Shown here: one piece after another, positions 1 to 39,553 of the stretch
Layout: each line of letters opens with the position of its first letter
Position numbering within the stretch: position 1 is the stretch's first letter
Assembly (NCBI GenBank): GCA_021161255.1
Contig: JAGHAZ010000040.1
Span: forward strand, 1 to 39,553
DNA: 39,553 nucleotides
Direction of reading: 5' to 3'
Source: Candidatus Bathyarchaeota archaeon
GTDB lineage: Archaea; Thermoproteota; CALKCG01; B24
Position numbers and translations under genes: made by a program
The notes under the pieces: model-generated
Seen by the model: the letters and a program-made list of their open reading frames with translations, nothing else
What the model was told of the DNA's origin: nothing
Database searches by the model: none

Positions 1-2
1 CA

Positions 3-1133
3 GACGGGGCGCTCCGTCAAGTCGGCATTAGAACCCACCGCATCATAGGCGACATAGACGACCCCGAGACCAGGGCTAAGGTCATAGACTGGGTCCGCGC
101 AGCCCAGGCGTATACGGTTATACAGAACGAGGTCTACGGGATGTATGGCGGCCACTCGATGGGTATGGAGACCGGCTACTTCCACCTCGTTCCGATAATA
201 AAGACCTTCGGCGTCACGGTCCGTCAGATAGACCAGCTCTGGCTCGTCAAAAAGATGGAGGAAGTCGACGAAAGCGAGGTCGAGAAGGGGCTGAAGTGGT
301 TTGAAGAGCTCCTCGGAGACCGTATAAAGTACGACGGGAAGATGCTCACGCGTGAAACCTTGAAGACCCAGATACGTCTGTACTTGGCTATGAGGATGGT
401 TAACGAGGAGAAGGGCTTCGACTTCTGCGGCTTGAAGGGGCAGCGTGAGCTAACCGAATACGTCTGTCTAGGAGACGTGGCGGAGATGCTCATGAACGAC
501 CCATACGACTGGAACGGGTTCAAGGAGCCGACGGTCTGCGCGACAGAGGCGGATGCCCTCGCAGCGGTGACCATGCAGCTTCTGAAGTACATCAGCGGAG
601 GCCTACCGGTGCTCTTCATGGACGTGAGGCTCTACCACCCTGACAAAGACATATGGGACTTCTGCAACTCCGGGAACCACGCGAGCTGGTACGCTTCGAG
701 AAGCATGGACCCTAAGGAGAATTTCAAAAAAGTGACCTTCCACCCGGCGCTTGAGTATTACTTCAAAGCCGGCGGCGCATCTGTCGAGTTCGACGCAGCT
801 CCAGGCGAGATAACCTTCGCGAGGCTGGGCCTATGGGATGACGAACTCTACATGGTGATAGTCTTAGGCGAAGCCGTCGAGCTACCGCCGGAGGAGCGTA
901 AGGCCCTCAACGAGCAGACCAACCCGACTTGGCCCCACGTCCACGCCAGACTACACTGCAGCTTCGAAGAATTCACGAGAATTTTCCCGTGCAACCACAT
1001 ACTCGGCGTCGCAGGAAACTGGATACGTCCCCTCACATACCTATGCGAAATCGCCGGGATAACCCCGATAATCCTCGGACCAGAGGCGGAAAGAAGAATA
1101 CCGCCGATCTGGGAGCGGATAACGAGAAAATAA
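3..1133 (+). CDS. L-fucose isomerase-like sugar isomerase, C-terminal part (5' end outside window)
   Basis: The reading frame is open from base 3, so the start lies left of the window; about 376 residues are visible. The protein resembles the FucI/AraA-type ketol isomerases that interconvert an aldose and a ketose (fucose to fuculose, or arabinose to ribulose) with a divalent metal. A TEAD segment (Glu near base 547) followed about 25 residues later by FMDVR (Asp near base 621) matches the spacing of the Glu and Asp metal ligands of FucI; an HVHARLH segment near base 939 may supply the His ligand. The first ATG at 141 is internal, because the upstream residues also read as the same domain. 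Substrate cannot be told from sequence. No other sugar gene is next to it. A T-rich run follows the stop. Family call is fairly firm, exact sugar is not. Confidence 0.75.
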   Translation, partial: DGALRQVGIRTHRIIGDIDDPETRAKVIDWVRAAQAYTVIQNEVYGMYGGHSMGMETGYFHLVPIIKTFGVTVRQIDQLWLVKKMEEVDESEVEKGLKWFEELLGDRIKYDGKMLTRETLKTQIRLYLAMRMVNEEKGFDFCGLKGQRELTEYVCLGDVAEMLMNDPYDWNGFKEPTVCATEADALAAVTMQLLKYISGGLPVLFMDVRLYHPDKDIWDFCNSGNHASWYASRSMDPKENFKKVTFHPALEYYFKAGGASVEFDAAPGEITFARLGLWDDELYMVIVLGEAVELPPEERKALNEQTNPTWPHVHARLHCSFEEFTRIFPCNHILGVAGNWIRPLTYLCEIAGITPIILGPEAERRIPPIWERITRK

Positions 1134-1156
1134 CCTGCTAGATCGATAAACATCCA

Positions 1157-1167
1157 TTTTATTTTTT
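1157..1167 (+). terminator. T-rich terminator after the isomerase gene
   Basis: T4-A-T6 run 24 nt after the TAA stop, in a 42-nt gap between convergent genes. Archaeal intrinsic termination often uses such a U-run without a strong hairpin. Confidence 0.5.
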
Positions 1168-1175
1168 ACGGCATT

Positions 1176-2012
1176 TCATCTTAGAATCTTTTCCATGACG
1201 TAATGCGTCCAGAACATCGGTAGCCTACTCTCTACCCAGCCTTCTCGCTTAAGCTTGGCTACATACTTGCTATTCTCCACCGTGACCCCGAGCCACCTGA
1301 CACCTCTCATGGAGAATTTAGCCTCCAAAGTCTCTAATACCTTTAGGTACGCCTCCTCGTTTACGACATGGAGATATGTTACCTCTATCAGCTCGCTCGT
1401 CCATCTATTCTCCCTCGCCACCGCTACACCTATGAACCTATTTCCCTCCAGTGCTTCGAATATCTTATCTGGGTCCTTCTCATAGGCTTCGAAGAAGCTT
1501 CTGAGAAAATCTACAGCCTCGTCGTTTAGGATACACATTACCCGCTCAAGATTTTCGATATCTATCGTTCTTAGAAGAACCGTCGGGGACTCCACTCGTC
1601 TACAGATAAGCTCTTTAATAAGCCTGTAAACGACTTTTATGCATCTAAAACCAAGCTTCTCGTAGAAGCCTCTCGCAAAAGGCGTCCCCGTAACGACCTT
1701 ATCGGCTTTCCCAGACACCTCGCTTTCAAAGGTTTTCATAAGTCTACTACCGACACCTCTACCTTGATAACTCGGATGAACGGCTATCCAGCTTATATGG
1801 GCGACCCGGTTCCTGAGCTCACCTATGAGGAAACCGATGACCTTCCCATTGTGAACAGCTACAAACTGATAGCCGGGATTTTCAACGATCCTCCTTAAAA
1901 CACCGAGACCGAAAACAGAGGGTATCCTAGCCATCTCCAGAAAACTCTGGTTAGACACCCTCACTATAGCAGGTATGTCTTCTAAACAGGCCTTACGGAT
2001 TTTAACAGTCAT
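1176..2012 (-). CDS. GNAT family N-acetyltransferase, probably tandem GNAT domains
   Basis: 278 residues. The N-terminal 130 residues form a GNAT domain that would transfer an acetyl group from acetyl-CoA to an amine; motif A is visible as VHPSYQGRGVGSRLM (about residues 78-92), followed by a typical FYEKLGF motif B. The C-terminal half (about 140-278) has the strand and helix pattern of a second, degenerate GNAT domain (LGVTVENSKYVAKLKREGW) without a clear QxxGxG/A loop. The acceptor is unknown. The ATG at 2012 lies about 30 nt from an AT box (2041-2050), so the mRNA probably has almost no leader. It is divergent from rtcA. Confidence 0.8.
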   Translation of the reverse strand: MTVKIRKACLEDIPAIVRVSNQSFLEMARIPSVFGLGVLRRIVENPGYQFVAVHNGKVIGFLIGELRNRVAHISWIAVHPSYQGRGVGSRLMKTFESEVSGKADKVVTGTPFARGFYEKLGFRCIKVVYRLIKELICRRVESPTVLLRTIDIENLERVMCILNDEAVDFLRSFFEAYEKDPDKIFEALEGNRFIGVAVARENRWTSELIEVTYLHVVNEEAYLKVLETLEAKFSMRGVRWLGVTVENSKYVAKLKREGWVESRLPMFWTHYVMEKILR

Positions 2013-2040
2013 GCATTCACTAGAGAAAAAACAAGGTGAA

Positions 2041-2056
2041 TATTTAAACTATAAGA
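2041..2056. promoter_or_regulatory. Shared AT box between divergent GNAT and rtcA genes
   Basis: TATTTAAACTATAAG. Read leftwards, AGTTTAAATA lies about 33 nt from the GNAT ATG (near-leaderless). Read rightwards, TATTTAAA or CTATAAG would start rtcA mRNA near 2071-2077, leaving a 35-40 nt leader that holds a GGGAGGAG ribosome binding site. Inferred from spacing only. Confidence 0.5.
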
Positions 2057-2111
2057 ACGCGAAATAACTGAGGAGTTAGAAGTCTTCTCATCTAGAGGGA
2101 GGAGAACACTC

Positions 2112-3170
2112 ATGATCACCATACGAGGCGATATGCTCGAGGGCGGAGGTCAGATACTTCGTCTCTCCACAGCCTTAGCCACCCTGATAGGTGAACCCAT
2201 AAGGATCGTGAGGGTTAGGGGTAAGCGTAGACCCCCCGGCCTTAGACGCCAGCACATGACGGCTTTGAAGGTTTTAGCCTCGCTATGTAACGGACAGGTC
2301 GAGGGGTTAAGGCTAGGCTCGACCGAAGTGTTCTTCAAACCAGGCGATATAAGAGGCGGCTCTTATAGGTTCGACGTAGGTACCGCGGGTAGCGTAAGCC
2401 TTATACTTCAAGCCGCCATGCCGGTGATGGTGTTCGCCCCTGCCCCTGTTAGGCTTAGACTCAGAGGAGGGACGAATAATCCCATGGCGCCTCCCGTAGA
2501 CTATCTAGAAAGGGTTCTGTTGGAAGACCTCAGACTCATGGGCGTCGAAGCACTATTGCGGGTCTATCGAAGAGGATTCTACCCCCGTGGAGGGGGAGAA
2601 GTCGAGGTTCAGACACAGCCCTCCCGGAGACTTAAACCTATAATGCTCCAGGAGCTCGGCCGGATACTCGAGGTTAGGGGACTTGTCTATAGCTGTAGGC
2701 TTCCGAGTCATATAGCTGACAGAATGGCTTCGAGCGCCTCTGAAAGGCTTAGGAGAATCGGGTTAAACCCGGTCTTCGAGAAGGAGGTTCTACAGCCGGG
2801 TAACCCGAAGTGTAGCTTAGACCCAGGCTGTGGGATTCTCTTATCCATCAAACATAGCCATGGGTTTCTAGGCGTTGATAACCTAGGTGTCAAGGGTAAA
2901 CGAGCCGAGGTCGTAGGCTCAGAAGCCGCAGAGCAGCTTATAAAACTCGTAGAAGGGGGGTACCCGGTCGATAGACACTTATGCGACCAGCTTATAGTGT
3001 GGATGGCCCTAGCTGATGGTGTAAGTCGTATAAAGACCATAGAGCTAACCTTACACGCCTTAACCTGCATAGAGCTTACTAAAACCATTTTAAAGGCTGA
3101 GCTCAAAATCGAGGGAGACCTTGGTAGACCAGCCGTTATAGAGTGCAGAGGAATAGGATACGAGAAATAG
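2112..3170 (+). CDS. rtcA: RNA 3'-terminal phosphate cyclase
   Basis: 352 residues, the normal length of the family. RtcA converts an RNA 3'-phosphate to a 2',3'-cyclic phosphate using ATP through an enzyme-AMP intermediate. Family signatures: GDMLEGGGQILR near the N-terminus (residues 5-16), the RRPPGLRRQH segment (39-48), RGGTNNPMAPPVDYL (118-132), RGFYPRGGGEV (154-164), and DRHLCDQL, whose His289 is the expected adenylylated residue. The ATG is preceded by a strong GGGAGGAG. It stands alone between divergent and convergent neighbours, and no rtcB is seen here. Confidence 0.95.
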   Translation: MITIRGDMLEGGGQILRLSTALATLIGEPIRIVRVRGKRRPPGLRRQHMTALKVLASLCNGQVEGLRLGSTEVFFKPGDIRGGSYRFDVGTAGSVSLILQAAMPVMVFAPAPVRLRLRGGTNNPMAPPVDYLERVLLEDLRLMGVEALLRVYRRGFYPRGGGEVEVQTQPSRRLKPIMLQELGRILEVRGLVYSCRLPSHIADRMASSASERLRRIGLNPVFEKEVLQPGNPKCSLDPGCGILLSIKHSHGFLGVDNLGVKGKRAEVVGSEAAEQLIKLVEGGYPVDRHLCDQLIVWMALADGVSRIKTIELTLHALTCIELTKTILKAELKIEGDLGRPAVIECRGIGYEK

Positions 3171-3181
3171 AAACACAATAA

Positions 3182-3208
3182 AAATAGGGGAAGCTTAGCC
3201 CCTTTCTA
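3182..3208. terminator. Bidirectional hairpin terminator between rtcA and the S-layer operon
   Basis: AGGGG (3186-3190), an 8-nt loop and CCCCT (3199-3203). On the plus strand it is followed by TTTCT; on the minus strand by ATTTTTATT. It sits in the 50-bp gap between convergent genes, so it can serve both. Confidence 0.6.
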
Positions 3209-3220
3209 GCCCTAACCCGT

Positions 3221-4273
3221 TTATGCAAGCTTCCTAGTAACTACGACTACCGCGTATATGGCCGCCACAGCGGCTATCAGCGCAAGTATAGCCGCCGCAT
3301 AGGTAGCGGCGCTTATGCCGCCTATGGCAGCCTTGGCGTCGTCGACGCCAGACTTAACGTCTGCTAGGTCTGAGCTTACGCTGTTTATCCCGTTCGCCAG
3401 GTTGTTTATGCCGTTCTGAACCTCTGATATAGCATCGTTGATTTCGCTTAGGCTATCTGCCACGTCCGATAGAGCCGCGTTTGCATCGCTGACTCCGCTC
3501 TTAACATCTTCGAGACTGGCCTTTATATCAGCTAGCGATGAGTTAATCGCGTCGAGCTTAGCACATATATCCGCCAGCTTCGTTAGAGCAGCCGGCGTGT
3601 CGACCACGAAGACTGTTATGCTTGCGCTTTGAACCGTGCCGTCTTCACCGACGGCCGTTACTGTAACCTCGTAGGCACCCTTCTCAGCATCCATACCGGC
3701 TGACAGCACCATCACCGACTTGAAATCTGGGACATCTTTTGTAGTTGAGAAGGCGGCGACCACTCCGTCAGGGGTTGAAGCGGAAAGCTCTACATTGTAT
3801 TCATACGGTCCTACAGCCTCTATGGAGAGAACCACCGAGTCGTACCAACCCTGGGGTACGACGAGCACATCCTTGCTCAGCGATAGCGAGAACTCTGGAG
3901 CCTTAGCGGCCACGAAAGTCGTAGATACAGAAACACCTCCATAGAAGGCTTTAACCGTGTATGTACCCGTCGGTAAGGTTTCGGCAAGCTTGAAGCTTGT
4001 GCTGAAGCTCCCATCGGTGCCTGTCTTGACCACATCGGCGTATCTCAGTGTTCCAGCAGGGTCTCTAACCTCGATGTTGACGTAAGCCCCTGCTTTAGCC
4101 GTCCCGTCTTCCGTGACAGAGCCAGATATCGTCACCGTATCGCCCAGCGTATAACTGGGCTTGTCGGTGGAGACCTCTACCGCCACGGTTGCGGCGAAGC
4201 TCGCCGGAGCCGCTAGAAGCACTAGGAACGCTAGGAGCGGCAACAGGATTTTAAAGCTCATACTGGTCCTCAA
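3221..4273 (-). CDS. Membrane-anchored S-layer stalk protein (SlaB-like)
   Basis: 350 residues. Order of parts: signal peptide (about 1-27, cleaved after ASFA), an Ig/MG2-like beta domain (about 30-122, with the TLGDTVTISGSV pattern), a second beta domain (about 125-225), a coiled coil of about 90 residues (about 230-315, heptads such as LADIKASLEDVKSGVSD), then one membrane helix ending in VVVVTRKLA at the C-terminus. This is the architecture of crenarchaeal SlaB, which anchors the outer S-layer protein in the membrane; sequence identity to SlaB was not tested. The TTG start at 4273 is chosen because AAAGGAGGG stands 7 nt before it; the ATG at 4261 would be 19 nt away. It is 14 nt downstream of the large S-layer-like gene and surely co-transcribed with it. 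Confidence 0.7.
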   Translation of the reverse strand: MRTSMSFKILLPLLAFLVLLAAPASFAATVAVEVSTDKPSYTLGDTVTISGSVTEDGTAKAGAYVNIEVRDPAGTLRYADVVKTGTDGSFSTSFKLAETLPTGTYTVKAFYGGVSVSTTFVAAKAPEFSLSLSKDVLVVPQGWYDSVVLSIEAVGPYEYNVELSASTPDGVVAAFSTTKDVPDFKSVMVLSAGMDAEKGAYEVTVTAVGEDGTVQSASITVFVVDTPAALTKLADICAKLDAINSSLADIKASLEDVKSGVSDANAALSDVADSLSEINDAISEVQNGINNLANGINSVSSDLADVKSGVDDAKAAIGGISAATYAAAILALIAAVAAIYAVVVVTRKLA

Positions 4274-4287
4274 CGTCTATCCCTCCT

Positions 4288-6774
4288 TTAACCGACGGTT
4301 ACCGTCAGCTCTACGGGTTCAGCTATAGCCTCACCGGTTACGGCGTCTACAACCATTATCTTGGCTGTCCAAGTTCCTGTAAGCTCACCAGCTAAGTACG
4401 TGGCAGTCGGGGTGACTGACTGACCCGCTTCAAGGGTTAAGCTAAGCTCATAGATCGGGTACTGCGGAGTGCCGTCAGGAGCGATGAAGGTTATCCTCAC
4501 TATGACATCCCTCGCCTCTGTACCGACGTTCGTTACCGTAGCCGTTACCTTAACCTCTTCACCTGGACTATAGCTAGCTTTGTCAGTCGAAGCACTGGAG
4601 ACCTCCGTAGGCATCACAGGAGGCGCCGGTGCATAGGTAACGGTAACGGTCCTAGTAGCGAGGTTCTCGTAGCCTTCGGAATCTATGGCGTAGACCGTTA
4701 TAGTGTGAGTAGCGTTAACCGTCAAGGTGACCGAGAAGTTGAAGAACGCCTTCTCCTCCTCGACGCTGACTATGGGCACAGTCACGTTATCGGCGCCATC
4801 GAGACTGTACTTGATCGTCGTTATAACGGTTCCTGGGGTCTCCGCCAGAGTGGCGTCTGAAGGCTTAGCCCAGCCTGCGATGTACATGGTAACGTCCGTA
4901 GTCGAGGATACCGTCGTATCCTCGGCAGGCGACGTGATGTTCACGATAGGCTCTAAAGCCATAACCTCAAGGGTGGCTGAGCCGGATTCTAGAGAATACT
5001 GCGTCGTCGTGGCAGTTATCGTGTATGTGCCAAACTCCTCAGGAGCAGTATAATCAACTGTGACCTCAACATCATCATAGCTTATGTAAACGAAGTCTCG
5101 CTCTAACGTACCACCAGTAGCAGAAAGATCAACTCTTACAGCAGCACCGAATATATTTGTCGTCACTTCATTATCATAGGCATCAGCTAAGTATATCCTA
5201 ACGACCGCTTCTCCACCAGGGCCTAACGTGTCAGGCTCCACAGTTACTCCGAGCTTAGCTACTTCGCCAGGTACAGTTTCAATCTCAGCAGATTCTCCCT
5301 CAATAGTATTATCAGGTGCATCGGTCAGAGGCTTCGAAACTACGGCCTTAACCTTAGCCTTCAAACCGGCCGTCGTGTCCACATAGAACTTCGTAGTAGC
5401 CACACCGTCCTCATCTGTGGTGGTGGACACCGGGGTGACATAACCGTTGTACTCCTCTTCTTCAGAGACTACTTCAAACGTTACAGGTACGTTTTCCTGG
5501 TCGATGTCGATCGTAACTTCCACATAGGAGCCAGCTTCACATGTTAGGCTCTCAGGAGTTACGGTCACGGACGTAGCAAACGTAGAGGTCTTCAGAGACT
5601 TCGAGGTCCCAGTGTAGGAACCCTCGTAGTCTCCAGATGGAACAGTAACCTTAGCCGAGATTATGGCGTAAGTACCCCATACCGGGTCTGGCTTGTAAGT
5701 AATGGACTCTGAATACTCAGAACCTGCAGGTATAGTAGCCGTTATCTCATCTACCTCATCGCCTGTAGCATTTATGAAGCAACCTTTAGTGGCTGTCAAC
5801 TCCACCTCTGCAGCGGCATCCAAAGCAACAGGGTTTCCGTATTTATCAGTTAAGGACACATTAATCTCAAACGACGACTCTGTCAAATAGGATACGCCGT
5901 AGCCTTCAACATCGAACGGTGTATTGACTACCACTTTGGTCGGTACGTTCGGCTCTACTGTAAGCTCGGCAGCCGATACAGTCAATTGAGCTCCGAGTCC
6001 GCTCTCAGGATCCATTACTACATCCGCGTAGAAGCTCCATTCACCAGCCTCTGTAGGTGTGAACTCAGCCTCAGCTTTGCCGTCTTCATCAGTCGTAACC
6101 TTTGTTATCTCAACCGAATCTCCGTCTGGGTTCACGGCCCAGACTACTAAAGGTAGGTCTTTATCCTCGCAGTAAGTAGGCCCTGTCTGGATGTTTATCG
6201 TAACTGTTTCACCAGCCATTATAGTGCTGACTGGCTCATCGTCCTGCGTAAGGGAGACAGTTACCTCTTGCGCCCTACCCACGTAGAGGTCTAACGTCTT
6301 TGTCACCTTTGTGTCATCAGTGAATTTAATGGTTACAGTTATGGTGAATTTATCGACAACCCCCTCCTCAGTCTCCTCGTCGTTGGGGTCTAGGTTCAGA
6401 GTCACCTTACCCTTCGCTCCGTCCGGCAGGATGAAGTCGTAGCCGGATGGAAGGGAGCTCGCTACGACCCAAGGCGATTCGGTTATGACACCGAACGATG
6501 TCCCGGTTACGAAGCCGCTACATGTAACGCTTACCACATCCTCGACGACATCTGAAGCTATGTAGACTCTGACCTCGACGATATCGGGGTTACCCTGGGG
6601 GTTCTCGATCGTTATGGTTCTAGCGCCTACGGTATCACCAATGTATATGTATGGGTAGTCCAGCGATACTGTCGGCTCTTCGATGGCGAACGTGGGGGTC
6701 ACAGGTGCTAGGGCTAATACTGTCGTTAGGGCTAGTAGGGCTATTAAAGCCAAACTTAATTTCTTGCTGGACAT
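4288..6774 (-). CDS. Large secreted Ig-like protein, probable outer S-layer protein (SlaA-like)
   Basis: 828 residues from the ATG at 6774. That start has GGTGAG 6 nt upstream and begins directly with a signal peptide (SSKKLSLALIALLAL, cleavage likely after TFA); an ATG at 6798 would add 8 residues and has no such site. The mature protein is a string of beta-sandwich repeats (sevenfold or so, e.g. VTPESLTCEAGSYVEV, VEPDTLGPGGEAVVRI) and ends with a CARDB-like domain (about 735-828). It is acidic, Thr/Val-rich, nearly without Cys, has no C-terminal membrane helix, and has at least six N-glycosylation sequons (NVS, NAT, NIT, NVT, NFS). These traits and the adjacent stalk gene suggest the main S-layer subunit. 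A secreted adhesin is the alternative. Confidence 0.65.
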   Translation of the reverse strand: MSSKKLSLALIALLALTTVLALAPVTPTFAIEEPTVSLDYPYIYIGDTVGARTITIENPQGNPDIVEVRVYIASDVVEDVVSVTCSGFVTGTSFGVITESPWVVASSLPSGYDFILPDGAKGKVTLNLDPNDEETEEGVVDKFTITVTIKFTDDTKVTKTLDLYVGRAQEVTVSLTQDDEPVSTIMAGETVTINIQTGPTYCEDKDLPLVVWAVNPDGDSVEITKVTTDEDGKAEAEFTPTEAGEWSFYADVVMDPESGLGAQLTVSAAELTVEPNVPTKVVVNTPFDVEGYGVSYLTESSFEINVSLTDKYGNPVALDAAAEVELTATKGCFINATGDEVDEITATIPAGSEYSESITYKPDPVWGTYAIISAKVTVPSGDYEGSYTGTSKSLKTSTFATSVTVTPESLTCEAGSYVEVTIDIDQENVPVTFEVVSEEEEYNGYVTPVSTTTDEDGVATTKFYVDTTAGLKAKVKAVVSKPLTDAPDNTIEGESAEIETVPGEVAKLGVTVEPDTLGPGGEAVVRIYLADAYDNEVTTNIFGAAVRVDLSATGGTLERDFVYISYDDVEVTVDYTAPEEFGTYTITATTTQYSLESGSATLEVMALEPIVNITSPAEDTTVSSTTDVTMYIAGWAKPSDATLAETPGTVITTIKYSLDGADNVTVPIVSVEEEKAFFNFSVTLTVNATHTITVYAIDSEGYENLATRTVTVTYAPAPPVMPTEVSSASTDKASYSPGEEVKVTATVTNVGTEARDVIVRITFIAPDGTPQYPIYELSLTLEAGQSVTPTATYLAGELTGTWTAKIMVVDAVTGEAIAEPVELTVTVG

Positions 6775-6780
6775 ATCTAA

Positions 6781-6786
6781 CTCACC
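6781..6786 (-). promoter_or_regulatory. Ribosome binding site fixing the start of the large S-layer-like protein
   Basis: GGTGAG on the minus strand, 6 nt before the ATG at 6774; it lies inside the longer alternative reading frame and so favours the shorter protein. Confidence 0.6.
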
Positions 6787-6822
6787 TGAAACTTTCAAAC
6801 CGGAATACCATTACATACTAAG

Positions 6823-6836
6823 GAGTTTATAAGGTT
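6823..6836 (-). promoter_or_regulatory. TATA box of the S-layer operon
   Basis: AACCTTATAAACT on the minus strand, with an ACC BRE-like stretch before the box. It predicts transcription start near 6803 and a leader of about 30 nt containing GGTGAG. It is one of the best TATA boxes in the window, as expected for an abundant protein. Confidence 0.65.
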
Positions 6837-7009
6837 AGTCTATAGTCTTGTTATCAAAGGTTAGATTTGGAGGGTTTATTGTTTTAACATGAACGCTTCA
6901 TCTAAATAATTGTATACAAGAGTTTATTCGAGAATCCTCAGCGTCCTCTATGGTGATAATACCCAAACTTTTATTTCAATTCGACTTCGATGTTTAAACA
7001 ATCTAGAAA
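6837..7009 (+). promoter_or_regulatory. Intergenic region with promoter of the GT-C-like gene
   Basis: AT-rich, no gene. CTTTTATTTC at 6968-6977 would start transcription near 6999, about 11 nt before the ATG at 7010; no ribosome binding site is visible, so translation is probably near-leaderless. Confidence 0.4.
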
Positions 7010-9604
7010 ATGGGAGCTGAGTCGTCAAAAATCAAGACGGTAGTCGAAGTCTTAGCTGTGATCGTTTTCATCGCCTTACTGACCCATGTCTACTGTACGA
7101 TTTTAGGGGGGATTCCCTACGAACTATTAGAGACGGTTTTCAAGAGGGCTAATGTCGACCTTACCTACGGGACTCAAGCTTGGGTAGACGAAGACTTGGG
7201 CTCGCCGAATAAGAGTCTCCACCTCGCCCTTGTAAACCTGTTTCTATCCTTTCTAACGTCGACTGGGCTAAGTGTATATTCGACGGGCGTCGTCTTTCTA
7301 ACGCTACTCTGGGTTTCAGGAGGGCTATCTGTATACGTCCTGTTCAAACGTCTTATGAGTAGCCGCTCAGCCGCCCTAATAGCGTCGGTAGCCTATCTAG
7401 GATCCCCTTTAGCCATCAAATGCCTATGGAATGGTCTAGAAACCGCGCTATTTTATGCTCTAATACCCGTGGCTATAACGCTAGCCGATAAAGGCTTCAG
7501 AAAAAACAGCATGTACTATGGTTTTTACGTAGCCCTAGCGGCGACTATATTATCGGGTGGAGTCTACAGACTCGACTTGCTGACCTTATTTATACTTACC
7601 ATTCCATCATATCTAGTCGCTTTAATAACCGATCAGTGGGATCTAGCTAAATTTAAATGGATAACGACATTTACGTCGTCGACCGTACTTTGTTGGATTC
7701 CGATGAATCTATGGCTGATCATCATCTCTCCAGTCTTCTATGAGAATTTTAACGTTGAATATCTCGTAGTCGCTCCCTTATTTTTCCTTCTAATTCTAAC
7801 AGCCCTCAAAGTCAAAAACTCAAACGTATTACAGGCTTCAGCGGTTTTGCTGATAACAGTTATCATGCTTTTTGACCCTCAAGGAATCGTGTCGACCAAC
7901 GTTTATCCTGACGCATTAACGCTTCTCTGCGTAAGTCTATCCCTCTCGCTGGCCTCATGCCTTAAGAGGCTTCTACAACGTCTTGAAGATTACCTATCGA
8001 TGACCTTGATAATAGAAAGCGATGAAGGTATTAAGAGGAAGTATAATCTGTCAAAACCGATATTCTGCATCATAGTGATAGGTCTTATAATTTCTCAAGG
8101 CGTCGCAGTTAGTCTGGCATGGTATAACGACCTGAATATTCCAAGCCTTTACGTCAAGCTTAACAAGGCTTTACCAAAGGGTCATTATAGGGTGTTAACC
8201 TTACCTATAACCTGCAGGGAAATTTTTTATAACTGGAGCCCAAGAAGTTACAGCGAACATATTGAATCAATAGTGCTTAATAAATCAGTCATATCCGGGT
8301 GTGACCACGTATATTTGAACGAACTGTCCACTAAAAAGGGCTTCTGGAAATTGTTGTCGATTTTTGATATCAAGTTTCTCATGCTACATATGGATATAAA
8401 CTGTGAGAAGACTAAATGTGTGAACCCAAAGATTTTGAAGAACTCGATAGAAAAAACTAGGCTCAGCTACGAGAACGCGGTTTTTCCCCACGTTCGAAAC
8501 GGCTCGGTCGAGTTGTCTTACGTTAAATCTCTTACGGAAGACTTTGGTTTTGTCCACTTAGTCAACTATAACTCGTCAAAGATCCATCGTGTGGAGGCTA
8601 GGGTCTCTAATACAAAGGAGGCGCAGTCTAAAATTCATATATACGCTTTAGGCGCTATAGCCCAAAGCAACGAACCTATTTTAAACGGTACGTTCAGCTT
8701 CGCCTATGACCCTAGAGTGTTGGAATGGTCAGAGTATCGATACCTCGAGCTATGGATTAAAGTTAACGGGTCCCATGAAGTCGAGATCCAGCTGTACGAT
8801 GCTTTCTATAACTGGAGCCTATGGAAGGTCGAGGTAGAAGAACAGGTTTGGAGCTTAGTGACTATACGGCTCGATAAACCCGATGTATATGGAGGCTTAG
8901 ACGAGTCGAAGGTATGTATGGTGGTTTTCTCTGTACGAGCTCCTCCCGATCGCATCGTAGAAGTAGAGGTTGGAGGTATATTCCTGGACTATGGCTATGA
9001 AGTTAGGGTTGCTAAAAAACCTGAGCCGCTTAAAATATTCATGGAGAAGCCGGAGCTTGTGATATACGAGCTTCCAGATCGTTTCAGAAACCCGAAGATC
9101 TACACAGTCGAACGCACGATTCCCCTAAACAACACTGGAAGAAGTACCTGTGAAATCTTCTTGTCCGAAGAGTTTGACCCTCAAACCTCTGCGTTCGTTG
9201 AAAAAGAAGAGTTAAACGTATTCCGCGTCAAGATTTCATACTCAGAAAGAGGGCCGTTACACTACGGGGTCACCGTCTATAGACCTACAGGGCCGTTTCT
9301 TCTGGTTTTAAACGAACGGTTCGACCCCGGTTGGAGCATATATATCGAAGAGCCCAGCTTGATCGATGTATTCATGGGGATGGAGGCAAGGAATACCGAG
9401 CATTTAAGAGTTAATGGCTTCTTTAACGGATGGTACATTAAGCCTGGAGGGGAAACTCTCACGTTGGTGATCCTTTATAGACCACAGGTTCTTCTAGAAG
9501 TTTTTAAGACCATATCGTTGGGATTTGCGGTAGTCGGTTTGACTATAGGTTTCTTGAGGAGGCTTTTAGAAGTGGATTTCAGTGCTTACGTCGATATCGA
9601 TTGA
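7010..9604 (+). CDS. Large multi-spanning membrane protein, GT-C glycosyltransferase-like
   Basis: 864 residues. The first half is a membrane domain: a helix at about 10-32, then a series of helices from about 78 to 310 and one at about 347-370. The second half (about 375-825) is extracytoplasmic, with a beta-sandwich, carbohydrate-binding-like stretch (about 520-680), and ends with one more helix (about 832-855). The first outer loop carries WVDEDLG (D60, E61, D62), where GT-C enzymes such as Stt3 keep their acidic metal/lipid-phosphate site. GT-C enzymes transfer sugars from lipid-phosphate donors outside the membrane. I recognise no specific family; a YfhO-like role is possible. Position between the S-layer genes and a sugar nucleotidyltransferase supports a role in surface glycan work (inference). 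Confidence 0.5.
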   Translation: MGAESSKIKTVVEVLAVIVFIALLTHVYCTILGGIPYELLETVFKRANVDLTYGTQAWVDEDLGSPNKSLHLALVNLFLSFLTSTGLSVYSTGVVFLTLLWVSGGLSVYVLFKRLMSSRSAALIASVAYLGSPLAIKCLWNGLETALFYALIPVAITLADKGFRKNSMYYGFYVALAATILSGGVYRLDLLTLFILTIPSYLVALITDQWDLAKFKWITTFTSSTVLCWIPMNLWLIIISPVFYENFNVEYLVVAPLFFLLILTALKVKNSNVLQASAVLLITVIMLFDPQGIVSTNVYPDALTLLCVSLSLSLASCLKRLLQRLEDYLSMTLIIESDEGIKRKYNLSKPIFCIIVIGLIISQGVAVSLAWYNDLNIPSLYVKLNKALPKGHYRVLTLPITCREIFYNWSPRSYSEHIESIVLNKSVISGCDHVYLNELSTKKGFWKLLSIFDIKFLMLHMDINCEKTKCVNPKILKNSIEKTRLSYENAVFPHVRNGSVELSYVKSLTEDFGFVHLVNYNSSKIHRVEARVSNTKEAQSKIHIYALGAIAQSNEPILNGTFSFAYDPRVLEWSEYRYLELWIKVNGSHEVEIQLYDAFYNWSLWKVEVEEQVWSLVTIRLDKPDVYGGLDESKVCMVVFSVRAPPDRIVEVEVGGIFLDYGYEVRVAKKPEPLKIFMEKPELVIYELPDRFRNPKIYTVERTIPLNNTGRSTCEIFLSEEFDPQTSAFVEKEELNVFRVKISYSERGPLHYGVTVYRPTGPFLLVLNERFDPGWSIYIEEPSLIDVFMGMEARNTEHLRVNGFFNGWYIKPGGETLTLVILYRPQVLLEVFKTISLGFAVVGLTIGFLRRLLEVDFSAYVDID

Positions 9605-9619
9605 AACAATTGAGGCATT

Positions 9620-9631
9620 AAGCATATAAGC
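9620..9631 (+). promoter_or_regulatory. TATA box of the sugar nucleotidyltransferase gene
   Basis: AAGCATATAAGC centred about 35 nt before the ATG at 9661, giving a predicted leader of about 9 nt. The gene therefore has its own promoter despite following the GT-C-like gene by only 56 nt. Confidence 0.55.
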
Positions 9632-9660
9632 TGTTTACGGCTATGGTTGTTTAGAAGGAT

Positions 9661-10419
9661 ATGGATGAAGTTTGTGCAGCTGTATTATGCGGTGGTGTCG
9701 GTAGTAGGCTCAGACCCTTGACATATTACTTTCAGAAAGCGATGATTCCGATCGGTTCGAAGCAGAAGCCTCTTCTGGAATATATAATTCTACTACTCAG
9801 AAAATATGGGGTACGAGACATAGTCCTACTAGCAGGCTACAAGTATAGGCAGATTCTCAACTACTTTGGTGACGGAAAGAGATTCGGTGTGAGAATAAAC
9901 TATGTTCTCGACCGGGAAAACCTCAAAGGAACCGGATGGGCCTTGTTGAACGCCTATGAAAACGGTGTCTTCGATAAGTTCAAACACATCCTCGTCTATT
10001 ACGGGGACATTCTCTCCAGCATCGATATCGGGGAGCTTCTTAGACGTCATAAAATGCTAGACTCCTCTGTAACGGTCGCTGTCTCGAGAGGATATAGGCT
10101 TCCTGTGGGTATAGCTCATCTTGACGGGTTAAGAATCGTTAAATTTGAGGAGAAACCAATAGTGGATATCCCCGTGTGTATAGGGATTTTGGTTTTGAAG
10201 AAAAATGTCCTCGAAACAATGTCTAATTTATCGAAGAGATATGTGAATATGGAGTTCGACTTGATGAGCCATCTTATACCTGCCTTGATAGCTAGAGGAG
10301 AAGATGTTTACGCATACGAGACGAAGGCCTTCTGGTACGACGTAGGCTCGACCGAGAAGTATGAAAAGCTCGATAACAGTTTCGCCGACAGGCTATTAGA
10401 AACGTTGGAGAAGACTTAA
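9661..10419 (+). CDS. Sugar-1-phosphate nucleotidyltransferase (NDP-sugar pyrophosphorylase)
   Basis: 252 residues, a single NTP_transferase Rossmann-like domain. It would join a sugar 1-phosphate and an NTP to make an NDP-sugar and pyrophosphate. Signature GGVGSRLRPLT (11-21) binds the nucleotide; YYGDIL (about 118-123) supplies the metal-binding Asp; FEEKP (about 161-165) and the late WYDVGS motif are typical. The C-terminal left-handed beta-helix found in many archaeal homologues is absent, so it is the short form. Sugar and base are not predictable. It may feed precursors to glycosylation of the nearby S-layer (inference from neighbours). Confidence 0.85.
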   Translation: MDEVCAAVLCGGVGSRLRPLTYYFQKAMIPIGSKQKPLLEYIILLLRKYGVRDIVLLAGYKYRQILNYFGDGKRFGVRINYVLDRENLKGTGWALLNAYENGVFDKFKHILVYYGDILSSIDIGELLRRHKMLDSSVTVAVSRGYRLPVGIAHLDGLRIVKFEEKPIVDIPVCIGILVLKKNVLETMSNLSKRYVNMEFDLMSHLIPALIARGEDVYAYETKAFWYDVGSTEKYEKLDNSFADRLLETLEKT

Positions 10420-10421
10420 CA

Positions 10422-11000
10422 TCATATTTTCTTTTGTTTAAGCCACAACGCAAGCTTTCTAAACGCCCTAGCTCTATGCGATAGACGGTTTTTTTCAGAC
10501 AGATCCATCTCGGCGAACGTCCTACCGTCACCCTCCATCGGCTTGAAGATCGGGTCGAACCCGAATCCTCCGTGACCCTTAGGTCTGTTCGTTATGAATC
10601 CCTCGATTTTACCCGTAAACACCTTCACGAACCCTCCCGGCTTAGAATAGGCCACGGCCGAGAGAAAGTACGCTCTTCTATCATCTAACCCATTCATAAG
10701 TTTAAGTAAACCCCATAACCCTAGGGTCTTATAGACGTAGGAGGAGTAGGGGCCTGGAAACCCCTTCAACGGTCGTATAAATAAGCCAGCGTCTTCGACG
10801 ACTACCGCTACTTTAAACTTAGACGCTAGGTCCGAGGCGGCGTATGACGCTATCTCCTCGATGCTGTCAGATTGTATCTCGACCTTATCGGCATCAAGCC
10901 TCTCTAACGAGACACCATACTCCGTCATGAGAAGTTTAGCCTCCCTAAATTTACCTAGATTTTTCGTAGCAAAATACAAGGCCACGACAATCAGCCTCAA
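10422..11000 (-). CDS. rdgB: XTP/dITP (ITPase, Ham1/RdgB) nucleotide pyrophosphatase
   Basis: 192 residues. It hydrolyses non-canonical purine NTPs (ITP, dITP, XTP) to monophosphates and keeps them out of RNA and DNA. Signatures: FATKNLGKFREA (10-21) at the substrate loop, VVVEDAGLFI (66-75) with the catalytic Asp70, GFPGPYSSYV (80-89), and GHGGFGFDPIF (about 138-148). The TTG at 11000 gives the full family N-terminus; a GTG at 10985 preceded by GAGGCTGA at good spacing would remove five residues and is also possible. It ends 2 nt from the convergent nucleotidyltransferase. Confidence 0.92.
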   Translation of the reverse strand: MRLIVVALYFATKNLGKFREAKLLMTEYGVSLERLDADKVEIQSDSIEEIASYAASDLASKFKVAVVVEDAGLFIRPLKGFPGPYSSYVYKTLGLWGLLKLMNGLDDRRAYFLSAVAYSKPGGFVKVFTGKIEGFITNRPKGHGGFGFDPIFKPMEGDGRTFAEMDLSEKNRLSHRARAFRKLALWLKQKKI

Positions 11001-11162
11001 CCCATTAAGCAGGTATGAAAGAATTTAACGATTCCCTTCTAGCGCCGACTTTCGATATTTCAAGCCATGAGGGTTTAGCAGTCATAACCACGAAAGCCGG
11101 CTTCTTACCTCCTCGACATGTTTAATAGAGTGGTTAAAGGAAAACTATGAAAGGGGTATAGT

Positions 11163-11879
11163 TTGAGAGAGACGCGGTTTAGCGATGTATGTGGAACCGT
11201 AAACGAGATTCGTAACATACTCAGTAGGAGCACGCTGAAACCTGAAGACTTCACGGAAGCACTCGATCTTCTCGAAGATGCCTCGTATATGATTAGTAGA
11301 ATGAAACATAGGCTCAGAGAATATGAAAAGCTTAGAGACGATCTAAGGCGTCTATTAGAGGAGATGGATCGCATAAAACCTAAGGGAGTCGAAGAAGTTC
11401 CCCATGTAGCTGAGGAGTTTAAGAAAATAGTTTCTACGCATCCTCAGAGGGAGAGTGATTTGAAGAGAGCCATTGAATTGGCTGAGAAGATTAGGAAGAT
11501 CGCAGGTAGCCTTGAAGATGTTTTAAGGACTTATAAGGAAAAATGCCTCGACATGCTTAAGCTTTATGGGCGGATAAAAGGTGTGAGAGACTGGAGTAGG
11601 GATGAAGAGAAGGTTATCGGAGTGGCGTTACCTATTCTCATGCCCCTGAATAAGCTTTTAGAGGACGTTTATGAGTGGCTTCCACCTGAACCTCACAGAA
11701 CTAAGCTGATAGAGTTCATCAAAGCCGGAAGGGCCTACATTCTGCCTAAGAAGCGGAGACAACCACCCATGGTCTACTTCGAAGACGGTGGGGCTATTCC
11801 TCTACATAAAGTGAGGTACTCGGATAAGATAAGAAATTTTTATCCTGAAAATAAGCCTCCCCTAGATGTCGAACGATGA
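11163..11879 (+). CDS. Uncharacterised helical/coiled-coil protein
   Basis: 238 residues, no family recognised. Residues 1-150 are almost wholly helical with strong charged heptads (MISRMKHRLREYEKLRDDL at about 43-61, then LRRLLEEMDRI), a second helical block at about 95-150, and a short C-terminal tail rich in aromatics and Pro (PKKRRQPPMVYFEDGG). No signal peptide or membrane helix, so it is cytoplasmic. The TTG start has AAAGGGG 7 nt upstream. An AT box (GTTTAATA, 11118-11125) could drive it. It is convergent with the frameshifted nucleotidyltransferase, 14 nt apart. Confidence 0.6.
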   Translation: MRETRFSDVCGTVNEIRNILSRSTLKPEDFTEALDLLEDASYMISRMKHRLREYEKLRDDLRRLLEEMDRIKPKGVEEVPHVAEEFKKIVSTHPQRESDLKRAIELAEKIRKIAGSLEDVLRTYKEKCLDMLKLYGRIKGVRDWSRDEEKVIGVALPILMPLNKLLEDVYEWLPPEPHRTKLIEFIKAGRAYILPKKRRQPPMVYFEDGGAIPLHKVRYSDKIRNFYPENKPPLDVER

Positions 11880-11893
11880 AGCTAAAGGAAGGG

Positions 11894-12982
11894 TTAAGTT
11901 CCTACGTCGAAGTTCTCTGACCTTAGATGAGCTTCCCTCATCAGGGTTAGAGAGTACAACGTCTGGTCGTAATACCTCGGCCCGTATGATAACGTTATCT
12001 GATGGAAAATTTTATCCCGGCTTTGAACTCTTTCAAGCCACCCCTCGACGTAGATTCGCTCATCCCTGAAAGCCTGAAGCCTATACTCCTCTACGTATGA
12101 GACTACGCGTTCGACCGAATCGACCTTAGGCCCTTTTACGACTTCTTCAAGCTCGACTCCGTAGATCGAGGGCATAAAGGCTGCTTCGGAATCGTCTAAG
12201 ACCTTCAATACGGCCTTAATCCAACCCAACCGGGTGACTCTATCGAGGATGTCGTATTCGTTAACTATCTCATCCCAACTTTTAACCGGCTCAAATTCTA
12301 CTTTAACCGGTCTAACGGAGCTAGATGGCTTGTAAATCCCGTATATGAACTTCCTTCTTTGGTGAATTAAGAACAGTTTATATGGATACTTTGTGAACCT
12401 CCAGTTAAGCCTTAGAGGTTTTTCGAACTCGTTAACCATAAACCTCTTCATGTATAAGTCTTTTAGACAGTCTCTTAACTCCCTTAGGTTATCTGAGCCA
12501 TATATTACAAAGTCTAAGTCTGAAAGTTTCGGATGATGAAGCCCCAGTAGCAGCGACCCGAATACGCCGAAGTCCCCTAACTTTAACCCAGAGACCTCGA
12601 CGACCTTTATCGAGTACTGTACGCAACATATCGACAAGCTCATCTTCGCAATCCTCTGTGAGATTCCTAAGGCCATCGCTTGGAAGATATACTTCCCTTA
12701 TGAGCGCTCTAGGTACACCTGGCAGTTTTCTAGCTAACGGTTTATAGTAGACCATATATTCCGGAAATATTCCTTTCACTAGCCTGAAAGGCTCATCTCC
12801 ATAGAGCTTGTAGTAGACGGTCTCTGGATACCCCTGGGGGCCCTCGGGTTTCTCGACGTATAGAGGCTTGCGGGCACGTATTCGAGGTCGCATACGTAGC
12901 CGTCAGCCGGGTGAGTATACCCAAGCACTCTAAAGACTAGGTCGTTTAACTCGACGATATAGTCTCGGTCTCTAAGCTTCAA
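11894..12982 (-). pseudogene. Frameshifted paralogue of the upstream nucleotidyltransferase gene
   Basis: Three consecutive minus-strand frames together encode one protein of about 362 residues that parallels the intact neighbour. Part 1 (from TTG 12982) gives LNDLVFRVLGYTHPADGY, matching EGLIFYIFGYEHPEDRY of the neighbour. Near 12865-12875 the frame must move back one base (a base seems missing) to continue through FPEYMVYYKPLARKLPG. Near 12608-12612, at an AAA, it must drop one base to continue into VFGSLLLGLHHPKLSDLDF, which holds the GS and DxD nucleotidyltransferase motifs. The two shifts cancel. The sequence stays gene-like throughout, without stops in the composite frame, so the decay is recent or the shifts are base-calling errors. 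GGGAG lies 8 nt before the TTG, and the gap to the upstream gene is 14 nt. Confidence 0.7.
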
Positions 12983-12996
12983 AATTCGTCTCCCGG

Positions 12997-14019
12997 CTAA
13001 TAGAGTTTCTTAACCTTGATGTATTCTCCCGGTCTGCCTGAGCCTACCACGACCCTATATCTCTCTCCTTCACCTGAGACAGGGACCTCTCGTTCTAGAA
13101 GCCCTCTGACCTCGAGTAGATCACCCTCATAGGCCAAACCCCTATATGTACTATCCATGGCTATGACCTCTCTAGGCCTCATCTCCGGCGGAAGTCTAGA
13201 CTCCTCGTTAGCAGCTCGATATTCTGAGATCTTATAAATCGCCGGTCTGAAGTAGGATTCTTCAGCCGACTCCACCATGCATCTGAACTTCACCGTTTTT
13301 ATCGGCATCCTCTTGTAAGCCCCATAAACGTCCCGTATCTCCTCCTTTCTCCTCACGGCGTTAAAAACTACTTTAACGTCTTTATAGAGAACCTTGTTAC
13401 GCCTATGCTTGTCAAACTCGTTCTCGTAAAGAGGTTTCATGATTTTTTTATACACAAGTCTCCTTACAGTGTTGTGAACACGCCTGTAGTTTGACGCCCC
13501 ATATATGACCACGTCGATGTCCGGTTTCTCAGACTCCATACCGAGACAGAGCGAACCGTGGATCCCGAAGAATTTTAAGTCTAAATCAGCCTTCGAAGCT
13601 ACGAGCCTTATCCATTCTATAGCGATCTTCTCCAACTGGCTAGGTTCCTTTTTAGCGAGAAGCTCGGATAAACGTTCCTTCGGCCTAAAGACTTTCTCTA
13701 TAGACTCCTTTGGAACCGTTATTAACGTTTTAGAATTATACGGACAATTATACAGGTATTGGGGGAAATTTTTCTCAAAGACCTCGATGAATTTTTTGAA
13801 GTTCTCTGGACTATAGAGTTTAGCCGGTCTGACATATCTTTGGTCTTTAAGCTTCCAAGTCCACGGCAAAAACTCGATGTCGAACAGGTTCTTAAGCGAT
13901 TCGGGGATATATTTAACATAGGCTATATAGCGATCTTCAGGATGCTCGTATCCGAATATGTAAAAGATCAACCCCTCTCTCGTTTGAACCGCATCACCGT
14001 CGATAAGTCTCTCAGTCAT
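12997..14019 (-). CDS. Archaeal predicted nucleotidyltransferase (pol-beta superfamily)
   Basis: 340 residues. The N-terminal about 95 residues form a domain shared with the broken downstream copy (FYIFGYEHPEDRYIAYVKYI). The central region has the pol-beta-type nucleotidyltransferase core: HGSLCLG (154-160) followed by DIDVVIYG (167-174), giving the GS and two metal-binding Asp residues; a third acidic residue probably lies further on. The C-terminal about 60 residues are a small beta domain (EVRGLLEREVPVSGEGERYRVVVG), OB-like in pattern. It resembles the uncharacterised archaeal nucleotidyltransferases of COG1665 (number from memory, not checked). Substrate unknown; RNA or a small molecule are both possible. 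It is the first gene of a two-gene tandem duplication. ATG start, weak ribosome binding site. Confidence 0.7.
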   Translation of the reverse strand: MTERLIDGDAVQTREGLIFYIFGYEHPEDRYIAYVKYIPESLKNLFDIEFLPWTWKLKDQRYVRPAKLYSPENFKKFIEVFEKNFPQYLYNCPYNSKTLITVPKESIEKVFRPKERLSELLAKKEPSQLEKIAIEWIRLVASKADLDLKFFGIHGSLCLGMESEKPDIDVVIYGASNYRRVHNTVRRLVYKKIMKPLYENEFDKHRRNKVLYKDVKVVFNAVRRKEEIRDVYGAYKRMPIKTVKFRCMVESAEESYFRPAIYKISEYRAANEESRLPPEMRPREVIAMDSTYRGLAYEGDLLEVRGLLEREVPVSGEGERYRVVVGSGRPGEYIKVKKLY

Positions 14020-14159
14020 ACACCTACCCAGCTCCTGAACCTAGTTTACCTGAGCTGATTGCTTCTACATAATCTAACCCATAGGGTGGACTTAAAGGTT
14101 TAACTCTCAAGATTCCTCGAATAAATTTAAGCCATATTAGGGAATAATAGATAATACGA
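14020..14159. promoter_or_regulatory. Divergent promoter region
   Basis: Between the nucleotidyltransferase (minus) and the winged-helix gene (plus). CTTTAAG-type box on the minus strand near 14091-14099 and ATAAATTTAAG at 14121-14131 on the plus strand; the latter predicts a leader of about 7 nt before the ATG at 14160. Confidence 0.45.
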
Positions 14160-14423
14160 ATGTCTTACGAGTCACAATCCTATCTAACCGTTATAAGAAA
14201 CGTAGATAAAGGCCTTAAAACTAGAACTTCCATCATAAAGGCCCTCAAGGAGGGGTACACCACCATCCGGGGGATTTCCGAGGTCACGGGCATACGCTAT
14301 CAAACCGTCCTGAGGCATCTTAAAAACATGGAGAAAGAAGGTGTCGTAGCCAGAAAACCTGGAAGACCCTATAAATGGAGCTTAACCGGTAAGGGTCAAC
14401 AAAACGTCCTGAAATTCACGTGA
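14160..14423 (+). CDS. Small winged-helix transcriptional regulator
   Basis: 87 residues, one winged helix-turn-helix domain. Residues 20-60 read as helix 2, turn and recognition helix (TIRGISEVTGIRYQTVLRHL), and GVVARKPGRPYKWSLTGKG forms the wing; the last residues are a short tail. It resembles ArsR/MarR-like single-domain archaeal regulators. No ligand-binding domain or Cys cluster is present, so any effector is unknown. The ATG is nearly at the predicted transcription start. Its 3' end faces the large RNA candidate encoded on the opposite strand 35 nt away. Confidence 0.8.
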   Translation: MSYESQSYLTVIRNVDKGLKTRTSIIKALKEGYTTIRGISEVTGIRYQTVLRHLKNMEKEGVVARKPGRPYKWSLTGKGQQNVLKFT

Positions 14424-14458
14424 TCAATAAATTCGACGACGATTTAAGATTTCGATAG

Positions 14459-14802
14459 AAAAACCGTTTATCAGGTAGTGGGGAGAGGCCGAGCCTCCCA
14501 CCTCCTATAACCCGACCCGAAGGCCAGGTTATAGGCGTCCTTTCTGTGGGTTTAAGCCAACCTTTCGGCTGGCCCGTCTCCAAGCCTTGCGGCCTAGAGA
14601 CATACCCACACGGCCTATCTACTCAGCCTCTTCTCACCGGAGATTTGACCGTTCAACCCTCCAAGCCCTCCCGAGAAACCAGCTCGGTTACCCGAGTCCG
14701 GTTTCTCCCCCTGGGGAGGGAGGGTTTGGTCGGTCGAGCGGCCTCTTCTCCGTTGAGGAGAGGCCTTTCGACTTTAGACGACACTACCTTTTGACCGGCG
14801 GA
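14459..14802 (-). ncRNA. Large structured non-coding RNA, family not recognised
   Basis: GC-rich island in AT-rich surroundings, folded by eye on the minus strand. Closing helix AGGUAGUG (14789-14782) with CACUACCU (14480-14473). Inside: hairpin 14765-14740; helix 14725-14719 with 14662-14656 enclosing hairpin 14705-14675 (GUAA loop); helix 14610-14604 with 14551-14545 enclosing hairpins 14601-14576 (GCAA loop) and 14573-14556 (GAAA loop); hairpin 14535-14504 (9 bp plus 5 bp, UUCG loop closed by C-G); hairpin 14499-14481. Six G-U pairs in these helices would be A-C mismatches on the plus strand, and the loops are GNRA/UUCG only on the minus strand, although hairpin 14765-14740 alone pairs slightly better on plus. 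TATA box at 14832-14824; U5 at 14463-14459. I could not find RNase P conserved regions I/V or the SRP helix 8 motif. Confidence 0.75.
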
Positions 14803-14956
14803 TTACTATTCTCGCGTTTCAGGCTTTTAAAGTTATCTAGCTATTTTTCTAGTGTTTTCTGTTTAAATTTTTTAAATTCCTAATGTTTTTACCTTAAATC
14901 CGTGATAAACCACTTTATTCAAGTCTTTTTCCTAAAAAAGAGGGTGAATGAGGGGT
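14803..14956 (-). promoter_or_regulatory. TATA box of the structured RNA and terminator of the FBPA/P gene
   Basis: AT-rich, no gene. ACTTTAAAAG on the minus strand (14833-14824) lies about 26 nt from the predicted RNA start near 14802. Closer to the upstream gene, a T6 run on the minus strand (14939-14934), 18 nt after the FBPA/P stop, is a likely terminator, so the RNA would be transcribed on its own. Confidence 0.6.
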
Positions 14957-16060
14957 TTACGCCTTAAAGAACCTGTCTTTAAGCTTCTCTAAAGTCTTAA
15001 CTATGCCTGTGTATTCGAGCTCTTCCATACCAAGTATAGCCGGAGATATCGGACCGTTTCGTCTGATTAATTCAGCCATCTGTAACGCCGTTCTCCTAGC
15101 ATGGTCGAACGCTACGTCTTCGAACAGGTCCGCCGGACCTACGAGTTTTCCATCTGCGACCTGAAAACCTAGCCCTACGACTCTAGGTGGCCCGTCGAAG
15201 AACGAGCATCTACTATCCTTCAGACCCACAGGCATCAACGGTCCATTGTGAGAGCCTCTCATCCAACCGGCTACGAAGTGTGGCGTGAAGAAGGGTGCTA
15301 GGGTCTCGCCTACAGCCGGAAGACCATGCTGACACCTGACTATGCAAACTGGGTCATCTTTACCCACGTATCTACCGGCTATGAGTGAAAGCCTCGTGAC
15401 GCTTGCGACAGCAGCTAAAAGCTTATCGGTGTTCCTCCAGATCCTCTCGATTACATACCTACCGACCGTACCTATCAGAGCCAAGAGATCATAACTCTCG
15501 GCAGGTGTGGTTAAATCTATGTATTTACCCTCTTGAACATCCATAACCCTAAATGTGAAGCCCTCAGCCATCCTCGGATCTAACACAAGACCAGCGGTAT
15601 TCCAGGGGTCTGCGAATATCTTATACAGAATCAGGTTCCAAGCACCGGGCTCGGTTTTATCGGCTGCGAAGACTATTATAGGTTCGCTTTCCCGTTCTTC
15701 GATCTCCATCTCTGCGACGCCTGGCCCCATACCCCTAACGTTCCCTGAGAAAGCCTCAGCGAGAAGGTCTTGACCAGCCGCGTAGAGCTTCAAGGGTTTA
15801 GAAACTTTTTCGGTAACTTCTTTAAAGGTATCCCATGCCAGACCGTGTATCTCAGGGCTACTCTCACCCTTCCTATGGGTCATGAGAAGCTCGAGATCGT
15901 CCCCCGCGTTGAATACGTAGTAGTCGATTATCAACCCGTCCTCCTTGGCCTTCTGAAGCTTCTTTTTAGCGACCTCTATCTGCTTTGGGTGTACTACGTG
16001 GTGGCCGGCTAACGAACCGACATCGGCTTTTATAAGGGATATGGTTACTTTATCTCCCAC
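14957..16060 (-). CDS. fbp: Bifunctional fructose-1,6-bisphosphate aldolase/phosphatase
   Basis: 367 residues, the class V archaeal gluconeogenic enzyme. It condenses dihydroxyacetone phosphate with glyceraldehyde 3-phosphate and then dephosphorylates the product to fructose 6-phosphate in one Mg-dependent active site. The N-terminal ISLIKADVGSLAGHH holds the metal-binding Asp13 and the following residues; GRYVGKDDPV holds Tyr231 and Lys234, which match the Tyr/Lys (Schiff-base) pair known from the Thermoproteus enzyme; FFDGPP and HGLPAVGE are further family blocks. Full length. It follows the metallophosphoesterase by 10 nt and probably shares its mRNA. Its presence points to gluconeogenesis and a thermophilic, anabolic lifestyle. 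Confidence 0.97.
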   Translation of the reverse strand: MGDKVTISLIKADVGSLAGHHVVHPKQIEVAKKKLQKAKEDGLIIDYYVFNAGDDLELLMTHRKGESSPEIHGLAWDTFKEVTEKVSKPLKLYAAGQDLLAEAFSGNVRGMGPGVAEMEIEERESEPIIVFAADKTEPGAWNLILYKIFADPWNTAGLVLDPRMAEGFTFRVMDVQEGKYIDLTTPAESYDLLALIGTVGRYVIERIWRNTDKLLAAVASVTRLSLIAGRYVGKDDPVCIVRCQHGLPAVGETLAPFFTPHFVAGWMRGSHNGPLMPVGLKDSRCSFFDGPPRVVGLGFQVADGKLVGPADLFEDVAFDHARRTALQMAELIRRNGPISPAILGMEELEYTGIVKTLEKLKDRFFKA

Positions 16061-16070
16061 GGTTTATCCC

Positions 16071-16793
16071 TCAGCTTAAAGCACTCCAAACTCTCTTAAG
16101 TCTTTCGCTTTTAAGCTCCTTGAGGTCTATTGTAACGATGGATTTCCTAGCCGGTAACGCGGCGTTGACTACGTAGGTCGCTCCTATCCAAACGGCAAGT
16201 TTAACCGATTTATGAGCATGCCCGTGAATCCATAGGAGAGGCCTCCTAGCCCTTATAACCTCCTCCATCTTCATACAACCCATCTCAGGCCAAGCATTCT
16301 CCCTCTCGCCTTCGAGAGTTTTATAGGTCGGGGCATAATGCGTCGCAACTACCACATAGTCTCCCCTAGCCTCTCTGAGAAGCCTATCGATCTTCGAGAC
16401 TCTCATCCTATAACGCCGATAAATCCCTTTTACATGCGTTCTCTGCCAAAACGTCGGACGGTCTAGCGAGCCCCTCGACCCAACGACATAAACTCTCGAA
16501 CCACGTACCGTCAAAGTCAAAGCTTCATCGTCAAGCCAAGAGATATCCTCATACCTTCTATACATATCTTCGTAGCCTTCCCACTCCTCATTACCGAAGC
16601 AAGCCACAATGGGGGATTGAAAACGTTCTCTTATTATTTCCATAACCTTAGAGACTTGGTCGTAGGCATTTCTATAGACCACGTCCCCGACTAATGCTAT
16701 AAGGTCAGGCTCGTCGATAGATAGGAGAGCCTTTCTGAACAACTCAAGATGCTTGGGCGCGTGTATGTCAGCGGTTACGGCGAGTAAAACCAT
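16071..16793 (-). CDS. Calcineurin-like metallophosphoesterase
   Basis: 240 residues, one metallophosphoesterase domain. Metal-binding motifs in order: ADIHAPKH (D9, H11), GDVVY (D37), GNEEWEG (N68), THYAP (about 155-159) and GHAH (about 194-197). The usual GNH[D/E] is GNEE, so the His that normally stabilises the leaving phosphate is replaced by Glu; this variant is known among archaeal Icc-like enzymes, so it is not proof of inactivity. Substrate unknown. GATATAAAC at 16825-16817 predicts a transcription start right at the ATG (16793), i.e. a leaderless message, which would continue into the FBPA/P gene. Confidence 0.88.
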   Translation of the reverse strand: MVLLAVTADIHAPKHLELFRKALLSIDEPDLIALVGDVVYRNAYDQVSKVMEIIRERFQSPIVACFGNEEWEGYEDMYRRYEDISWLDDEALTLTVRGSRVYVVGSRGSLDRPTFWQRTHVKGIYRRYRMRVSKIDRLLREARGDYVVVATHYAPTYKTLEGERENAWPEMGCMKMEEVIRARRPLLWIHGHAHKSVKLAVWIGATYVVNAALPARKSIVTIDLKELKSERLKRVWSALS

Positions 16794-16816
16794 ATGATTA
16801 TGGGATATATGGCTTA

Positions 16817-16825
16817 GTTTATATC
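16817..16825 (-). promoter_or_regulatory. TATA box for the phosphoesterase-FBPA/P operon
   Basis: GATATAAAC on the minus strand, centred about 28 nt before the ATG at 16793, giving leaderless initiation. The 39-nt gap to the upstream membrane gene leaves little room for anything else. Confidence 0.55.
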
Positions 16826-16832
16826 AATTTCT

Positions 16833-17717
16833 TCATATCCGTTTAGGGGCCATTTTAGATAGAACCGGTTTGATAGCCGACGTTATTATCAGCGAAACCG
16901 TTACCTGTCCGAAAACATCTCTGAAAAGTGAAATAGACGCAGGTCCTATGCCCTTGACGAATATGTTAACGTAGAAATAGGTCAAAGCCATGACCAAGCC
17001 GCCTAATGCACATAGAACTATCTGGATATGCATCCTTCTACCTTTACCTAAACCCGCGATAAACCCCTCGAGGCCATGAGCCGGAATAGAGATAAACCAC
17101 CTAGGATAGCCGACGTAGAAATCCGCCGCCACTGCGCCGACGGCGCCCACTAATGCTCCAAGTTTAGGCCCAAGCATGAGTGATGCTATGAATATTACGG
17201 CATCCCCCACGTGTGTATACCCTCCGGTCGGCGATGGAAAGAGCTGACCCGTGAACGCAGTGGTTACAGCAGTTAGAGCCGAGAACACGGCCACGGATGC
17301 CGCCTCAAAGCTAGACATTCTTATCGCAGGTTGTTTAAGAGCCTCGATGCTTGAAAGGCCAGAACCATAGCTCAGAATAGCGATCGACGATATGCCTAAG
17401 ATCTCGAGTAGATTCATAGTAGGGAATCCCATGATTTTTATCGAAGCTATGAGAGTTACCCCTAAAACCACCGTTACGATCGAGAAGGACGTTGACCAGA
17501 ATCCACTACTCACAGTCGAGGCTAAGGCTAAGATGGATGAAAGGAGGCTCAAGGTTAAGATTAAGCTTAAACCGTTCTTCAGCTCACTCGGAGGTTTTAC
17601 TACGCTTAACACAGAGCCTAATCCTAATGTATGGACAACGTAGATGGCTTCGATGATTCCGTATAACGCTATGGGACATGCTCCAGAAGCCAGTAGGTAA
17701 AACCTAAGGCTTCTCAT
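16833..17717 (-). CDS. ECF-type transporter substrate-binding (S) component, membrane protein
   Basis: 294 residues from the ATG at 17717. A TTG at 17744 would add nine residues but lies upstream of the transcription start predicted from the AT box. About 8-9 membrane helices; the C-terminal about 170 residues carry the S-component pattern TGGYTHVGDAVIFIASLMLG, then GALVGAVGAVAADFYVGYPRWF and HGLEGFIAGLG. S components bind a vitamin, metal or other small molecule in the membrane and hand it to an EcfAAT energising module; none is encoded here. The N-terminal about 110 residues are extra helices not needed for the S fold. Divergent from a second S component with which it shares the promoter. 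Confidence 0.75.
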   Translation of the reverse strand: MRSLRFYLLASGACPIALYGIIEAIYVVHTLGLGSVLSVVKPPSELKNGLSLILTLSLLSSILALASTVSSGFWSTSFSIVTVVLGVTLIASIKIMGFPTMNLLEILGISSIAILSYGSGLSSIEALKQPAIRMSSFEAASVAVFSALTAVTTAFTGQLFPSPTGGYTHVGDAVIFIASLMLGPKLGALVGAVGAVAADFYVGYPRWFISIPAHGLEGFIAGLGKGRRMHIQIVLCALGGLVMALTYFYVNIFVKGIGPASISLFRDVFGQVTVSLIITSAIKPVLSKMAPKRI

Positions 17718-17743
17718 GGAACCACGGTTTCCACTTAAGATCA

Positions 17744-17760
17744 AACTTAAATATTAAAGT
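17744..17760. promoter_or_regulatory. Single AT box serving two divergent ECF S-component genes
   Basis: CTTAAATATTAAAG at 17746-17759 reads as a TATA box on both strands (core AATATT is a palindrome). Initiation 25-28 nt away falls at about 17726 leftwards (ATG 17717) and about 17779 rightwards (ATG 17779, leaderless). Confidence 0.6.
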
Positions 17761-17778
17761 TTTATCTTGTATATTGCC

Positions 17779-18525
17779 ATGTCGAAACGCGGCTCGAACA
17801 TCAGAAGTCTACAAGTCGCCTTAGGAGCGATATTCACGGCTTTAACTACTGCTGCGACTATGGGCTTCTCCATATATGTACCGGCTACTAAAGGCTACTT
17901 TAACATAGGTGAAGTCATCGTATATACGACGGCTATTCTACTCGGACCTTTCATAGGTGCTATAGCCGGCGGTGTAGGGTCCATGCTCGCAGACATCATA
18001 CTGGGATACTCGATCTACGCTCCAGGAACCCTAGTGATAAAGGGGTTGGAGGGGTTCATAGTGGGGTTCTTAGCGTCAAAGCTTAAAGCAAACGTCAAGG
18101 TCATGAGGCTTCTTGGAATCTTATCGGCTGGGTTGGTCGCCTCGACTCTTTGGCTCGTAGGGTCGACAGTTTACAGCGGAGTCGTAGAGGCATACATAGG
18201 CTCCTCCCTGGTAGCTACAGGAGAAGTGTCGACGTTGTTCTGGCTCATCCTAGCAGGGTTGACCTTCACAGCCATAGCCGTAGCGTCTTTCAGAGCCGAG
18301 CCGAATTTGAGCATGTTAATAGCCGCTATCCTCATAGGGGGTTCTGAGATGGTTCTAGGCTATTACCTCTACGAAAGCCTGATCCTAGGCTACTACGCTT
18401 TAGCAGAGGTCCCGGTAAACATCGGGCAGATGACGATAGGTCTCATAGCTTCCCTACCGCTTGTAAGAACCCTAAGCAGGGTGAGTGTATTTAGGGTTTT
18501 GAAGATCAAGCAGAAGACCCCATAA
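17779..18525 (+). CDS. ECF-type transporter substrate-binding (S) component, membrane protein
   Basis: 248 residues from the ATG at 17779, which coincides with the predicted transcription start; a TTG at 17767 is upstream of it. About 7 membrane helices. The first half is a clear S-component block: GYFNIGEVIVYTTAILLG, then GAIAGGVGSMLADIILGY, APGTLVIKGLEGFIVGFL. This is closer to the common ECF S pattern than its divergent neighbour. The second half holds three more helices (about 110-225) and a basic C-terminal tail. Substrate unknown; no EcfA or EcfT is encoded nearby, so it would rely on a module elsewhere in the genome. Confidence 0.78.
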   Translation: MSKRGSNIRSLQVALGAIFTALTTAATMGFSIYVPATKGYFNIGEVIVYTTAILLGPFIGAIAGGVGSMLADIILGYSIYAPGTLVIKGLEGFIVGFLASKLKANVKVMRLLGILSAGLVASTLWLVGSTVYSGVVEAYIGSSLVATGEVSTLFWLILAGLTFTAIAVASFRAEPNLSMLIAAILIGGSEMVLGYYLYESLILGYYALAEVPVNIGQMTIGLIASLPLVRTLSRVSVFRVLKIKQKTP

Positions 18526-18618
18526 ATCGCAAAAACTCCACGGAATTCCTAAGTCTTCGATGCGTAGACTGAATGCGGATGACAGAACCAATATTTCTTT
18601 TTCACCACTTTAACGAGA
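18526..18618. terminator. Convergent gap with T-rich tract
   Basis: 93 bp between convergent genes. ATTTCTTTTTC at 18592-18602 on the plus strand could end the S-component mRNA; nothing else is visible. Confidence 0.35.
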
Positions 18619-21054
18619 CTATAAGGAGAGGTAGTACACGTCTTCACCTATCTCCTCGGCTTCTTCAGCTGGTTCGCGGAACTCTATCTTCTCCAAGCGA
18701 TGCATATATTTCAGGTCGTCGACGAATATCTCTAGACACTTCGGTGCGAAGACAACTCCCGGTAGAGACGCGCTTAGGGGTAGTCCAAGCTTCTTCTTAA
18801 GCTTCCATATACTACTGTTGAATTTCATGAAAGGCTCAGTTAGGCTCGTTAACTCGTCTTTAACCGGTATTTTATCGGGCAAGCTTTCTTTATGAACCGT
18901 TCCCCCGTATAGTTCTCTCCATATACCGTCGGTTATGAAGGGACATATGGGTGCTAAAAGCCTCAGAACGATCCTCAAAACCTCATGTAGGGCATACCAC
19001 GCCGACTGCTGAGCCTCAGAGCTAAACCGTCCGTCTTTATTGTATGCTCTAGGCTTGATAGCCTCTAGATAGTGGTCAGCTAGTATACGCCACAAGAAGT
19101 ACTTGATACTATTGCTCGCCTCGAAGAAGTCTAGGTTCTCATAATCTCTTTCACACACTTCGATCAGTTTGTTGGCTTCGGCAAGTATCCACTCGTCCAG
19201 GGGTTCAAGCTTACTAGGTCTCTCCGCCTGAGGAAAGGACGATATAAACCTCGCGACGTTCCAAAGCTTCGTCATGAATAGCCTCGCGGCTTTGACCTTC
19301 TCCTCGGAGTACCGATAGTCTGAGCCGAGTTTAACCTCTGAGGCGGTCCAGAACCTGAAGGCGTCGGCACCGTATTTTTCGAGTATAGGCTCCGGATAGA
19401 CTACGTTACCTTTAGATTTATGCATAGCCTCACCCTTCTCGTCAAGACCCATACCGGAGATCCTTACATACTTAAACGCAGGTCTACCCAGAAGCTGATA
19501 AACCCTCAGAATCGTGTAGTACAGCCAAGTTCGTATTATCTCATAGCCCTGCGGTCTCAGTATAGACTGAGACGCCTTCTTAAACAGCTCGTCATCCCTC
19601 ATGTATCCTGAGACGTATAAGGGGCTTATGCTGGAGTCCATCCACGTGTCTAACGTCCTCCACTCGCCTTCAAACTCTGTAGAACCGCAGTACCGACACT
19701 TCTCGAAAGGCGGCTTCTCCATCCATGGCTTATAGTATCTTCCAGGCTCCGGCAAGTTCGGTTTACCGCATTTTTTACAGTACCATATCGGTATCTCCGT
19801 CCCATAGAACCTCCTTCTCGATATAGGCCAATCTATCGATACGCTGTCGACCCAATCTAGAAGCAACCGCTTAAACCTTTCAGGATAGAACTTCATCTCG
19901 TCTATTATATGTCTCAAGTCTTCGATGAAGTCAAGCTGCTTCAGGTAGAACTCTTTGACATAGATGAACTCTATAGGGTCTTTAGACCTCCAACAGATAG
20001 GTGTCTTATGTTTTATAGTCTCTATTTTCTCCAGCAACCCAGCGGATTCGAGGTCCTCTACGACCTTAGCCCTAGCCTCCTCGACTTTAAGCCCCTGATA
20101 TTTCCCGGCGTTTGCGTTCATCCGCCCATCCAGGTCGATGGCTATGACAGGTCTCAACCCAAGCTCCCTGAAAAGCCGTATATCCGCCTTATCTCCGTAG
20201 GAGCAGACCATCACAAGACCCGAACCGAACTCGGGCCTAGCGTAGGGATGCGACAGTATCGGAACCTCTCTATTATAAAGTGGGACTATAGCTGTTAGCC
20301 CTTCTAGATGCCGATACCGTTCATCCTCCGGGTTGAATATAACGGCTGCGCATGTACATAGAAGTTCAGGTCTTGTAGAGGCGACGACGATGTCTTTATC
20401 CAGCTCCTTGACTTTGAACCTCATATAGACGAGTTTAGTTTCCTTCTCCGCATACTCGACCTCAGCGTCGGCTATAGTAGTTCTACACGAGGGGCACCAG
20501 TTTACAGGATACTCTGCTTCGTAGATCAAACCCTTATTCCAAAGCGCTATAAACGTCGACTGGGTGACCCTTCGATAATCCGGATTATCGGTTTGATAGT
20601 AGTTTTCGAAATCGCAACTTAAACCCAAGCGCCTAGCTATGTCCAGTAGACCCTTCTCGACCTCGTCTAGAAACTTACGGCAAAGCTCCTCGAATTTTAT
20701 CCTATCTGATTCATGAGCACGTATCCCATACCTCTTCTCGACCTGAACCTCTACCGGTAGGCCGTTTCGGTCTACACCGAAGGGGAATAAAACCTCGTAA
20801 CCCCGCATCCTGAAGCTTCGGGCTACCATGTCTATCTGCGCGTAGTGCGCCGCTCCACCTACGTGCCATCTTCCAGACGCATACGGGGGAGGAGTATCTA
20901 TAACTATGATTGGTTTCTCCGAAGACTTGTTAAAACGGTAGAGGTTTTCCTTCGCCCAAGTCTCCAGAAGCTCTATCTCTCTTCCGACTTTCCACCGTTT
21001 ACTCTTTAGTCTCGGTTTGAAGCCTCCACTAGCCATACTCTTATCCACTACCAT
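18619..21054 (-). CDS. valS: Valyl-tRNA synthetase
   Basis: 811 residues, the compact archaeal ValRS without the long C-terminal coiled coil of bacterial enzymes. It charges tRNA-Val. Class I landmarks: DTPPPYASGRWHVGGAAHY (53-71), where WHVG stands for HIGH; the zinc-like pair WCPSC (about 197-201) and CKKCGKP with CRYCGS (about 425-475); the editing domain between them (GSGLVMVCSYGDKAD); and HKSKGN (about 545-550) for KMSKS. The GRWHVGGAAHYAQID form is typical of archaeal ValRS. AGTTTTAAAG on the complementary reading (box at 21079-21071) places the transcription start close to the ATG at 21054, so the message is probably leaderless. Confidence 0.96.
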   Translation of the reverse strand: MVVDKSMASGGFKPRLKSKRWKVGREIELLETWAKENLYRFNKSSEKPIIVIDTPPPYASGRWHVGGAAHYAQIDMVARSFRMRGYEVLFPFGVDRNGLPVEVQVEKRYGIRAHESDRIKFEELCRKFLDEVEKGLLDIARRLGLSCDFENYYQTDNPDYRRVTQSTFIALWNKGLIYEAEYPVNWCPSCRTTIADAEVEYAEKETKLVYMRFKVKELDKDIVVASTRPELLCTCAAVIFNPEDERYRHLEGLTAIVPLYNREVPILSHPYARPEFGSGLVMVCSYGDKADIRLFRELGLRPVIAIDLDGRMNANAGKYQGLKVEEARAKVVEDLESAGLLEKIETIKHKTPICWRSKDPIEFIYVKEFYLKQLDFIEDLRHIIDEMKFYPERFKRLLLDWVDSVSIDWPISRRRFYGTEIPIWYCKKCGKPNLPEPGRYYKPWMEKPPFEKCRYCGSTEFEGEWRTLDTWMDSSISPLYVSGYMRDDELFKKASQSILRPQGYEIIRTWLYYTILRVYQLLGRPAFKYVRISGMGLDEKGEAMHKSKGNVVYPEPILEKYGADAFRFWTASEVKLGSDYRYSEEKVKAARLFMTKLWNVARFISSFPQAERPSKLEPLDEWILAEANKLIEVCERDYENLDFFEASNSIKYFLWRILADHYLEAIKPRAYNKDGRFSSEAQQSAWYALHEVLRIVLRLLAPICPFITDGIWRELYGGTVHKESLPDKIPVKDELTSLTEPFMKFNSSIWKLKKKLGLPLSASLPGVVFAPKCLEIFVDDLKYMHRLEKIEFREPAEEAEEIGEDVYYLSL

Positions 21055-21070
21055 AAGGGGCCTTAAGTAG

Positions 21071-21080
21071 AGTTTTAAAG
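21071..21080 (-). promoter_or_regulatory. TATA box of valS
   Basis: CTTTAAAACT on the minus strand, centred about 22-25 nt before the ATG at 21054. It shows valS has its own promoter and is not only read through from ileS (gap 87 nt). Confidence 0.5.
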
Positions 21081-21141
21081 ATTATCGTCGATCATGATAA
21101 GGGAAGAAGAATCAGAGCGGTAAACCCGACGGAGATGCGTT

Positions 21142-24100
21142 TTACCTAAGTCTGTTTATTCCTATGAGGTACTTCCCGTCTTCCAAGTCCCACTCTTTAC
21201 GATACTCTGTCTTCGGTATCTCCTCCGTCGTCAGTACAAGCCTCTTAGCTCGCACCTCACCCGCTATGTAATCCCTCATGGTTTCCAAGAGGTTCAAAGA
21301 CTCCACGTTAGGAGCTTTAACGTAAACCTCTACGTATGCATCCACCGGAAGATCCATCTCCTTACGCATATACTGCACCCTCCTGACGACGTCTCTACCC
21401 AACCCCTCGGCCTGTAGAGCCTTGTCTATCCTCGTGTCTAGATACAGAAAACCGTGGCTAAACTCGGTGTAGGCCAAACCCTCCCTGAGCGTCTTCTCTA
21501 CAGATACGTGTTCAGGTCTGACCTCGAAGACCTCTCCTTCGACCTCGAGTATGCACCTACCCGATTCCCTGAGCTCTTTAAGCTGGTTCGGAGTTAGACC
21601 CTTTATAGCCTCCGCCACTAAGGGAGCTTTAGACCTAAATTCCCTTCCCACAGCAGACATATTAGGCGTGGCTTTCTCCACCCATAGCGTCTTCTCCTCG
21701 TCAGACTTGAGAAGCAAAACCTCTTTAACGTTAACTTGCTCCTTAAGCACGTCTGTCAAGGGTTTAAGCTTCTCGGCTAACGCTTCAGGAATACGCAGAT
21801 ATAGCCTTTTAACAGGTTGTCTAAGCTTTAACCCAGCCCTCTGTCTAACCTTAGCAGAAGCCTCGACTACCTCCCTAGCGACTTCCATAGCCTCCTCCAG
21901 AGTCGGATTCTTCCACATAGGGTCGGGCTTAGGCCACCTGTTCATGTGTATGCTCTCGGGTAGGTTCGGCTCCGCGGGTCTGAAGACGTGCTGGTAGATC
22001 TTTTCAGTTATAAACGGTATGACGGGAGCCGCGAGTATAAGGAACGTCTTAAGCACATTATATAGAACGCTGTAGGATGCGAGTTTCTCAGGGTCTTCCT
22101 CCTCTATCCACGTCTTACGGCGTATAAGTCTGATGTACCATCTACTCACATCTTCGACCATGAAATCTCTAAGCATCCTAACGGCTTCGTGGATATGGTA
22201 ACTCTCGAAGCTCTCAGTAACGCTCTCGATTAAACGCTGCGTTCTGGAGAGAATCCATAGGTCTTCAGGCTTCATATGGCCCTTAACCTTCTCCAAGCTC
22301 CATTTCGATGGGTTAAACTTATCTAAATTCATGTAGGTCGATGCGAACACGTAAACGTTCCAAAGAATATTCATGAAAGACAAGGTCTCCTTAACACCTT
22401 TCCAAGAGAACCTCAGGTCTTCCCATAGGGTATGCTGAAGCTCGTAAAACCTTAGGATGTCTCTGCCAAACTTCTCTATAACCTCCTCCGGGGCTATGTA
22501 GTTGCCCCAAGACTTATGCATCTCTCTACCGGTTTCATCTAGCACGAATCCATGCATTGCCACAGACTTATAAGGCGCCGAGCCGAAAACCAGAATACCG
22601 CACGCCAGTAGCGAGTAGAACCATCCCCTTGTCTGGTCATGACCCTCGACCACGAAGTCCACTGGATACCATTCCTTAAGCCCTTTATCGCTAGACGGGT
22701 ATCCGAGCGACGCCCAGGACGCCGACCCGGAATCCATCCAGACATCAACGACATCCAGAACCCTACGCATTTCTCCTCCGCATTCGCATCTTAAAACGAC
22801 TTTATCGACCCATGGTCTATGAAGCTTGACATCCTTCCCCTTAGACGCTTCGAGAAGTTCCCTCTTAGAGCCTATGACCCTACGCTTACCACATTTGCGG
22901 CATATCCATATCGGCAGTGGAACCCCCCAGTATCTCTGCCGGGAGATCACCCAGTCCGATATACCCCTAAGCCAGTTTCCGAACCTATTCTTACCTGCCC
23001 ACTCAGGTATCCACTTCACCTTACTGTTCTCTTTAAGCAAAAGGTCTCTGAGCCTACTCATCCTTATGACCCATTGCCTAGTAGCTCTTAGCAGTAGAGG
23101 GGTTTTGCACCTCCAACAGTGTGGATACCTGTGAACTACTGTTCCGCTGTAGAGTAGAAGCCCTTTCCTACGTAGGTCCTCGATTATCAATGGGTCTGCG
23201 TCTTTCACGTAAAGACCCGCGTATTTACCAGCCTCATCCGTGAACCTACCTGCCTCATCTACAGGCGAAACCACCGGTAAACCGTAGCGCATACCTACCT
23301 CGAAGTCCTCCTCACCATGACCGGGAGCCGAATGGACGAGGCCTGTTCCCTCGGTCAAATACACGTATTCCTCAGATAGGACAACCTTATGGGCATCTTT
23401 AAGGTTCCTCTGAACCGGTACCTCTTCGGCTAACGGAGGCTTATACCGCAACCCCTCAAGCTTACTACCTTCAAACGTCTCTAAAATCTCGTAGCTGAGA
23501 CCAGTTTCTTCAAAAACCGGGTCGACCCGTTCCTCGGCCAGGATGTAGACTTCATCCTCGACCTTAACCTTCGCATATCTATAATTTGGATGCGCCATGA
23601 CGGCTACGTTAGCGGGTAGGGTCCAAGGCGTTGTAGTCCATATGAGGAGATACTCTCCCTCCCTACCTTCAACCGGGAACTTCACGTATATCGACGGGTC
23701 CTCTACATCCCTATACTCCTGCGAAACCTCATAACCGGCGGCTAAAGCGGTCTCACACCTAGGACACCAATGGGTAACTCTTAGCGTGTTCTCTAGTAGA
23801 CCTAGCTCCTCAGCCCTCTTGATGACGAGCCACACGGCCTCTATGTATTCATCCTTGATCGTCATGTAGGGGTTTTCCCAATCCATCCAAACGCCTAGGT
23901 TCTTAAACTGCTTAGTGAGGATCCGGAGGTTTCTGAGGGCGAATTTTTTACACTCCTCGACGAAATTATCTATGCCGATATGCTCCTCTATCTCCTTCTT
24001 GCTCCTTATTCCAAGGGACTTCTCGACCATAACCTCTATCGGCAGCCCATGCATATCGAAGCCTGGTCTGTCCCTGACCTTTAAGCCTCTCATCCGTTTA

Positions 24101-24315
24101 TACCGAAGCACACTATCCTTGATCACCTTATTCCATGCCGTCCCGAGGTGTATGGAGCTAGTGACGTAAGGCGGTCCGTCTAAGAAATAGAACTTCTCAC
24201 CGTTTTCAGAAGACCTTTTGACCTTCTCATATATCCTATTTTCCTTCCACCAACGGAAGATCTCCTCCTCAACTTTTTTAGGTTCATAGCGTTTAGGTAG
24301 AAGACCTACATACAT
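21142..24315 (-). CDS. ileS: Isoleucyl-tRNA synthetase
   Basis: 1057 residues from the ATG at 24315, which begins MYVGLLPKRYEPKKVEEEI as expected for archaeal IleRS. A GTG at 24396 would add 27 residues rich in Ser, Asn and His that do not look like the family; I prefer the shorter form, whose start has a partial AAGTGAT site. It charges tRNA-Ile and edits Val. Landmarks: PPYVTSSIHLGTAWN (HLGT for HIGH, about residue 50-57), editing domain with WTTTPWTLPANVAV and GHGEEDFEVG, zinc-binding CPRC, CWRC and CRKCGK, EMHKSWGN (about 598-605) for KMSKS, and the anticodon-binding and C-terminal zinc-less extension. Full length. Located upstream of valS, same strand. Confidence 0.95.
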   Translation of the reverse strand: MYVGLLPKRYEPKKVEEEIFRWWKENRIYEKVKRSSENGEKFYFLDGPPYVTSSIHLGTAWNKVIKDSVLRYKRMRGLKVRDRPGFDMHGLPIEVMVEKSLGIRSKKEIEEHIGIDNFVEECKKFALRNLRILTKQFKNLGVWMDWENPYMTIKDEYIEAVWLVIKRAEELGLLENTLRVTHWCPRCETALAAGYEVSQEYRDVEDPSIYVKFPVEGREGEYLLIWTTTPWTLPANVAVMAHPNYRYAKVKVEDEVYILAEERVDPVFEETGLSYEILETFEGSKLEGLRYKPPLAEEVPVQRNLKDAHKVVLSEEYVYLTEGTGLVHSAPGHGEEDFEVGMRYGLPVVSPVDEAGRFTDEAGKYAGLYVKDADPLIIEDLRRKGLLLYSGTVVHRYPHCWRCKTPLLLRATRQWVIRMSRLRDLLLKENSKVKWIPEWAGKNRFGNWLRGISDWVISRQRYWGVPLPIWICRKCGKRRVIGSKRELLEASKGKDVKLHRPWVDKVVLRCECGGEMRRVLDVVDVWMDSGSASWASLGYPSSDKGLKEWYPVDFVVEGHDQTRGWFYSLLACGILVFGSAPYKSVAMHGFVLDETGREMHKSWGNYIAPEEVIEKFGRDILRFYELQHTLWEDLRFSWKGVKETLSFMNILWNVYVFASTYMNLDKFNPSKWSLEKVKGHMKPEDLWILSRTQRLIESVTESFESYHIHEAVRMLRDFMVEDVSRWYIRLIRRKTWIEEEDPEKLASYSVLYNVLKTFLILAAPVIPFITEKIYQHVFRPAEPNLPESIHMNRWPKPDPMWKNPTLEEAMEVAREVVEASAKVRQRAGLKLRQPVKRLYLRIPEALAEKLKPLTDVLKEQVNVKEVLLLKSDEEKTLWVEKATPNMSAVGREFRSKAPLVAEAIKGLTPNQLKELRESGRCILEVEGEVFEVRPEHVSVEKTLREGLAYTEFSHGFLYLDTRIDKALQAEGLGRDVVRRVQYMRKEMDLPVDAYVEVYVKAPNVESLNLLETMRDYIAGEVRAKRLVLTTEEIPKTEYRKEWDLEDGKYLIGINRLR

Positions 24316-24430
24316 GTAATCACTTCCCTTAGAGTTTGGATTTCTAGAATGTCCACATGACGAGAAGCTATGTTTAGTGCTTAATTTTTGAACCACCCAT
24401 CGTCCTCAAGCACATAGTAACCATAAAGGT

Positions 24431-24444
24431 TAGTATTTAAAAGT
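24431..24444. promoter_or_regulatory. Shared AT box between divergent ileS and nucS
   Basis: GTATTTAAAAG (24433-24443). Rightwards it predicts a start near 24465, 11 nt before the nucS TTG; leftwards (CTTTTAAATAC) near 24412, giving a leader of about 97 nt before the preferred ileS ATG. Confidence 0.5.
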
Positions 24445-24475
24445 TGTGTAGACGCTTATGAGTTAGAGAGGCGGT

Positions 24476-25246
24476 TTGACAGGGTTCATAGTTCAAAACC
24501 CGACTTTAGAGCAATGCTTAAAAGTCGTCAAGATGGGGATCGGAGCTAGAAGGCTTCTCATTATGCTCGGAGAGCTACGCGTAGACTACTTCGGTAGAGG
24601 GAGTTCTGAGCTTGATTATGGAGAGAGGCTTCTCATAGTTAAAGGTGACGGGTCTCTTCTGGTACATAGGCCGACGAACGTCGAGCCTGTGAACTGGCAG
24701 CCTCCTGGAAGCCTATATAGGGCTTACGTCAAGAGGGGTTTACTCGTCCTAGAGGCTTACCGCAAAAGACCTGAGGAGAGGGTGAGAGTAACGTTCAGAC
24801 GGGTTTCCCTAGTCGGCGTCTACCATCTTAAAGATGAAGCTGAATTCAAACTCTACACAGCCGAGGAGATCATGAAGAAGGCTTTCATAAAGAGACCTGA
24901 CCTTGTGGAGAAAGGGCTTAGGGTAGTTATGGAAGAGAAGAGGCTTAGGGCCGGTCTGGTGGACTGTTTCTGTGTGGATTCGTCGAACAGGCCGGTGGTC
25001 GTCGAGTTCAAAAAGGACAGAGCCAGCGTTGAAGCAGTCGAGCAGCTTTCGAGATATGTCGATGAGCTTAGGAGGGGAAACCCCGAGGTCAGAGGAATAC
25101 TCGTGGCGCCATCGATAACCAGGAAAGCTCTCGAAAGAGCTAGGTCTCTGAACCTCGAATACCGCAGGCTCGACGTTCGGAGATGCATAAGGGTTTTAGA
25201 GTCCATAGGAGAATCTGTTAAGCCCCTCGAATACTTCGAGGGCTAA
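24476..25246 (+). CDS. nucS: Mismatch-specific endonuclease EndoMS/NucS
   Basis: 256 residues, normal family length. NucS dimers cut both strands at mismatches (G-T, G-G, T-T) and give a MutS/MutL-independent repair route. N-terminal dimerisation/DNA-binding domain (1-about 125) with the hallmark VNWQPPGS (72-79); C-terminal RecB-like nuclease domain with AGLVD (D163) and VVVEFKK (E177, K179). The 14-residue spacing from Asp to Glu equals that of the Pyrococcus enzyme (D160/E174/K176). TTG start with GAGAGG 4 nt upstream. First gene of a plus-strand series leading to DNA polymerase B. A terminal PCNA-binding motif is not evident (ends PLEYFEG). Confidence 0.93.
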   Translation: MTGFIVQNPTLEQCLKVVKMGIGARRLLIMLGELRVDYFGRGSSELDYGERLLIVKGDGSLLVHRPTNVEPVNWQPPGSLYRAYVKRGLLVLEAYRKRPEERVRVTFRRVSLVGVYHLKDEAEFKLYTAEEIMKKAFIKRPDLVEKGLRVVMEEKRLRAGLVDCFCVDSSNRPVVVEFKKDRASVEAVEQLSRYVDELRRGNPEVRGILVAPSITRKALERARSLNLEYRRLDVRRCIRVLESIGESVKPLEYFEG

Positions 25247-25282
25247 CTTTAAATTAAATGCTAATCCTTAAACTTTAGGGCT

Positions 25283-25546
25283 ATGGGGGTTTACGGCTTA
25301 GACCCTGTGACGTTGGGTTTGGTTATGGTAGTAATCGGAGTAGCCTTAGTTTTCATAGGTATTGTGGCGGAGTTTCTTAGAAGCGTTAGAGGAGGTACCA
25401 AGGTTAAAGTCGGGGGAGCCGTTTTAATAGGACCTTTTCCGATAGTTTTCGGAGATAGGGAGCTTGTGAAGTACTCTTTCATACTTCTATTGGTCTTAGT
25501 CGTTTTAACTATAATATTTATGGTGATCCCGGGTGTCTTGAGATGA
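25283..25546 (+). CDS. DUF131 / TIGR00304 family small membrane protein
   Basis: 87 residues with two membrane helices (about 8-29 and 64-84) joined by a short loop that carries the family signature GGAVLIGPFPIVFGD (44-58). The family is archaeal and of unknown function. It overlaps the next gene by 4 nt (ATGA), so the two are translationally coupled, and it follows nucS by 36 nt. Confidence 0.85.
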   Translation: MGVYGLDPVTLGLVMVVIGVALVFIGIVAEFLRSVRGGTKVKVGGAVLIGPFPIVFGDRELVKYSFILLLVLVVLTIIFMVIPGVLR

Positions 25547-25956
25547 CTGTTCTATGCGAAGTCTGCGGTCGGTTCGAGGCTAGGTACGTATGTCGGGAAT
25601 GCGGGGCTAGGGTATGCCCCATGTGCTTCGACCAGTCTACGCTGCTTTGTGTAAACTGTTTACACAGAGAGGAGCTGGCAAAACAGGAAAGCTACACTGA
25701 GACGGAGTTTCCTATAGGGTTTAAGCTTATCCTCGCGGGGTTCGTATTAACGTTTATAGGCATACTAACCATCGTTTTAGCTACTCTAGCGAGCAATAGG
25801 ATAGGTGACATAAGCTTTGTGATCCTTCTTCTTCCAATACCCTTGGGCGTCGTAGTAGGCCCCTATGGCTGGCTTCTCCTTATAGTGGCGTTGATTTTAA
25901 CAGCGGTCCTCATGTTTCTGATCGTTAGGTTGGGGAAACGTTTAAGACTACCATAA
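25543..25956 (+). CDS. Zinc-finger (B-box-like) membrane protein
   Basis: 137 residues. The N-terminal about 42 residues hold four CxxC-type pairs: CEVC, CREC, CPMC and CVNC, with one His (HRE) after the last, a B-box-like zinc site in the cytoplasm. Then come two to three membrane helices (about 58-82, 91-105 and 108-130) and a basic tail. This form (zinc finger plus helices, paired with a DUF131 protein) is seen in archaea; its function is unknown. It starts inside the DUF131 stop codon. Confidence 0.75.
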   Translation: MTVLCEVCGRFEARYVCRECGARVCPMCFDQSTLLCVNCLHREELAKQESYTETEFPIGFKLILAGFVLTFIGILTIVLATLASNRIGDISFVILLLPIPLGVVVGPYGWLLLIVALILTAVLMFLIVRLGKRLRLP

Positions 25957-25987
25957 CTTGTAATGGTTATGCGAAAGGTGTCTCTGT

Positions 25988-26650
25988 TTGGCTAGAGGCG
26001 GCTTACTCGCAAGCTGGCTCACTAAGAGGAGACGTAGTAAGAGTATAGACCTTGCGTACAGGCAGATGAAGAACTCAGTCGAGACCGTTAACGAACTCAA
26101 GAGGTGTCTCTCCGCTGTTATAGGGGAGAGGCTTCCTGAAGCTAGAAAAAGCATCGAGAGGCTTTTCCTTATGGAAGCAGACATAGACGAGCTTAGGAGA
26201 AGGGTTTTCGCCGAGCTTTCTAGAGAGGAGGAAGCGTCCAAGTTTAGGGAAGACCTGATGCGTCTCGTCTGGGGCTTAGACGTCATGGCGGACCACATTA
26301 AAGACTCTGCCAGAAACCTTCTCATACTCCTAGACGAGAACGTTTCTCCAGACCTTTGGGGTAAATATCTTAAGCTCGTGGAGGACCTAGTTTCCTGTGC
26401 TCAAGCACTTCTTAAGGCCATAGAGACACTCGCCGGTAGGGGAAGAGAAGCTATACGGTATATCGAAGAAGTCGATAGATTTGAAGAACGCATAGATGAG
26501 CAGTATTTAGCGATCAGAAAGACGCTTATCAAGTCTGAGGATCTAAAACCTGGCGTACTCATGGCTCTGAGGGACCTACTCGAATTCCTCGAAAGAGCCG
26601 CAGATATGTGTGCAGACACGGCGGATTACGTTAGGCTTCTCTTAGTTTAG
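25988..26650 (+). CDS. PhoU-like / DUF47 family helical protein
   Basis: 220 residues, all-helical, matching the DUF47 (PhoU-like) pattern: an N-terminal basic segment, then two helical hairpins with acidic metal-binding repeats (EADIDELRRRVFAEL at about 59-73 and EVDRFEERIDEQY at about 158-170) and the terminal DLLEFLERAADMCADTADYV (about 196-215). Such proteins bind multinuclear iron and often sit beside PitA-type phosphate transporters; no such transporter is adjacent. TTG start (25988), 31 nt after the zinc-finger gene. Confidence 0.8.
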   Translation: MARGGLLASWLTKRRRSKSIDLAYRQMKNSVETVNELKRCLSAVIGERLPEARKSIERLFLMEADIDELRRRVFAELSREEEASKFREDLMRLVWGLDVMADHIKDSARNLLILLDENVSPDLWGKYLKLVEDLVSCAQALLKAIETLAGRGREAIRYIEEVDRFEERIDEQYLAIRKTLIKSEDLKPGVLMALRDLLEFLERAADMCADTADYVRLLLV

Positions 26651-26698
26651 CCGGTGAAAACTTATCAGACGTAAGGGTTAAATTAGAGATCGAGCGCG

Positions 26699-29038
26699 TT
26701 GACTGAAGTTAGATTTTACCTCCTAGACTTAGACTATAGGTTTAGAAGCGGCAGGACCGAGGTTAGGCTCTGGGGCATAACCGACGGAGGGGGGAGAGTC
26801 GTCTTATTCGACAGATCCCTTAGACCGTACTTCTATGTCGTAACCGAAAAACCAGAATTTCTTGAGCCGACCTTAAAGGATGTTCCAGGAGTCGGGGGTT
26901 ACGAGCTTAAGCAGGTCAAACTGTTCGGAAGACCCGTTAACGCGTTCAAGGTTTACGTGTCGAACCTGGATAAGTTGGAATCCGTGGCTAAGACGGTTTC
27001 CAAACTCGACGGCTCTAGCGGGGTTTACGAGGACGACCTACGTCATAGTCAGCATTATCTGTTGGACTATGATGTTAAACCGTGTGGATGGCACGTAGTC
27101 GAGGTCGAGAAGGTCGATAGAGACGGGCTCAAAGTCGACGGAGCCTATAAGGTTTTAACCCCTCCTAAGGCGATAGAACACGTAGGCCGCGTTGCGTTTA
27201 GGGTTTTAGCGTTTTACATGGTTCCATTACCGTCAAGAGGCTCTCCCAAACCCGAACGAGATAGGATCGCTTGTTTAGCCGTCAGGACCAACGACGGGTT
27301 TGAGGAGGTTTTAGACTCTGAAAGACTCAGCGAGAGAGAAGTGTTGCAGAGGTTCATCGAAATAGTCGACGAGTTCGACCCGGATATAATAGTGGGTTAT
27401 GGAACAAACAGGAGGGACTGGGAGTATCTAATTAAACGGGCGAAGATAAACGGTTTAGTTCTCAAATTCGGTAGGGATGGGGCTGAGCCTCATAGAAGCC
27501 TCTACGGGCATATTTCGATAGCGGGTAGGATCGCGTTAGACCTGTATGACTACGCCGAGGATATACCGGATATAAAGATCAAAACGCTTGAGAACCTTGC
27601 TTCATACATAGGGGCGGAGATTAAGGCCGAGCCTCTAGAGGAGCCCGATATAGCGGCTCTATGGGCTACCTCAGAAGGTAGACAGAGGGTCTTAGAGTAC
27701 TCGGCCGATAGATGTAGGCTTGTGATGGAGGCTTTCGAGGAGTTCATCGAGTATGGATGTCAGCTGTCGAACCTCGTCTGCATACCCCTAGACCACGTAT
27801 GCACAGCTGCCGTAGGTTTCAGGGTGGAGTCTTACCTTATGAAATGTAGCCGGCTCTTCGGCGAGCTGATACCTAAACGCGTCGAGAAACCCTACAGACC
27901 ATATGCAGGAGCCATAGTTCTAAACCCTAAGCCCGGTTTACACGAGAACATAGCTGTCCTAGACTTTAGATCTATGTACCCTAACATAATGATGAAGTAT
28001 AATGTGTCACCTGACACATACGTCGAGCCTGAGGTCGAAGTCGACCCAGAAGACGTCTACGTCGCCCCAGAGGTCGGTCACAGGTTTCTGAAGAAGCCTG
28101 ACGGGTTCTATAGGGAGGCTCTTAGGAGGCTACTAGAGGCTAGGGCTGAGGTTAGGCAAAGGCTTAAGGGGTTGAACCCTGAATCCGCTGAGTATAGAGT
28201 CTTAGACGCTAGGCAGAGGGCCATCAAAGTCGTCACGAACGCCGTATACGGCTACGCCGGGTGGATAGGCGCCAGATGGTATAGACGCCCCATAGCAGAG
28301 GCTACGACCGCTTGGGGCCGGGAGACCCTTAGAAAGACCATAGAATACGCGAGGAGCATAGGTCTCGACATAATCTACGGCGACACAGATTCAATATTCG
28401 TCCGATACGACGAGGATAAGGTGGAGAAGCTCATCCGCTACGTAGCCGAACATGAAGGTTTGGAGATAAAGCCAGACGCGATATATGTTAGGATAATATT
28501 CACCGAAGCCAAAAAGCGATATGCCGGAATCCTCACAGACGGTAGAGTAGATATCGTGGGTCTAGAAGCGGTTAGAGGCGATTGGTGCGAAGCTGCGAGA
28601 AGAATTCAGAGAGAAGTAATCAAGATAATACTCGAAACGGGTTCACCGGACAGAGCAGTTGAGAAAGCTAGAGACCTGATCGCAGAGGTTAAGGCGGGCA
28701 AGGTTCCGCTCAGGGAGCTTGTCATATGGAAGGCCATAACGAGACCTATCGAAGAGTATAGGGTTAGGGCACCACATGTCGAGGCGGCTAAGAGGCTTAT
28801 TAAAATGGGCTGGGAGGTTGAACCGGGCGACAAGGTGGGCTTCGTGATCGTTAGGGGTAGCGGTAAACTCTATGATAGGGTTCAGCCCTATCAGTTCGTC
28901 AAGCAGGAGGATGTGGACTATAGCTATTACGTCGAGAATCAGGTTCTGCCTGCTGTGTTGAGGGTGCTTAAAGTGTTCGACTATGATAGAGACTCTTTAG
29001 AGACCGTTAGGCAGAAGGGGCAGATGAGACTATTCTAG
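26699..29038 (+). CDS. polB: Family B DNA polymerase with degenerate exonuclease motifs
   Basis: 779 residues. Polymerase motifs are intact: motif A DFRSMYPN (422-429, Asp422), motif B K510 to N514-Y517-G518 (KVVTNAVYG), motif C YGDTDS (560-565, Asp562 and Asp564). The proofreading domain is not: where family members read LAFDIE, this one reads LAFYMV (171-176), so both Exo I acids are gone; Exo II is GYGTNRRD (233-240) with only Asp240 kept; Exo III is YSADR (334-338), where the fourth residue after Tyr is Arg. The N-terminal domain (1-165) is normal, with a uracil-pocket-like PYFYV segment. The C-terminus ends QKGQMRLF, possibly a weak PCNA-binding tail. Predicted: active polymerase without proofreading. 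TTG start; AT box near 26660. Confidence 0.92.
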   Translation: MTEVRFYLLDLDYRFRSGRTEVRLWGITDGGGRVVLFDRSLRPYFYVVTEKPEFLEPTLKDVPGVGGYELKQVKLFGRPVNAFKVYVSNLDKLESVAKTVSKLDGSSGVYEDDLRHSQHYLLDYDVKPCGWHVVEVEKVDRDGLKVDGAYKVLTPPKAIEHVGRVAFRVLAFYMVPLPSRGSPKPERDRIACLAVRTNDGFEEVLDSERLSEREVLQRFIEIVDEFDPDIIVGYGTNRRDWEYLIKRAKINGLVLKFGRDGAEPHRSLYGHISIAGRIALDLYDYAEDIPDIKIKTLENLASYIGAEIKAEPLEEPDIAALWATSEGRQRVLEYSADRCRLVMEAFEEFIEYGCQLSNLVCIPLDHVCTAAVGFRVESYLMKCSRLFGELIPKRVEKPYRPYAGAIVLNPKPGLHENIAVLDFRSMYPNIMMKYNVSPDTYVEPEVEVDPEDVYVAPEVGHRFLKKPDGFYREALRRLLEARAEVRQRLKGLNPESAEYRVLDARQRAIKVVTNAVYGYAGWIGARWYRRPIAEATTAWGRETLRKTIEYARSIGLDIIYGDTDSIFVRYDEDKVEKLIRYVAEHEGLEIKPDAIYVRIIFTEAKKRYAGILTDGRVDIVGLEAVRGDWCEAARRIQREVIKIILETGSPDRAVEKARDLIAEVKAGKVPLRELVIWKAITRPIEEYRVRAPHVEAAKRLIKMGWEVEPGDKVGFVIVRGSGKLYDRVQPYQFVKQEDVDYSYYVENQVLPAVLRVLKVFDYDRDSLETVRQKGQMRLF

Positions 29039-29099
29039 CGTTAAGATTTAAGTAACCCGTCTTTACGTATAGTTTTAGCTTCGGAGGTCTAGGTGCTCC

Positions 29100-30182
29100 T
29101 TGTCCATAGATCCATGGGGCTCAGAAATCATAGAGGATTATGAGAGGATCTTCGTAGACTTCGGCGTAAAGAGGATCCCTGAGCATATTAGGACCGGTCT
29201 TAAACACATAAGCTTCGAGAGGGGAATTGTGATCGGTCACAGGGATTTCGAGAAGGTCTACCAAAGAATAGTCTCCGGTAGACCCTTCATAAACATGACG
29301 GGAATAGCTACCTCGGGAGAGCTCCACTTTGGGCATAAGATGATCATAGATATCTTCAAGTTCTTCAAGGATTGTGGGGGTAGAAACTACTTCGCCATCT
29401 GCGACATAGACGCCTATGTGAGTAGACCTGACAGTAGGATTCCGAGTCTAGAAGTCGCTAAGAAGTATGCTGTCGAAAACTTGTCGCATGCATTAGCCCT
29501 GGGGTTGGATGAGAAGGACGTCTATGTTCAAAGCCGTAAGGAAAGGAGATACTACGAGTTCGCCTTCGAACTTTCCAAGAAAATAACCGAAAGCGCTTTC
29601 AGAGCCATATACGGGCATCTAGACATAGGTAAGGTAGCGGCTAATCTGCTTCAGTATGCCGACATACTTCACCCTCAGCTTCCGGAGTATGAGGGGAAGA
29701 TGCCTTCGGTGACCGTCATAGCCGCAGAGCAGGACCCGCATATAAGGGCGGTCAGAGATATAGCCGCCCGTCTACCATACGACTTTGAGCTTCCATCAGC
29801 TTTGATAATAGTTCACCTGCCGGGGCTTAAAGCCGGTAGAAAAATGTCTAAGAGCGAGCCTGAAACCTGTATCTTCCTCAAAGACGCCCCAGAGGTCGCG
29901 GCTAGGAAGATTATGAATGCCTTCACAGGTGGTCAGCCAACGGTCGAGGAGCAAAGAAAACTTGGGGGAAAGCCTGAGATCTGTAGGGTCTACGAGTTTC
30001 TCAAGTTTAATCATCCTGATAGCGCTATGCTTAGGAAGATGTATGAAGACTGTGTCTCAGGTAGGATACTGTGCGGTGAGTGTAAGCTCCTCACGGCAGA
30101 GTTCGTTAAACAATTCCTCGAAAGACATAGGGAAAAGTTGAAAGATGCCGTGGAGCTGGCTGAGAGAATCGTTTACGGATAA
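29100..30182 (+). CDS. trpS: Tryptophanyl-tRNA synthetase
   Basis: 360 residues, archaeal/eukaryotic-type TrpRS, which charges tRNA-Trp. GIATSGELHFGH (68-79) contains HFGH for HIGH, AGRKMSKS (about 243-250) is the KMSKS loop, and AAEQDPHIRAVRDIA (about 208-222) is the usual adenylate/Trp-site block. The N-terminal DPWG segment is typical of this branch. The TTG start has AGGTGCTCC directly upstream. It is the first of the trpS-pheS-pheT series, 61 nt after polB; ATTTAAG at about 29046-29052 is a possible promoter. Confidence 0.95.
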   Translation: MSIDPWGSEIIEDYERIFVDFGVKRIPEHIRTGLKHISFERGIVIGHRDFEKVYQRIVSGRPFINMTGIATSGELHFGHKMIIDIFKFFKDCGGRNYFAICDIDAYVSRPDSRIPSLEVAKKYAVENLSHALALGLDEKDVYVQSRKERRYYEFAFELSKKITESAFRAIYGHLDIGKVAANLLQYADILHPQLPEYEGKMPSVTVIAAEQDPHIRAVRDIAARLPYDFELPSALIIVHLPGLKAGRKMSKSEPETCIFLKDAPEVAARKIMNAFTGGQPTVEEQRKLGGKPEICRVYEFLKFNHPDSAMLRKMYEDCVSGRILCGECKLLTAEFVKQFLERHREKLKDAVELAERIVYG

Positions 30183-30195
30183 GAGGTGTAGGTAG

Positions 30196-31701
30196 TTGAA
30201 GGTTAGGCTTCTGGAGGGTGAGATGCAACTTCTTAAGGCCCTCGAAAAGTTTAATGGAGAGACCTACGACGAGAGGCTCGTCTCTGAGACCGGTTGGCCG
30301 TCTGACAAGGTTACTACTATGGCTTTGAACATGAGTGAGAGAGGGGTAGTGAAGGTCTCGGTCGAGGAGGAGGTTTGGATTTGGCTGACAGATGAGGGGT
30401 TAAGATATGCACGGATGGGACTACCTGAGAGGCGTATACTCGAGCAGGCTATGGCTAGAGGTGGAGTAAAAATTTCGAAGCTTGAAGGAGTTGAGGACTG
30501 GGAGAAACCCATAGGCTTGGCTTGGTTCAGGAGGAAGGGCTGGGGCGTTATACGAGGCGGTAGAGTAGAAGCGGCCGGTGAGTTCCCTAAGGGAGCCGAT
30601 GAGAAGCTTATAGAACTCATAGCCTCTAAGGGTAAGGTTCGTTTAACAGAGTTACCAGAGGAACTGAGAAAGACGGTTAAGACCTTGAAATCTAGAAGGC
30701 TTGTCGAGACCGGGAAGGTCACTAGAAGACTGATCTCTCTTACGGAATTGGGCTGGGGCGTTTTAAGGGGCGATGTCGAAGTTCTGGAGGAGGTTTCGAG
30801 GCTAACGAGAGACCTGATCGTCTCCGGCAGATGGAGAAATGTAATACTTAAGAAATACGACGTGTCGCTCCCCAGCTATAGGGCGCCTATAGGCCGGTTA
30901 CATTTCTGGAGAGAGATTTTAAACCACATCAGAAGGGTCTGGGTCGAGATGGGGTTCAAGGAAATGGAGGGGCCCATACTCGAGACATGCTTCTGGGACT
31001 ACGACGCCCTATACGTGCCTCAAGACCATCCTGCTAGAGACCTTCAGGATACGTTTTATGTTAAAACTCCTGGAAGAGGTAGGCTTCCGAATCCTGAGCT
31101 TGTCGATAGGGTTAGACGAACTCACGAAGATGGGTGGACTACGGGCTCGATAGGATGGAGGTACGAGTGGAGTGTCGAGGAGGCTAGGAGAACGCTGCTT
31201 AGAACTCATACGACCGCGGTATCGGTTAGAACTTTAGCGATCCTTAAGGAGGCCGAGCTACCTGCTAAGTTCTTCTCTGTCGGTAGGGTTTTCAGAAACG
31301 AGAAGCCAGACCGCACGCATCTATGCGAGTTCTACCAGACGGAGGGTATAGTAGTAGACGAGAACGCTAATATGAAGCACTTGGTAGGCTATCTCAGAGA
31401 GTTCTTCAAGAGACTTGGGTTTCCAGAGGCTAGATTCCGACCTGCATACTTCCCATATACCGAGCCGTCGCTAGAGGTCGAAGTATACCATCCACCGACA
31501 GGTAAGTGGATCGAGCTGGGTGGAGCTGGGATATTTAGACCCGAGGTCGTAAAGCCACTGTTAGGTAGAGATATCCCCGTTTTGGCATGGGGTCTCGGGC
31601 CTGAGAGGATGGTCATGCTAAACTACGGGCTTAAAGACATCAGAGAGTTGATCATGAACGACTTGGAGACGCTTAGGAGAGCACCGGTCTGGATGGGGTG
31701 A
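30196..31701 (+). CDS. pheS: Phenylalanyl-tRNA synthetase alpha subunit
   Basis: 501 residues, the long archaeal form. The N-terminal about 200 residues are winged-helix-like DNA/tRNA-binding repeats (e.g. WIWLTDEGLRYARMGLPE, LISLTELGWGVLRG); the C-terminal catalytic class II core has motif 2 VFRNEKPDRTHLCEF (about 374-388) and motif 3 around GAGIFRPEV and AWGLGPERMVML (about 443-478). It pairs with PheT to charge tRNA-Phe as an (alpha beta)2 complex. TTG start with GAGGTG 7 nt upstream; 13 nt after trpS and 6 nt before pheT. Confidence 0.95.
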   Translation: MKVRLLEGEMQLLKALEKFNGETYDERLVSETGWPSDKVTTMALNMSERGVVKVSVEEEVWIWLTDEGLRYARMGLPERRILEQAMARGGVKISKLEGVEDWEKPIGLAWFRRKGWGVIRGGRVEAAGEFPKGADEKLIELIASKGKVRLTELPEELRKTVKTLKSRRLVETGKVTRRLISLTELGWGVLRGDVEVLEEVSRLTRDLIVSGRWRNVILKKYDVSLPSYRAPIGRLHFWREILNHIRRVWVEMGFKEMEGPILETCFWDYDALYVPQDHPARDLQDTFYVKTPGRGRLPNPELVDRVRRTHEDGWTTGSIGWRYEWSVEEARRTLLRTHTTAVSVRTLAILKEAELPAKFFSVGRVFRNEKPDRTHLCEFYQTEGIVVDENANMKHLVGYLREFFKRLGFPEARFRPAYFPYTEPSLEVEVYHPPTGKWIELGGAGIFRPEVVKPLLGRDIPVLAWGLGPERMVMLNYGLKDIRELIMNDLETLRRAPVWMG

Positions 31702-31707
31702 AACAGC

Positions 31708-33402
31708 ATGCCGGTTATAAGAGTCGGATTAGAGGATTTCAGAAGACTGGTTGGGCTTAGGCTTTCCTTGAGTCGTCTTAGAGAGGAAATCCCTATGATG
31801 GGGCTAGGGTGGGAGAGAGATGACCCTGAGGGGTTTGAGGTAGAAGTCTTTCCCAATAGACCTGATATGCTTAGCCCCGAAGGACTTGCCAGGACCTATA
31901 AGGGGTTTATAGGTCTTGAGAGAGGTGTGCCTGATTACGTGGTTAAACGCGGTTTCTACGAGGCTTATGTAGACGCCGCCGTTAAATCCGTCAGGCCGTA
32001 TATAGCCTTCGCGACTATTAAAAACGTCCCCATGGATGAGGAGGTGTTTAAGAGCATCATCCAGATCCAGGAGAAGCTTCACATATCATATTGTAGAAAC
32101 CGTAGAAAGGGCTCTATCGGTGTCCACGACCTCGATAAGCTTAAACCCCCGGTGAGGTATACGGTTAAGCCTCTTAGCTTCAGGTTTAGACCGCTAGACT
32201 CTGAGGAAGAGATGAGTATACGTGAAATCCTTCGAAGACATCCGAAGGGCGTAGAATATGGCCATCTATTAAGCGGGTTTAAGTATTGCCCGATCTTAGA
32301 GGATTCTCAGGGCATGGTTCTATCCATGCCACCGGTGATAAACTCCGAGTACACGAGGGTAACCCTCGAAACCAAGAACCTCTTCATAGACTGCACAGGT
32401 CTAGACTGGAGGACCGTGAACTCCGTCTTAAATATAATAGCCACCTCCCTTGCAGAGCGGGGTTGCCAGATATACACCGTCAAGATTCACTATCCATACG
32501 ATACCCCCGTCGGTAAAGAGGTTGAAACCCCTGACCTAGCCCCTAGCGAGATGAAGCTTCCACTAAGCCTCGTCGATAAAGTCTTTGGTGAACATCTCGA
32601 TGCCGAAGAGGTCGTTAAACTCTTGGCTAAGATGAGGTTCGACGCGGTCAAGCTTTCTGAGGGAGAACTCCTCGTAAAGATCCCGGCGTATAGAGTCGAT
32701 ATAATGCACCCGGTGGACTTGGTTGAGGACGTTATCATAGCGTACGGCTACAATCTTATAGAGCCTGAGATCCCTCAGTTCGCGACCATAGGTGGTGAAA
32801 GCCTGTTAGAAAGATTTTCCTCTAAGGTTAGGAGTATCATGGTAGGCTTAGGCTACCAGGAGGTTATGACTGAGATTCTAACGAATCCCAGAGACCTGTT
32901 CGTTAAAATGAGAGTTAAACCTGAGCCTGTGGTGGAGCTTGAGAATCCTAAGACAGTCGAGTACACGGTCTGCAGGAGCTGGCTTCTACCCGGTTTGATG
33001 AAGGTTCTAGCTAGGAATAGACATAGGGAGTACCCGCAGAGGATATTCGAGGTCGACGACGTAGTCGTCTTAGACGAGAACTCCGAAACCGGAGGAAGAT
33101 CCCTCAGAAAGCTAGCTGCGGTATCGATACACTCAGAGGCCGACTACGCGGAGGTTAAAGCCGTAGTAGACACTTTTCTCGACATCCTTGCAGTCAAGCA
33201 CAGGGTCGAGCCAGGGATTCATCCGAGTTTCATAGATGGAAGGACAGGATTTATAAAAACCCTTAAGGGGGAGACCTTCGGATTCCTAGGCGAGATCCAT
33301 CCAGAGGTTCTGATAAACTTCGGATTAGAAAACCCTACGGTAGGGTTCGAGATAGACCTTGAGGCGATCATGAGGCTTAAGGGGTTTGGACGGAGACCCT
33401 AG
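31708..33402 (+). CDS. pheT: Phenylalanyl-tRNA synthetase beta subunit
   Basis: 564 residues, the archaeal/eukaryotic-size beta chain. The N-terminal B1-like part (MPVIRVGLEDFRRLVG) leads to the B3/B4 editing domain (about 90-270, e.g. CRNRRKGSIGVHDLDK), a B5 winged helix (about 275-345, ending VDLVEDVIIAYGYN) and the catalytic-like B6/B7 core (about 355-560, with GFLGEIHPEVL near the end). Its start ATG follows pheS by 6 nt, with GGGGTGA across the pheS stop as ribosome binding site. Last gene of the series. Confidence 0.95.
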   Translation: MPVIRVGLEDFRRLVGLRLSLSRLREEIPMMGLGWERDDPEGFEVEVFPNRPDMLSPEGLARTYKGFIGLERGVPDYVVKRGFYEAYVDAAVKSVRPYIAFATIKNVPMDEEVFKSIIQIQEKLHISYCRNRRKGSIGVHDLDKLKPPVRYTVKPLSFRFRPLDSEEEMSIREILRRHPKGVEYGHLLSGFKYCPILEDSQGMVLSMPPVINSEYTRVTLETKNLFIDCTGLDWRTVNSVLNIIATSLAERGCQIYTVKIHYPYDTPVGKEVETPDLAPSEMKLPLSLVDKVFGEHLDAEEVVKLLAKMRFDAVKLSEGELLVKIPAYRVDIMHPVDLVEDVIIAYGYNLIEPEIPQFATIGGESLLERFSSKVRSIMVGLGYQEVMTEILTNPRDLFVKMRVKPEPVVELENPKTVEYTVCRSWLLPGLMKVLARNRHREYPQRIFEVDDVVVLDENSETGGRSLRKLAAVSIHSEADYAEVKAVVDTFLDILAVKHRVEPGIHPSFIDGRTGFIKTLKGETFGFLGEIHPEVLINFGLENPTVGFEIDLEAIMRLKGFGRRP

Positions 33403-33406
33403 AAGG

Positions 33407-33492
33407 GTTCCATGCAGACGGACCCCTCCGAGAAGCCGGTAGGCTGGCTATGAGGACGGGGTTACCCAAGCATGGAACAGGCCCTATGGGCC
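33407..33492. ncRNA. Structured element between pheT and the small RNA promoter
   Basis: Starts 5 nt after the pheT stop. GTTCCATGC (33407-33415) pairs perfectly with GCATGGAAC (33470-33478); inside it ACCCCTCC pairs with GGACGGGGT with one bulged base, capped by a small AGCC/GGCT hairpin. A second hairpin, GGCCC-TAT-GGGCC (33480-33492), follows at once. Strand is undecided: no G-U pair tells them apart. It could be a stable 3' end of the phe mRNA, or a minus-strand RNA driven by TTTTATAA (33513-33506). I do not recognise a family, and it is not a tRNA. Confidence 0.45.
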
Positions 33493-33505
33493 GCAATCCA
33501 AACCC

Positions 33506-33513
33506 TTATAAAA
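33506..33513 (+). promoter_or_regulatory. TATA box of the 33.5-kb small RNA
   Basis: TTATAAAA, 26 nt before GGTGGGCACC at 33535, exactly where the long RNA helix begins. This is the most canonical TATA box in the window and precedes no reading frame. Confidence 0.7.
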
Positions 33514-33534
33514 CGGCCTACGAACCTCTCTGAC

Positions 33535-33669
33535 GGTGGGCACCTGGGTCCCATACGGAGAGAGCCGGCCGAGCAGGGCGTAGACGCCCTTCGATGACGC
33601 TTGGGTGTTAGTCGTATGGGATATAGACACCCAGGTGTCCACCCAGAGTATCGACTTCTAAATCTTTTT
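33535..33669 (+). ncRNA. Small rod-shaped non-coding RNA, family not recognised
   Basis: GGUGGGCACCUGGGU (33535-33549) pairs with ACCCAGGUGUCCACC (33629-33643), 15 bp with one G-U that would be an A-C mismatch on the other strand. CCCAUACG (33550-33557) pairs with CGUAUGGG (33613-33620), 8 bp. The two helices stack except for an 8-nt bulge AUAUAGAC (33621-33628) on the 3' side only. The 55-nt apical part includes AGGGCG-UAGA-CGCCCU (33575-33590). A T5 run follows at 33665-33669, so the RNA is about 110-135 nt. It lacks C/D boxes, a 3' ACA box, 5S rRNA shape and the SRP helix 8 motif. Confidence 0.65.
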
Positions 33670-33724
33670 AACGGAGTGCCAGGTATTTGGGATATCCGCC
33701 AAAGACTTGCATCGAGGTGGTTTA

Positions 33725-34579
33725 GTGAAACGACTTAGAAATTGGCTACTATTTTTGGTTGTTGTTTTGATATGGAGTTCTAACTGGCCGATTATGAAGG
33801 TGGGTCTAACTTATGTCGACCCGTGGAGCTTTATCTACCACAGGTTTCTACTGTCTACGACCGCTCTTTTTCTGCTTCTATTAATTTTAAAGAGGAAGGT
33901 CCCAACCGATAGAAGAGTTCTTGTTAGACTTTTCATACTAGGTCTTATCACAAGCATAGGGATAACATTGACGAGTTTAGGTTTAGTGTATGAGAAATCT
34001 GGGGTAAGCGCGATCTTGACGTATACCCAACCTTTATTCGTCTTCTGCATGGCTATACCGTTTTTAGGCGAGAAGGCTAGTATCGGTCGAGTTCTAGGCG
34101 TTTTCATAGGATTTCTAGGGGTTGTAGTCCTCTCTACTAGAGGCGGTAGCCTTATCGATAGACTTGATCTACCTGTTTTTCTCTTGGTAGCTGGTGCGTT
34201 TCTTTGGGCCGCCGCGATCATATATTACAAGAAGTTTCTAAGCCATGTAGACCCCGCCGTGACGAACATATTTCAGCTAGGAGTCGGCGTCGTCTTGCTT
34301 ACTCCGGTGATCGCTCTGAAGGGCTTAGCGTTCCCTCCTTCACTTGAATACATCCCAGTCATTCTCTACACATCGGTTTGTGCCCAAGGTGTGGCGTTAA
34401 CCCTATGGGTCCTCCTATTAAGAGAGGAGGAGGCGACCGTCCTATCTTCCTCAAGCTTTATGGTTCCGGTAGCTGCCTTCATGTTCGGGTGGCTGATACT
34501 CGGAGAAACAGTGGAGCCGAAGGTACTACTTGGGTCAGCTCTTATACTTACTGGTGTTTACATAGTCAATAAAATCTAG
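33725..34579 (+). CDS. EamA/DMT family transporter
   Basis: 284 residues from the GTG at 33725, chosen because GAGGTGG lies just upstream (33714-33720); a TTG at 33707 would place that site inside the gene. Ten membrane helices in two EamA repeats (about 1-138 and 150-284), with the typical WSSNWPIMK in helix 1, YTQPLFVFCMAIPFLGEKAS at the end of repeat 1 and LSSSSFMVPVAAFMFGWLILGE at the end of repeat 2. Drug/metabolite exporter; substrate unknown. CTTTTTAAC at 33664-33672 may be its TATA box and also overlaps the T-run that ends the small RNA. Confidence 0.88.
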   Translation: MKRLRNWLLFLVVVLIWSSNWPIMKVGLTYVDPWSFIYHRFLLSTTALFLLLLILKRKVPTDRRVLVRLFILGLITSIGITLTSLGLVYEKSGVSAILTYTQPLFVFCMAIPFLGEKASIGRVLGVFIGFLGVVVLSTRGGSLIDRLDLPVFLLVAGAFLWAAAIIYYKKFLSHVDPAVTNIFQLGVGVVLLTPVIALKGLAFPPSLEYIPVILYTSVCAQGVALTLWVLLLREEEATVLSSSSFMVPVAAFMFGWLILGETVEPKVLLGSALILTGVYIVNKI

Positions 34580-34610
34580 GCTATCCAAAGGGTCTTGAAC
34601 GTAGTAAACG

Positions 34611-34620
34611 TTTTTAAACC
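34611..34620 (+). promoter_or_regulatory. TATA box of the tyrS operon
   Basis: TTTTTAAACC after the transporter gene, predicting transcription start near 34641 and a leader of about 27 nt for tyrS. It would drive the four tightly packed genes that follow. Confidence 0.5.
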
Positions 34621-34667
34621 CGTAGGTTTTCTCCATGCTTATAGATTGGTTAGAGGGTTGACCTGGT

Positions 34668-35750
34668 TTGAAGGTCGAGGAAGCTGAAGCTCTGATCAAG
34701 AGAGGGCTTGAAGAAATTATAACAGAGGATAGACTTAGAACTCTTCTAGAGGAGGGTAGACGGTTAAGAGGTTATATAGGTGTCGAACCGTCGGGTTTGT
34801 TCACATTGGGATGGATTATATGGGCTCGTAAAGTTAAAGACCTCATAGACGTAGGCGTCGACTTCATCCTTCTGCAGGCGACGTGGCACGCGTGGATAAA
34901 CGATAAACTAGGCGGAAACCTAGAGAACATAAGGCTATGCGCCGAGTACATCGAACATTGTCTCCAGGCTTTAGGCATTCCTAGAGACGGCTATAAGGTC
35001 GTCTACGCAGACGAGCTCGTCTCTACAAGCGACTACTGGGGCATAGTGCTTAGAGTCGCGAAGTCTCTGACGTTGAAGAGGGTTAGAAGAGCCTTAACCA
35101 TAATGGGTCGTAGAGCCGAGGAGGGGGCTATGGATTTCTCTAAGCTCATATATCCATGTATGCAAGTGTCCGATATCTTCTACCTCGACCTAGACCTATG
35201 CCTCGGAGGTATGGATCAGAGAAGAGCCCACGTATTGGCCATCGAGGTCGCCAAAAGGCTTGGTAGGAAAAAGCCTGTGGCTCTTCATACACCCCTACTC
35301 ATAGGGCTCGCAGGCTTGGGTAGGATGGAGGGGGCTATAAAGGGAGAGGCGCTGTATGAGTTTAAGATGAGTAAGTCTAAGCCTGAAACCGCCATATTTG
35401 TACACGACACCGAAGAGGAGGTTGAGAAGAAGTTGTTGAAGGCTTACTGTCCTCCTAAGATGATCGAGAATAACCCGGTTCTAGAGATATGTCGTCTTAT
35501 ACTGTTTCCTGAGCCTGGGTTTAGACTTAAGATAGAAAGACCGCTGAAATATGGTGGAGACCTAGAGGTCCAAAGCTACGTCGAGCTTGAAGACCTATAC
35601 TTCAAAGGACAGCTACATCCTTTAGACCTCAAAAACGCCGTGGCTAGGGCTTTAAATGAAAAACTTAAGCCGGTTAGAGACTATTTTAAGACCGTAAACG
35701 AGGCGCGTGAACTCTACGAGAAGATGATGAGCTTAACGGTTACGAGGTGA
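34668..35750 (+). CDS. tyrS: Tyrosyl-tRNA synthetase with unusual HIGH motif
   Basis: 360 residues, archaeal TyrRS, which charges tRNA-Tyr. Tyr-binding residues known from the Methanocaldococcus enzyme are kept (Tyr36 in YIGVEPSG; the Asp in MQVSDIFYLDLDLCLGGMDQ). The KMSKS loop is FKMSKS (about 232-237), preceded by an insert relative to the Methanocaldococcus protein. The HIGH box (IHLGH there) reads FTLGW (45-49), so both His residues are replaced. The anticodon-side LHPLDLKNAVA block near the C-terminus is normal. TTG start; its TGA overlaps the alternative GTG of the next gene. Confidence 0.92.
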   Translation: MKVEEAEALIKRGLEEIITEDRLRTLLEEGRRLRGYIGVEPSGLFTLGWIIWARKVKDLIDVGVDFILLQATWHAWINDKLGGNLENIRLCAEYIEHCLQALGIPRDGYKVVYADELVSTSDYWGIVLRVAKSLTLKRVRRALTIMGRRAEEGAMDFSKLIYPCMQVSDIFYLDLDLCLGGMDQRRAHVLAIEVAKRLGRKKPVALHTPLLIGLAGLGRMEGAIKGEALYEFKMSKSKPETAIFVHDTEEEVEKKLLKAYCPPKMIENNPVLEICRLILFPEPGFRLKIERPLKYGGDLEVQSYVELEDLYFKGQLHPLDLKNAVARALNEKLKPVRDYFKTVNEARELYEKMMSLTVTR

Positions 35751-35755
35751 TATTG

Positions 35756-36211
35756 TTGAAGTGGACCTTAGAGCGTGTAGAGCTTCTCATGGAAGCCCTC
35801 GACGAGTTGTTTAAGGAGTGGAGGGACGGGGCATGCATAGTAGTCGAGGGTAAGAGGGATAGAGATGTCCTTGAAGACCTCGGTTTGAAAACCGGCGTCG
35901 TAGCGTTTAAGACGTTAAACTGTTGCATATCGGACGCGATCGAGAGGTTATGCTACGAAGATAAGGTGGTTATCCTGACGGATTTCGACCGTGAAGGTGA
36001 GGAATTAGCATCCCGTATATCTGATGTTTTGACTAGAAGGGGGGTTGATGTTAACCTTGAGGTCAGACGGAAGCTATCATATATCTTAAAAGGCGAGGTC
36101 AAGGGATTCGAGGACCTAAGCTCTCTACTCGATAGGTTATCGGCCAAGTTTAAGATGTCTCTGACCTCGTTTGTCACAGGGTATATGGAGCGTCTAGGGG
36201 AGAATCCTTGA
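35756..36211 (+). CDS. Small Toprim-domain protein
   Basis: 151 residues from the TTG at 35756, which has GAGGTGAT 4 nt upstream; a GTG at 35747 would sit within that site. Toprim fold: VVEGKRDRDVLEDLG (Glu31) and ILTDFDREGEEL (Asp76, Asp78), the Mg-binding acids shared with topoisomerases, DnaG primase and RNase M5. It resembles the short archaeal Toprim proteins of COG1658/UPF0292 type, related to 5S rRNA maturase; its own substrate is unknown. Its stop overlaps the start of the PHP gene by 4 nt (TTGA). Confidence 0.85.
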   Translation: MKWTLERVELLMEALDELFKEWRDGACIVVEGKRDRDVLEDLGLKTGVVAFKTLNCCISDAIERLCYEDKVVILTDFDREGEELASRISDVLTRRGVDVNLEVRRKLSYILKGEVKGFEDLSSLLDRLSAKFKMSLTSFVTGYMERLGENP

Positions 36212-36906
36212 AGCGTATATGGATTTATAGCCCCCTCCCTGCCACGGATCTACATACCCATAGCGAATTTTCAAGATGTAGCGTAGACACAAGCGTACAG
36301 GGTAACATAGCCATGGCGGAGCTTAGGGGATTAAGAGCCATAGCTATAACGGATCATTCTTCTCACGTGAAAAGAGTAGGCTTCAGAAGATATGTTAAAA
36401 CCGTTAGAGCTGCTGCTAACCAAGCCGATATAATGGTCTTAACAGGGTTAGAAGTCGATATAAAGCCCAATGGGGAGCCTGAGCTAGGTATAAGTCTACT
36501 CAAGAAGCTGGATATAGTAATAGGCTCTCTGCATAAGCTCCCGACGAGAGGGATTTCTCTAGAGGACTATAGGAAAATCGTTATAGCCGCCTTAAGAAAG
36601 GGTTGGATGGATGTCCTGGCACACCCGACATATGTGAACAGCCGTAAGGTCAACTTGCCTGATTATATAATCCAAGAAATATGTGACGCGGCCTACGAGA
36701 ACTCCATAGCGGTAGAGTTAAACTCGAATCATAGAAGCCCCTCAGACGATTTCATAAGGGCTTGCGTGGATAGAAGTGTCAAGCTTACACCCACCTCAGA
36801 CGCCCACAGGCTGAGGCAGATAGGGGTTTTCGACTGGCATCTCGAAAAGCTTAGGAAACTCGACCTTTTGGATAAAGTCGTTTGGCTTCGTGTAGAAGAC
36901 CTCTAG
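36208..36906 (+). CDS. PHP-domain phosphoesterase
   Basis: 232 residues, a PHP (polymerase and histidinol phosphatase) metal hydrolase. Metal ligands visible: DLHTHSEFS (H16, H18), ITDHS (D49, H50), LEVD (E82), GSLHK (His about 113), AHPT (His about 139) and TSDAHR (D and H, about 198-200). Length and motifs fit the histidinol-phosphatase/trypsinised YcdX-like branch; the substrate is not clear, and no his genes are nearby. TTG start overlapping the Toprim stop, so translation is coupled. Confidence 0.88.
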   Translation: MKRIWIYSPLPATDLHTHSEFSRCSVDTSVQGNIAMAELRGLRAIAITDHSSHVKRVGFRRYVKTVRAAANQADIMVLTGLEVDIKPNGEPELGISLLKKLDIVIGSLHKLPTRGISLEDYRKIVIAALRKGWMDVLAHPTYVNSRKVNLPDYIIQEICDAAYENSIAVELNSNHRSPSDDFIRACVDRSVKLTPTSDAHRLRQIGVFDWHLEKLRKLDLLDKVVWLRVEDL

Positions 36907-36927
36907 GTTCTGTACGTCCATCCGGTC

Positions 36928-39261
36928 TTGGAGGTTTATAACCCCCTATCGGGTATAGATTTAGACGTGAATAGAGAGGAGGTCTTAGAGACCCTCAGGA
37001 AGTCCTTCGAGGCGGGATTGTTCCTCAACCATAGGAGACTCGTCTGCTTGGCTTTGAACGAGCCCTATGAATATCTAGCCGACATTCTAAGATGCTATGA
37101 CGAGCTTAATCCAAAGGATAAAACCCTGCTCCTCGTCTCTGAATCTAGGAGAGAAGGATTCCTATCGTCTATAGAGAACTCTGGTAGATACGTGGTTTCA
37201 CCTCTGGAATTCAGAGATGTCGATGAAGCCTTGGGTGGAACTTATGATATACTGCTTCTAGACCTAGCCGAGAGGTTTTCGGCTAACGACCTAGGTAAAC
37301 TAGTCGAGGTGGTCAGAGGAGGGGGGCTTATTCTGTTAACCACTCCCCCTCTTAGAGAGTTCTACAGCTTTGTGACAAGCTTTCACGAGAGACTTGTCAG
37401 GACACCCTACACGATTAAAGACCTTAGGAGAAACTTCGAGAGAAGGTTTCTTAGAAAACTTGTTAGCCATAAAGCCGTATGGGTGCTCGACGAGGATAAG
37501 GGGCTTATGGGGTCGGAGTATATTCCGGCTAAGGTGGATAGGAGTGCGGTGAGGTACGTGCGGTGCGATATACCGGATGCCATAGTCGGCATGGCTGCGA
37601 CTCAAGACCAAGTCGATGTCTTAGTGAGCTTCTCCAACCTTCTAAAGGATTCTTGGAGCAGACGTAGGGTGTTCTTGGTTATGGCTAATAGGGGTAGGGG
37701 TAAATCGGCAGTCCTCGGACTTATGCTCGCCAGTTTAACCGTTAGGAGGGAGTTTAGACGGTTCGACCGGATCTATGTCACGGCACCGACCGTCAACAAT
37801 GCTTTAACGCTGTTCGAGTTCCTCAGAAAGGGTTTAGAGGCCTTGGGTCAGAGGTTTAGAGAAGTCGAAGGTGAGTCGTTGTCTCTGACCGTTAGGGGCC
37901 TGACTATTCAATACATCAAGCCCTTTGAACTCATGACAAAGAGTGTGGACGTGGTCTTCGTAGACGAGGCTGCGGGTATACCGCTTGAGGTGCTATACGC
38001 AATCGTAGATAAGGCTAAACTCTCGGTTTTCGCCTCCACGATCCATGGGTATGAGGGAGCCGGTAGAGGATTCTACCTGAGGTTTAGGTCTAGACTTAGA
38101 GAGGACCCATCGATAAGACTTATTGAGACGAGTATGAAGAAGCCGATAAGATACTCCGATGGAGACCCGGTCGAGAGCTGGCTTTACGACGTGCTTATGC
38201 TCAACGCCGAACCAGCTTCTCTACCGTTCAAACCAGAGGAACTCCCAGGTATAAGTCTTAAATACGAAAAACTCGATACGGAGAGACTTTTCCAAGACGA
38301 CAAGCTTCTTTCGAATTTCATAGGAATCTACGTCACGGCGCACTACCGGAACGAGCCGGATGACCTACTTATTCTAGGCGACTCACCTGGACACTATGCA
38401 AGGGCCCTTACGACCGAGGATGGATTAATACTCGTAGCGCTCCACATAGCCGACGAAGGCTCGTTGCCGGATGAGGAGATCAAACTCATAGCCGAGGGCT
38501 ATGCTCCGCCTGGAAACCTCATACCCTCTGTAGCTGTTAAATACTACACGCCTTTCTCTGAGTTCGGGAAGCTCAAAGGGTTCAGGATAGTACGAATAGC
38601 GACCCATCCCAGCCTATTCAGGAGAGGATTGGGCTCTAAAGCCCTCAAGATGCTTGAAGATGAAGCCTCCGAACTAGGGCTGGATTGGATCGGAGCAGGT
38701 TTCGGGGCTAGCTATGAGGTCCTATCCTTCTGGGTTAAAAACGGCTACATTCCGGTACATCTGAGCCCTGTGAGGAACCCGTCGAGCGGAGAGTATAGTA
38801 CGGTCGTGTTGAAGCCGCTCACCGAGACGGCCTCTAGACTCGTCAAGGAGATGAACTGGGAGTTTAGGCTTAGGCTGACGAACTCGTTGCAAGATCCATA
38901 TTATCATGTGCCGGCTAGGGTCTGCAGGCTCCTGCTTACGCCGTATCCATCGGATTACAAGCATAAGCCTAGGTTCACAGAAAGCCAGCTTGTGAGACTT
39001 AAGGGATACGCGGAGAGAGGGCTGCTCTACGAATCTTGCAGAGACGCTTTTTCAGAACTCGTCAAAGCGCACTTCCTAAGCTCTGGACGAGGTAAACTCG
39101 AACTCGACAAAGCCAGCGAAGAGCTCCTAGTGGCGAAATGCCTCCAAGGTAAACCTTGGATGACCGTCGGAAACGAACTCGGGATGACAAGCATAGAAGT
39201 TAAACAAGCATGCAGAGGACTCGCCCATAAACTCCTTCAATACTACATCGAGGAGCCTTAG
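36928..39261 (+). CDS. tmcA: tRNA(Met)/RNA cytidine acetyltransferase TmcA
   Basis: 777 residues, full length. TmcA/NAT10 enzymes make N4-acetylcytidine in RNA using acetyl-CoA and ATP; in hyperthermophilic archaea homologues act widely on rRNA and tRNA. Domains in order: N-terminal DUF1726-like part (1-200); RNA-helicase-like module with P-loop NRGRGKSA (254-261) and DEAA Walker B (346-349); GNAT domain with IATHPSLFRRGLGSKAL (about 553-570); C-terminal tRNA-binding part (about 640-777). TTG start, 21 nt after the PHP gene. Clustering with tyrS fits a translation role. Confidence 0.95.
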   Translation: MEVYNPLSGIDLDVNREEVLETLRKSFEAGLFLNHRRLVCLALNEPYEYLADILRCYDELNPKDKTLLLVSESRREGFLSSIENSGRYVVSPLEFRDVDEALGGTYDILLLDLAERFSANDLGKLVEVVRGGGLILLTTPPLREFYSFVTSFHERLVRTPYTIKDLRRNFERRFLRKLVSHKAVWVLDEDKGLMGSEYIPAKVDRSAVRYVRCDIPDAIVGMAATQDQVDVLVSFSNLLKDSWSRRRVFLVMANRGRGKSAVLGLMLASLTVRREFRRFDRIYVTAPTVNNALTLFEFLRKGLEALGQRFREVEGESLSLTVRGLTIQYIKPFELMTKSVDVVFVDEAAGIPLEVLYAIVDKAKLSVFASTIHGYEGAGRGFYLRFRSRLREDPSIRLIETSMKKPIRYSDGDPVESWLYDVLMLNAEPASLPFKPEELPGISLKYEKLDTERLFQDDKLLSNFIGIYVTAHYRNEPDDLLILGDSPGHYARALTTEDGLILVALHIADEGSLPDEEIKLIAEGYAPPGNLIPSVAVKYYTPFSEFGKLKGFRIVRIATHPSLFRRGLGSKALKMLEDEASELGLDWIGAGFGASYEVLSFWVKNGYIPVHLSPVRNPSSGEYSTVVLKPLTETASRLVKEMNWEFRLRLTNSLQDPYYHVPARVCRLLLTPYPSDYKHKPRFTESQLVRLKGYAERGLLYESCRDAFSELVKAHFLSSGRGKLELDKASEELLVAKCLQGKPWMTVGNELGMTSIEVKQACRGLAHKLLQYYIEEP

Positions 39262-39298
39262 ACAGGTTAGCAACATTAGGAAACCTCTTTGCATGATA

Positions 39299-39309
39299 AT
39301 TATTTTTTA
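39299..39309 (+). terminator. T-run after tmcA
   Basis: AATTATTTTTTAG, 40 nt after the stop and in the 80-bp gap between convergent genes; likely end of the tyrS-tmcA transcript. Confidence 0.5.
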
Positions 39310-39341
39310 GAGAAACATCTGGGTTTTAGGACTAATTATAT

Positions 39342-39551
39342 TTATACTATGCTTTCGATGGCGTCTATCTCGACCCTGAGCTTTCGTATGACGTCTTGGT
39401 AGTTCAGTTTTCCAGCTTCGATCAGCCTCATGGCTTCTTCAAGTCTCCTAGTAGTCTCCTCGGATATGAATTTCTCGAACCGTGTGCTGAGGTATTCATA
39501 GACTTTAATCCCTATCCTCGTCGGTATCAAAGCCTTACGACGTTTGGAGCT
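39342..39551 (-). CDS. Type IA topoisomerase C-terminus, probably reverse gyrase (5' end outside window)
   Basis: The frame stays open to the window edge, so only the last about 69 residues are seen. ALIPTRIGIKVYEYL followed by SEETTRRLEEAMRLIEAG and a short acidic-basic helix is the end of the topoisomerase IA core; spacing and wording (PT..G..V..YL, then EE.TR.LEE.M..IE.G) look closer to reverse gyrase than to archaeal TopA, by memory. Reverse gyrase adds positive supercoils and marks thermophiles. The N-terminal helicase domain, needed to settle it, is outside. Confidence 0.6.
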   Translation of the reverse strand, partial: SSKRRKALIPTRIGIKVYEYLSTRFEKFISEETTRRLEEAMRLIEAGKLNYQDVIRKLRVEIDAIESIV

Positions 39552-39553
39552 GA

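Follow-up and report, generated by a model that had tools for sequence, protein, structure and literature searches.

To our knowledge, the widespread large RNAs of archaea besides ribosomal RNA are those of RNase P and the signal recognition particle (SRP), and we know of few large single-copy structured RNAs that are conserved over a lineage of class rank. Archaeal free-standing structured non-coding RNA genes also include those for HgcG and the H/ACA-type guide RNAs, the guides being hairpins with ANA boxes and K-turns. As a broad kind, large, ornate, orphan structured RNAs are already known from bacteria, where OLE, ROOL and GOLLD form ribonucleoprotein (RNP) or RNA-only complexes (PMC12286853, PMC9723947). 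The window analysed here, a stretch of 39,553 nucleotides from a Candidatus Bathyarchaeota archaeon, holds a structured RNA that is new at the family level. That an RNA gene exists in the window is close to certain, and from its fold, its alignment and its homologues we infer a non-coding RNA gene with a predicted transcript of ∼344 nt (14459–14802, minus strand).

A structured RNA of about 340 nt on the minus strand at 14459–14802 had been proposed from the sequence alone (the original prediction), and fold energy, shuffling and window ranking all confirm it. Read from 14802 to 14459, the RNA has a minimum free energy (MFE) of −199.7 kcal/mol (z −11.2), which none of 100 dinucleotide shuffles equals; the MFE of the complement on the plus strand is −165.7 kcal/mol. 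Among 786 strand-specific 300-nt windows, taken from both strands and GC-normalised, the RNA ranks first by a wide margin. It forms an island of 58% GC, with an AT-rich promoter region on one side and, on the other, the end of a gene convergent with it. Its ends are joined by a helix, P1, in which AGGUAGUG pairs with CACUACCU and, past an A-rich internal loop, an outer GCCG pairs with CGGU. The loops include GUAA, GCAA and GAAA as well as a C(UUCG)G, and the RNA ends in a U5 tract (14459–14463, minus strand) that is probably an archaeal terminator. The TATA box, end-joining helix, tetraloops and terminal U5 that were originally described are all present in the sequence.

In several respects the window RNA resembles both large archaeal RNAs. 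With archaeal SRP RNA (RF01857) it shares a length of about 300 nt, a terminal closing helix, a long rod and a single-copy, lineage-wide occurrence, and with archaeal RNase P RNA (RF00373) a size range, a terminal helix P1 and a multi-arm fold. However, neither model matches the window RNA or its homologue in genome G002 at E values up to 10, and by eye the helix 8 motif of SRP RNA is missing. The CR I/CR IV/CR V core of RNase P RNA was not found either, inspection by eye showing neither a CR I/CR V pair nor a segment like CR I; an ACAGAAA segment is carried by the window's own genus (g1) and reads GCUAAAA in G002 and G003. The window's genome (G000; 1.67 Mb, 85 contigs, 96% complete) encodes both RNAs as separate genes, a genuine RNase P RNA on contig C56 (195.5 bits) and a genuine SRP RNA on contig C82 (174.4 bits), in agreement with the earlier reading that the motifs of both are missing here. 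No SSU rRNA gene was found in this metagenome-assembled genome. OLE, ROOL and GOLLD differ from the window RNA in being bacterial and longer, and none of them was matched in a permissive Rfam scan; the HgcG and H/ACA-type families were matched by neither the window RNA nor that of G002.

The description of the family as unrecognised also held against Rfam as a whole. In Rfam 15, nothing in the entire window reaches the gathering score, and a permissive search with the window RNA gives no E value below 1, the best matches being at chance level (E 1.8–3.5). For the RNAs of the more distant family described below (f3), the best Rfam matches are microRNA-type hairpins on the rod, all under the gathering score. 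ARAGORN finds no tRNA and no tmRNA in the window, and among the titles and abstracts of the open-licence literature no structured Bathyarchaeota RNA or large orphan archaeal RNA matches the window RNA. Inspection by eye gave no support for reading the P1 loop as a kink-turn or as an H/ACA or C/D element. A protein-coding reading is contradicted by stop codons in each of the six frames: those that are long in G000 (108–111 codons) shrink to at most 54 codons in G002 and G003 and, on that strand, to at most 63 in G005 and G006, and homologues differ in length by 56 nt, which is not divisible by 3.

The comparison covered all class genomes available (n = 7, G000–G006), which fall into the window's family f1 (G000–G003, genera g1 and g2), f2 (G004) and f3 (G005 and G006). 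In f1 and f3 the gene order is kept, with FBPase and the RNA followed by a gene on the opposite strand for a winged-helix (wHTH) protein and then by two nucleotidyltransferase genes, NTase1 and NTase2. The upstream, same-strand gene encodes fructose-1,6-bisphosphate aldolase/phosphatase, the bifunctional archaeal FBPase (14957–16060, minus strand; NCBIfam NF041126, 573.7 bits), is syntenic in f1 and f3, and has its stop 154 nt before the start of the window RNA. Convergent with the RNA lies the gene for the small wHTH protein, which is ArsR/TrmB-like (14160–14423, plus strand; Pfam HTH_5 and TrmB), adjoins the RNA in 7/7 class genomes and has its stop codon 36 nt from the RNA 3′ end; it is a putative conserved small regulator. 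A relative of this protein, 87 aa long, occurs at most once per genome at the cutoff used and has varied neighbours outside the class. NTase1 (12997–14019, minus strand) is encoded ∼440 nt further downstream on the strand of the RNA and is a neighbour in f1 and f3; it has no Pfam match of its own, and a paralogue at 11894–12676 matches NTP_transf_2. NTase2 is split in the window by apparent frameshifts at 12489–12982, which reflect either assembly error or decay, and is intact in G002 (355 aa), G005 and G006.

The RNA itself occurs in 7/7 class genomes, complete in six and as a 3′ fragment in G004, where the contig ends, and its recovery throughout the class by BLAST, covariance models and synteny provides the conservation in relatives on which the original prediction depended. 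BLAST with the window RNA finds G001 (94% identity) and diverged matches in G002 and G003, and the four f1 RNAs align over their full length (alignment A1) with the rod shortened by 56 nt. Neither BLAST nor the first covariance model detects the RNA in G005 and G006, which belong to another family of the same order. In these two genomes FBPase and the wHTH gene are again adjacent, and the 550-nt gap between them contains an RNA of the same plan with the ends GCCGGUC...GAUAAACGGC; the ends common to f1 and f3 are GCCGGUC...GAUAAACGG. In G004, the wHTH gene lies at a contig end, with P5 and the P1 strand, the 3′ portion of the RNA, coming after it; this portion aligns to G000 better than 2000/2000 shuffles. 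Two partial models were built, R1 from the four f1 sequences and R2 from G005 and G006 only. R2 finds the window RNA at 14612–14463 (E 1.5e-4) and the G003 RNA (E 1.1e-4), both as end-to-end alignments with the GAUAAACGG terminus in register. A search with R1 does not find G005 or G006, so the link between f1 and f3 is weak in one direction; synteny, promoter and ends nonetheless agree. The middle parts of f1 and f3 RNAs cannot be aligned by sequence, and between the families sequence is almost lost while the architecture of P1, a long rod P2 and hairpins P3 to P5 is kept.

The common plan runs from P1 through P1d (4 bp), the P2 rod, P3, P4 and P5 to the P1 3′ strand. P1 is built of an outer GCCG/CGGC, an A-rich internal loop and an inner helix of 6–9 bp. 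In the window, its 5′ strand (14782–14799, minus strand) reads GCCG, GUC, an A-rich bulge and GGUAGUG, of which GCCGGUC is common to f3, and it pairs with the 3′ strand at 14463–14480, which reads CACUACC, UGAU, AAA and CGGU. A CACUACC-type strand with GAYAARCG is found in f1 and f3, and the corresponding strand in G004 is CGCCUGGCAAACGGCG. The P1d 5′ strand CGUC (14777–14780) pairs with GACG at 14536–14539; this pairing is CGUC/GACG in f1 and CCCC/GGGG or CCUC/GAGG in f3. P2 (14625–14765) is a long, fast-evolving rod arm with two-sided changes in f1; it is shortened by 56 nt in the sister genus and exceeds 44 bp in f3. P3 (14546–14609) is a three-way arm with two GNRA-capped hairpins (14601–14576 and 14575–14554) and five pairs showing two-sided changes, and its loops exchange GCAA for GAAA between genera while always remaining GNRA. 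P4 (14504–14535), a UUCG-capped hairpin with two pairs showing two-sided changes, is replaced in f3 by a different hairpin with a GUA/GAA internal loop. P5 (14481–14502), the hairpin beside P1, is kept in all genomes, including the G004 fragment, where 0/2000 shuffles equal it.

Fold strength is high throughout, with z values of −11.2, −10.4, −11.2 and −11.2 in f1 and −21.6 and −15.7 in f3. The original prediction had made covariation in relatives a test of the RNA gene. In A1, 99.4% of the pair cells hold standard pairs and 11 pairs show two-sided changes, with 0/500 shuffles equal, and as a control, structures slid along the alignment are only 32–48% paired. Between G005 and G006 (alignment A3), 25 two-sided pair changes are found, 15 of them in the main rod helix, again with 0/500 shuffles equal. 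Because only six full sequences exist in all, these are counts on small alignments, for which the expected power of R-scape is low. Some details of individual arms may be added. The invariant GUA/GAA loop of f3 P4 (L046 8137–8272 in G005; L047 9561–9695 in G006) resembles the sarcin-ricin motif. The f3 rod carries an invariant G-tract at its tip whose complement is the P3 loop UCCCCCG, and pairing between them could, judging from sequence, join two RNA molecules. The P4 region of G004 (L045 2583–2870, at the end of C92) consists of tandem ∼30-nt hairpin units interrupted by Ns, which are either an arm expansion or an assembly artefact.

A TATA-box-like element, CTTTAAAA (14825–14832, minus strand), is conserved as a block in every genome whose 5′ region can be read. 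In the window it lies at 14832–14825, 33 nt 5′ of GCCGG, and CTTTAAAA or CTTAAA(A/T) is found 30–36 nt before the GGUC of the RNA in 6/6 readable genomes, within spacers that are otherwise poorly conserved. The 3′ end is U-rich in G000, G001, G004 and G006, with a weaker U-tract in G002 and G003 (AUAUUCUC) and in G005 (CAUCCCUUCUAUUCU). The RNA strand of f1 is favoured over its complement by 33–42 kcal/mol in 3/4 genomes and by 18.7 kcal/mol in G001. Energy within f1, TATA spacing and U-rich ends thus agree with the minus-strand assignment made originally. In f3 the two strands fold nearly equally, differing by only 1–3 kcal/mol (for example −225.5 versus −222.4), so the strand call there rests on the promoter and the ends.

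We propose, with a probability of roughly 55%, that the locus is a free-standing gene for a non-coding RNA, driven by an archaeal TATA promoter of its own, and that this RNA acts as a stable RNP scaffold. A transcript of ∼340 nt would start from this promoter and fold into a closed, branched molecule, in which P1 would join the ends, P1d would open into the P2 rod and the P3 arm, and P4 and P5 would precede the closure of P1. The constant P1 internal loop (GGUC-A-rich/GAYAAACG) would be the main protein-recognition site of the scaffold, and the P2 rod may act as a length-tolerant spacer or as a double-stranded platform. Alongside the observed structure, covariation, synteny, class-wide presence and promoter-like block, transcription, RNP assembly and the role of the P1 loop are what we infer. 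Between f1 and f3 the shape stays constant, as do the P1 internal loop and the letters that flank it, and the letters of the unpaired core are not shared. Since the unpaired core conserved in one family is missing from the other, the RNA is more likely a scaffold than a ribozyme whose active site is fixed or a regulator that pairs through a seed. From its complexity the RNA had been called a ribozyme or RNP scaffold, and only the second half of that suggestion is favoured here.

It is possible, though unlikely, that the RNA is a trans-acting or antisense regulator that pairs with mRNAs such as the convergent wHTH transcript or the FBPase mRNA. The convergent arrangement, at 36 nt from the wHTH stop and in the same position in f1 and f3, would suit such a role, but the RNA is almost wholly paired, no accessible unpaired seed stretch is conserved from f1 to f3, and the wHTH frame of G003 contains a stop while its RNA is intact. 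Less probable still is a ribozyme that itself cleaves, ligates or processes RNA. The size, the closed fold with several arms, the retention of GNRA-type loops and the long invariant unpaired f1 segments UCUAAAGUCGAAAGG and AGUAGAUAGG are consistent with catalysis; however, these segments are missing from f3, none of the ribozymes in Rfam matches, and the genome has a separate RNase P. We regard as distinctly improbable a cis element, either a structured 3′ end for the mRNA of FBPase or a leader for the nucleotidyltransferase gene downstream. Although both genes lie on the same strand (154 nt and ∼440 nt away) in an invariable order, the RNA has a U-rich end and is preceded at constant spacing by a conserved TATA block of its own, a leader would traverse the entire wHTH gene in antisense, and FBPase in neighbouring classes has no such 3′ structure. 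A DNA-level palindrome or mobile inverted repeat is suggested by the f3 rod, which is almost a perfect inverted repeat and folds on either strand, but is very improbable for a single copy per genome at a fixed locus, with several distinct hairpins that each show compensatory change and the strand bias described for f1. It is hardly credible that the RNA arose by duplication of RNase P or SRP RNA followed by strong divergence, since the similar size and the ACAGAAA of genus g1, which recalls an RNase P segment, stand against complete copies of both RNAs elsewhere in G000, the loss of ACAGAAA in G002 and G003, and the absence of a match to either model.

Outside the class, no credible match emerged when 398 phylum genomes were searched with the models. 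A wHTH orthologue is present in 102/398 of these genomes, 95 of them outside the class, and no such RNA adjoins it at the 23 outside wHTH loci inspected. The FBPase 3′ flanks of the nearest outside-class genomes show no model match and no end motif, mostly with an ORF directly next. From models and homologous neighbourhoods alike, the RNA thus seems to be a class-wide, lineage-specific gene, with the possibility of homologues elsewhere that have diverged past these models. Several isolated matches were treated as chance: a BLAST match in G024 (L006; E 9.7e-4) to a 37-nt GC-rich stretch with the rest of the RNA absent, a covariance-model match in G034 (23.8 bits, 47 nt) to one hairpin only, and weak model matches in G004 C60, G001 C25, G006 C5 and G001 C18 (9.9–15.9 bits). 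A pattern search in viral contigs gave nothing.

As a stand-alone RNA kept at the same chromosomal place (in 6/7 genomes plus the fragment), it is apparently a third large RNA besides those of RNase P and SRP. More tentatively, and with odds a little short of even, this third RNA could be of the housekeeping type, the core of a new class-wide RNP machine in which the closing helix and ends are fixed and the arms are freely rebuilt. Deep uncultured archaeal lineages contain RNA families absent from Rfam, and this one, whose homologues are recognisable only by architecture and position, offers a concrete target with defined ends and a promoter, for which six full sequences and a search model are available.

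Elsewhere in the window, a cluster of translation genes (18619–24396 and 30196–39261) includes valS, ileS, pheS, pheT, a Trp/Tyr-type synthetase and a TmcA-like acetyltransferase. The second most structured site of the window (33405–33660, plus strand; z −5.3) is a GC-rich intergenic region after pheT; it shows a weak partial match to HgcG (E 1.1) and is possibly another non-coding RNA, perhaps H/ACA-like.

What the first reader, a model, noticed from the sequence alone, without database searches (positions are those of the whole stretch)
26699..29038. DNA polymerase B with intact polymerase but degenerate proofreading motifs
Motifs A, B and C have all catalytic residues. Exo I FDIE is FYMV, Exo II keeps only its Asp, and Exo III has Arg in place of the Asp four residues after Tyr. 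This differs from crenarchaeal PolB2, where the polymerase site itself is also altered. Prediction: DNA synthesis without 3'-5' exonuclease, perhaps a lesion-bypass or repair enzyme, or a replicase whose errors are fixed elsewhere.
Basis: partly seen in the sequence, partly recalled or inferred. Interest (0 to 1): 0.75.

Follow-up and report, generated by a model that had tools for sequence, protein, structure and literature searches.

The report
Archaeal DNA polymerase without proofreading
This gene encodes an archaeal DNA polymerase that should still copy DNA but has lost both its error-correcting site and its sensor for damaged (uracil) template; the same double loss recurs across many archaeal families that also carry a second, proofreading replicase, which points to a whole branch of polymerases re-tasked from copying genomes to repairing or bypassing damage.

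Summary
ORF 26699-29038 is a full-length family-B DNA polymerase of the PolB3 group (closest solved structure 5mdn, Pyrobaculum calidifontis). Polymerase motifs are intact; three of the four 3'-5' exonuclease carboxylates are gone (D->Y, E->V, D kept, D->R). It is no one-contig oddity: of 120 Thermoproteota PolB3s, 60 keep all four, 60 keep 0-2, none keeps three. On a tree of the polymerase domain alone the two states separate almost completely. New here: the same clade has also lost the uracil read-ahead pocket (Arg97 in 59/60 intact proteins, in none of the degenerate ones). Degenerate PolB3 occurs in lineages that keep the proofreading family-D polymerase (21 families degenerate, all with PolD; 19 intact, 16 of them without PolD), though this rests on few independent losses. 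The window's own genome has PolD with intact DP1 nuclease motifs, a PolB1 with intact exonuclease, and no detectable PolY or PolB2. Best explanation: an active accessory polymerase without proofreading or uracil stalling, for gap filling or lesion bypass. Activity and role are inferred, not measured. PolB2 membership is rejected. No published description was found in the papers searched.

The parts
26699..29038 (+). PolB3-group DNA polymerase, 779 aa, TTG start
   Evidence: tree
26735..26737 (+). Tyr13 (Tyr7 of KOD/Pfu, uracil pocket), retained here but kept in only 24/60 of the degenerate set
26966..26989 (+). residues 90-97, uracil-pocket segment: Pro90->Leu, Val93->Leu, Pro94->Glu, Arg97->Ala (KOD numbering)
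   Evidence: pocket definition PMC8596578
27029..27055 (+). residues 111-119, second uracil-pocket segment: Phe116->His, Arg119->His
   Evidence: PMC8596578
27212..27223 (+). Exo I, FDIE replaced by FYMV
27392..27421 (+). Exo II, VGYGTNRRDW; only the Asp (D240) kept
27698..27712 (+). Exo III, YSADR; Arg338 in place of the catalytic Asp
27962..27982 (+). polymerase motif A (DFRSMYP)
28211..28261 (+). polymerase motif B (RQRAIKVVTNAVYGYAG)
28376..28399 (+). polymerase motif C (YGDTDSIF)
29018..29035 (+). C-terminal GQMRLF, a shortened PCNA-interacting (PIP-like) tail
   Evidence: sequence, compared with tails of relatives; binding not tested
24476..25246 (+). NucS/EndoMS-type endonuclease gene upstream; order NucS-DUF131-zfHIT-PhoU-PolB3 conserved only within this family

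Best explanation
A catalytically competent PolB3 that has lost 3'-5' proofreading and uracil read-ahead stalling, and works as an accessory, clamp-recruited polymerase (repair gap filling, mismatch or lesion extension) in a cell whose chromosome is copied by proofreading enzymes (PolD, probably with PolB1). Steps: (1) polymerase active: strongly inferred from invariant motifs and purifying selection; (2) exonuclease inactive: strongly inferred, since the two Exo I residues altered are the pair mutated in engineered exo-minus PolB (D141A/E143A) and a third carboxylate is gone too; (3) no stalling at template uracil: inferred from the pocket; (4) accessory repair/bypass role rather than main replicase: inferred from co-resident polymerases and patchy retention. 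Steps 1-2 together I hold at about 0.93; the confidence given is for the whole chain including the role.
For: Motifs and ungapped alignment to 5mdn. All 120 PolB3s, degenerate or not, keep the motif A Asp, the motif C Asp pair, motif B Lys/Asn/Tyr and the KKRY Lys/Tyr. dN/dS of the polymerase part 0.034 and 0.081 in two close pairs, exonuclease part 0.19 and 0.26. At equal polymerase identity (0.50-0.55) exonuclease-domain identity is 0.365 in degenerate pairs against 0.492 in intact pairs, although the domain keeps its length. Uracil pocket: six key residues complete in 60/60 intact proteins; in the degenerate set only in G176, an independent loss. DP2 and DP1 found in the own genome with all five DP1 nuclease motifs; PolB1 exonuclease intact in 21/21 genomes checked, 17 of them with degenerate PolB3. 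No PolY and only two family-B genes in the own genome. 118 of 178 PolD-bearing genomes lack PolB3, against 17 of 121 without PolD. D141A/E143A exo-minus PolB is tolerated at the native locus in T. kodakarensis (PMC13136892), where PolB deletion causes damage sensitivity (PMC6759347).
Against: No biochemistry. The own genome is a 95.6%-complete draft, so absence of PolY/PolB2 is not proof. PolY is present in 20 of 56 degenerate-PolB3 genomes in the sample, so PolB3 is not simply a PolY substitute. T. kodakarensis PolB also serves lagging-strand maturation (PMC13136892), and loss of proofreading could favour that instead. No damage-response or PolB2-type operon neighbours were seen.
Confidence: 0.6

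Rival explanations
1. Lagging-strand/Okazaki-maturation polymerase: without an idling exonuclease it displaces strands better, while PolD does bulk synthesis.
For: T. kodakarensis PolB maps to the lagging strand and outperforms PolD at strand displacement (PMC13136892); PIP-like tails are retained in most members.
Against: PolB3 is missing from 118 of 178 PolD-bearing genomes, odd for a standing replication duty; PolB1 is also present. The lost uracil pocket is not explained.
Confidence: 0.22
2. Main replicase of the cell, with errors corrected by NucS/EndoMS mismatch cleavage.
For: NucS gene about 1.45 kb upstream on the same strand.
Against: Linkage seen only within this family, not in other degenerate lineages; PolD and PolB1 with intact proofreading motifs are present; PolB3 often absent from relatives.
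Confidence: 0.06
3. A PolB2-group polymerase that happens to keep the DxD motif C, as described for some TACK archaea.
For: Exonuclease decay and extender function are PolB2 traits (PMC8764526; PMC11791011).
Against: Falls with PolB3 at 100 support, apart from PolB1 and from the other family-B proteins; full-length collinear match to Pyrobaculum PolB3; no inactivated-RadA neighbour.
Confidence: 0.02
4. A decaying gene on its way to loss, with no function of its own.
For: Relaxed exonuclease and N-terminal domains; repeated absence in relatives.
Against: Polymerase part under strong purifying selection (dN/dS 0.03-0.08) and every polymerase catalytic residue invariant across 60 degenerate proteins from 21 families.
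Confidence: 0.05

Closest known systems
Pyrobaculum calidifontis PolB3 (PDB 5mdn) and crenarchaeal PolB3/Dpo3
   Same: Orthologous group, full-length collinear, same polymerase motifs
   Different: Those keep all four exonuclease carboxylates and the uracil pocket
Sulfolobus PolB2/Dpo2
   Same: Active family-B polymerase without exonuclease; works as a lesion-bypass extender in vitro (PMC8764526)
   Different: Separate clade; motif C altered (HxxxD) in most members; larger loss of the exonuclease domain; own operon with inactivated RadA
Engineered exo-minus PolB (D141A/E143A; TgoT adds V93Q)
   Same: Same two Exo I positions lost, and uracil pocket altered
   Different: Here natural, with further changes (D315 equivalent to Arg, Arg97 to Ala); Val93 equivalent is Leu, not Gln
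Eukaryotic Pol zeta (and Pol alpha)
   Same: Family-B enzymes that naturally lack proofreading (Pol zeta: PMC11791011; Pol alpha: own knowledge)
   Different: Multisubunit, not orthologous to PolB3 in particular

Membership tests
PolB3 | groups with PolB3, apart from PolB1 and other family-B proteins, on a tree | tested here: met
   48 PolB3 rows together at support 100
PolB3 | intact polymerase motifs A, B, C | tested here: met
PolB3 | intact Exo I-III (the usual state, as stated for PolB1/PolB3 in PMC5911459; a usual trait rather than what defines descent) | tested here: not met
   1 of 4 carboxylates: a PolB3 by descent but an exonuclease-degenerate variant
PolB3 | uracil read-ahead pocket (usual trait of archaeal PolBs) | tested here: not met
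   Arg97->Ala, Arg119->His, Pro90->Leu, Phe116->His; Tyr7, Pro36, Tyr37 kept; stalling itself not testable here
PolB2 | placement in the PolB2 clade | tested here: not met
   (PolB2-like third polymerases, some with the H-type motif C, fall elsewhere)
PolB2 | altered motif C in most members | tested here: not met
   YGDTDS
PolB2 | operon with inactivated RadA and PPB2 | tested here: not met
   neighbours are PhoU-like and TrpRS
Translesion extender polymerase | no exonuclease; extends mismatched or lesion-containing ends | not testable with these tools
   needs an enzyme assay

The most novel reading that the evidence does not exclude
An ancient branch of PolB3, in archaea that kept PolD, was converted from a proofreading, uracil-sensing polymerase into a dedicated damage-tolerant polymerase, and in lineages such as this one, with neither PolY nor PolB2 detected, it is the cell's translesion polymerase.
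Probability: 0.35. Interest if true: 0.8.

Novelty: new variant of a known kind. Interest (0 to 1): 0.66.

Why it matters
PolB3 is treated in the reviews read here as an active replicase or repair enzyme, with exonuclease decay reported for PolB2 (PMC4104785, PMC7544198). A branch spanning at least 21 family-level lineages that has lost both proofreading and uracil sensing, in lineages that have PolD, is a natural experiment on how archaea divide labour between PolD, PolB1 and PolB3. It is directly testable with one purified protein. Naturally exonuclease-minus enzymes with an altered uracil pocket could also be of practical use, since these same properties are engineered into PCR and XNA polymerases.

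Tried and rejected
PolB2 identity: rejected by tree, motif C and neighbours. Assembly or sequencing error: rejected by other genomes. NucS coupling as a general rule: rejected, family-only. PolY complementarity: no simple relation across the sample (20 degenerate with PolY, 36 without; 2 intact with, 55 without). Structure prediction for the geometry of the exonuclease site: uninformative, mean pLDDT 68, pTM 0.46 with seven sequences, under 50 over much of the exonuclease domain; Foldseek still ranks 5mdn first but TM-scores are about 0.46. Literature searches for an exonuclease-less PolB3 found none; most subscription journals are not held.

Full report
What was checked. The ORF at 26699-29038 (+) is open, 779 aa, with a TTG start. 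Pfam gives DNA_pol_B (E 2.6e-68) and a partial exonuclease-domain hit. The best solved relative is 5mdn, Pyrobaculum calidifontis PolB, E 6.4e-205 over residues 4-772. In that alignment all three Exo motifs are ungapped: Exo I FDIE is FYMV, Exo II keeps only its Asp, Exo III has Arg where the catalytic Asp should be. Motifs A, B and C are canonical.

Is it one contig? No. The same quartet (Y, V, D, R) is in the named genome Ca. Bathyarchaeota archaeon B24 (98% identical; it is G001 of the genome set) and in two more genomes of the family (69%). All seven genomes held for the window's class have a degenerate PolB3.

How far does it go? PolB3 was sampled across the phylum and the four exonuclease carboxylates read from an alignment of 120 proteins. 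The distribution is bimodal: 60 keep all four, 60 keep none, one or two, none keeps three. Counting the 115 with a genome handle: without PolD, 53 intact and 3 degenerate; with PolD, 4 intact and 55 degenerate. The three exceptions without PolD (G016, G141, G191) belong to families whose other members have PolD, so they may be assembly gaps. By family: 21 degenerate, all with PolD; 16 intact without PolD; 3 intact with PolD (f34, f44, f48); no family is mixed. The Fisher values printed there (4e-24 by genome, 1.5e-8 by family) treat rows as independent, which they are not. A few further PolB3s of PolD genomes (for example G137, G155, G192) were not fetched.

How many losses? On a tree of the polymerase domain alone, the two states need two changes (shuffled mean 40.3): one large degenerate group, and G176 within the intact group. 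G176 keeps D173/E175, the pocket, Pro351 and Lys at position 97, so it looks like a separate and more recent loss. In the tree that adds PolB1 and other family-B proteins the degenerate PolB3s come out as a grade at the base, which would mean either several losses or long-branch attraction. Shared derived states (57 of 60 lack both Arg/Lys97 and Pro351) favour one main origin, but the number is not settled. The PolD association therefore rests on few events and should be read as 'loss is seen in PolD lineages', not as proof of cause. PolD is not sufficient either: Thermococcales have PolD and a proofreading PolB (PMC13136892).

A second loss. The residues that line the uracil pocket in KOD are listed in PMC8596578. 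Mapped onto the alignment, Tyr7, Pro36, Tyr37, Pro90 and Arg119 are invariant in all 60 intact proteins and Arg97 is Arg in 59 and Lys in one. In the degenerate set Tyr7 is kept in 24, Pro36 in 33, Arg119 in 30, and Arg97 in none (Ala in 41; Lys only in G176). In the window protein Tyr7, Pro36 and Tyr37 are kept but Arg97 is Ala, Arg119 His, Phe116 His and Pro90 Leu. The N-terminal alignment is less secure than the exonuclease motifs, so single positions there carry more doubt than the overall pattern.

Is the polymerase still under selection? Yes. Catalytic residues are invariant in all 60 degenerate proteins. dN/dS in the polymerase part is 0.034 (window against B24) and 0.081 (G002 against G003), against 0.19 and 0.26 in the exonuclease part (small counts in the first pair). 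At matched polymerase identity the exonuclease domain of degenerate pairs is clearly less conserved than that of intact pairs, yet it keeps its length, so it is probably retained as structure.

What else is in the cell? The own genome (1.67 Mb, 95.6% complete) has DP2, DP1 with the SDIH, GDVVD, GNHD, YHG and GHVH motifs, and a PolB1 with intact exonuclease. PolB1 keeps its exonuclease in all 21 genomes checked, so the loss is specific to PolB3. PF00817 (PolY) finds nothing in the own genome and only two family-B polymerases are present. Across the sample 118 of 178 PolD genomes lack PolB3, against 17 of 121 genomes without PolD.

Interpretation. The safest statement is a PolB3 by descent, active as a polymerase, without proofreading. 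The most likely use is accessory: repair synthesis or extension across damage, next to proofreading PolD and PolB1. Support from experiment is indirect: exo-minus PolB is tolerated in T. kodakarensis and PolB there is a repair enzyme that also helps the lagging strand (PMC6759347, PMC13136892), and Sulfolobus Dpo2, another natural exonuclease-less PolB, is a translesion extender (PMC8764526). None of this measures the present protein.

Known or new? PMC4104785 and PMC7544198, the two broad surveys consulted here, describe a decayed exonuclease for PolB2 and do not, in the passages read, mention a PolB3 branch of this kind; searches of the held library gave no other description. I call it a new variant of a known kind, with the reserve that most subscription papers were not searchable.

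Noticed in passing
18619-35750: Six aminoacyl-tRNA synthetase genes (two class-I I/L/M/V type, a Trp/Tyr type, PheS, PheT, another Trp/Tyr type) lie within about 17 kb around the polymerase gene.
   Followed up: no
24476-26650: NucS-DUF131-zfHIT-PhoU gene string upstream of PolB3, conserved in B24 and G002 but not in other families examined.
   Followed up: partly
7010-9604: An 864-aa ORF without any Pfam match.
   Followed up: no
12997-14019: A 340-aa ORF without any Pfam match.
   Followed up: no
27641-27643 and 27749-27751 (PolB3 residues 315 and 351): Acidic residues conserved in the degenerate set (56/60 and 54/60) where intact proteins have other residues (Pro at 351 in 59/60); meaning unknown.
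   Followed up: partly
L162-L176 (third polymerases of G004, G007, G016, G021, G049, G058 and others): Several relatives have a further family-B polymerase outside PolB3, some with the H-type motif C of PolB2 and some with canonical YGDTDS near PolB1.
   Followed up: partly
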